From Roseibacillus sp. (GTDB lineage Bacteria; Verrucomicrobiota; Verrucomicrobiia; Verrucomicrobiales; Akkermansiaceae), in the NCBI GenBank assembly GCA_022448985.1, contig JAKVCR010000035.1, positions 1 through 35,584 of the forward strand: a DNA stretch of 35,584 nt. Reading direction: 5' to 3'. This document shows positions 1 through 35,584 of the stretch, piece by piece; within the stretch, counting starts at the first letter, position 1, and every line of letters begins with the position of its first letter. The notes beneath the pieces were generated by a model. The model ran no database searches and had not been told where the DNA came from. It worked only from the letters and a program-made list of their open reading frames with translations. A program made the position numbers and the translations under genes.

Positions 1-915
1 GGAAATCTTCTCCCAGCTTTTGGGGTTTGCGTAGTCCCGGCGCCAGATATCGCCGCTGCATCCGTGCGACATAATGCCGACAAAGGCGCTTTTCGGAGCA
101 AGGCGCTCCTTCACGCCATCACAAAAGAGGCCGAAGTAGTCAGCGCTGATTCCCTGCTCGCCGGCAAAGTAATGCATCGAGAAATTGGCGAGAACAGCGA
201 GAGGTTCTCCCGCGCGAGTTTGGATTGAAATCAGGGAGAGTTCGGGGTCCTCTGGTCCGGACTCGCCGGTCACGGCATTGAGATCGCGGGCGGTGTGCAT
301 GTTGGCCCGCAGAGTGGGATTGCCAAAGGGATCAGTTCCGATCCGGTCGGGACGGTGGATCCAGCGGCGTACGGCGGTGAACTCCGGGGCGCTCGTTTTC
401 GCAAATCCGATTCGAGCCGGCTGGAGCGACTTTGATGCCGCGACGATTGTGTCGATGAGACGCGATTTGAGAAAGGGAACGTAGTCGGGGTCCGGCGGAG
501 TGCCAAGGGCGCCTATGCAGGAACCAGCGGAGTGGGTATGGGTGGCCGAGATCAACATACGCCCGGGGGGAATGCCGGTGAGCGCGGAGGCCTTCTGTTT
601 CACCTCATCGAGCAGAGGGCGGGGCATCATGCAACTATCGACAACCACCAGAACGACCGTGGTCTCGCCATCGGAAATCGCCAGCCCGCGGGCACTCAAG
701 GAGGTCTTCACCTTATCTACTGTGCGGCTGACCATGCTGCCGTTCACGATGACGGGAAACTTTTGCGGAGTGACGTCAACAATGACCGCCCCTGCCAGGA
801 GCGAAGGAGGTTTCTGCGGTGGGGGCTGATCGGCGGGGACAGGACCGGAGAGCGAGGCAATCAGGACCAAGGCGGCCACGCTGAGGCAGAGGGCGAGGGA
901 AGAAGGGCGGGTCAT
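1..915 (-). CDS. Neutral/alkaline ceramidase-like hydrolase (partial, C-terminus outside the window)
   Basis: The frame is open from an ATG at 915 (minus strand) to the window edge, giving 305 residues without a stop. Residues 1-29 form a signal peptide with a hydrophobic core, so the protein is probably exported. The motif ISATHTHSAG near residue 122 and the later SMHYFAG and SHGCSGDIW segments match the zinc-binding and catalytic region of the neutral/alkaline non-lysosomal ceramidase N-terminal domain (Pfam PF04734). This family cleaves the amide of ceramide in characterised members, but most PVC homologues have no tested substrate. A purine-rich GGAGGTGAG lies about 13 nt before the ATG, one of the few ribosome-site candidates in the window. 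The start lies 28 nt after the upstream sulfatase stop, so it is probably the distal gene of the 8393-to-1 operon. Family call is firm; substrate is unknown. Confidence 0.85.
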   Translation of the reverse strand, partial: MTRPSSLALCLSVAALVLIASLSGPVPADQPPPQKPPSLLAGAVIVDVTPQKFPVIVNGSMVSRTVDKVKTSLSARGLAISDGETTVVLVVVDSCMMPRPLLDEVKQKASALTGIPPGRMLISATHTHSAGSCIGALGTPPDPDYVPFLKSRLIDTIVAASKSLQPARIGFAKTSAPEFTAVRRWIHRPDRIGTDPFGNPTLRANMHTARDLNAVTGESGPEDPELSLISIQTRAGEPLAVLANFSMHYFAGEQGISADYFGLFCDGVKERLAPKSAFVGIMSHGCSGDIWRRDYANPKSWEKIS

Positions 916-943
916 CGGGCGATTCTCACCTCCAGGAGCAGCT

Positions 944-2428
944 TTACTTTTTCCCCTGGTTGGCCCGGTGATGCGGGGAGTCCTTGGGCAGGACGGCAAG
1001 GGGCGCCGGATTCACCGGAATGCCCTGGGCCAGGCGCGTCTTTACGGAAGCGAGCTTCGGGTCATCGATGAGGTTGTCATACTCGTGTGGATCATTCTTC
1101 AGGTCGTAGAGCTCCTCGAATCCGTTCCCATAGCGGATAAAGCGATAGCGTTCGTCCGCCACTCCATGCGAAGGGGTTTTTTCGCTCCAGAACTGGAAGG
1201 AGCAAAGCGCGAGGCGATCACGCTTGGCGCCTGGATTCTTGAGCTGGGGCACAAGAGAAAGGCCATCGCACTGTTTCGGGACGGGGAGTCCGACGAGCTC
1301 GCAGAGAGTCGGATAGACATCAGTGAGGGTGGCGGGTTGGCGGGTCTTGGCCCCATCTTTGCTCACCCCCGGGGCGTGGATGAAAAGGGGGACTCGCGAG
1401 GTCTGGTCCCAGAGGGCGAACTTTTCCCAGTTGGCCTTTTCGCCGATGTGAAAGCCATGGTCGCTCCAGAGCACGATGATGGTGTTGTCCTTCATCGTGG
1501 GGGAGGCATCAAGGGCATCAAGGAGGCGCCCGAGCTGGTGATCGACGTAGGTGATACTGGCGAGGTAGCCCTGCATGAGTTTTTCCCACTGTCTGTTCTC
1601 GACCACCCACTTGTGCCAGTGAGTTCGTCCGTGGTGATGAGCGTCGGTCAGGTCATCTTCACGGTGGGGAGGTAGCTTGACCTCTCCGAGTGGATACTTG
1701 TCGAACCACTTCCGGGGAACCTCCCAGGGGATGTGGGGACGAAAGAGACCGACTGCGAGGAAGAGGGGCTGCTGCTTTACATTCTTCATCTGCTCAATTG
1801 CCCAGTCGACCACCATGTGGTCTCCGGTCTTGTCATCGGGCAATTCGAGAGGCGCGGCTCCAAAGAGTTGTGAGTGTCCGCCCAGCGGGCGGCCCTTGGT
1901 GAGACCAGCCTTGTCGTCAGGGACCAGTTTCGGGCGGGGCCAGTCCGGGGCAATGGGGTTGTTGGGATCACCACGGTAGTCGTCCCAGGCTTCGGGGTCG
2001 TTCTGGGAATCGTGCGGGGTCCACTGCAGGGTGTGAAAAATCTTGCCCCCGCCCACTGCGCGATAGCCGTGATCCCGGAAGTGCTGCGAAAGGACCACGG
2101 CCTTCTCAAGCACCTTGGATTCGTGACGCCAGCGGGGCCCACGCGCGCCGAACATGTTGCGGTAAATGCCAGATCGAACAGGGTGCACTCCCGTCATGAT
2201 GGCCACGCGGGAGGCGTGACAGACCGGGGCGGCACAGTGGGCATTGGCGAAATTGACCGAGCGCCTGGCAAGCCGTTCAAAGTGGGGAGTCTGGACCCCC
2301 GGGTGGTTGTCGAGCGGGGAGATGTAGTCATTCAGGTCGTCGATCGCGATGAAGAGAACGTGCGGCTTGCTCTCAACCGGCAGGGCGCCCAGGACCAGGA
2401 TCGTGATGGCAGGCAGGAGGAAACGCAT
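944..2428 (-). CDS. Exported sulfatase, iduronate-2-sulfatase-like (S1_7 type)
   Basis: This 494-residue protein has a signal peptide (residues 1-20) and a complete type I sulfatase fold. The metal-binding IDDLND is at residues 29-34. The formylglycine signature CHASR is at 70-74 (C-X-A-X-R), followed by MTG. GGKIFH at 127-132 supplies the catalytic Lys and His, and SDHGFHIGEK at 322-331 supplies the second metal site and Lys. The IDDLND start, the FRPH segment near 229 and the C-terminal ELYDLKNDPHEYDNL are typical of the iduronate-2-sulfatase-like group. It should hydrolyse a sulfate ester after Cys70 is converted to formylglycine by a maturase not present here. It lies 30 nt after the preceding sulfatase and 28 nt before the ceramidase-like gene. 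The first ATG is used because it gives the signal peptide; no Shine-Dalgarno is visible. Confidence 0.93.
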   Translation of the reverse strand: MRFLLPAITILVLGALPVESKPHVLFIAIDDLNDYISPLDNHPGVQTPHFERLARRSVNFANAHCAAPVCHASRVAIMTGVHPVRSGIYRNMFGARGPRWRHESKVLEKAVVLSQHFRDHGYRAVGGGKIFHTLQWTPHDSQNDPEAWDDYRGDPNNPIAPDWPRPKLVPDDKAGLTKGRPLGGHSQLFGAAPLELPDDKTGDHMVVDWAIEQMKNVKQQPLFLAVGLFRPHIPWEVPRKWFDKYPLGEVKLPPHREDDLTDAHHHGRTHWHKWVVENRQWEKLMQGYLASITYVDHQLGRLLDALDASPTMKDNTIIVLWSDHGFHIGEKANWEKFALWDQTSRVPLFIHAPGVSKDGAKTRQPATLTDVYPTLCELVGLPVPKQCDGLSLVPQLKNPGAKRDRLALCSFQFWSEKTPSHGVADERYRFIRYGNGFEELYDLKNDPHEYDNLIDDPKLASVKTRLAQGIPVNPAPLAVLPKDSPHHRANQGKK

Positions 2429-2458
2429 GGCTGAAACGTGGGGGAGGATCTAGCTGCG

Positions 2459-4162
2459 CTACTTCGCCTTTTTCGGGTCGTATCTCGGGATGGGCCACGG
2501 CTGCACCCCGACCCGGTCGGCCCAGGACTGCCAGTTCGCGACCATGGACTTGAGTTTTTCGGGCATCTTTCCGGCAAGGTCGTTGAGCTCGGTCCGGTCG
2601 GCCTCCATGTCGTAAAGCTCCCACTTGCGCGGTTGACCCCGACGATACATGGAGACGATCTTCCATTTGCCATCCCGAAGGCCGAGGTTGCCGTGGTGCT
2701 CAAAGCCGAGAGGGGCCTGCCGGGCGATTGCCTTCCCGGCGAGGGTGGGAACGAGGCTGATCCCCTCCATGGGCTGGATGTCGTTGTCATCATACTTCTT
2801 CGGGTAGGTCGCTCCCGCTACCTCGACGAAGGTGGGCATGAGATCGATAAGGTGGGAGACGTCGTGCACGATCCTGCCGTTGCGTTCGCTGGCGATTGCT
2901 TTGGGCCAACTGACAATGAACGGGGTGCCGATCCCGCCCTCGTAGGGGTCGTGTTTGTAGCCGCGGAAGGGGGTGTTGGAAGCATTGGCCCAGCCCGGGC
3001 CGTAGGCGACGAACGTGTCCTCCGCGCCGGGCATGGTTTCCGGTCCGGTCCGAACGAATCGTCCGTCGCGCGTCTGCATGGGGGGCCAGATCTTGGTCTG
3101 TAACCCGTCCTTTCCGAGAGGCTTGAACTTGAAGCGGTCCTTCTGGTGGGAGTTGTTGGCCCGGCCGAAGCCTTCTGCGCAGCCTCCATTGTCCTGCAGG
3201 TAGATCACGAGGGTGTTCTCGAAGAGCTTCTGCTTCTTCAGCTCGTTGACAATCCTGCCGATCCCGCGGTCCATGATCTCGGTCATGGCGGCATAGACTT
3301 CCATGCAGCGGACATCCCAGGCCTTGTGCTTGAATCCTTCCCAGTCGAGGCCCTTGGACATGGCCCACTTCTTGTCGACGACACCCATCTCAATGGCCTT
3401 CTTGTAGCGGGCCTCCCGGATCGCCGGATAGCCCTTGTCGTAAACACCCTTGTATTTCTCGGTGTCGGCTTCCGGGGCGTGCATGGGCCAGTGGGCACTG
3501 GTGTGGGAAACGTAGAGAAAGAACGGCTTCTCCGCTAACTTGCTGTCCCCGCAGTGATCGGCGATGAAGGCGATCGCATTGTCGTTGATGGCGTCGGTGT
3601 AGTAGAAGGACTCAGGCTGATAGACGGGGTCATTGTCAGGAGTGATGTAGGTGTTCCCGCGGCACAAGGTGGCCGGGTCGTAGAAGCTGCCTGCTCCCGT
3701 GATGGTGCCGTAAAAGCGATCGAAGCCCCGCTGCATGGGCCAGGCTGACTTGTCCCCGTTGGGGCTCTTGTGACGAGTCAGGTGCCACTTGCCCGACATG
3801 TAGCTGCGGTAGCCCGCGCTTTTGAGAGCTTCTGGAATGGTGACACAGCGCTTGTTGATGACGCCTCGGTAGGAGGGCCAGCCCCGGTCGCCTTCCATCA
3901 ATCCCATCCCGGTCTGGTGCGAATAGAGCCCGGAGATCAGAGCGGCCCGGGTGGGGCAACAACGTGAAGTATTATAGAACTGCGTATAGCGCAGGCCGTT
4001 CTTGGCGAGCTCGTCGAGGACGGGCGTCCGGATCTCGCTACCATAGCATCCGATGTCGGAGTAGCCCATGTCGTCGGCCATGATAAGGACGATGTTGGGG
4101 CGCTCTGCAGCTGTGCTGAGGGCCCACAAGCCGGAAGCCAGAAGGAGGAGGAGTGTTTTCAT
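2459..4162 (-). CDS. Exported arylsulfatase, AtsA-like (S1_4 type)
   Basis: This is a 567-residue sulfatase with a signal peptide cleaved near residues 18-20. MADDMGYSDIGCYG holds the metal aspartates at 30-31. The signature is C68-C-P-T-R72 in a TSRCCPTRAALISG context, GKWHLTR carries K125 and H127, and QDNGG is at 323-327. The C-terminal GFEHHGNLGLRDGKWK segment and the tail with WELYDMEADRTELNDLA and WADRVGVQPWP closely match the Pseudomonas AtsA-type arylsulfatases, which hydrolyse simple aryl or alkyl sulfates in vitro. The double Cys places an extra thiol next to the formylglycine site. The gene is fourth in the operon, separated from the upstream lactonase by a 72-nt spacer with a hairpin, so its level may differ from that of the three coupled genes before it. 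Confidence 0.94.
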   Translation of the reverse strand: MKTLLLLLASGLWALSTAAERPNIVLIMADDMGYSDIGCYGSEIRTPVLDELAKNGLRYTQFYNTSRCCPTRAALISGLYSHQTGMGLMEGDRGWPSYRGVINKRCVTIPEALKSAGYRSYMSGKWHLTRHKSPNGDKSAWPMQRGFDRFYGTITGAGSFYDPATLCRGNTYITPDNDPVYQPESFYYTDAINDNAIAFIADHCGDSKLAEKPFFLYVSHTSAHWPMHAPEADTEKYKGVYDKGYPAIREARYKKAIEMGVVDKKWAMSKGLDWEGFKHKAWDVRCMEVYAAMTEIMDRGIGRIVNELKKQKLFENTLVIYLQDNGGCAEGFGRANNSHQKDRFKFKPLGKDGLQTKIWPPMQTRDGRFVRTGPETMPGAEDTFVAYGPGWANASNTPFRGYKHDPYEGGIGTPFIVSWPKAIASERNGRIVHDVSHLIDLMPTFVEVAGATYPKKYDDNDIQPMEGISLVPTLAGKAIARQAPLGFEHHGNLGLRDGKWKIVSMYRRGQPRKWELYDMEADRTELNDLAGKMPEKLKSMVANWQSWADRVGVQPWPIPRYDPKKAK

Positions 4163-4197
4163 GGAATTGATTTAGATAAGGAAAGGATTTTGAACCG

Positions 4198-4221
4198 GGG
4201 TCTGGAGAATGGCGGAGACCC
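4198..4221 (-). promoter_or_regulatory. Hairpin in the 72-nt spacer between lactonase and AtsA-like sulfatase genes
   Basis: GGGTCT at 4198-4203 pairs with AGACCC at 4216-4221 with a 12-nt loop. There is no T tract after it on the minus strand, so it more likely affects mRNA stability or partial termination inside the operon than full termination. This is the only spacer over 40 nt in the operon. Confidence 0.3.
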
Positions 4222-4234
4222 TGGGGCACACGTT

Positions 4235-5296
4235 TTACAGGAATACCACGCAGACAGGGGCAGGAATTTCGATTCGGCCAGCGGCCGGCGCAAGGGCCCC
4301 TGTGTTCTGGTCGAGGGAGAATACATGCAGGTCGCCGCTGGACTGGTTGGCGGCAATGATCCACTTGCCGCTGGGATCGAGGTTGAAGTTGCGCGGGGTC
4401 CGCCCCCCGGTTTTCTCGATCTCGACCAGGCTCAGTTTCCCGCAACCCTGGTGGATGTGGAAGCAGGCGATGCTGTCATGACCACGGTTGGAAGAGTAGA
4501 GAAACCTGCCATTCGGGTGGATAAAGATCTCCGCGGTGGAACCCTTGGTCCATCCATCGGGAACAGTCGAGATGGTCTGGATCTCGGTGAGTTCTCCGCT
4601 GGACTGGTTGTAGCGGAAGGCGATGATCGTGCGGGTGATTTCGTTGAGAAGATAACCGAAGGGAGCCTTCGGGTGGAAAGCGAAATGGCGCGGCCCGGCC
4701 CCCGGGTTGACCTTGGTGCTCCCGAGGCGATCACTGAGCTGGCCATTTTCTTCCAGTTTATAACGAACGATCTGGTCCATCCCCAGGTCCGAGATGAAGA
4801 CAAACTTGTTAGCGGGATCCAGATTTACGGCGTGTGGGTGGGGGTTGGCTTGCCGCGGCTTGAGGACGCTCGACCCCTTGTGTACGATTTTGTTGAGGGT
4901 CCCGCCAAGGGAGCCATCGGCCTTGATCTCGATCACGGCCACCGTCGATCCCGTGTAGTTGGCAATGATGACCGCATTTGCCTTCGGGGTAAGGGCAAGG
5001 TGGCAGGGATGAGCCCCATGGGAGCTGACGGTGTTGAGTTTCTCCAGGACCCCACCCTCCGCGTTCGCAATCCGGTAGGCGGTCACCGAGCCGGAGGCCT
5101 TGCCTTCATAGTCGTCGGTCTCGTTTACGGCGTAGAGAAATTTTCCATTGGGGTGCAGGGCGAGGAAGGAAGGACTGGGCGTTTCAGCAGCAAGCCGGAA
5201 TTCAGTGAGGGCGCCAGTCGCATCGTCAAAGCGGCAGGAGTAGATGCCCTTACTTTCGCCTTTGGTGTAGGTGCCTAGGAAAACCGTGCGTTTCAT
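4235..5296 (-). CDS. Lactonase family protein (6-phosphogluconolactonase-like seven-bladed propeller)
   Basis: This 353-residue protein starts with MKRTVFLGTYTKGESKGIYS and has repeated blades marked by ALHPNGKFLYAVNE, HPCHLALTPK, ANPHPHAVNLDP, GPRHFAFHPK, EIFIHPNGRFLYSSNR and TPRNFNLDPSGKWIIAANQ. These match the Pfam PF10282 lactonase/YbhE-type family, which opens sugar lactones such as 6-phosphogluconolactone. There is no signal peptide, so it is probably cytoplasmic, unlike its exported sulfatase neighbours. Its ATG overlaps the stop of the upstream sulfatase by 4 nt (ATGA at 5296-5293), indicating translational coupling. Some PVC members of this family are exported, but this one is not obviously so. 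A role on an aldonolactone derived from the polysaccharide being desulfated is inference. Confidence 0.9.
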   Translation of the reverse strand: MKRTVFLGTYTKGESKGIYSCRFDDATGALTEFRLAAETPSPSFLALHPNGKFLYAVNETDDYEGKASGSVTAYRIANAEGGVLEKLNTVSSHGAHPCHLALTPKANAVIIANYTGSTVAVIEIKADGSLGGTLNKIVHKGSSVLKPRQANPHPHAVNLDPANKFVFISDLGMDQIVRYKLEENGQLSDRLGSTKVNPGAGPRHFAFHPKAPFGYLLNEITRTIIAFRYNQSSGELTEIQTISTVPDGWTKGSTAEIFIHPNGRFLYSSNRGHDSIACFHIHQGCGKLSLVEIEKTGGRTPRNFNLDPSGKWIIAANQSSGDLHVFSLDQNTGALAPAAGRIEIPAPVCVVFL

Positions 5297-6813
5297 GGCC
5301 CCAGCAAAGGAAACGCCTTGAGATTCTGCAAGCTGGAAGCGAGCCGAGGGATGCCGGGAGGCTGCCCGGGGACCGGGTTCGATAACTTGCTGGTGGGTCC
5401 GGGGCCCTTACGGGGCTTCGGGAATCCAGCATCCTGTGGCAGCAAGCTGTTCCATTTCTTCAGCTTGGCGTGCAGATCCTTCACGACCTCCGGGAAATTC
5501 CCGGCCACGTTGTGTTTCTCCCCGGGATCCTTGCCGAGGTGATAAAGTTGGGGGTCGCTGCCGTCGTAGTTGACGAGGAATTTCCACCGGCCATTGCGCA
5601 CCGCGAGGTCGGGGTTGTCCTCCTGGAGCCCGTGGCCGAAGCCCGGGCGATCGGGGGGGCGCCGCCAGAAGAGGGGAGCGTTCCGGCTCCTGCGTTCCCT
5701 GCCCAGGAGAGTGGAGCTGAGATCTTCCCCGTCCAGCCGGGTGCCCCCGGGGAGCGCGGTGGCGCACAGGGTGTAGAGCGAGCGGTTGACATCCAGGGCG
5801 CACAGGATCGAGCTGGTGTTGGCTTTACCCACGGCTGCTTTTTCCATGAGCCCCGGGCCCCAGACGATCAAGGGGGAGCGAATGCCGCCCTCGTAGAGCC
5901 ACGTCTTGGCCCCACGCAGCGGGTCAGATTTGCCGGCTCCGGTTTCGTGCCCATTGTCGGAGGCCACGATGATGAGGGTGTTGGCGGCGAGTTTCGCATC
6001 GTTGCGGATCCGGTCAAAGAGGGGGCCAAGCTGCTCGTCCATGGCGTCGAGCACTCCGTAGTAGATGGACCTCTTGGTTCCGTCGCCCCATTTGTCGAGG
6101 GGAGGGAAAAAAGGGGAATGTACGTCATCCGGCCAGAGGTTGACGAAAAAGGGTTTCTTGTCGGTCTGGGCCTCGTCGATGAATTTGAGTGCGGCATCGA
6201 CGAAGCCCTTCGTGATGTGGGAGCGCTGCATCCAGATCACTCCTTCGCCGAGGCGGGTCGCATTCTGCCAGATCCGGCCGGGCTTTTCGGGGTCCTGGCC
6301 CGGCTTGAGAGTGAGAGGAAGAAGCTTGGGCCCCATGCCCTCGAAGTTGGTCAGGCTGCGGTCAAATCCGTAACGCGAAATCGGGGGGGCGTCGTCCACG
6401 TCTCGCTGGCCGCCCATGTGCCATTTGCCGAAGTGCCCGGTGGCGTAGCCGTTTTTCTGCAACTCCCGCGCGAGAACGGGGGCCTTGGGATCGAGCCACT
6501 GGGCCATCCCCCGGTTGTTGTTGGACCGGCGATTGTTGAGATAGGAGGTGATGCGCCAGCGCTGGGGATACTGTCCCGTGGTGAAGGCCACGCGGGAAGG
6601 CGAGCAGATAGGTGAGTTGACGTAGAAGTTGGTGAACTTGATTCCTTCTGTGGCGAGACGATCGATATTCTCTGTCTTGACGTGGTCTCCCTTGAAACAC
6701 GACAGGTCGGTCCACCCCATATCGTCGATGAAGACGGTGATGATGTTGGGCCGTTCCGCGGCGGGAGCAAGGAACGGAAAGCAGGCAGCGATGAAGAAAA
6801 GGATGCGGGTCAT
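5293..6813 (-). CDS. Exported sulfatase, arylsulfatase-like
   Basis: This 506-residue protein has a signal peptide (MTRILFFIAACFPFLAPAA) ending near residue 19. FIDDMGWTDLSCF carries the metal aspartates. The signature is C70-S-P-S-R74 in NSPICSPSRVAFTTG, and GHFGKWHMGG carries K130 and H132. VASDNGHETG and a following Lys complete the site. After the DPGEKHNVAGNFPEVVKDL region that ends most sulfatases there is a Pro/Gly-rich tail of about 50 residues (GFPKPRKGPGPTSKL and onward) without clear homology, which may be a linker or low-complexity tail. It overlaps the upstream sulfatase by 4 nt at 6810-6813 and the lactonase by 4 nt at 5293-5296, so three genes are chained. Subfamily and substrate cannot be assigned by eye. 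Confidence 0.93.
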   Translation of the reverse strand: MTRILFFIAACFPFLAPAAERPNIITVFIDDMGWTDLSCFKGDHVKTENIDRLATEGIKFTNFYVNSPICSPSRVAFTTGQYPQRWRITSYLNNRRSNNNRGMAQWLDPKAPVLARELQKNGYATGHFGKWHMGGQRDVDDAPPISRYGFDRSLTNFEGMGPKLLPLTLKPGQDPEKPGRIWQNATRLGEGVIWMQRSHITKGFVDAALKFIDEAQTDKKPFFVNLWPDDVHSPFFPPLDKWGDGTKRSIYYGVLDAMDEQLGPLFDRIRNDAKLAANTLIIVASDNGHETGAGKSDPLRGAKTWLYEGGIRSPLIVWGPGLMEKAAVGKANTSSILCALDVNRSLYTLCATALPGGTRLDGEDLSSTLLGRERRSRNAPLFWRRPPDRPGFGHGLQEDNPDLAVRNGRWKFLVNYDGSDPQLYHLGKDPGEKHNVAGNFPEVVKDLHAKLKKWNSLLPQDAGFPKPRKGPGPTSKLSNPVPGQPPGIPRLASSLQNLKAFPLLGP

Positions 6814-8393
6814 GGTCTGGTGGAGCCTTTGTCTCCCCGGGCCTTGGCAGCCTCCTCCAGGAGGAAGTCCAGGGCAGGCTTGGAACCGGGGTCGTTCAGC
6901 AGGTTGTTTTGTTCGCGTTGGTCCATCGCAAGGTTGTAGAGCTCAATAGGATGAAGTTCCCCCTTGAGGGCGAAGCGGTGGTCTAGAAAGAGCTTCCACT
7001 GGCCCTTGACGGGGGTGGCATTGGAGCGCACCGCCACGACCGCCCGCTTGTCCGAGTTCTTCCTGGAAGCCTCGCTGTGGTCGTTGGGGAAGATCGGGGG
7101 CCGTGGGGGACCGGCCTCCCCGCGCAGGGCGGCCAGCTGCGAGATGCTGTCTTCCGCTCCGGTTTCCCCCTTGGATAAATCTGGCAGGGGCTTGTCGAGA
7201 ATCTGGGCGAAGGTTGCGAAAAGATCGTTCAGGGCAAGGAGCCGGGCAGAGGTGCGTCCCGGGGTTTTCGGTCGGCCATCGCCGAGTTTTCCGGCGGGCC
7301 AGGAGGCAAAGAAGGGGATGCGGTGACCGCCTTCATAGGTGGAGCCCTTGTTACTGCGGAGGGGGCCGGTGGCGGTCTTGGACCTGTTCTCCGCGCCATT
7401 GTCGCTGGCAAAGATGAAGAGGGTGTTGTCGAAAAGGTTGTGGCCGGGTCGTCGTGGGTCGTCGGTGCGTTGCAGGTAATCGAGAAGGAGGCCGACCTGC
7501 ACATCATTCTCGTAGATGAAGTCGAGTCGTTCGCTACCCGTGCGCTTTCCGTTAACAAAGGCGCTTGCTCCCGCCACCTTGCGTCCGGCGATGGACTTGC
7601 AGGGCGTGTGCGGAGTGTGATTGGCCGGACTGGCGAAGTAGAGGAAGAAGGGTTTTTTGGCGGTGGTCGCACTACGAAGGAAGTCGAAGGCCTTTCCGTG
7701 AAGCGTGGGACCAATTTCCCGGAGGACGTAGGAGCCGTCCAACTGTTTGCCCCTGCCGGTCGCCCCTGTAATGCGGCGATTGTGAATCCAGCCCGGGCCC
7801 CGGCGCTGTCCGGGGGTGTTGGGATGCTTCCCTCCGGGCCCGGAGGTGGGATGGCTCCTCGAAAAGCCATAGAAGAAATCAAAGCCGTGATCGGTGGGGC
7901 CATCGGCCAGGGGCTGGGTAAGATCGGCATCATCCCACCCATCTGCCGGGGATCCGTCACTGCGCCGATAGCCCAAACCGAGGTGCCACTTGCCCACCAT
8001 TCCCGTGCGGTAGCCGTTGTTGCGGAGAAAACTGGCCAGGGTGGGCCGGGATTTTTCGATGAGAGGGTCGCATTGGACGCCAAAGAGGACCCAGTACTTG
8101 AGCGAGGTCCGCCAGCAGTAGCGCCCAGTCAGCAGGGCATAACGGGAGGTACTGCACCGGCTGTGGGGGGAATGGGCATCCGTGAAGCGGACGCCCATGT
8201 TGGCCACTCGCTCCATGTTCGGGGTGTGCAGCTGGGCGCTGTCCTTGTTGCCGCTCCAGTCCCGGTAAACCGAGGTGTCGCCCATCCCCATGTCATCCAC
8301 GAAGAAGATGATGATATTCGGACTGGCGGAAAAGGCCTGGACTCCGGAAAGAAGGAGGGAGCCGGCGAGGGCTGGCAGAAGGAACCGCAGCAT
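6810..8393 (-). CDS. Exported sulfatase with an unusual C-X-T-X-R signature
   Basis: The 527-residue reading starts at the ATG at 8393, giving MLRFLLPALAGSLLLSG as a signal peptide; the frame stays open upstream to 8522, but that part overlaps the divergent phosphatase gene and is unlike a signal. FVDDMGMGDTSVYRDWSGN carries the metal aspartates. The formylglycine motif reads C80-S-T-S-R84, with Thr where the consensus has Pro or Ala. K135 and H137 (GKWHLGLG) and the later DNGAENR and Lys are intact, so activity is plausible. The segment SPADGWDDADLTQPLADGP followed by a predicted His-rich core is typical of a PVC arylsulfatase subgroup. This is the first gene of the operon that runs to position 1, with only 74 nt to the divergent phosphatase, where a promoter must lie. 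Confidence 0.92.
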   Translation of the reverse strand: MLRFLLPALAGSLLLSGVQAFSASPNIIIFFVDDMGMGDTSVYRDWSGNKDSAQLHTPNMERVANMGVRFTDAHSPHSRCSTSRYALLTGRYCWRTSLKYWVLFGVQCDPLIEKSRPTLASFLRNNGYRTGMVGKWHLGLGYRRSDGSPADGWDDADLTQPLADGPTDHGFDFFYGFSRSHPTSGPGGKHPNTPGQRRGPGWIHNRRITGATGRGKQLDGSYVLREIGPTLHGKAFDFLRSATTAKKPFFLYFASPANHTPHTPCKSIAGRKVAGASAFVNGKRTGSERLDFIYENDVQVGLLLDYLQRTDDPRRPGHNLFDNTLFIFASDNGAENRSKTATGPLRSNKGSTYEGGHRIPFFASWPAGKLGDGRPKTPGRTSARLLALNDLFATFAQILDKPLPDLSKGETGAEDSISQLAALRGEAGPPRPPIFPNDHSEASRKNSDKRAVVAVRSNATPVKGQWKLFLDHRFALKGELHPIELYNLAMDQREQNNLLNDPGSKPALDFLLEEAAKARGDKGSTRP

Positions 8394-8467
8394 GGGGGGA
8401 AAATGGTGGGGGGAGGGAATGGGTCTTGCAAGTCGGGAGGCAGTGCGTCGTATGGGTGCTGGCAGCG
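8394..8467. promoter_or_regulatory. Short divergent region, must hold the sulfatase operon promoter
   Basis: The 74 bp separate the start of the 8393-to-1 operon from the phosphatase gene. The side nearest the sulfatase start is pyrimidine-rich on its coding strand (CCATTTTCCCCCC before the ATG). Clear -35 and -10 boxes were not seen, so the promoter is inferred from gene orientation only. Confidence 0.35.
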
Positions 8468-9145
8468 ATGCGGACAATTGCAATTGGTGATATTCATGGA
8501 TGCCGTGCTTCTCTCGAGGCACTGGTGGGATACGCGGATATTTCCGGAGGGGATACGGTGGTAACCCTCGGCGACTACGTTGATCGCGGTCCGGATTCGA
8601 AAGGCGTAATCGACGTCCTCCTTGAGTTGCGGAGGCGGGTGCAGGTGGTGAGCCTGATGGGGAATCACGAAATCCTTATGCTGGACGCCCGGGGCTCGGA
8701 ACAGGCGTTTGAAAACTGGGTGGCGGATGGCGTAGGGGGGGGCGAGACCCTGAAGTCGTACGGGGCCGAAGGACTGAAAGCAGTTCCGGGGGAACATTGG
8801 GAGTTTATTGAAGCCGCGGTGCCCTTCCATGAGGTCGAGACGCATTTCTTCGTGCATGCCAATGCGGCGTCCCAACGGCCTCTTGAGGAACAGGATGAAT
8901 TCATGCTCTTCTGGGAGAGGTTCAGAAAGGTGCCTCCGCATCGGAACGGAAAAGTGATGGTATGCGGACACACTTCTCAGAAGAGCGGGGAACCGGCCAA
9001 CCTGGGGCATGCGATATGCATCGATACCTGGGCCTGCGGGGGGCAATGGTTGACTGCCCTGGATATCGGGAGCGGCACCTACTGGCAGTGCAACGAAGAA
9101 GGCGGGCGCCGCGAAGGCCACATCTCGTCGCACCTCGCGGATTGA
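8468..9145 (+). CDS. PP1-like serine/threonine protein phosphatase (metallophosphoesterase)
   Basis: This 225-residue protein carries all PPP-family metal motifs: GDIHG at 7-11, GDYVDRGPDS at 35-44, GNHE at 65-68, H130 in FFVHAN, GHT at 167-169 and the terminal IDTWACGG at 185-192. These bind two metals and hydrolyse phospho-Ser/Thr or, in some bacterial members, dinucleoside polyphosphates. There is no signal peptide, so it is cytosolic. ATG 8468 is preferred because GDIHG then falls at residue 7, as usual; in-frame GTG (8456) and TTG (8426) starts exist upstream. It is divergent from the sulfatase operon and convergent with the next gene, whose stop is 9 nt away. Nothing ties it functionally to the sulfatases except position. 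Confidence 0.93.
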   Translation: MRTIAIGDIHGCRASLEALVGYADISGGDTVVTLGDYVDRGPDSKGVIDVLLELRRRVQVVSLMGNHEILMLDARGSEQAFENWVADGVGGGETLKSYGAEGLKAVPGEHWEFIEAAVPFHEVETHFFVHANAASQRPLEEQDEFMLFWERFRKVPPHRNGKVMVCGHTSQKSGEPANLGHAICIDTWACGGQWLTALDIGSGTYWQCNEEGGRREGHISSHLAD

Positions 9146-9154
9146 TCCGGTGGC

Positions 9155-9703
9155 TTACTTCCTGCTTCTTCGCCGCCCGGAGAACTTCACTTTGCCGGGG
9201 TCGAAACGGTCTGGGTCATAATCATCGTCGAGCCACATGAGGTCGCCGTTGAGGGCCGCCATGTAACCGAAGGCTCCTCCACAGTCCTCCGGAGGGCAGG
9301 CGCGCTCCCCTTCGAGGAGGATTGGCAGGTCTCCCTCGCCTTCCTCCGTCCGGCCCTCGATGGCAATTTCGTGCACCCACTCATCCTTGAAGTCGTAGCG
9401 GTAGAGGAAGCGAAGGGGAAAGTGGCGGCGGCCTACGAAGCCCTTTACGGTGACTTTACTTTCTTCCTGGAAGTTCTCGCCCTTTTCGACCTCGTCGTGG
9501 TCGGGTCCGATTACGTCAAGGAGGCGCTTTCCCTTCCCGTGGCGAAATTCGTGCCAGTGCTTGTCCTCCCAGCCCATGGCCCGCTGTACCGCATCGTGCA
9601 GCTGCCTGAAGGTGGCAGTGGCGGGGATGGAGAAGCGCCGCCAGATCTCGGGCTCGATCTGGTAGAGGAAGACTTTAACGAGGAAACGGGGGGTCGTGCT
9701 CAT
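9155..9703 (-). CDS. Plasmid pRiA4b ORF-3-like family protein
   Basis: This 182-residue acidic protein begins MSTTPRFLVKVFLYQIEPEIWRR and contains FRQLHDAVQRAMGWEDKHWHEF, YRYDFKDEWVHEIAIE and the Cys-bearing ACPPEDCGGAFGY segment. These are the hallmark blocks of the pRiA4b ORF-3-like family (Pfam PF07929). The family is widespread in bacteria, often near mobile DNA, and has no established biochemical role; a tyrosine-recombinase-accessory origin has been suggested for some members. The ATG at 9703 is chosen over an upstream extension because the conserved block starts nine residues later. It has no signal peptide. It lies 68 nt downstream of the sulfatase stop at 9772 on the same strand and could be co-transcribed. 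Confidence 0.88.
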   Translation of the reverse strand: MSTTPRFLVKVFLYQIEPEIWRRFSIPATATFRQLHDAVQRAMGWEDKHWHEFRHGKGKRLLDVIGPDHDEVEKGENFQEESKVTVKGFVGRRHFPLRFLYRYDFKDEWVHEIAIEGRTEEGEGDLPILLEGERACPPEDCGGAFGYMAALNGDLMWLDDDYDPDRFDPGKVKFSGRRRSRK

Positions 9704-9771
9704 GGGATGAGTTCGCGGCCTTAGCAAGGCGAGCCCTCCTCTGCAAGTGGAGGAATCCGATTTCCGCTGGT

Positions 9772-11388
9772 CTACCGCCTGGTCTGCCCGGGCCTGGTTT
9801 TCTTATTGTAGGGGGGCTTATCGAAGGTTTCGCCTTCCAGGCGGGGGTCCTTGTTCCTGCGGAGTTCGTCCATCAGGAGCCCCCGCAGCCCCTCGCGGAT
9901 AGCGTCGTAGGCCTTGTTAGCGGCCAGGTTGTTGATCTGGTGAGGATCGCTGTTGAGATCGTAGAACTCCTCGCGGGGCCGGGGGCCGAACCCCAGCTCC
10001 CAGTGGCGCTTATACTTGGGATCGGCGCGATGCTTCACCATCCAGGCCTTGGTGGGCCCGGCATCGACGTCGCCAAAGGTGAGGCGGGTGCTGTTCTCGA
10101 CCTGTTTGTAGGTGGGGGGCTGGGGGTCATTCAGTTTGAGGGGCTCGCCCATTGGGGCGCGTTCCGGGTTGAAATTGATAACCACGAGGTAGTCCTCGGT
10201 GCGCAGGGCACGAATCGGGTAGGGGAGCCCGCCCCGGGCGGTGTTGACGTGGGTCTCCCGGCCGATCAGGGCCCAGCCCCGAAGTTTTGCATGATCTCCC
10301 TCGGAGAGCGCGGGGAGAAGGTCTTGCCCGTTGGTGCCCTCTTCCGGCTCCAGTCCGGCAGCAGCGAGAAAGGTGGGGGCGAGGTCAATGAGGGAAATCG
10401 GCTTGGTGATGACCTGTCCCGGCTTGATGTGGCCCGGCCAGCGGGCGGCAAAGAGGACGCGGGCCCCGAAGTCATAGCAATTGGTCTTGCCGCGGGGGAA
10501 TCCGGGGGCGCCATGGTCTCCGGAGATGACGAGGAGGGTGTTGTCGAGCTCCCCGATCTTCTCCAGTTCCTCGATGATTTCCCGGCAACTTCGGTCGAAG
10601 GCCATGCCCTCCCCGAGATAGTCCGCGAGGTCTTCACGCACTTCATGAACATTGGGAAGAAAGGGGGGCATGACCTTGGTGAGGGAATCCGGGTTGAGGC
10701 CCCAGAGTTTTTTGCCGGAACCCTTGGTCCACTTGCGGTGTGGGTTGGTGGGATGGAACGAATAGTAAAAAGGTTGTCCGGGTTCTCGTTTCGATAGAAA
10801 GGAACGGAAATTCTTGCGACATTCGTCGTAGAGTGTCTGCTTGGCTTTTTTAATGGAGGCCTCGTTATCGTCTTCACCGAGTGCTCTGCTGACATTTTGC
10901 GAGAACTGGTTTACCTTGCTCCCCGCTGCCCGGAAGTTGTTCTGTTTTCCGCCCATGCGGTCTTCCGCGATATGCATCTTGTGCGACCAGCCGATATGGT
11001 AGCCGGCCGCCTTCATCAGGAGGATGGCAAATCCCTCGACTTCGTTCCACGGGTCCTGGGCGCGATCGCCGTGCCAGGGCGTATGCAGCTGGGAGTGCGA
11101 TCCGTTGCGGAAAAAGTGACGTCCTGAAATCAGGGCAGCCCGCGAGGGAGAGCAGGAAGGCGCGGAGACAAAGACGTTCCAGCCGAGGACCCCCTCCTTT
11201 GCGATGCGGTCGAAAGTGGGCGTTGAAACGATGTCGTTGACGGAGGGAATTTCCGGATGGGAGTAGGCAGAGGCGTATCTTCCCAGATCGTCGGCAAAGA
11301 GAAGGACGATATTGGGCCTGCTTTCAGGGTTCTTGGCGAGGACAGGAAGGCAGGTGCAGACAAGGAGGATGGGAAGGGCGAATCTCAT
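9772..11388 (-). CDS. Exported sulfatase, heparan N-sulfatase/sulfamidase-like (S1_8 type)
   Basis: The 538-residue reading starts at ATG 11388, giving the signal peptide MRFALPILLVCTCLPVLA; the open frame extends to 11601 but that part would overlap the divergent sulfatase gene. LFADDLGRYASAY carries the metal aspartates, and the signature is C79-S-P-S-R83 in SAPSCSPSRAALISG. HKMHIAED provides the Lys/His pair and SGDHGAPGFPRGKTNCYDFG the second metal site. The DLGRYASAY start and the GDHG-to-FPRGKTN block are typical of the N-sulfoglucosamine sulfohydrolase-like group, which removes N-sulfate or O-sulfate groups from glycan ends. The C-terminus reads EEFYDLNSDPHQINNLA. It is divergently arranged with the next sulfatase, 112 nt apart. 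Confidence 0.92.
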   Translation of the reverse strand: MRFALPILLVCTCLPVLAKNPESRPNIVLLFADDLGRYASAYSHPEIPSVNDIVSTPTFDRIAKEGVLGWNVFVSAPSCSPSRAALISGRHFFRNGSHSQLHTPWHGDRAQDPWNEVEGFAILLMKAAGYHIGWSHKMHIAEDRMGGKQNNFRAAGSKVNQFSQNVSRALGEDDNEASIKKAKQTLYDECRKNFRSFLSKREPGQPFYYSFHPTNPHRKWTKGSGKKLWGLNPDSLTKVMPPFLPNVHEVREDLADYLGEGMAFDRSCREIIEELEKIGELDNTLLVISGDHGAPGFPRGKTNCYDFGARVLFAARWPGHIKPGQVITKPISLIDLAPTFLAAAGLEPEEGTNGQDLLPALSEGDHAKLRGWALIGRETHVNTARGGLPYPIRALRTEDYLVVINFNPERAPMGEPLKLNDPQPPTYKQVENSTRLTFGDVDAGPTKAWMVKHRADPKYKRHWELGFGPRPREEFYDLNSDPHQINNLAANKAYDAIREGLRGLLMDELRRNKDPRLEGETFDKPPYNKKTRPGQTRR

Positions 11389-11500
11389 GGGCAGGAGGAA
11401 CCTATCCGAGAGGGATGCACCGCGAAAGGCAAGCCCGCATAAACCGGGATCCTCATGGGGGGGAGTTGCCATGGGGGGAGGGTACGGGTAAACCGCACAC
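11389..11500. promoter_or_regulatory. Divergent region between two sulfamidase-like sulfatase genes
   Basis: The 112 bp between the two divergent starts must contain both promoters. GGAGGG lies about 24 nt before the plus-strand ATG, too far for a normal ribosome site. No palindrome of note was seen, and boxes were not assigned. Confidence 0.35.
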
Positions 11501-13354
11501 ATGATACGCTTCACCCTCCTCGCGACTCTGGCCTCCTCCTGGACGCTCCTGGCGGCCGGACCGGACCGCCCCAACATCCTCTGGATCACGAGCGAGGACA
11601 ACAGCCCCTATCTCGGGTGCTACGGCGACCTTCAGGCGCAGACGCCTCATCTCGACAGGTTTTCGGAGCAGGGGGTGAGGTATCTCAATGCCTTTTCTTC
11701 GGCGCCGGTTTGTTCGGCTGCGCGCTCCACGCTTATTACGGGAATGAACGCCTCTACGCTGGGCATCCATAATCACCGCAGCAGCGTGTCGGTGCCCCGG
11801 TCGGTGGTCTACTACCCGCAGCTCTTCAGGGAGGCCGGCTACTATTGCACTAACAACTCGAAGACCGACTACAACATGTCGATCAACGGGAAGCGTGCGA
11901 GTTGGAAGGCTGTGGGCTGGCACGAGAGCAGTGGCAAGGCGCACTACAGGAACCGCAGGAAAGGTCAGCCCTTCTTCGCAGTGTTTAATACGACGCTTTC
12001 CCACGAGGGGCAGACCACGGACAACGCTTACCGTGGACGCAGGAAGCAGAACCCGCCCCGGCGCATCGTGCCGCCCGGCAAGGTCGTGCTGCCTCCCTAC
12101 CATCCGGATACCCCGGGTATGCGCGAAAACTGGTCCCGCTACTTCGACAACCTCTTCCTGATGGACAAGTGGGTGGGGGACAAATTACGCGAGCTGGAAG
12201 AACTGGGCGAGGAGGACAATACCATCGTTTTTTACTACGCTGATCATGGCGGAGCGCTCCCGCGAGGGAAGCGCAACATCCACGACTCGGGGACACGGGT
12301 TCCGCTCATCATTCGCTTTCCGGAGAAGTGGAAGCATCTTGCGCCCGGGAAGCCCGGGGAGACTACCGACCAGCTGGTGGCTTTTGTGGACTTTCCGGCC
12401 ACTGCCGCGAATCTCTGTGGTCTCAAGGTTCCCGGGATGTGGGAAGGGAGGCCCTTCCTCGGCCCCGGGACCCAGGAACGTGAATTCGTCTACCTCTTCC
12501 GCGGGCGGATGGACGAGCGCTACGACACCGTGCGCGCGATCCGCACCAAGGAGCATCTTTATGTGCGCAATTTCTCACCGCACCGTCCGCTGGGACAGGC
12601 CTACACTTATCCCTTCCGCGTCCTGGCCAGCATGGGCTCCTGGTATGAAGCCTTCAAGGCGGGGAAGTGCAACGCGGTGCAGGCGCGCTACTGGAAACGG
12701 AAGGAGGCCGAGGAGTTTTACGTGGTTGGGAACGATCCGTTCCAGGTTCGGAACCTGGCCGGCGAAAAGGAGCACCGGGACGTGGTCAACGCCCTGCGAA
12801 CGAAGCTGTTCAAAGAGATGCTGAGGACGCGGGACACGGGGTTGATTCCGGAGGGGATGTACACCCGCCTCTCCGGATCCGGGACCATTCACAAATTTGC
12901 ACAGAGCGAGGATTATCCGGCGGATGAGGTCCTGACCGCCGCCGCCAACACCACCCGCGGGGATTTGGGCCCGGGATTTTCCTTCTTCAGGAGATGCGCG
13001 CAGCATGAGTCGCCCCTGATGCGCTACTGGGGGGCGACCGGGGCCCTGATGCTCGGCAAGGAGGCGGCCCCGCTGAAGGACGACTTGGTGAAACTGCTCG
13101 AGGATCCGGGGTTCGATGTACGGGTGGTGGCGGCGGAAGCGCTGGGCCATCTTGGGGAGAGCGCGAAGAGCCTCCCGGTCCTCGTCAAGGTGGTAAACGA
13201 AGGAAACGTCTACGAGTCGCTTGCCGCTGCCAATGCGCTGGAGGCGCTCGGGCGAGACGGGGCGGTGCCCATGGACAGGATCAAAGCGGCCATGCCGAAG
13301 AAGGTGCGCGCGGAGGGGGCCCGGGTGGCGGAAGCGATCGAGAAGATCAAGTGA
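11501..13354 (+). CDS. Exported S1_8-type sulfatase fused to HEAT-like repeats
   Basis: This 617-residue protein has a signal peptide (MIRFTLLATLASSWTLLAAG). ILWITSEDNSPYLGCYG carries the metal pair with Glu replacing one Asp, as is usual in this group. The signature is C71-S-A-A-R75 in SSAPVCSAARSTLITG. TNNSKTDYN replaces the common GKWH block, and YADHGGALPRGKRNIHDSG is the S1_8-type second metal site. The sulfatase domain ends near residue 455 (FYVVGNDPFQVRNLAG). Residues about 500-617 are helical and HEAT-like, with segments such as ESPLMRYWGATGALMLG, DVRVVAAEALGHLGE and VYESLAAANALEALG. Such a C-terminal scaffold could bind a partner or substrate. It is the only sulfatase in the window on the plus strand and appears monocistronic. 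Confidence 0.92.
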   Translation: MIRFTLLATLASSWTLLAAGPDRPNILWITSEDNSPYLGCYGDLQAQTPHLDRFSEQGVRYLNAFSSAPVCSAARSTLITGMNASTLGIHNHRSSVSVPRSVVYYPQLFREAGYYCTNNSKTDYNMSINGKRASWKAVGWHESSGKAHYRNRRKGQPFFAVFNTTLSHEGQTTDNAYRGRRKQNPPRRIVPPGKVVLPPYHPDTPGMRENWSRYFDNLFLMDKWVGDKLRELEELGEEDNTIVFYYADHGGALPRGKRNIHDSGTRVPLIIRFPEKWKHLAPGKPGETTDQLVAFVDFPATAANLCGLKVPGMWEGRPFLGPGTQEREFVYLFRGRMDERYDTVRAIRTKEHLYVRNFSPHRPLGQAYTYPFRVLASMGSWYEAFKAGKCNAVQARYWKRKEAEEFYVVGNDPFQVRNLAGEKEHRDVVNALRTKLFKEMLRTRDTGLIPEGMYTRLSGSGTIHKFAQSEDYPADEVLTAAANTTRGDLGPGFSFFRRCAQHESPLMRYWGATGALMLGKEAAPLKDDLVKLLEDPGFDVRVVAAEALGHLGESAKSLPVLVKVVNEGNVYESLAAANALEALGRDGAVPMDRIKAAMPKKVRAEGARVAEAIEKIK

Positions 13355-13498
13355 CCAGCGTTGCGCAAGTGACTCTTGCGAGAGCTGGGGCAGAAGAACA
13401 GAGAGGAGAGGAGGGGCCGTCCTGGGTCTGGGGGCTGCCCAGGGACCTTGCCCGTTGCCGTAAACGGAAGCGCAGCGAACAGTCCTGCGGCAACTAAT
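13355..13498. terminator. Convergent intergenic region with several hairpins, possible bidirectional terminator
   Basis: This 144-bp gap lies between converging sulfatase stops. CGCAAG at 13364-13369 pairs with CTTGCG at 13375-13380 (5-nt loop), ten bases after the plus-strand stop. CCTGGG at 13421-13426 pairs with CCCAGG at 13438-13443, and GTTGCCG at 13454-13460 pairs with CGGCAAC at 13488-13494. None is followed by a clear T tract in either direction, so intrinsic termination is uncertain. No gene is seen here. Confidence 0.35.
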
Positions 13499-14896
13499 CT
13501 ATTCATTGGGGGCACGCTCGGATCTGGCCTTGAACTCGGATGCGGCTTTTTCAGGTAGCCACTGGGAAAGTTCCCTGATGACCGCTTGGTGGGCGGGATC
13601 CTTCGCAAGGTTGTGGAATTCGTCGGAGTCGGTTCGGTGATCGTAGAGCTCCTTGGCTCCGTCGCGATAGACAATCAAACGCCAATCCCGGGTGCGAATG
13701 GAGTGATTACCAAAGTATGAGGAGGTAATCGCCGGTTGCTTTCTGGGCTTTGAAGGATCGCGCAGTTGAGGAACCAGGGAAAGCCCTTCAAGGTGAGGGG
13801 GCTTCGGTAATTGACACAGTTCGGCCAGGGTTGGGTAGAGGTCGAGCAGGCTTGCAGGTTCCTTGCAGGGCTTGCCGGGCTGAACCCCCGGCCCGGCAAT
13901 AAGCAGCGGAACGCGGGTGGACTCCTCCCACAGGGTGCGCTTGGCCCAATGCTGTTTTTCACCCAGGTGCCAGCCATGGTCACTCCACAGGACGACCAGG
14001 GTGTTATTGGCATGAGGGCTGGAGTTCAGGGCATCCACGACAATGCCTACGCAATGGTCGACAAAGCTCACCGAGGCCAGATAAGCGTGAGTCAGGCTTC
14101 GCTGGCTTCCACTGCCGACCACCTCGGCGTGGGTCGGGGCTACTGCGTAGTTATTTATGCCCAGAAAGTTTTTCGGAAGATCATCCAGGTCAGATTCTGG
14201 ATTCTTGGGCAGGGTAATCTTGGCCGCCTCGTACTTATCAAACCACTTGGGCGGCACAAAGAGCGGGACGTGCGGACGGAAGAAGCCGACGGACATGAAG
14301 AACGGCTTGTCAAAATCCTCCCGGAGCGTCTTGGCCGCCCTGTGTGCCAGTTGGATATCGGCCATCTCGGCGTCCTGCCCCGGATAGGCTCCCCAGTCCC
14401 AGGCGCCGCTCCAGTTGGCGGGCCGACTCATCGGCTTCCTCGGCCGTGGGCTTCGCTTCCGGCCAAGCGACCGTTCAATGTCCCCGGCTAATCTCCCCTT
14501 GAAATTATGGTGCAACACCTTCCCGCCGGACAAGGTGGTGTACCCGTGATCCTTGAAGTAGCGTTGGATAGTAGGCACGTCCTTGAGCGCGGGGAGATCC
14601 TCATACGTTGGCCCGAGTTCATAGCTGCCGTGCGTGGTTGGCGCGACGCCCGACATCACGCTGGTCCGCGAAGCCGAACAGACCGGCACCGCGCAATGGG
14701 CATTGATGAAATTGCGCCCCCGTTTCGCAAGCGCATCCATATGCGGAGTGACCGCCTGGGGGTGGCCATCGAGAAAGCCAACCCAGTCATTCAGATCGTC
14801 GATGGCAATGAACAAGACGTTGGGCTTCGTTGGCTTGGCCCAAATCGGAAGGGGAAGCAGGAAAGCGAGGAGGATCAGGAAGATGAGGGGTTTCAT
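13499..14896 (-). CDS. Exported sulfatase, iduronate-2-sulfatase-like (S1_7 type)
   Basis: This 465-residue protein starts at ATG 14896, which is preceded by AGGAAG seven bases upstream and gives the signal peptide MKPLIFLILLAFLLPLPIWA. FIAIDDLNDWVGFL holds the metal aspartates. The signature is C73-S-A-S-R77, followed by SVMSG. GGKVLHHNF supplies Lys and His, FFRPHVPLFVPPKWF is the conserved substrate-side loop, and [15 protein letters not shown] is the second metal site. The tail KELYDHRTDSDEFHNLA is typical. It is the last of four sulfatases read from 19155; its start is 17 nt after the preceding stop. The closest relative in the window by eye is the adjacent 14914-16329 gene, but they differ enough that a recent duplication is unlikely. 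Confidence 0.94.
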   Translation of the reverse strand: MKPLIFLILLAFLLPLPIWAKPTKPNVLFIAIDDLNDWVGFLDGHPQAVTPHMDALAKRGRNFINAHCAVPVCSASRTSVMSGVAPTTHGSYELGPTYEDLPALKDVPTIQRYFKDHGYTTLSGGKVLHHNFKGRLAGDIERSLGRKRSPRPRKPMSRPANWSGAWDWGAYPGQDAEMADIQLAHRAAKTLREDFDKPFFMSVGFFRPHVPLFVPPKWFDKYEAAKITLPKNPESDLDDLPKNFLGINNYAVAPTHAEVVGSGSQRSLTHAYLASVSFVDHCVGIVVDALNSSPHANNTLVVLWSDHGWHLGEKQHWAKRTLWEESTRVPLLIAGPGVQPGKPCKEPASLLDLYPTLAELCQLPKPPHLEGLSLVPQLRDPSKPRKQPAITSSYFGNHSIRTRDWRLIVYRDGAKELYDHRTDSDEFHNLAKDPAHQAVIRELSQWLPEKAASEFKARSERAPNE

Positions 14897-14913
14897 GGGA
14901 CTTCCTGTTGAGG

Positions 14914-16329
14914 TCACTTCTGGAACTTGTCGAACCAGTCCTGAACCTTCAGCCCGGGGTGCTGATCGGCCGGGATCATTTTGATCAGGCTGCTCTTAGT
15001 CTTTCTGTGTTCGGCCTTTTTCGCCAGGTTGGTCCACTCGTTCGGATCGCCCCGGTGATCATAGAGTTCCTCGCTGCCGTCCTCGTAACGGATGTAGCGC
15101 CAGTGCTCGGTGCGGATCGAGGTGTTGCCTTCCCCGTATGATGAAATAGCAGGCGGGCGCGGTATGGATGGATCGGCTAACTGGGGCGTTATGGACTTCC
15201 CGTCAAGCCAGCCGGGAACCTGAAGCCCGGCGAGCTCCACCAGCGAGGGATAGACGTCAATCAGGCTGGCTGGTTGGGTGCAGATCGAACCGGCCTTGAC
15301 TCCCGGGCCGCGAACGATGAAGGGAATATGGGTGGTCTGTTCCCAGATCGCGCCCTTGCACCAGTGCTTCTTCTCGCCGAGGTGCCAGCCGTGGTCGCTC
15401 ACCAGCATGACGATGGTCTCACGACCGCGGGGATTGTTCTTCAAGCCTTCAAGAAACCGGCCGATCTGGTAGTCGACGAACGCGATCGAGGCCTGATACG
15501 CGCGGATGGTGGCATCCCACTCGTTGTTGGCAGCGATGTATTCGTGATCGCTCAAGCCCTTGTGCATGGGCTTGTGGGCATGGCTCCGTGCCAGCTTGCG
15601 GGCAAAGTCTGGCATGTCGGCCCAATCGTCTACCCCGTCCGGTTCGGCAGGGCGGCGGATCGAGTCGGGCGGGAATAACTCGAACCAGGCCTTTGGAACC
15701 TGTAACGGGCGATGAGGGCGATAGAAGCCGACCGACATGAAGAGGGGCTTCTCGGTGACTTTCTGCCACTGCTCGAGCGCCCAGCTTGCTACCTTGTAGT
15801 CCCCCATCTTGTCATCGGTGACGTCGAGGGCGTAGCCGTCGTTGGGCGCTCTCATAGCATGGAAGTTATCCTTACCCTTCGGGGGCTTGGGATCTCTCGG
15901 CCGACCGAAAAGGGCATCACCGACCTTGCCGGGGTGGCCGTGGAAGACCTTGCCGCCGCTGGCAACCCGGTAACCGTTGCCCATGAAAAACTGCTGCATG
16001 CTCGGCGTCTTGATTTTACTTTCCCCGGAGTGCTTGGCGTTGAAGTAGGTGCCGGTCTTGAAGGGGTAGATGCCGTGATTGAGGCTGGTGCGCGAGGGCC
16101 GGCACTGCGGGGAGTTGCAGTAGGCCTGGGAGAAGAGCATGCCGCTCTTGGCAAGGGCATCGATGTTCGGGGACTTCGCATCTGGATGTCCGCCGAGACA
16201 TCCCACCCAGTCATTGAGATCATCCACGATGATGAAAACGATGTCGGGCGACTTGTTCTTCGCCCAGGAGAAGTGAGCCGTTGCGATAAATGCAACCAGG
16301 CAGCAAAGAGTGGATCGGAACGTGCTCAT
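14914..16329 (-). CDS. Exported sulfatase, iduronate-2-sulfatase-like (S1_7 type)
   Basis: The 471-residue reading starts at ATG 16329, giving the signal peptide MSTFRSTLCCLVAFIATAHFSWA; a longer open frame to 16419 would overlap the upstream sulfatase. FIIVDDLNDWVGCLGGHPDAKSP is the metal-binding start, the signature is C76-R-P-S-R80, and GGKVFHGHPG carries Lys and His. GFYRPHRPLQVPKAWF and [14 protein letters not shown] complete the site. The residue after the signature is TSLNHG rather than the usual TSLMTG, a small deviation in the helix that holds the formylglycine. The C-terminus reads EELYDHRGDPNEWTNLAKK. The start is 13 nt after the stop of the preceding gene, so translation is probably coupled. 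Confidence 0.94.
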   Translation of the reverse strand: MSTFRSTLCCLVAFIATAHFSWAKNKSPDIVFIIVDDLNDWVGCLGGHPDAKSPNIDALAKSGMLFSQAYCNSPQCRPSRTSLNHGIYPFKTGTYFNAKHSGESKIKTPSMQQFFMGNGYRVASGGKVFHGHPGKVGDALFGRPRDPKPPKGKDNFHAMRAPNDGYALDVTDDKMGDYKVASWALEQWQKVTEKPLFMSVGFYRPHRPLQVPKAWFELFPPDSIRRPAEPDGVDDWADMPDFARKLARSHAHKPMHKGLSDHEYIAANNEWDATIRAYQASIAFVDYQIGRFLEGLKNNPRGRETIVMLVSDHGWHLGEKKHWCKGAIWEQTTHIPFIVRGPGVKAGSICTQPASLIDVYPSLVELAGLQVPGWLDGKSITPQLADPSIPRPPAISSYGEGNTSIRTEHWRYIRYEDGSEELYDHRGDPNEWTNLAKKAEHRKTKSSLIKMIPADQHPGLKVQDWFDKFQK

Positions 16330-16342
16330 ACAGGCGGCCTGG

Positions 16343-17827
16343 TTACTTTTTCTTTTTCGAGCGGGGCGATTCCCCGATTTCCTGCATCGGGGAGCCATGG
16401 CGGGCAATGAGCTGATCACAGCGGCCCCGCATCCGTTTCAGCGCGGAAGCATTTTCTTTATTCAATGCGATGTTAGCCAGTTGGGCAGGATCGGTTTTCA
16501 AATCGTGGAGAAACTCGAAGGGCGGCTTGTCCGGTCCATCGACAAAATAGCGTGCGTAGGACCAGTCAGTCCCACGGACCCCTTCCCAGCGCGGGATAGT
16601 ACGCGGGACGGCGAGGAACTCGCAGAGAAACTCGCTCCGCCAGTCCCCGGGCGCCTTGCCCCTGAGGAGGGGCAACAGGCTGCGGCCGGTGTGATTGACG
16701 GGAGCGGGCAGACCTGCGAGATCGATGATGGTGGCCCCCAGGTCGCTGTTGAGAGCCATCTCCCGGCGGATCACACCGTGGAGCCTGCGGGCTGCCCGCG
16801 GATCGGCAATGATGAGAGGAATGCGCAGCGATTCGTCGTAGTGGGTCCATTTCCCCGCGAATCCGCGGTCGCCGAGATAGTAGCCGTTGTCGGCGGAGTA
16901 GATGATGACAGTGTTTTCGTAAAGACCCTGCTTCCTGAGCTGGTTTACGAGGCGGCCGAGGACATGGTCGATGCCGCTGAGCATGCGGAAATAGGCCCGC
17001 ATGTTGGTCTGGTATTTCTCGGCAGTGTCCCAGCGCCAGAAGAAGCGCTCCCGGTTGAGGGACTTCTTGAGGAATTCGGGGTGGGCTTCATAGATTGCGG
17101 CATCGTTAAGGGAAGGGAGAGGCATTTTCTGGTCCTCGTATTTGCCGTTCATTACCTTGGGCCAGGGGAAGTGCCCGCTGCCTGGACGTTTGTCCCTGTC
17201 CTCGGCATGGGTGGCATTGAAGGAGAGCTGGAGACAGAAGGGCTTGCCCCTGGGCTGTTCCTTGAGGAATTCGATTCCCCAGTCTCCCAGGATCTGGGTT
17301 GTGTGACGGGTGCTTCCGTCAGCTTGTACCTTGAAGTAAGGCTTCCGGCCCAGCTTGCGGCGCACGTCCCACATGGTGGTGGCCTCTTTCGCGGCAATGG
17401 AGACGTGTTCCTTGCCCAGGTGTCCGGTGCGGTAGCCGGCGGCCTTGAGGCGGCTGAAGTAGCTGGTCCGGCAAAGGTCGGGGTTGAGTGGTCCCGGTGA
17501 TGTGCGGTAGAGGTGCCGGCGTTCGGAGCAACCGGTGAAAAGACAGGCCCGGCTTGCCCAGCAGGTGGAGGTTGTCACGAAGGCATTCTCGAAACGCACC
17601 CCCCTGTCGGCGAGGAGATCGATATTGGGGGTCTTGACCACCGGGTGCCCTGCACAACCGAGGGTATGGTTGCGCTGATCGTCGGCGAAAATAAAGAGGA
17701 TGCTGGGCGGGGCAGGGGGGAGTCCGTTGCCGCCCGGGGGCTTGGCGGCAGCAAGCCCCGAGCAGGCAGAGAGGAGGATGGCGAGAGCCCGTGACATGAG
17801 GGAAAGGGGACGGAGGCGGGCCATCAT
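16343..17827 (-). CDS. Sulfatase, possible lipoprotein (C-W-A-S-R signature)
   Basis: The 494-residue reading starts at 17827, where ATGATGA overlaps the stop of the preceding gene; ATG 17824 and ATG 17797 are alternatives. All give a signal sequence ending in ILLSAC then SG, which matches a lipobox (Leu-Ser-Ala-Cys, Cys22), so the product may be membrane-anchored by lipid; cleavage after LAAA is the alternative. FIFADDQRNHTLGCAGHP is the metal-binding start, the signature is C89-W-A-S-R93, LGKEHV supplies Lys and His, and YSADNGYYLGDRGFAGKWTHYDES is the second metal site. The FENAFVTTSTC context and the DNGYYLGDRG block resemble N-acetylglucosamine-6-sulfatase-like proteins (S1_11), but the segment after the signature (TGCSERRHLYRT) is unusual. 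The C-terminus ends in a basic SKKKK tail. Confidence 0.9.
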   Translation of the reverse strand: MMARLRPLSLMSRALAILLSACSGLAAAKPPGGNGLPPAPPSILFIFADDQRNHTLGCAGHPVVKTPNIDLLADRGVRFENAFVTTSTCWASRACLFTGCSERRHLYRTSPGPLNPDLCRTSYFSRLKAAGYRTGHLGKEHVSIAAKEATTMWDVRRKLGRKPYFKVQADGSTRHTTQILGDWGIEFLKEQPRGKPFCLQLSFNATHAEDRDKRPGSGHFPWPKVMNGKYEDQKMPLPSLNDAAIYEAHPEFLKKSLNRERFFWRWDTAEKYQTNMRAYFRMLSGIDHVLGRLVNQLRKQGLYENTVIIYSADNGYYLGDRGFAGKWTHYDESLRIPLIIADPRAARRLHGVIRREMALNSDLGATIIDLAGLPAPVNHTGRSLLPLLRGKAPGDWRSEFLCEFLAVPRTIPRWEGVRGTDWSYARYFVDGPDKPPFEFLHDLKTDPAQLANIALNKENASALKRMRGRCDQLIARHGSPMQEIGESPRSKKKK

Positions 17828-19155
17828 GGAGCGGTTTCCGGGCCAGCCCACCAGGTATCAAGGGTGGCCCGGAGCTGCTGGACCTTCCCGGGGTGCCGGG
17901 CGGCGAGGTTCTTCGTTTCCGCCGGGTCGACGCTCAGGTTGTAGAGCTCTGCGGGCCTGGCTTGGGCCGCACCCTGGTGATGGGAGAGCAGCTTCCAGTC
18001 GCCCGTGACCACGAAACGGGTCTGCACGCTGAGGTTGGGCTTGCTGACATCATGGATGTCATGATCGTAGGCCGCCCCGAAGACCGCATTGCGTTTCCCG
18101 AGGGCCGCCCGGTCGCGCAGGTCAATCCCGTCCATCGTTGGAGGGACCTTGAGGCCGCAGGCTTTCAGGATCGTAGGGGCGAGGTCAATCGAACTCACGA
18201 GGGTCTGCTCGTCGAACTTCTGCACGACCTTGCCGGGCCAGCGGATCATGATGGGGGTGCGGATCCCGCCTTCGTTGGGGGAACGCTTGGATCGTGGGGC
18301 GTAGCGACCGCTATCGGCGCTCTGGATCCATCCGTTGTCGGTAACGTAGAGGACAACGGTGTTTTTCCGCAGGCCCTCCTTGTCGAGGTGGGCGAGGAGC
18401 TCGCCACAGGTTTCATCGAACCACTCGCACATGGCCCAGTAGCGGGCAACGAATTTGGAGTCAGATTTCTTCCGGTATTTTTCGAAGAGCCGGGCAGGGG
18501 GGTTGTGCGGAGTATGCGGGAGGAAGGGGGCGTGCCAGATGAAGAAGGGCTTTTCCTGCTCTTTCGCCTCGGTGATGAAGTCGGTGATGGGCTTGATTCC
18601 TTGTCGGCTGACCCTGAGACCAGCATCGCCGTGACGTCCGCCTCGCTTTGGGTCGCCATGTGTCATGGCGTGGGTGAACCCGCCCCTCTTTTTTGGATCG
18701 CCCTCCCACCACTTGCCGGTCTGCAGGGACAGGTAGCCGACCTGGCCAAGAATGTGGGCCAGCCCCGGGTCGTCATCGATGCGGTCCATGATGGTCTCGT
18801 AGAGGGGCTTCAGCTCGGGGTTGGAGCGACCCCTCTTCTTGCCGGGAGGGATTCGGGGGTCATTGCCGGTGATGCCGTGCTGATGCGCGTACTTTCCACT
18901 GAAGATCGAGGCCAGGGAGGGGCGGCAGAGGGGGGAGGCAACGTAGCCCCGGGTGTAGGTCAGGGACTCCCCCGCCAATTTGTCGAGGTGGGGTGTCCTG
19001 ATGTGCGGGTGGCCGAGGAAGGAGTAGTCTCCCCAAGCCTGGTCGTCCGAGATGATAAGCAGGACGTTGGGTCGGGAAACGTCCTGGGCCCGACTGATGG
19101 CAGGAGTAATGAGAATGAGGCAGGCAACGGGAAAGAATGGGAGGAGAAAGCGCAT
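17824..19155 (-). CDS. Divergent sulfatase-like protein with C-R-P-S-L in place of the formylglycine motif
   Basis: This 443-residue protein starts at ATG 19155 with the signal peptide MRFLLPFFPVACLILITPAISRA. The fold is clearly sulfatase: IISDDQAWGDYSFLGHP, the HAPFLPHTPHNPP loop, VTDNGWIQ with D273 and N274, K290 and the ELYNLSVDPAETKNLA tail. However, the signature reads C77-R-P-S-L81, with Leu instead of the near-invariant Arg, and the usual GKWH block reads GKWW, so W150 replaces the catalytic-site His. The segment RGGFTHAM, GDPKRGGRHGDAGL suggests a distinct PVC subgroup that shares these changes, from memory only. It may be an active enzyme with altered chemistry, or not a sulfatase. 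It is the first gene of a four-sulfatase operon and overlaps the next by 4 nt. Confidence 0.9.
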   Translation of the reverse strand: MRFLLPFFPVACLILITPAISRAQDVSRPNVLLIISDDQAWGDYSFLGHPHIRTPHLDKLAGESLTYTRGYVASPLCRPSLASIFSGKYAHQHGITGNDPRIPPGKKRGRSNPELKPLYETIMDRIDDDPGLAHILGQVGYLSLQTGKWWEGDPKKRGGFTHAMTHGDPKRGGRHGDAGLRVSRQGIKPITDFITEAKEQEKPFFIWHAPFLPHTPHNPPARLFEKYRKKSDSKFVARYWAMCEWFDETCGELLAHLDKEGLRKNTVVLYVTDNGWIQSADSGRYAPRSKRSPNEGGIRTPIMIRWPGKVVQKFDEQTLVSSIDLAPTILKACGLKVPPTMDGIDLRDRAALGKRNAVFGAAYDHDIHDVSKPNLSVQTRFVVTGDWKLLSHHQGAAQARPAELYNLSVDPAETKNLAARHPGKVQQLRATLDTWWAGPETAP

Positions 19156-19259
19156 GACAGGATGTCGACGGTGTGGGAATCGTGGCGGGATGGCAACTCC
19201 GGGACGCTTATCGGTGAACATTTCCTTTATTCACGCTGTCTGACTCTTACCCTTTCGCT
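19156..19259. promoter_or_regulatory. Divergent region between a sulfatase operon and the sugar-activation genes
   Basis: The 104 bp separate the minus-strand operon start at 19155 from the GTG at 19260. The plus-strand half is AT-richer (TTTCCTTTATTCAC), a fitting place for a promoter of the kinase/transferase genes. A shared regulator of both units could bind here, but no clear operator was seen apart from a small GACA/TGTC palindrome just before 19155. Confidence 0.35.
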
Positions 19260-20120
19260 GTGATTCCCAATAAAGCTGTCGTTACTGCCGCCAGCCCGAC
19301 CGAGTACCACCTGCCTCTTCAGACGCTGGTCGACTCGGAAGGGGTGGCTAAGACCGCTCTGGCCATTATTCTCGATGACCTTTTCGCCTCGGGAATCGAG
19401 TCAGCGGCAGTAATCGTTCATCCTGGGACGCGCGAGTCCTACCTGCAGGCCGCCGGGGAGCACGCCGATCGCCTCACCCTGATCGAGCAAGGTGTCCCCC
19501 GGGGTTACGGGCATGCGGTGTGGAGCGCCCACGAATTCACCGGGGAGGATTCCTTCGTCCTCCTGGTGGGAGATCACCTCTATCTCAGTTACGAGGAGGC
19601 GTCCTGCGTCCGGCAAATGCTGGAGGTGGCCGCCACTCATGATGGCTGTATCTCGGCGGTCAACCCGACGCATGAAAGCCAGCTGCGCTATTACGGTGCG
19701 ATCGCCGCAACGCGGGTGCCGGCTTCCCCCTCCCTATTCGTGGTGCATGACGTGGTGGAGAAGCCCACTCCCACCCTGGCGGAGCAGGAGCTCATTATTC
19801 CTGGCCTGCGCGCGGGCAACTACCTCTGCTTTTTCGGGATGCACTCGCTCACCGCGGGTGTGATGGAGCATCTGGACGAAGAGGTCTCGCGGCTGGGGGA
19901 GGGGGAGCTCCTCGAGCTTACGCCCACGTTGGCCTACATGGCCAGGTCGGAGAAGTATCTTGCGGCAGAGCTGGCGGGACAGCGTTTCAATGTTGGGGAG
20001 CGTTATGGTCTTCTGCGGGCGCAGCTCTCCCTGGCCCTGGCCGGCCCCCACCGTGACGAGGTCCTCACTGACATTATTGAGATCACTGCTCATTCCCGCC
20101 CTGGATGCCCAAGCTCCTGA
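19260..20120 (+). CDS. Nucleotidyltransferase-like protein (GalU-type fold, degraded signature)
   Basis: This 286-residue protein begins at GTG 19260 ([20 protein letters not shown]). The segment [18 protein letters not shown] at 76-93 followed by [13 protein letters not shown] with the metal-site GDH at 104-106 matches glucose-1-phosphate uridylyltransferases of the GalU type. The N-terminal signature, normally A-A-G-x-G-T-R-x-x-P with a later P-K, is replaced by [10 protein letters not shown] and no P-K follows, so the loop that binds the nucleoside triphosphate looks disabled. It may be a regulatory or specificity subunit, as seen in other nucleotidyltransferase pairs, or bind a different nucleotide. 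It overlaps the fusion gene downstream by 16 nt and is divergent from a sulfatase operon with 104 bp between. Confidence 0.82.
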
Positions 20121-23100
20121 ACATCATCACGAGTGAGGATTCTTCGGTACGCGATACTGCGCTGGCGGAGGCCTGTGCGGAGCTTTCTCTGCCGGAACTC
20201 CTGGAGGAATGTATCGAGCTCGATCGGTTTCGCCGGGAGGCTGGGAATCTCTACGAGCGGGTGCGGGCGCTTTTTTTCCTTTCCGCCATTCACCGCTTTC
20301 ACCTTCCCCCCAAGCTGGGGAGGCAGATGGGCTATATCCCCTTTGAGGGCCAGGAGCATCTTCTTCGTCGCAGATTCGCGGAAGCCATCGACGTTTTCCA
20401 CCTCGCGGTAGCCGAGCAGGGAGCCAACGATGCTCTTTCTTCCGCTCTTGCGGAGGGCTACCACGAGCTCGCCTTCCAGACCCTGGCCTCCCAGGTCCGG
20501 CGTTCGGTGCGGACGGTAAGGGGAAACCAGTGGATGTTTCGCATGGGTCATCCCGCGGACCATCCGCTTTCGATGGTCGATGAGCTCCTGGAACCACTCC
20601 CGGACCGCTCCCGCCGGATCCTGCGGGAACGGACGCCGGTGCGAATGGATCTCTCCCACGCGGGATGGTCTGACATTTTCTTCCTGGGTATGGATTATCC
20701 CGAGGGGGCCCGTGTCCTCAATGTTTCCGTAGACCTGGGGGTCCATGGCCGGGATTCGGAACCACGGCCTCCCATCGAGGCCCATGTCCGGGTCATCGAT
20801 GAGCCGGTTATCGTGCTGACCTCCGTGGATCTGAAAGCCACCGCGCGGATCGGGAGCCTGGGAGAAATCTTTGACTTCGCGAAAGATGCCCTGGGCCTGC
20901 TCAAGGCCGCGGTGATTGCCTCCGGGGTGGTGCCGCCCGGGATTGAGGGATCAGGGCAGCGCCTGGAAAACCTTCTGGAACGCATGGTGGGGCCGGGGCG
21001 GGGCCTCGAGCTGGTCTCGTGGGTGAACGGTATTCCCAAGGGATCGCGGCTCGCCGTTTCGACAAATCTGCTGGCGGCCCTGATCGGGGTGCTCATGCGG
21101 GCGACCGGGCAAACGGAGACTCTCACCGGGCCCCTCCGGGAGAATGAAAGGCGTCTCGTCCTTGCCCGGGCCATTCTCGGGGAATGGCTGGGCGGATCGG
21201 GCGGGGGGTGGCAGGACTCGGGTGGGGTGTGGCCCGGGATCAAGTTGATTTCGGGGGTGCCGGCGGAGGAAGGAGATCCGGAGTTCGATGTTTCGCGTGG
21301 ATGCCTGCTGCCGACTCATCATGTCTTCGGGGAGGACGAAATCCCGGAGTCATCACGGCAGGCGCTTCAGGATTCGTTGGTGCTTGTGCATGGGGGGATG
21401 GCCCAGAACGTGGGGCCCATTCTCGAGATGGTGACCGAGAAGTATCTCCTGCGGTCAGCGGCTGAGTGGGCAGGCCGACAGGAGGCGCTTTCTCTTCTGG
21501 ATGAATTGGTAGAGGCCCTTAAAAGAGGGGATATCGAGGCCCTGGGGCGGGCCGCCACCCGGAACTTCCGGGGCCCGATCCAGAGCATCATTCCGTGGGC
21601 CACTAATCTGTTCACGGAGACCCTCATTGCGCGGGCGGAACAGGAATTCGGGGAGGACTTCTGGGGCTTCTGGATGCTGGGGGGCATGTCAGGAGGAGGG
21701 ATGGGATTTATTTTCGCTCCGGAGCGCAAGGCTGAAGCCCAGGAAGCAATGGCTCGCATCATGAAGGAGACCAAGGATCAGTTGCAGGAGGCCCTGTCCT
21801 TCGGGATGAATCCGGTGGTTTACGATTTTTCGATAAACCATACCGGCACCTGTGCTGATCTACTGGAGGGGGGAACGCAGCTTCCGGAGGGCTATCTCCG
21901 GTTGCAGGAAGCGCCCGCCGAAGACGGGAAGGGAGCAAAGCAGCTCGATGCGGAGGACAACGCCCTGAGGCAGCTCCTGGAGGAAAACGGGTTTGATGCC
22001 GAGGTTCACGAGGGAATCCGGGAAGGCATACTCGCTGGCCGGATCAGCATGCCGGGCAATCGCCTTGCTCCCACGACCCGGATCGAGGATGTGGCTGCTG
22101 CTGACGTTGTTGATTGCACCGTTGGGGATCAGGGAGGGGAGAAGGAGGCCTGCCGCCTGGGAGCGGAGGCCCTGGCGTCCGGCGAGGTGGCGGTCCTTAC
22201 CCTTGCGGCGGGGGCTGGTTCGCGCTGGACCGGGGGCGCGGGAACCTGCAAGGCCCTCAACCCGTTCGCTCCGCTGGACGGGAGCTATCGCACCTTTCTG
22301 GAGGTTCATCTCGCCAAGTCCCGCAAGACGGCCCGGGAGCATGGGGTCCCCTTGCCGCACATCTTTACCACGTCCTATCTAACCCACCGGCCTATCAGCG
22401 CGTTTCTTGAGAGGGTTTCAAACTATCACTACGATGGCCCTCTTCTGCTCTCACCGGGCCGGGCGGTGGGATTGCGGATGGTGCCGACCGAGCGCGACTT
22501 GCGTTTTGCATGGGAGGAGATGCCCCAGCAGCAGCTCGATCCACAGCAACAGAAAATCCGCGATTCGGCCCGGTCCGCCCTCCTTGACTGGGCGAGGAAC
22601 TGCGGAGAAGGGAGTGATTACACCGAGAACCTGCCTGAACAGTGCCTCCATCCGAGGGGGCACTTCTATGAGATGCCGAATCTTCTGCTGAATGGCACCC
22701 TGCGCCTGCTCCTGCAGGAGCGTCCCCAGCTCAAGACACTGCTGCTCCACAATGTCGATACCCTGGGGGCTTCTGTCGACCCCGCTATTCTGGGACGGCA
22801 TCTCAAGCGCGGCCACGGATTGACCTTTGAGGTGATCACGCGACGGCTGGCGGACCGGGGGGGCGGATTGGCATGCGTTGATGGAGTGCCTCGCCTTGTG
22901 GAAGGCCTTGCCATGCCTGATGCCGAGTCGGAGTTCGGGCTTTCGTATTACAACTCGCTGACAACCTGGATCGACCTCGACCAGTATCTTGCGCTTCTCG
23001 GCCTGACCCGGGAAGAGATCCGGACCAACGATCCGGCCAGGCTGGCCGAGGCGGTACTTGACCTGGCGGAGCGGGTGCCGACCTACCTCACCATCAAGGA

Positions 23101-23314
23101 TGTGAAAAAGCGGTGGGGTTATGGCCAGGAAGCGGTTTACCCCGTAGCCCAGGTCGAGAACCTCTGGGGAGACCTGACCACCCTGCCCGAAGCGAATTGC
23201 GGGTTTTTCGTGGTTGAGCGGCAACGTGGCCAGCAGCTCAAGGACCCGGCCCAGCTGGACAGCTGGTTTACGGACTCTTCCGACTACGTCCAGAACCTGT
23301 GCGAGTGGGAGTGA
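20105..23314 (+). CDS. Fucokinase-like GHMP kinase fused to a UDPGP-type uridylyltransferase
   Basis: This 1069-residue cytosolic protein has three parts. Residues 1-170 are helical with no clear homology. Residues 177-545 are GHMP kinase: [12 protein letters not shown] at 179-190 then [10 protein letters not shown] matches the substrate loop of L-fucokinases, [18 protein letters not shown] at 309-326 is the ATP-binding motif, [15 protein letters not shown] at 366-380 is fucokinase-like, and [14 protein letters not shown] at 524-537 is motif 3. Residues 695-1069 are UDPGP-type (PF01704): [11 protein letters not shown] at 698-708, K716, and [14 protein letters not shown] at 880-893. It could phosphorylate a sugar at C1 and transfer a nucleotide to it. 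In Bacteroides Fkp the transferase precedes the kinase; here the order is reversed and the transferase family differs. The sugar is not shown by sequence; L-fucose is a guess. Confidence 0.85.
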
Positions 23315-23321
23315 GTTCTCC

Positions 23322-24833
23322 TTACTGGAGTTCCGGCACCGGATCTTCCGGCCTGATTTCCCCGCCCTGCCAGATGGTCTTCCCGGTCTCCTTGTCGTAG
23401 GTCAGGATCCGGTGGGCGGAGCGGGGGGCGGGCTTCCGGTTCACTTCAGGAATCCAATTTGCCAGCCTGTCGGCCTGGGCCCGCATGGCGGGGTTCTGCC
23501 TGGCGCGCGGCGGAGCCAGGAGATTGTTCCACTCATGGGGGTCCTGGGTCATGTCATAGAGTTCTTCCGAGCCATCGGCGTAGCGGATGTAACGCCAGTT
23601 TTCGGTGCGAATCCCGTGATTGTCGTGATTGTGGGTGGTGATCGCGGGCCACTTGCGGGGCGCCTTGGCGTTCTTGAGCTGTGGGACCAGGGTGTGGCCC
23701 TCCAGTTTTTTGTTCTCCGGGAAATCAAGGAGCTCGACGAGGGTGGGATAGATGTCGAGTAGTTCGGCGGGCCGGCTGCAGACCTGGCCGCCCTTCACCC
23801 CGGGACCCGCAAAGAACAGCGGCACGCGGGTCCCGTCATCCCAGAGGGTGTTCTTTCCGGTGATTTCCTTTTCCCCGATGTGAAAGCCATGATCGGACCA
23901 GAGCACTATAATGGTGTTTTTCTCGAGCCCCGTTTCCCTGAGGGTGTCCAGCAGGCGCTGGACCTGGGCATCGATGAAGGAGGTGCAGGCGAGGTAGGAC
24001 CGGGTGAGGTTTTCCCATTGCTTCGTATCCTTGAGGAACTTGAGGCGCGGCTCGGGAAGTTTCCAGTGCATGTACCATGAGAAACGGGGTGTGTCGGCGC
24101 GATCGCTGGGTTGCACGACAGGGAGCTTCAGCTGATCGACCGGGTGCAGGTCCATCCACTTTTGAGTGGCATAGCAGGGGACGTGGGGGAGGAAGAAGCC
24201 AGTGGCGAGGAAGAGAGGCTTTTTCCGGTCTGATTTTGCGTAGGCCTTGAGGCGATCGACTGCCCAGCTGGCGACCTGGTAGTCGCCCTTGTCTCCGTCC
24301 TGGTGGGGGAAGGTTCCCCAGTCGACGAGGCGATGAGGTTGCGGGGTGTTGACGAGCTTCTTTGGCGGGAATGGCTTTCCGGATGCCCCGGGGCCGACCT
24401 CGTGCCACTCGACGAATCTGCCCTCGACGGATCGCCCGGAGCGACCGTGATAGATCTTTCCGGTCATGGCAGTGTGGTAGTTCCCGTGCCGGGCGAAGTA
24501 CTGGGGCAGGGTCAGCAGGCCGGAGAATTCAGGGAGGGTTCGGAACCAGGGAGCCAGTCCGTAAACGCCGGTGGTGCCGGGGCGCAGCCCGGTCATGAGG
24601 CTGGTGCGCGAAGGGTTGCAGAGGGGCGACTGGCAATGGGCATTGGTGAAGACCGTGCCACGGCTGGCGAGGGCGTCGATGGAGGGCGTGCGGGCCTGGG
24701 GGTGCCCGCCCAGGCACCCGATCCAGTCATTCTGATCATCGATCGCGATCATCAGGATGTTGGGAAGTTCCGCTGCGCCGAGGACGCGGACCCCGGAGCT
24801 CAGGACCCATAGGAGAAGAAGGAGACGTTTCAT
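23322..24833 (-). CDS. Exported sulfatase, iduronate-2-sulfatase-like (S1_7 type)
   Basis: This 503-residue protein has a signal peptide (MKRLLLLLWVLSSGVRVLGA). IAIDDQNDWIGCLGGHP is the metal-binding start with Gln in place of the commoner Leu, the signature is C72-N-P-S-R76, MTGKIYHGRSG carries Lys and His, and VLWSDHGFHIGEKEI is the second metal site. FFLPHVPCYATQKWM is the substrate-side loop. The C-terminus reads EELYDMTQDPHEWNNLL and continues about 55 residues beyond the usual end, with the ILTYDKETGKTIWQGGEI segment. It is the last of five sulfatases read from 30922, and its stop is 7 bp from the stop of the converging fusion gene. The start is 9 nt after the previous stop; CCCTCCCC precedes the ATG instead of a Shine-Dalgarno. 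Confidence 0.94.
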   Translation of the reverse strand: MKRLLLLLWVLSSGVRVLGAAELPNILMIAIDDQNDWIGCLGGHPQARTPSIDALASRGTVFTNAHCQSPLCNPSRTSLMTGLRPGTTGVYGLAPWFRTLPEFSGLLTLPQYFARHGNYHTAMTGKIYHGRSGRSVEGRFVEWHEVGPGASGKPFPPKKLVNTPQPHRLVDWGTFPHQDGDKGDYQVASWAVDRLKAYAKSDRKKPLFLATGFFLPHVPCYATQKWMDLHPVDQLKLPVVQPSDRADTPRFSWYMHWKLPEPRLKFLKDTKQWENLTRSYLACTSFIDAQVQRLLDTLRETGLEKNTIIVLWSDHGFHIGEKEITGKNTLWDDGTRVPLFFAGPGVKGGQVCSRPAELLDIYPTLVELLDFPENKKLEGHTLVPQLKNAKAPRKWPAITTHNHDNHGIRTENWRYIRYADGSEELYDMTQDPHEWNNLLAPPRARQNPAMRAQADRLANWIPEVNRKPAPRSAHRILTYDKETGKTIWQGGEIRPEDPVPELQ

Positions 24834-24842
24834 GGGGAGGGA

Positions 24843-26327
24843 TCAGTTGAGTTTGGCATCGAGTTGCCTGCTGAGGGCGGTGGCGAGATCGGGTTTGGCC
24901 CCGGAGATGTTTTCAATTTCCCCGGGGTCCTTTTCATGATCGTAGAGCTCAAGGTGGGACACCTTGCCACCCCGGGAGTGGCGGATAAGCCGGTAGCGGT
25001 CGGTACGGATCGTTTCCGTTCCGCCCTTGTAGGAGACGGCGGTGCGGCCGGGGGTCGCAGGGTCCTCAAGATGCGGACGGAGGGAGGTCCCCGCCAGTTC
25101 TCCCGGAGGTCGCAGGCCGGCGAGGTCGCAGAGGGTGGGGAAAATATCGACCGTTTCCACGATGCCATTGGCAGGCTGCCCTCTGGACTTTTCCAGTCCG
25201 GGGGCAACCACGATGAGCGGGGAACGCAGGGACTCCTCGAAAAGGGAGTGTTTGCCCCAGATAGCATGTTCGCCGAGGTGCCACCCGTGGTCGCCCCAGA
25301 GGACGATGATGGTCCTGTCTGCCTCGCCGGACTTCTCCAGGCCGGCGATGAGGCGGCCGACGAGGGCGTCGGCATAGGATACACAGCCTGCGTAGTGTTT
25401 GCGCACCCTGGTGGCGAACTCCGGGTCGCTGCGCGGGTCGCGCTTCCATCGGTTGTACTTCATGAACTCGCCGCTGCCGTGCCAGGTGGTCTTGCCCACC
25501 GGTTTGCTGGGATGGGGAATGCCGGGGAGGGCCACCTCATCGTAGAGTCTGACGTAGCGTGCGGGAGCCCCAAAGGGGAGGTGAGGGCGCAGGAAGCCAA
25601 CGGCGAAGAAGAAGGGTTTCTTGTCCCCAGCCAGCAGGTTGAGCTGTTCGAGGGCCCCCTCGATGGTCGGTCCGTCCGGGTAGGAATTATCATCTCCGTC
25701 AAAGGACTGGAGGACATCCATGTCCTTGGCATTCCTGCGAATCTCCCCGTTGGCCTGACCATGCATGAGTCCGCGCGGGTGCTGCCAGGGCCCGCTGGGG
25801 CAGAGGTGGCGGGTCCATGCTCCCGGCATTTCCGGTTTGCGGTCGTCGTTCCAGTCCGGGCCTCCGCGGCCTCCGGGATGGTGCGACACCTTCCCGATCG
25901 AGACGGTGGTGTAGCCGTTCCTGCGAAACCAGGCGGGCATGTTGGTAGTCCGGATCTGCTCGTTGCTGGAGAGACGGAAGAGCGCTCCGTTGTCCCGTGG
26001 TCCATAGCGACCGGTCAGGAGGGTGTAGCGCGACGCGCCGCAGGTGGGCGCCTGGACGTAGTGCCGGGTGAAGGCCCGTCCCCGTCTGGCCAGGGCATCA
26101 ATGTTGGGCGAGTGGATGTATCCGGCCCCAAAACATTTGAGCTCGGGCCGGAGGTCATCGATGCAGATGAGGAGCACATTGGGGCGCTCCTTCCCTGCCG
26201 CAGGAAGTGGCGTGGGCAGAAGGAGGCAGCCGGGGAGCAAGAGCAGCAGGTGTTTTATGGGCCGAGAGGAGAGGAGAATTCCCAGCCGGAACAGGGCCCC
26301 TGGCATCGCGATGCTTGTCCGGATCAT
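24843..26327 (-). CDS. Exported sulfatase, iduronate-2-sulfatase-like (S1_7 type)
   Basis: This 494-residue protein has a long positively charged N-terminus and a hydrophobic stretch, [19 protein letters not shown], ending near residue 44. ATG 26327 and ATG 26306 are both possible starts; the latter gives a shorter n-region. [21 protein letters not shown] is the metal-binding start, the signature is C96-G-A-S-R100 followed by [20 protein letters not shown] carries Lys and His, and [20 protein letters not shown] is the second metal site. The tail [18 protein letters not shown] is typical. The [10 protein letters not shown] start is the form seen in many PVC and Bacteroidota S1_7 enzymes. It is fourth in the five-gene group; the 59-nt spacer upstream is AT-rich with a run of T but no hairpin. 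Confidence 0.93.
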
Positions 26328-26386
26328 TGATGTTCTACTGGCGGTTGGGTTCTTTTTAGCGGGGTAATAAAAAAGCAGAGGGTTCG

Positions 26387-27775
26387 TTATTTTTTCAGCA
26401 GGCGGGGGGACGCTTTTTCAACCCAGCCCGCTTTACGCTGTCCCTTGCCGGGTCGGCCTACATCGCCAAGGTCTTCGCGGGCGGCCTCGGCATGGGCCAG
26501 GAGCCGCTTGACGACCGCCGGGTTTTCAGCGGCCACATTACGGTCCTCGTGGATATCTGAAGCGAGGTTGAAGAGGGCGAGTGCTTTTTTGCCCTCGGGC
26601 CTGCCCCAGTTGCGTTTCTTCTGCTCCATGGCGACGAAGAGTTTCCAGTCACCCGAGCGCACCGCCTGCAACTGATCCATCTGGTAGTAGAAGAAGGCAT
26701 CGCGGGGATGGTCCTTTGACGTGCCGTTGAGGATGGGCCAGATGTCCCTGCCATCAATAATACGGTCAGCGGGGGCCTTGCCGCCGGAGATCGTGGCGAA
26801 GGTGGGGAGCAGGTCCATTGTGTTGGTGAGGGCTCCACTGCTGCTTCCGGCAGGGATCCTGCCTGGCCAGCGCACGACACAGGGTACGCGCATGCCCCCC
26901 TCATCCGTGCGTCCCTTGCGACCTCGCAGCGGCAGGTTGCTGCCCTGTTTTTCTCTCGCGGAGCCGTTGTCCGAGGTGAACAGCACCAGGGTATGGTCAT
27001 CAATGCCCTCAGCCTTGATTGCCTTGAAGAGTTCCCCCATGGACCAGTCGATTTCCTGGACCCAGTCGCCATAAGCTCCGTTCTTGCTGGTGCCCTTGAA
27101 TTTTTTTCCGGGGACCAGCGGCAGGTGTACGGCGGTATGAGGAAGATAGAGGAAGAAGGGCTTTTTACTGTTGTTCTTGATGAACTTGACCGCCTCGGTG
27201 GTATATTGCGCAGTGATCGTGGTGTCCTGCTGCACACTGTCCTGGACGGCCGTGAGGTCCCGCACCAGCGGCAGCGGAACGCCTTTTCGGTTCATGTCGT
27301 TGCTGTAGGGAATGCCGAAATAATGGTCGAAGCCGTGGCTGGTGGGCATGAAATCGGGGTGGTCGCCCAGATGCCATTTGCCGATGCACATGGTGGCATA
27401 GCCCTGCTCCTTTAATACCTCGGCAATGGTGATCTCGCTGGGGTTGAGGCCCTTGCGCGCGGCGGGAAAGAGCACGCAGAGGTTCTTTTCATCCACGTGC
27501 ATGTTGACGCGCCGCGGATAACAGCCGGTCATGAGGCTGGAGCGCGACGGGGTGCATACCGGGCAGGTGGAATAAAAGTCCGTAAGCCTCATGCCTTCCC
27601 GGGCCATCTGGTCCAGAACGGGCGTGGCATGTGTCTTGGAGCCGAAGGGCCCGATGTCCGCGTAACCAAGATCGTCACAGAAGACAACGATGATGTTCGG
27701 CTTCCGTTCCGCGGCCTGCACAAAGGGCAAGGCGGGCAGAAAGGCGATGAGGGCAAAGAGGATTTGTTTTCTCAT
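26387..27775 (-). CDS. Exported arylsulfatase A-like sulfatase
   Basis: The 462-residue reading starts at ATG 27775, giving the signal peptide [22 protein letters not shown]; an open extension to 27886 runs into the previous gene. [22 protein letters not shown] is the metal-binding start, the signature is C74-T-P-S-R78 in [27 protein letters not shown] carries Lys and His, and [23 protein letters not shown] is the second metal site. The stretch [14 protein letters not shown] is typical of the arylsulfatase A / galactosamine-6-sulfatase-like enzymes. The end differs: the region after [10 protein letters not shown] is followed by a basic tail ([23 protein letters not shown]). It is the third gene in the five-sulfatase group. 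Substrate is unknown. Confidence 0.94.
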
Positions 27776-27870
27776 ATGCGATGAAGGTCCAGGCGATTTA
27801 CTCGTGGGAACGGTTATGATTACATGCGTTGGAGTGGGGAGGCCGGTCGATCGCAGGGAGGGGGAGCAGG

Positions 27871-29364
27871 CTACTCGTAGCGCCACTTCATGATCCAGGG
27901 ATCTTCCGTACGTTTCTGCATGGCCTTGAGCTTGTCCTGGTAGGTAGCGAGAACCTTGGCGAATTGAGGATCGGCAGCGAGGTTTCGCGTTTCGGAGGGA
28001 TCGGAGGAGATGTCGTAGAGTTCAAACTGCGGGCGGTTGATATAGGAATCGACAGTGCGATTCCCATATCGGGCCTCTGGCCCCTTCGCGTACTGGGCCT
28101 GCCAGGTGGAAGCCGCCCAGAGATCAGAAGCGAAGGGGTAAGGCTGGCGCCAGGCAATGTTCCAGATGAGCTTGTATTGCCGGTCCCGTACCACCCTCAT
28201 GGGATAATACATCTGGATTTCGTGGAAGGTGTGGGAGGCCCCGATTTCGTCCCAGCCCTCTGGATTGCCCTCCTCGACAATAGGCACCCACGAGCGGCCA
28301 TGGTAGGACTTTACCGGGCGACCTGCATTTTCGCCCGGGGGAACCCTGGGGACCTCGATCATCCGCTTTGGGCCTCGGTTCTTCGGATCGTATGCGCCGG
28401 CAAGGTCGAGGATGGAGGGAGTGATATCCACATGGCTGATCATGGCGTTGTTGACCACGCCTTTCTTTTCTGCCCCGGGATGACGGACAATGAAGGGGAC
28501 GCGCAAGCCCGCTTCGTAGACGGTGGTCTTGCCGCCGGGAAAGGCCATGCCATGGTCGGCGGTGTAGATGACGACGGTGTTGTCCCACTGCGCGCTTTCT
28601 TTCAGGAGGGCTACCAGATGGCCCAGTCCCTGGTCGATGCGGGAGCAGCTTTGATGATACTGGGCGATCTCTGCACGGCACTCGGGAGTGTCCGGAAGAA
28701 ACCCGGGGACTTTTATCTTGTCCGGGTCGTAGAACACTTCGGTTACCTCCTTGTGTGCTCCCCGGTTGGGCTTGTTGCCAAAGAGATCGGGTTTGAACTT
28801 GAGCTTTGAGGCGCGGTCGACCCCTCCGCCGCGATGGGGATCGGAAGTACAGAAATAGAGAAAGAAAGGCCGGTCTGATTTCTCGGTAAAGAGCTCACGG
28901 CAGCTTTCCGCCATCAGGGGTGCGTTACGCGCGTTGCCGGACAGGCGCCGTTCGAACTCAAACACCGCGGCAGGAGCCACGTGGTACTTCCCGATCTGCG
29001 CGGTACGGTAACCGGCCTGTCTCATCTGGAGGGGGAGACTGACGGCGGCCACAGAGGGGAAGGAGGCAAACTTGTGAAAGGCGTGGGTGTGGCCATACTG
29101 GCCGTTTCGATGGTTGTGCAGCCCGGAGAGGATGACCGAGCGACTGGCGGAACAGGAGGCGGTAGTGGCGAAGGCGTGGGTGAAGCGTGTTCCTTCCTCC
29201 GCCAGGGCATCAAGGTGTGGGGTCCGGATGTCGGGGCTTCCATAGCACCCCGCGATGGGGCTCTGGTCGTCGGTGACGAAGAGAATGATGTTGGGGCGGG
29301 GAGCGCCAGGCATCGGAAGGGCAGCAATGAGCGCGAGGAGCAGGGCGGAAATGAAGGGTCTCAT
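27871..29364 (-). CDS. Exported sulfatase, heparan N-sulfatase/sulfamidase-like (S1_8 type)
   Basis: The 497-residue reading starts at ATG 29364 with the signal peptide MRPFISALLLALIAALPMPG; the frame is open to 29523 but that part is not signal-like and overlaps the previous gene. LFVTDDQSPIAGCYGSPDIRTP is the metal-binding start, the signature is C71-S-A-S-R75 in TTASCSASRSVILSG, AQIGKYHVAP carries Lys and His, and YTADHGMAFPGGKTTVYEAGLR is the S1_8-type second metal site. FCTSDPHRGGG and the HVDITPSILDLAG segment also fit the sulfamidase-like group. The tail ELYDISSDPSETRNLA is followed by about 40 residues ending DPWIMKWRYE, a common S1_8 ending. It is the third sulfamidase-like protein of the window. 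Confidence 0.93.
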   Translation of the reverse strand: MRPFISALLLALIAALPMPGAPRPNIILFVTDDQSPIAGCYGSPDIRTPHLDALAEEGTRFTHAFATTASCSASRSVILSGLHNHRNGQYGHTHAFHKFASFPSVAAVSLPLQMRQAGYRTAQIGKYHVAPAAVFEFERRLSGNARNAPLMAESCRELFTEKSDRPFFLYFCTSDPHRGGGVDRASKLKFKPDLFGNKPNRGAHKEVTEVFYDPDKIKVPGFLPDTPECRAEIAQYHQSCSRIDQGLGHLVALLKESAQWDNTVVIYTADHGMAFPGGKTTVYEAGLRVPFIVRHPGAEKKGVVNNAMISHVDITPSILDLAGAYDPKNRGPKRMIEVPRVPPGENAGRPVKSYHGRSWVPIVEEGNPEGWDEIGASHTFHEIQMYYPMRVVRDRQYKLIWNIAWRQPYPFASDLWAASTWQAQYAKGPEARYGNRTVDSYINRPQFELYDISSDPSETRNLAADPQFAKVLATYQDKLKAMQKRTEDPWIMKWRYE

Positions 29365-29434
29365 CGTGAGGGTGAGTAATCGGCAGGCGGGTAGTTCTGG
29401 CGAGGGAATAATTTGTTCTCCGGGAACAGGAAGC

Positions 29435-30922
29435 CTATCCCGTCCGGGCGGGGACCGAGAGCTGTCCCCAGGCCTTGGGATCGCGGTAGCTGACGGTGCC
29501 GCGTGCATCAACGCGGTAGCCACAGCGCTTGATCAGCTCGTCTCCGCTGGCGAAGTCGTCTCCCGTCGCAAGGAGGCGCGCTTTCAACTTGTCTTCCAGC
29601 TCGTCGCGCAGGGCACGGTGCGTGGCGGTCTTGATGAGATTGTGCTGCTGGAAGGGATCTTCCTGATTGTCGAAGAGTTCCCAGGGCCCCTCAAGGCTAC
29701 GAGTGTAGGTGTAGCGCCGGGTGCGTATTCCCCTGTATTCGCGTCCTCCCTGGGTGCGGGGCCACTGGCCAAAGGGACTGGGGCAGGTGATGAGGGCGTG
29801 GTTGTCCTCAAGCTTGCGGTTGCCACGTATGACCTCGGCAAAATTCTCGCCCTCTACACTCTCCGGGGCCTTGACGCCGGCGAGGCTGAGGAGAGTGGGC
29901 ATGATATCCGGGGTGTTGATGGGAGCTTCCAGCCTGCGGGGCTTTACCTTGAAGGAGGAAGGACAGCGGACGAGAAACGGGACACGGATGGATTCGTCCC
30001 AGGGCCGTTGTTTCTTCAGCTGACCCCGCGAGTGCAACATGTCACCATGGTCTGAAGTGTAGACCAGAATGGTGTTCTCCAGTTGGCCACTTTCCTTGAG
30101 CGCCGCGACAAGCCAGCCAACGCATTCGTCCAGTGCGCTGCAGTGGGCGTAGTAGCCGGCGTAGGTGGACTGGGCCTGCTTTCCCAGTTGGGGAGGCACG
30201 TTCTGCCGGAGGGTGAGCTTTCGATCATCGTAGCGGTCAAGCCATTTGGTGGGACCGGTTCGGTAGGGAGCGTGAGGAGGCCCCCACGAGAGGAAGAGGC
30301 CGAATGGTTTCCGGCTTCCGGAAGGCTGGGCGGCATGGTTCCTGATGTAGGACACCGCGTCCCTGGTCTGGGCATAGGCGTCGTAACCCTCCCATACCTT
30401 GGACTCCTTTTCCGTTTGGTCGAAGTAGCGCGACTTGTTGTAGTTGTGCGTGCACTCAAGCACCTTCCAGTAGTCGAAACCCTGACGGCGTTCAGGGGGA
30501 ATGTAGGCTGAGCGACCAGTGCCATCGATGTGCCATTTCCCGATATAGCCAGTGTCATAGCCCGCCGTGTTCAGAACCTGGGCGAAGGAAGGGGCCTTGG
30601 TGTTGAGGCGAAGATCATTGAGAAAAAGTCCATGGGAAAGGGGATACTGACCGGTGAGGAGACAGGCCCGGTGTGGGCAGCAGACCGGAATCCCTGAAAC
30701 AGCATTGGTGAAATTGACGCTCTGGTCGGCCAGGAGATCGATGTTGGGTGTGCGCACATCGGCGTTACCCATGTAGCCGTGGTCCATCGTGCGCCACTGA
30801 TCGGAGAAGAGGTAGACGATGTTTGGACGCTTGCCCGGGGTCTGGGCGGCGGCCGCCCCCGGGACTGGACTGGTTGCGGCGAGGGCGCTGGCCGAACTGG
30901 TGAGGAAGTGGCGGCGTTTCAT
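29435..30922 (-). CDS. Sulfatase with a Tat-type signal peptide
   Basis: This 495-residue protein begins MKRRHFLTSSASALAATSP, a twin-arginine motif (R-R-x-F-L) with a weakly hydrophobic core, so it is probably exported already folded, in contrast to the Sec-type signals of the other sulfatases. LFSDQWRTMDHGYMGN is the metal-binding start with Asp-Gln in place of Asp-Asp. The signature is C81-C-P-H-R85 in GIPVCCPHRACLLTG, YIGKWHIDG carries Lys and His, and TSDHGDMLHSRGQLKKQRPWDES is the second metal site. Such DHGDMLxSxG enzymes include choline- and phosphonate-type relatives as well as glycan sulfatases. It heads the five-gene group and is preceded by inverted repeats that may form a leader structure. 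Confidence 0.93.
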   Translation of the reverse strand: MKRRHFLTSSASALAATSPVPGAAAAQTPGKRPNIVYLFSDQWRTMDHGYMGNADVRTPNIDLLADQSVNFTNAVSGIPVCCPHRACLLTGQYPLSHGLFLNDLRLNTKAPSFAQVLNTAGYDTGYIGKWHIDGTGRSAYIPPERRQGFDYWKVLECTHNYNKSRYFDQTEKESKVWEGYDAYAQTRDAVSYIRNHAAQPSGSRKPFGLFLSWGPPHAPYRTGPTKWLDRYDDRKLTLRQNVPPQLGKQAQSTYAGYYAHCSALDECVGWLVAALKESGQLENTILVYTSDHGDMLHSRGQLKKQRPWDESIRVPFLVRCPSSFKVKPRRLEAPINTPDIMPTLLSLAGVKAPESVEGENFAEVIRGNRKLEDNHALITCPSPFGQWPRTQGGREYRGIRTRRYTYTRSLEGPWELFDNQEDPFQQHNLIKTATHRALRDELEDKLKARLLATGDDFASGDELIKRCGYRVDARGTVSYRDPKAWGQLSVPARTG

Positions 30923-30928
30923 GCGGTC

Positions 30929-30971
30929 AAGATCGAGGATCTTCCGAGGCGTCCATCATGCAAGGAAGATC
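30929..30971 (-). promoter_or_regulatory. Alternative hairpins in the leader of the Tat sulfatase gene
   Basis: The bases AAGATC at 30929-30934 can pair with GATCTT at 30938-30943 across a 3-nt loop, 6 bases before the ATG. The overlapping GATCTTCC at 30938-30945 can instead pair with GGAAGATC at 30964-30971. The two structures exclude each other, and the first would sit close to the ribosome-binding region. The function is inferred only; the GATC-rich repeats could also be chance. Confidence 0.3.
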
Positions 30972-31052
30972 GGAGATCGATTTTGAGAGGAGGCGGACGG
31001 CTCCCCGGGGCTCGCAGGACAAACGCGGATTTAATCACCGCGCGCAAATTTT

Positions 31053-31075
31053 AAGGCCGGTTTGGCCACGGCCTT
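31053..31075 (-). terminator. Possible terminator after the coiled-coil protein gene
   Basis: AAGGCCG at 31053-31059 pairs with CGGCCTT at 31069-31075 with a 9-nt loop. On the minus strand the stem is followed by AAAATTT rather than a clean T tract. It lies about 40 nt past the stop at 31115, a fitting place to separate that gene from the sulfatase operon that starts at 30922. Confidence 0.4.
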
Positions 31076-31114
31076 CATCAGGGACCCCTGCCGGGGCGGA
31101 ACCGGGAGGAGCGG

Positions 31115-32035
31115 TTACTTCTTCTTGCTGTTCCGCTCGATCAACTTGATCTTGCGTTTAAGTTGACCGATCTCGGCGCGGGCGACGTTAATTTCATTGT
31201 AGACGGCTTCGGCCTTGTCCCGCCAGCTCTTGGCTTCCGCCAGTTTCTTCTGGCTCACCTTGGGGTCTCCTCCAGTGCCGCCGATTCCCTTGAAGGCCGC
31301 GTCTTCGATTTCAGAGGCTTTCTCGTCGAGTTTCTCCGCTTCCGGTCTGCGCTTGGAGATGACCTGTTCCAGCTCCTTAATCTTGGCCGCCATAGCGAGG
31401 ACCTCCACGTTGTTGGAAGGGAGTTCAGCAGCGGTCTCAACGGGGGTGGTGGTCTTTGGCTTGGTGGTCTTTGGCTTGGTGGCGGGGGGGCGGGTGGCCG
31501 CCGTGGAAGGCAGCCCGGCATTGGCCCGCAAGGCGGCAATGGAAGCCCGCTCGCGGGCGGTTTCGAGGTTCCTTTCGCGCTCGAGGAGTTCCTTGGCCAT
31601 GGAAGGGTCGTAACCAAAGCGAGCCTGGAACTCCGCGGGAAGCTCTGGGAACTTGATACGGGCGGTTCCGTACTCGTGGGTAATTTTCACTCCGACCTCG
31701 TCCACGCCCGTGATGACTACCTTCTTGTAGGTCCGACCCTTACTGGTGGTGAGGGTGGCGTGTTTCTCTCCCTTGGCCGCGTCCCGTGCGGCCGCCGCTT
31801 TCGCCAGGCGAATCTGCTCTTCCTGAGCAGCCTTCCTGGCGGCCTCCTCCAGGGCCGCCAGCTCCTCTCCGGCGGGAGAGGCGTCTTCGCCTTCTTCGGC
31901 GGGGGCGGGCCCTTCAGCGGGAAGCTCCCCGGGGTCGTCTTTGGCGGGTGCAGGCTTGGGCGAGTCCTCAGTCTGGGCCACCGCCAGAGCAAGTGAGCTC
32001 AGGCAGGGAATGAGAAAGGCAAGGGATTTGCGCAT
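31115..32035 (-). CDS. Secreted coiled-coil protein with a short PVC-type beta module
   Basis: This 306-residue protein has a signal peptide (MRKSLAFLIPCLSSLALAVA). Residues 21-60 are Pro/Glu/Ala-rich and disordered, and 60-90 are an Ala-rich charged helix. Residues 94-148 form a small beta module with LTTSKGRTYKKVVITGVDEV, ITHEYGTARIKFPELP and FGYDP; I associate this module with secreted Verrucomicrobiota proteins but do not know its function. A KPKTT repeat follows at 187-196. Residues 209-304 are strongly predicted coiled coil, rich in Lys and Glu, with a short Gly linker (GIGGTGGDP) in the middle, ending in SKKK. It is probably periplasmic or surface-exposed. No enzymatic motif is visible. 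It has no clear link to the sulfatases. Confidence 0.8.
   Translation of the reverse strand: MRKSLAFLIPCLSSLALAVAQTEDSPKPAPAKDDPGELPAEGPAPAEEGEDASPAGEELAALEEAARKAAQEEQIRLAKAAAARDAAKGEKHATLTTSKGRTYKKVVITGVDEVGVKITHEYGTARIKFPELPAEFQARFGYDPSMAKELLERERNLETARERASIAALRANAGLPSTAATRPPATKPKTTKPKTTTPVETAAELPSNNVEVLAMAAKIKELEQVISKRRPEAEKLDEKASEIEDAAFKGIGGTGGDPKVSQKKLAEAKSWRDKAEAVYNEINVARAEIGQLKRKIKLIERNSKKK
31448..31477. repeat. Two perfect tandem 15-bp repeats inside the coiled-coil protein gene
   Basis: The unit GGTGGTCTTTGGCTT occurs at 31448-31462 and again at 31463-31477, followed by a partial third copy (GGTGG). It encodes the K-P-K-T-T repeat at residues 187-196, in a flexible linker, and could vary in number between strains. 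Confidence 0.75.
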
Positions 32036-32329
32036 GCCATGCGAAGTAAAGCCGGGATCGGGTCCTGTCCAGTTCCAATGCCGGAGGGGAGGATCGTTTA
32101 TTTGGCGAAGTTAATAAACACCCCCTCGACACGGAAACCCGTTTCCGGTTCCAAGTTTACGCCATCCAGTCGATTTGTCGCTCGTGCCAAGGCGTTCATG
32201 AAGGGCCCTGCGACTTTTGGAACTCAAATTCGTCAGAGCGGGGCAGGATCTTGAGGGGCCCTTTTGACTCGCCTCCTGTCGGCCCGGGTGATGCCCTGAA
32301 GGAGGCTGGGCCTTCCGCCTGTTTCGCCC
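32036..32329. promoter_or_regulatory. Divergent intergenic region with palindromes, likely promoter region
   Basis: This 294-bp gap lies between the divergent coiled-coil gene and the antiporter gene and has no credible gene. GTTTATT at 32096-32102 and AATAAAC at 32113-32119 form an inverted repeat with a 10-nt spacer. CGGAAAC at 32132-32138 and GTTTCCG at 32141-32147 form a 16-bp near-perfect palindrome, similar in look to repressor operators. AAGGGCCC at 32201-32208 and GGGCCCTT at 32256-32263 form a wider inverted repeat. Promoter boxes were not assigned. Confidence 0.4.
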
Positions 32330-33729
32330 ATGGACGATCAACCACGCTCACCATCTCTCGCGCTCGCGCTGGCTCCTGTCGTGGTAGTGATGACGATTCT
32401 GGGACTGGCCATTCCGCTGCTGGGGGCCTCGGCACACCTTCCCCTCATTGTCGGAAGTGTCCTCGTGGTTTTGATCGGGAGGAGATTGGGATACAGTTGG
32501 AACACCCTCCAGGAGGGAATGGTGAAAGGCATTTCCATAGGCCTTCCCTCCATCCTGATCCTGCTTGCAATAGGGATCCTGATAGGATCCTGGCTGGTGG
32601 GTGGAGTCGTTCCTCTTCTTGTGGCCTATGGCCTGCAGCTCCTCACCCCGGAAGTATTCCTGGTTGCCTGCTGTCTTATCTGCGCGGTTGTCTCGATAGT
32701 GACAGGTAGTTCGTGGACGACCGCAGCGACCATCGGGGTGGCCTTGATCGGAGTAGCAGAAGGTCTGGAGGTCTCCAAGGCCATGACGGCTGGAGCGATT
32801 GTCTCGGGGGCCTATTTCGGAGACAAGGTCTCGCCGCTTTCTGATACCACCAATCTGGCGGCGGGGTGGCGGAGGTCCCTCTCTTCGAGCATATCCGCCA
32901 CATGCTCTGGACTACCGTGCCCAGCATGATGATTGCGTTGGGGGGCTATGCGCTGCTGGGAATGCGCGCCGGAGGTGAGGGCAATGTCGGGGATATCACG
33001 CTTTTAATGGAGACTATCGAGGGGAACTTCGTTCTCTCCCCCGTGCTGCTCGTGGCCCCGCTCAGCATGATAGGATGCCTGCTTTTCCGCATGCCGGCCC
33101 TGGGAGCGATCCTGGTGGGGGGCGCAGTGGGCGTCGTCCTGGCGCTCACCGTACAAGGGGAGTCGGCTGCCAGGCTGATAGGGATACTGGAAAATGGCTA
33201 TGAGCCGCAGACGGGAGTGCCCCGCCTCGACGAGCTTCTCTTGGGAGGAGGCCTTAAAAGTATGTACGGGACCATCGGCCTGATCCTCTGCGCGCTCGCA
33301 TTCGGGGGACTGATGGAGCGCACGGGGATGCTGCGGGTGATCGTGGATGCCGTCATGCGGGCTGCGATCAACACTGGACGACTGGTCCTCGCCACCCTGG
33401 TCTCTTCGTTCGGGGTCAACATGATGGCTGCTGACCAGTACCTTTCCATCATCCTGCCCGGCCGGATGTACAAGCAGGCCTATGAGAAGGCCGGGCTGGA
33501 AGCGAGGAACCTCTCCCGATGTCTCGAGGATGGAGGGACAATCACATCCCCGCTGATTCCCTGGAACACCTGCGGGGCCACCATGCTGGGAGCGCTCAAG
33601 GTGGGGCCGCACCTCTTCGCACCCTTCGCCTTCTTCAACCTCCTCTGCCCGCTCGTCTCCGCGCTCCTTGGATTCACCGGGTGGACGATGCGGCGGCGGG
33701 AGGAAGATTCCGGGAGCAGCCAGGACTGA
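32330..33729 (+). pseudogene. nhaC: NhaC-type Na+/H+ antiporter gene split by a one-base frameshift
   Basis: The first frame (32330-32929) encodes MDDQPRSPSLALALAPVVVV and several membrane segments up to AYFGDKVSPLSDTTNLAAG, then drifts into WRRSLSSSIS and stops. The next frame (from GTG 32866) continues with VAEVPLFEHIRHMLWTTVPSM and more membrane segments (QYLSIILPGRMY, TCGATMLGAL) to TAA/TGA at 33729. GDKxSPLSDTTNL and the HIRHML block are NhaC hallmarks and are normally adjacent. Adding one G to the GGGG run at 32863-32866 restores one frame of about 466 residues, the usual NhaC length. The cause could be a sequencing or assembly error, a real inactivating mutation, or minus-one ribosomal slippage at GGG; the slippery-site heptamer is not classical. 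The antiporter would exchange Na+ for H+ at the inner membrane, fitting a marine cell. Confidence 0.85.
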
Positions 33730-33813
33730 TTGCGGGCGCCGTCTGCTTGAGAACGATTTCTTGCTGGCTGGAAAAGGCCCGTGATGGCATCCTTAAGGGA
33801 CCCCCCAGATCCA

Positions 33814-35584
33814 ATGGTTCGTGCCCATTTCCCCCTTCTTGTGCTCGGCCTCGTGTTCGGCCTGAGTGAACTGCCCGCCCAGGGCGAACTGATCCGAGAC
33901 CCCTACATCCAGCTGACGACCCGTAGTTCGGGGATCGTGGCGTGGCGGACCAGCGAAGCGATTACCCCGGTGGTACGTTATGGCCTGGCACCGGACAATC
34001 TTGATCAGGCGGTAGCGACCGAGCAGATTGTAATGCGCGTCAGCCCTGAAATGAAGGAGCTACCGGAGGCGCCCCGTCTGGGACAGACCACGCCGGAGGG
34101 CATTTATCAGTTTGAGGCCAAAGTCAGTGGATTGGCCGTCGACTCGAAATACTACTACGGGATTTTTGACGGGGACACGCTTCTGGCTGGCGGGACGGAA
34201 GACTACTTTCTCCACACCCAGCCACGTGCTCAGCCTGGCAGAGCCCTGCGCTTCTGGGTGGTAGGCGATACGGGGGACGGAGGGATGATCCAGAGGAATG
34301 GCTACGAAGCCATGGAGGCTTACGTGGCGGCTGACGGGCGTCCGCTTGATGCCTTCCTCCACCTCGGGGACATGGCTTACGACGACGGGATCGATTTCAT
34401 GTTCCAGGCCAACTTCTTTGATGTGTATGCCGGAACGATCTGCAACACGGTGACCTGGACCACCATGGGGAATCATGAAGGGCACACCTCCGATGGGACG
34501 CTGGGGATCGGTCCTTATTACGATGCCTTTGTCCTTCCCGCAAACGGGGAAGCAGGAGGGGCCCCCTCGGGAAGTGAAGCGTATTATTCCTTTGATTTCG
34601 GCCCGGTCCACTTCGTCTGCCTCAACAGCCATGACGAGGCCAGGGGGGCTGCGGACCGGATGGCAACCTGGCTCCGGCAGGACCTGGCCCAGAACAATTC
34701 AGAGTGGCTCATCGCCTTCTGGCACCATCCCCCCTACTCGAAGGGTTCTCATCACAGCGATATCGAAGACCAACTGGTTGAAATGCGTGAAGTGATGATG
34801 CCGATCCTTGAGGATCACGGGGTTGACATGGTCCTGGCGGGCCATTCGCATATTTACGAGCGCTCCATGCTTCTTGATAGTGCCTATGCTACACCCACTG
34901 ATCCGGTCGGAGTGATCCTCAATGATGGCGACGGGAATGCGGCCGGGGACGGGTCTTATCTCAAGAGCGCGCATCTTCACCCCCACGGAGGGACCGTGGC
35001 GGTTGTGGCTGGCCATGGCCACGGATCGGATTTCTCCTTCGGGTTCTCCCCGGTGCACCGCGTTTCCCTCAAGGAGGGGGGATCGGTCATCATGGATCTG
35101 GAGGGAGACACCATGAAGGTGATCATGCTCAATGAGGAAGGCGTAGTGCGGGATGAGTTCCAGCTCATCAAGCGCGGCGAAGTGGCGCCCCGGGTTCCTC
35201 TGGGCGATCCCTGGAACCCCCTTGGTCCGGCGATCGTGCCCTCCGAGCGCATCGGCGGGCAGGTGCAGGTTCATCTGATCGCCCAGCCAAATGTCCCGGA
35301 CGCCACGGTACACTACACCCTGGATGGATCGGAACCCACCCCGGCGGATCCGGTCTATAGCGATCCGGTCGACATCGACTCAGTGATGACGGTCAAAGCC
35401 CTCAGCGTGTGGAGGGGCGGTGAGCGGCGCAGTCCGGTGACCACCGTCGAGGTGCAGCCTGCTCCGCCCCAGGCGGTTCGTTATGTGCGGATCCCGCTGC
35501 TTCATGCCGAAGACGATGCCGTGGAATCGGGGCTGGGAATTGTCGACCTTCATTCCTCCACGGTGGGAATCACCTCGTCGGAAG
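33814..35584 (+). CDS. Exported purple-acid-phosphatase-like metallophosphoesterase (partial, C-terminus outside the window)
   Basis: The frame is open from ATG 33814 to the right edge, 590 residues. MVRAHFPLLVLGLVFGLSELPAQG is a signal peptide; an in-frame ATG at 33784 would add ten residues before it. Residues about 24-125 form an Fn3-like domain starting RDPYIQLTTRSSGIVAWRT, as in purple acid phosphatases. Metal motifs follow: GDTGD at 151-155, GDMAY at 185-189, GNHE at 219-222, FWHH at 302-305 and GHSHIYER at 343-350. Residues about 490-525 (VHYTLDGSEPTPADPVYSDP) match the chitobiase/beta-hexosaminidase C-terminal-like domain (PF13290), often found in secreted PVC proteins. The protein probably hydrolyses phosphate esters outside the cytoplasm. 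Its start follows the antiporter gene by 84 bp on the same strand. Confidence 0.87.
   Translation, partial: MVRAHFPLLVLGLVFGLSELPAQGELIRDPYIQLTTRSSGIVAWRTSEAITPVVRYGLAPDNLDQAVATEQIVMRVSPEMKELPEAPRLGQTTPEGIYQFEAKVSGLAVDSKYYYGIFDGDTLLAGGTEDYFLHTQPRAQPGRALRFWVVGDTGDGGMIQRNGYEAMEAYVAADGRPLDAFLHLGDMAYDDGIDFMFQANFFDVYAGTICNTVTWTTMGNHEGHTSDGTLGIGPYYDAFVLPANGEAGGAPSGSEAYYSFDFGPVHFVCLNSHDEARGAADRMATWLRQDLAQNNSEWLIAFWHHPPYSKGSHHSDIEDQLVEMREVMMPILEDHGVDMVLAGHSHIYERSMLLDSAYATPTDPVGVILNDGDGNAAGDGSYLKSAHLHPHGGTVAVVAGHGHGSDFSFGFSPVHRVSLKEGGSVIMDLEGDTMKVIMLNEEGVVRDEFQLIKRGEVAPRVPLGDPWNPLGPAIVPSERIGGQVQVHLIAQPNVPDATVHYTLDGSEPTPADPVYSDPVDIDSVMTVKALSVWRGGERRSPVTTVEVQPAPPQAVRYVRIPLLHAEDDAVESGLGIVDLHSSTVGITSSE

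Follow-up and report, generated by a model that had tools for sequence, protein, structure and literature searches.

A kinase-first GHMP kinase–UDPGP-fold fusion and its GalU-like partner gene in Roseibacillus sp.: a candidate system for nucleotide-sugar salvage

Introduction

Arabidopsis FKGP, Fkp and zebrafish GKUP are fused kinase/nucleotidyltransferases for the salvage of free sugars. In Fkp of Bacteroides (NCBIfam PRK13412), the transferase comes first, belongs to family PF07959, and is followed by the kinase. An analysis of November 2025 favoured the origin of all known FKPs from one fusion event (available part of PMC12732313), and a term search of its main text found neither "Verrucomicrobi" nor "UDP". 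Zebrafish GKUP, a glucuronokinase/putative UDP-glucuronate pyrophosphorylase, has a transferase of the short bacterial type first and a glucuronokinase as its kinase; its transferase is not described as UDPGP-type in the available part of PMC3938481. GalF, the E. coli paralogue of GalU, has a damaged GxGTR loop and retains weak activity despite the loop changes. It was suggested that GalF interacts with a nucleotidyltransferase, namely GalU, and regulates it (both from the accessible part of PMC4643126).

In this study, a stretch of 35,584 nucleotides from Roseibacillus sp. (contig JAKVCR010000035.1), referred to as the window, was analysed around a fusion gene and the partner gene that overlaps it. 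All features described below lie on the + strand. Judged by sequence, the fusion appears to share with Fkp the two-step layout for free-sugar salvage, its kinase is closest to that of Fkp by sequence and fold, and the fucose-contacting and catalytic side chains agree. Unlike in Fkp, the kinase precedes a UDPGP-fold transferase and has an altered ATP loop, a helical domain is added at the N-terminus, and a partner gene accompanies the fusion. The transferase shares its catalytic fold with UGP/UAP (PF01704), as well as the residues for phosphate and metal, whereas the base-site Gln and one sugar-site Asn are changed, one Gly of the nucleotide-binding loop is replaced by Ala, the C-terminal beta-helix stretch is absent, and the domain is joined to a kinase. 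Like GKUP, the fusion combines a GHMP kinase and a nucleotidyltransferase (PMC3938481, in part). The partner resembles GalF in being GalU-like with a damaged GxGTR loop (PMC4643126, in part), but the catalytic-lysine segment is missing as well, and the partner accompanies a UDPGP-fold fusion. Two kinase-first GHMP kinase-GalU fusions (L095 and L096) have the same domain order as the fusion, with a transferase part related to the partner. Their kinase matches galactokinase and mevalonate kinase models, the GalU lysine segment is kept, and the UDPGP model is absent from their NCBIfam matches. Two further loci, L098 and L102, resemble them by look; the kinase scan covered L095 and L096. Among the open-access papers listed by keyword searches on fusions, fucokinase, GHMP, regulatory subunits and base recognition, none was recognised as dealing with the fusion protein.

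Domain architecture and distribution of the fusion

The fusion gene (20105..23314) has an ATG start, encodes 1069 residues and contains zero internal stops in the ORF check of the window. These coordinates and every motif quoted in the preliminary description of the locus were found as given there. Domain searches, the predicted structure and near full-length matches in 80 listed loci confirmed an orphan helical domain at residues 1-165 (20105..20599), an Fkp-like GHMP kinase at 169-560 (20609..21784), and a UDPGP-fold nucleotidyltransferase at about 691-1069 (22175..23311) that lacks the C-terminal beta-helix stretch of the aligned UGP proteins. The linker between the two enzyme domains, residues 561-690 (21785..22174), is the least conserved part of the fusion, and most relatives have about 38 additional residues here.

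The predicted structure of the fusion had a mean pLDDT of 84.4 and a pTM of 0.86. The fold search with this model, a step proposed in the preliminary description, returned the Fkp kinase 9iip first (Foldseek E 1.4e-19) and then UAP/UGP structures (E about 1e-16). By sequence, the PDB matches were again 9iip (E 1e-13) and the UGP structure 5weg (E 5.2e-5). PRK13412, the fucokinase/fucose-1-P guanylyltransferase model, matched the kinase half only (E 7.2e-23, 80 bits against a cut-off of 721), and GHMP_kinases_C PF08544 was over its cut-off (E 1.6e-4, 22.5 bits against 21). UDPGP PF01704 matched with 33.4 bits (cut-off 22; E 2.6e-8), with the best stretch at 849-960, and PF07959 was absent from the fusion protein in the Pfam search up to E 1. 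The domain, PDB and alignment matches bore out the kinase-first order, the fucokinase-type kinase and the UDPGP-family rather than Fkp-type transferase that had been proposed. No relation between the UDPGP domain and the partner was detectable when their sequences were compared.

The N-terminal domain is helical in the predicted structure. The earlier reading had left about 170 residues here without assignment, and this still holds: the N-terminal 164 residues of the window's protein gave zero Pfam matches up to E 0.1, and the best PDB match of a profile of 24 relatives had E 0.045. The 34 PDB matches at E 0.045-0.91 (33 haemagglutinin chains and one RNA polymerase II-associated protein 3) were judged to be chance, as were nine Pfam families, each matched by one of the 24 members at E 0.021-0.091. 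With the 15 best candidates scored per genome, matches to the domain were confined to those 22 of the 240 genomes that have the fusion, and in the genomes searched it was found in the fusion protein only.

Among pattern-matched stretches in genome contigs, 383 of 401 encoded a relative of the fusion. The 80 loci listed, from a total of at least 80, matched it essentially over the full length with a best-segment identity of 60-89%, and all but two were titled Verrucomicrobiota. Therefore, the fusion ORF is not a chance open frame. The fusion was present in 22 of 240 genomes of the phylum, where scoring was limited to the top candidates of each genome (3 of up to 13, 10, or 15, depending on the search).

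Kinase domain

The side chains of Fkp that bind fucose or catalyse are R592, W599, D601, E751, Q761 and D762 (PMC11982464, in part). They were aligned with R180, W188, D190, E360, Q370 and D371 of the fusion, which were identical in 81/81 and 60/60 rows of the two alignments. The fusion thus has the catalytic R, E and D and the sugar-binding W, D and Q of an Fkp-type kinase, together with the GHMP kinase fold and C-terminal domain. R180, W188 and D190 lie in the motif R180-I191 (20642..20677), which is invariant in both alignments; I191 occupies the position of Fkp T602, which contacts the C3-OH (same source). The alignments placed Q370 and the counterpart of the general base D762, D371, in GGGWQD at residues 366-371 (21200..21217). 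Kinase motif 3, GGMSGGGMG at 526-534 (21680..21706), was found by motif check and alignment.

The ATP-phosphate loop was altered. Fkp IPAGSGLGTSS corresponds to residues 310-321 of the fusion (21032..21067), of which 312-320 were identical in 81/81 rows. In all of these rows Fkp GSGLGTSS is replaced by GSRLAVST, with G715 changed to R315 and G717 to A317, and the Fkp-like glycine-rich phosphate loop of GHMP kinases is absent. The backbone of Fkp G717 contacts phosphate (available part of PMC11982464). The kinase motifs quoted in the preliminary description omitted the altered loop (312-320). Model confidence was below pLDDT 50 at the kinase loops 313-317, 366-369 and 528-530. The replaced loop and its low confidence are consistent with a pseudokinase or sugar sensor, with the transferase domain alone active. 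This is opposed by the invariance of the general base, of Arg, Glu and Gln, and of motif 3, and by the conservation of the kinase, the highest among the four parts of the fusion compared (75% mean pairwise identity among 44 members); such loss of kinase activity is rather improbable. The preliminary description had tied salvage to a kinase that aligns with fucokinases and has its ATP-site residues. Most of the kinase site was indeed kept, but the ATP loop was altered, which goes partly against the salvage idea.

Transferase domain

The reference residues K135, H228, N256, D258 and G227 of AnUGP (roles in PMC10470519, in part) were aligned with K716, H853, N883, D885 and G852 of the fusion, each in 81/81 rows, and N329 with N950 in 80/81. 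E307 and K403 were aligned with E933 and K1046, invariant in 60/60 rows. K716 lies in the nucleotide-binding loop (22196..22258), followed by G852-H853 (22658..22663) and N883-V-D885 (22751..22759). The catalytic K135, H228, K403 and D258 all had counterparts, with K1046 (23240..23242) placed opposite the essential terminal Lys of UGP by the localpair mode, while the genafpair mode aligned the UGP ends differently. Loss of the terminal UGP lysine had been considered and was dropped because of the localpair match. By these alignments, the phosphate and metal residues of UGP are retained in the predicted transferase, whose PF01704 score exceeds the Pfam cut-off and whose fold is that of UGP/UAP.

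The base and sugar sites were different. Gln198 of AnUGP contacts uridine (available part of PMC10470519). It was opposite Trp803 of FAWEEMP, residues 801-807 (22505..22525), in 81/81 rows of a stretch where the alignment is uncertain, and a further relative (L130) had Tyr. Gly123 was opposite Ala702, and the glucose-contacting Asn331 opposite Leu952. UTP use by the fusion, assumed in the preliminary description, was therefore not supported at the base site. A narrower form of the salvage reading, in which kinase and UTP-dependent transfer yield an unusual UDP-sugar, as first proposed, draws on the naming of the closest UDPGP-family proteins by sequence and fold as UTP enzymes and on a GalU-like partner from a UTP-using family. 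Since the base is not fixed by family membership alone, and Gln198 and Gly123 are opposite Trp803 and Ala702, this form is doubtful.

In another narrower form, the Fkp reaction was invented a second time, with the UDPGP-fold domain re-specified for GTP and GDP-L-fucose as the product. The kinase pocket matches that of Fkp, and the Trp803 opposite the uridine Gln adjoins the acidic E804/E805, which may be likened to the acidic Asp31 with which Fkp holds guanine (PMC11982464, in part). The Pfam search of the window's own genome found no PF07959 match, which also favours a fusion that makes GDP-L-fucose. On the other hand, 9 of the 22 fusion genomes had a PF07959 match over the cut-off, which would make the two redundant there, although the match covers nearly the whole profile in one only (G214). 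No guanine-binding motif was demonstrated in the fusion, and the base-site alignment is uncertain. GDP-L-fucose synthesis is accordingly ranked as unlikely. Given the PF07959 matches in these nine genomes, the fusion was rejected as a general replacement of Fkp.

GalU-like partner gene

The partner gene (19260..20120) encodes a divergent GalU-like nucleotidyltransferase of 286 residues and was absent from the preliminary description. By ORF coordinates, it overlaps the start of the fusion by 16 nt (20105..20120), which suggests translational coupling of the two genes. The partner was directly upstream of the fusion in 60 of the 80 listed loci, and it was elsewhere in the genome in 11/11 genomes tested, drawn from the 20 loci without an upstream partner. 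Among the 240 genomes, those with the partner (at least 225 bits; next score 102) were the 22 that carry the fusion, with a Fisher p of 1.3e-31 uncorrected for relatedness. In a second sample (the phylum of G242), the fusion was found in 15 of 151 genomes and a clear partner in 11 of the 15; the score gap was narrow here, with 166 bits for the weakest counted partner and 160 bits for the best match in a fusion-less genome. Of the four genomes without a clear partner, G277 and G360 had a complete fusion; in G335 the N-terminal domain of the fusion was short by about 35 residues, and in G403 the fusion was cut by a contig end.

Sulfatase genes fill the window (15 of 20 neighbouring ORFs scanned). 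One gene cluster, with 59 genes in 9 sources, flanks the pair on both sides in L003 and L004; it would fit sulfatase neighbours shared among close relatives. Across 81 loci and the window, the partner was the only common neighbour, and the next gene cluster was found in 10 of 82 sources. The context therefore does not name the sugar, and a sulfated-fucan role was not adopted for the same reason.

The partner scored 79 bits with the GalU model TIGR01099, below the cut-off of 326.8. Its nucleotide loop of 13 residues (19287..19325) is decayed, whereas the GalU of its own genome has AAGFGTR followed by the lysine segment PKEMLP. The catalytic-lysine column was a gap in 62/62 aligned partners, and the lysine segment and the Thr of GxGTR were each found in 0/62. 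D105 and K168 were kept in 62/62. N244 (19989..19991) is at the aspartate of GalU RYDxG, where the 62 partners had D in 35, N in 26 and H in 1. In the alignment, the lysine was kept by the housekeeping GalU, four kinase-GalU-type ORFs and the partner from Hymenobacter. The lysine segment was also present in L083, L133 and L134, where the partner lies beside a more distant fusion, so loss of partner activity would not be universal. A separate GalU in the genome of the window scored over the cut-off (345 bits); therefore, UDP-glucose supply need not depend on the fusion/partner pair.

These results suggested that the partner is probably non-catalytic. The retained D105 and K168, the lysine segment in the three distant partners and the weak activity of E. 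coli GalF would also suit a weakly active second transferase for a different nucleotide. Against this are the gap at the lysine column and the missing Thr in all 62 aligned partners, and an active partner is considered improbable. Gene overlap, co-occurrence and segment loss were established directly, and from them we infer a physical complex of the fusion with a probably non-catalytic subunit.

Proposed function and significance

The fusion is best explained as an enzyme for nucleotide-sugar salvage in two steps, with a subunit that derives from GalU and is probably non-catalytic, at a probability of about 0.52. Its architecture, conservation and residue matches were observed directly; from these we infer catalysis, the sugar and the nucleotide. 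The GHMP kinase would phosphorylate a free L-fucose-type sugar at its anomeric oxygen, with L-fucose, L-galactose and D-arabinose as the first candidates. The UDPGP-fold domain would then join the sugar-1-phosphate to a nucleotide with release of pyrophosphate. The upstream protein, whose lysine segment was lost in the lineage, may now act as a structural or regulatory subunit, like the suggested action of GalF on GalU. The salvage idea of the preliminary description was partly supported: both catalytic residue sets are largely intact, but UTP use was not borne out.

More tentatively, and with the odds against it, the two genes may form a complex of a new make. The UDPGP-fold transferase would have been re-specified in its base and sugar pockets, and the GalU relative, which lost catalysis after the fusion took its job, would hold or control the fusion. 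The product would be a nucleotide-L-fucose-type sugar unmade by known salvage enzymes. If so, the lysine-keeping partners beside a fusion would be intermediates that persist in other bacteria.

The fusion/partner pair looks like an uncharacterised machine that recycles a fucose-like sugar. If true, fusion of a fucokinase-type kinase with a transferase happened twice; the second time, the transferase came from another family and the order was reversed, and a spare GalU was turned into a partner subunit. Partners that retain the catalytic segment and those that lack it would then form a visible series from enzyme to pseudoenzyme, and the fusion would be a candidate biocatalyst for nucleotide sugars.

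Domain organization and distribution of the fusion

The 1069-residue protein encoded at 20105-23314 (+) had been described preliminarily as a fucokinase-like kinase joined to a UDPGP-type transferase. The reading frame was intact, and every motif quoted in that description was found. In the Pfam search, the GHMP C-terminal domain was located at residues 468-550 (E 1.6e-4) and the UDPGP domain at residues 849-960 (E 2.6e-8). PRK13412 was the sole NCBIfam match at E ≤1; it covered the kinase half (E 7.2e-23) and, at 80 bits, fell far below its cut-off of 721. The structure prediction, built on 60 aligned sequences (the window's own plus 59 from the 80 loci described below), had a mean pLDDT of 84.4 and a pTM of 0.86. 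The top PDB match in Foldseek was the kinase of Fkp, the Bacteroides L-fucokinase/GDP-fucose pyrophosphorylase (9iip, E 1.4e-19), followed by structures of UDP-GlcNAc and UDP-glucose pyrophosphorylases (UAP and UGP; E ~1e-16).

Residues 1-165 were helical in the predicted structure. This segment of the window's protein had no Pfam match at E ≤0.1, and its PDB search gave nothing better than E 0.045. With the 15 best candidates of each genome scored, its profile matched exactly the 22 fusion-bearing genomes. The segment is an orphan domain, seen only within the fusion in the genomes searched.

A scan of genome contigs returned 401 pattern-matched stretches, 383 of them relatives of the fusion, and the best 80 were kept as loci. 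These 80 covered virtually the whole query at 60-89% identity (best segment), and 78 locus titles named verrucomicrobial taxa, the exceptions being L016 (Bacterium) and L080 (Armatimonadetes). The kinase was the best conserved part among 44 members (mean pairwise identity 75%), followed by the UDPGP domain (71%), the N-terminal domain (65%), and the linker (51%). The fusion was present in 22 of 240 genomes sampled from the window's phylum (20 of 132 genera); genus g2, in the window's own family, had none in its 19 listed genomes. A relative with 50% identity on a Hymenobacter volaticus plasmid (L083:8001-11277) had a broken reading frame, split over several frames without a listed annotation; the partner gene next to it was open and bore the annotation sugar phosphate nucleotidyltransferase. 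In genome G265, an ORF at L135:863-2314 (-) joined the N-terminal domain straight to the later UDPGP part and lacked about residues 165-771, through a deletion or an assembly fault.

Kinase and transferase sites

Kinase residues were mapped by alignment with Fkp, using the roles given in PMC11982464. Fkp Arg592, Trp599, Asp601, Ser719, Ser720, Glu751, Gln761, and Asp762, the last being the proposed general base in that text, corresponded to R180, W188, D190, S319, T320, E360, Q370, and D371, all invariant in 81 of 81 rows. Fkp Thr602 was replaced by I191, and the glycine-rich loop had Arg315 for Gly715 and Ala317 for Gly717. These differences speak against a plain fucokinase. Since the altered loop was identical in all 81 rows, it looks selected rather than decayed. 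This conserved change is the main observation left uncovered by any explanation offered.

The UDPGP domain was compared by alignment with proteins of related genomes, both UGP-type (L103-L105) and UAP-type (L106, L107), and with the 514-residue UGP chain 8c0b, whose numbering fits AnUGP in PMC10470519. AnUGP K135, G227, H228, N256, D258, E307, N329, and K403 corresponded to K716, G852, H853, N883, D885, E933, N950, and K1046, the last by localpair alignment only, as genafpair mode places the UGP ends differently. Gln198, Gly123, and Asn331 were changed to W803, A702, and L952. W803, which lies in the least certain stretch of this alignment (residues 774-846), occurred in 81 of 81 rows, with Tyr in one further relative, L130; position 702 was Gly in L133 and L134. 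Most of the catalytic machinery is therefore retained, with differences at a loop glycine, a sugar contact, and, as aligned, a base contact.

GDP-fucose is a possible but disfavoured product of the fusion, because PF07959, the Fkp-type fucose pyrophosphorylase domain, also matched above cut-off in 9 of the 22 fusion genomes, compared with 31 of 218 others. The match was near full length in only one of the nine, G214.

The GalU-like partner

The partner gene (19260-20120, +) overlapped the fusion by 16 nt. Its product is a divergent GalU: it scored 79 bits against TIGR01099 (cut-off 326.8), its top PDB matches were YngB and GalU, and its predicted structure (pLDDT 87.7) had GalU structures as top Foldseek matches. 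A separate GalU above cut-off (345 bits) was found in the same genome.

The partner lay directly upstream of the fusion in 60 of 80 loci, two of them (L076, L078) pieces; with two places in the window's own genome, 62 partners were listed. Two of the other 20 loci had <250 bases of upstream DNA, and all 11 searched had a partner elsewhere in the genome. In the 240-genome sample, partners of at least 225 bits occurred in the same 22 genomes as the fusion, with a next score of 102 (Fisher p 1.3e-31, uncorrected for relatedness). In a second sample (151 genomes, phylum of G242), 15 genomes had the fusion and 11 of these a partner of at least 166 bits, adjacent in 10; the gap was narrow, the top score in the other 136 genomes being 160 bits. 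Of the four without a partner at this level, the fusion was complete in G277 and G360, ~35 residues short within the N-terminal domain in G335, and truncated at a contig end in G403; damaged or cut fusions also occurred in two of the 11 partner-bearing genomes (G265, G408). The association is strong, not absolute.

A second partner copy (91% identity) was found in the window's own assembly at C205:2436-4420 (L002), with the fusion start, residues 1-379 only (88% identity). Given the stated contamination of 5.57%, a co-binned strain is its likely source.

The site analysis drew on an alignment of 62 partners (the window's own, 50 out of the 58 near-complete adjacent ones, and the 11 non-adjacent ones) with six references: the own-genome GalU, the Hymenobacter partner, L095, L096, L098, and L102. 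The catalytic-lysine column was a gap in 62 of 62 partners and K in all references. In GxGTR, Thr was kept in none, the second Gly in 3, and Arg in 40; Thr was also absent from L083, L095, and L102. D105 and K168 were kept in all 62. The RYDxG aspartate was kept in 35, whereas 26 partners, the window's among them, had N at this position and one had H. Fusion-adjacent partners of Hymenobacter, L133, and L134 kept the lysine segment. Loss of partner catalysis is a prediction from these alignments, since weak activity persists in E. coli GalF despite replacement of its T20 and R21 (PMC4643126).

Genomic context and proposed function

The partner-fusion unit lay within a dense sulfatase island (944-19221 and 23325-30922), on the strand opposite to both direct neighbours. 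Pfam detected a sulfatase domain in 15 of 20 neighbouring ORFs scanned, 14 of them on the minus strand; one lactonase-type beta-propeller gene was also present. A 306-aa ORF at 31118-32035 (-) weakly matched a Chlamydia-phage scaffold family below cut-off, probably by chance.

GalU-type domains were also found with other GHMP kinases. ORFs of ~640-690 residues in other Verrucomicrobiota (L095, L096, L098, L102) carried a C-terminal GalU domain retaining the lysine segment; the N-terminal parts of the two scanned, L095 and L096, matched galactokinase and mevalonate kinase models. In a genome without a fusion match, a GHMP kinase gene resembling galactokinase, although it scored under the cut-offs of the models, directly adjoined a GalU-like gene that kept its loop (L139:2414-4000, -). 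The L095 and L096 fusions and the L139 gene pair showed that the partnership of GalU-type transferase and GHMP kinase recurs. Zebrafish GKUP, an experimentally studied kinase-transferase joint protein, has the transferase first (PMC3938481).

The fusion may salvage an L-fucose-type sugar in two steps, a kinase reaction followed by nucleotide transfer, and the GalU-derived partner may act in complex with it as an accessory subunit. Such a salvage enzyme and subunit would account for the conserved sites, the gene overlap, the co-occurrence, and the decay of the partner.
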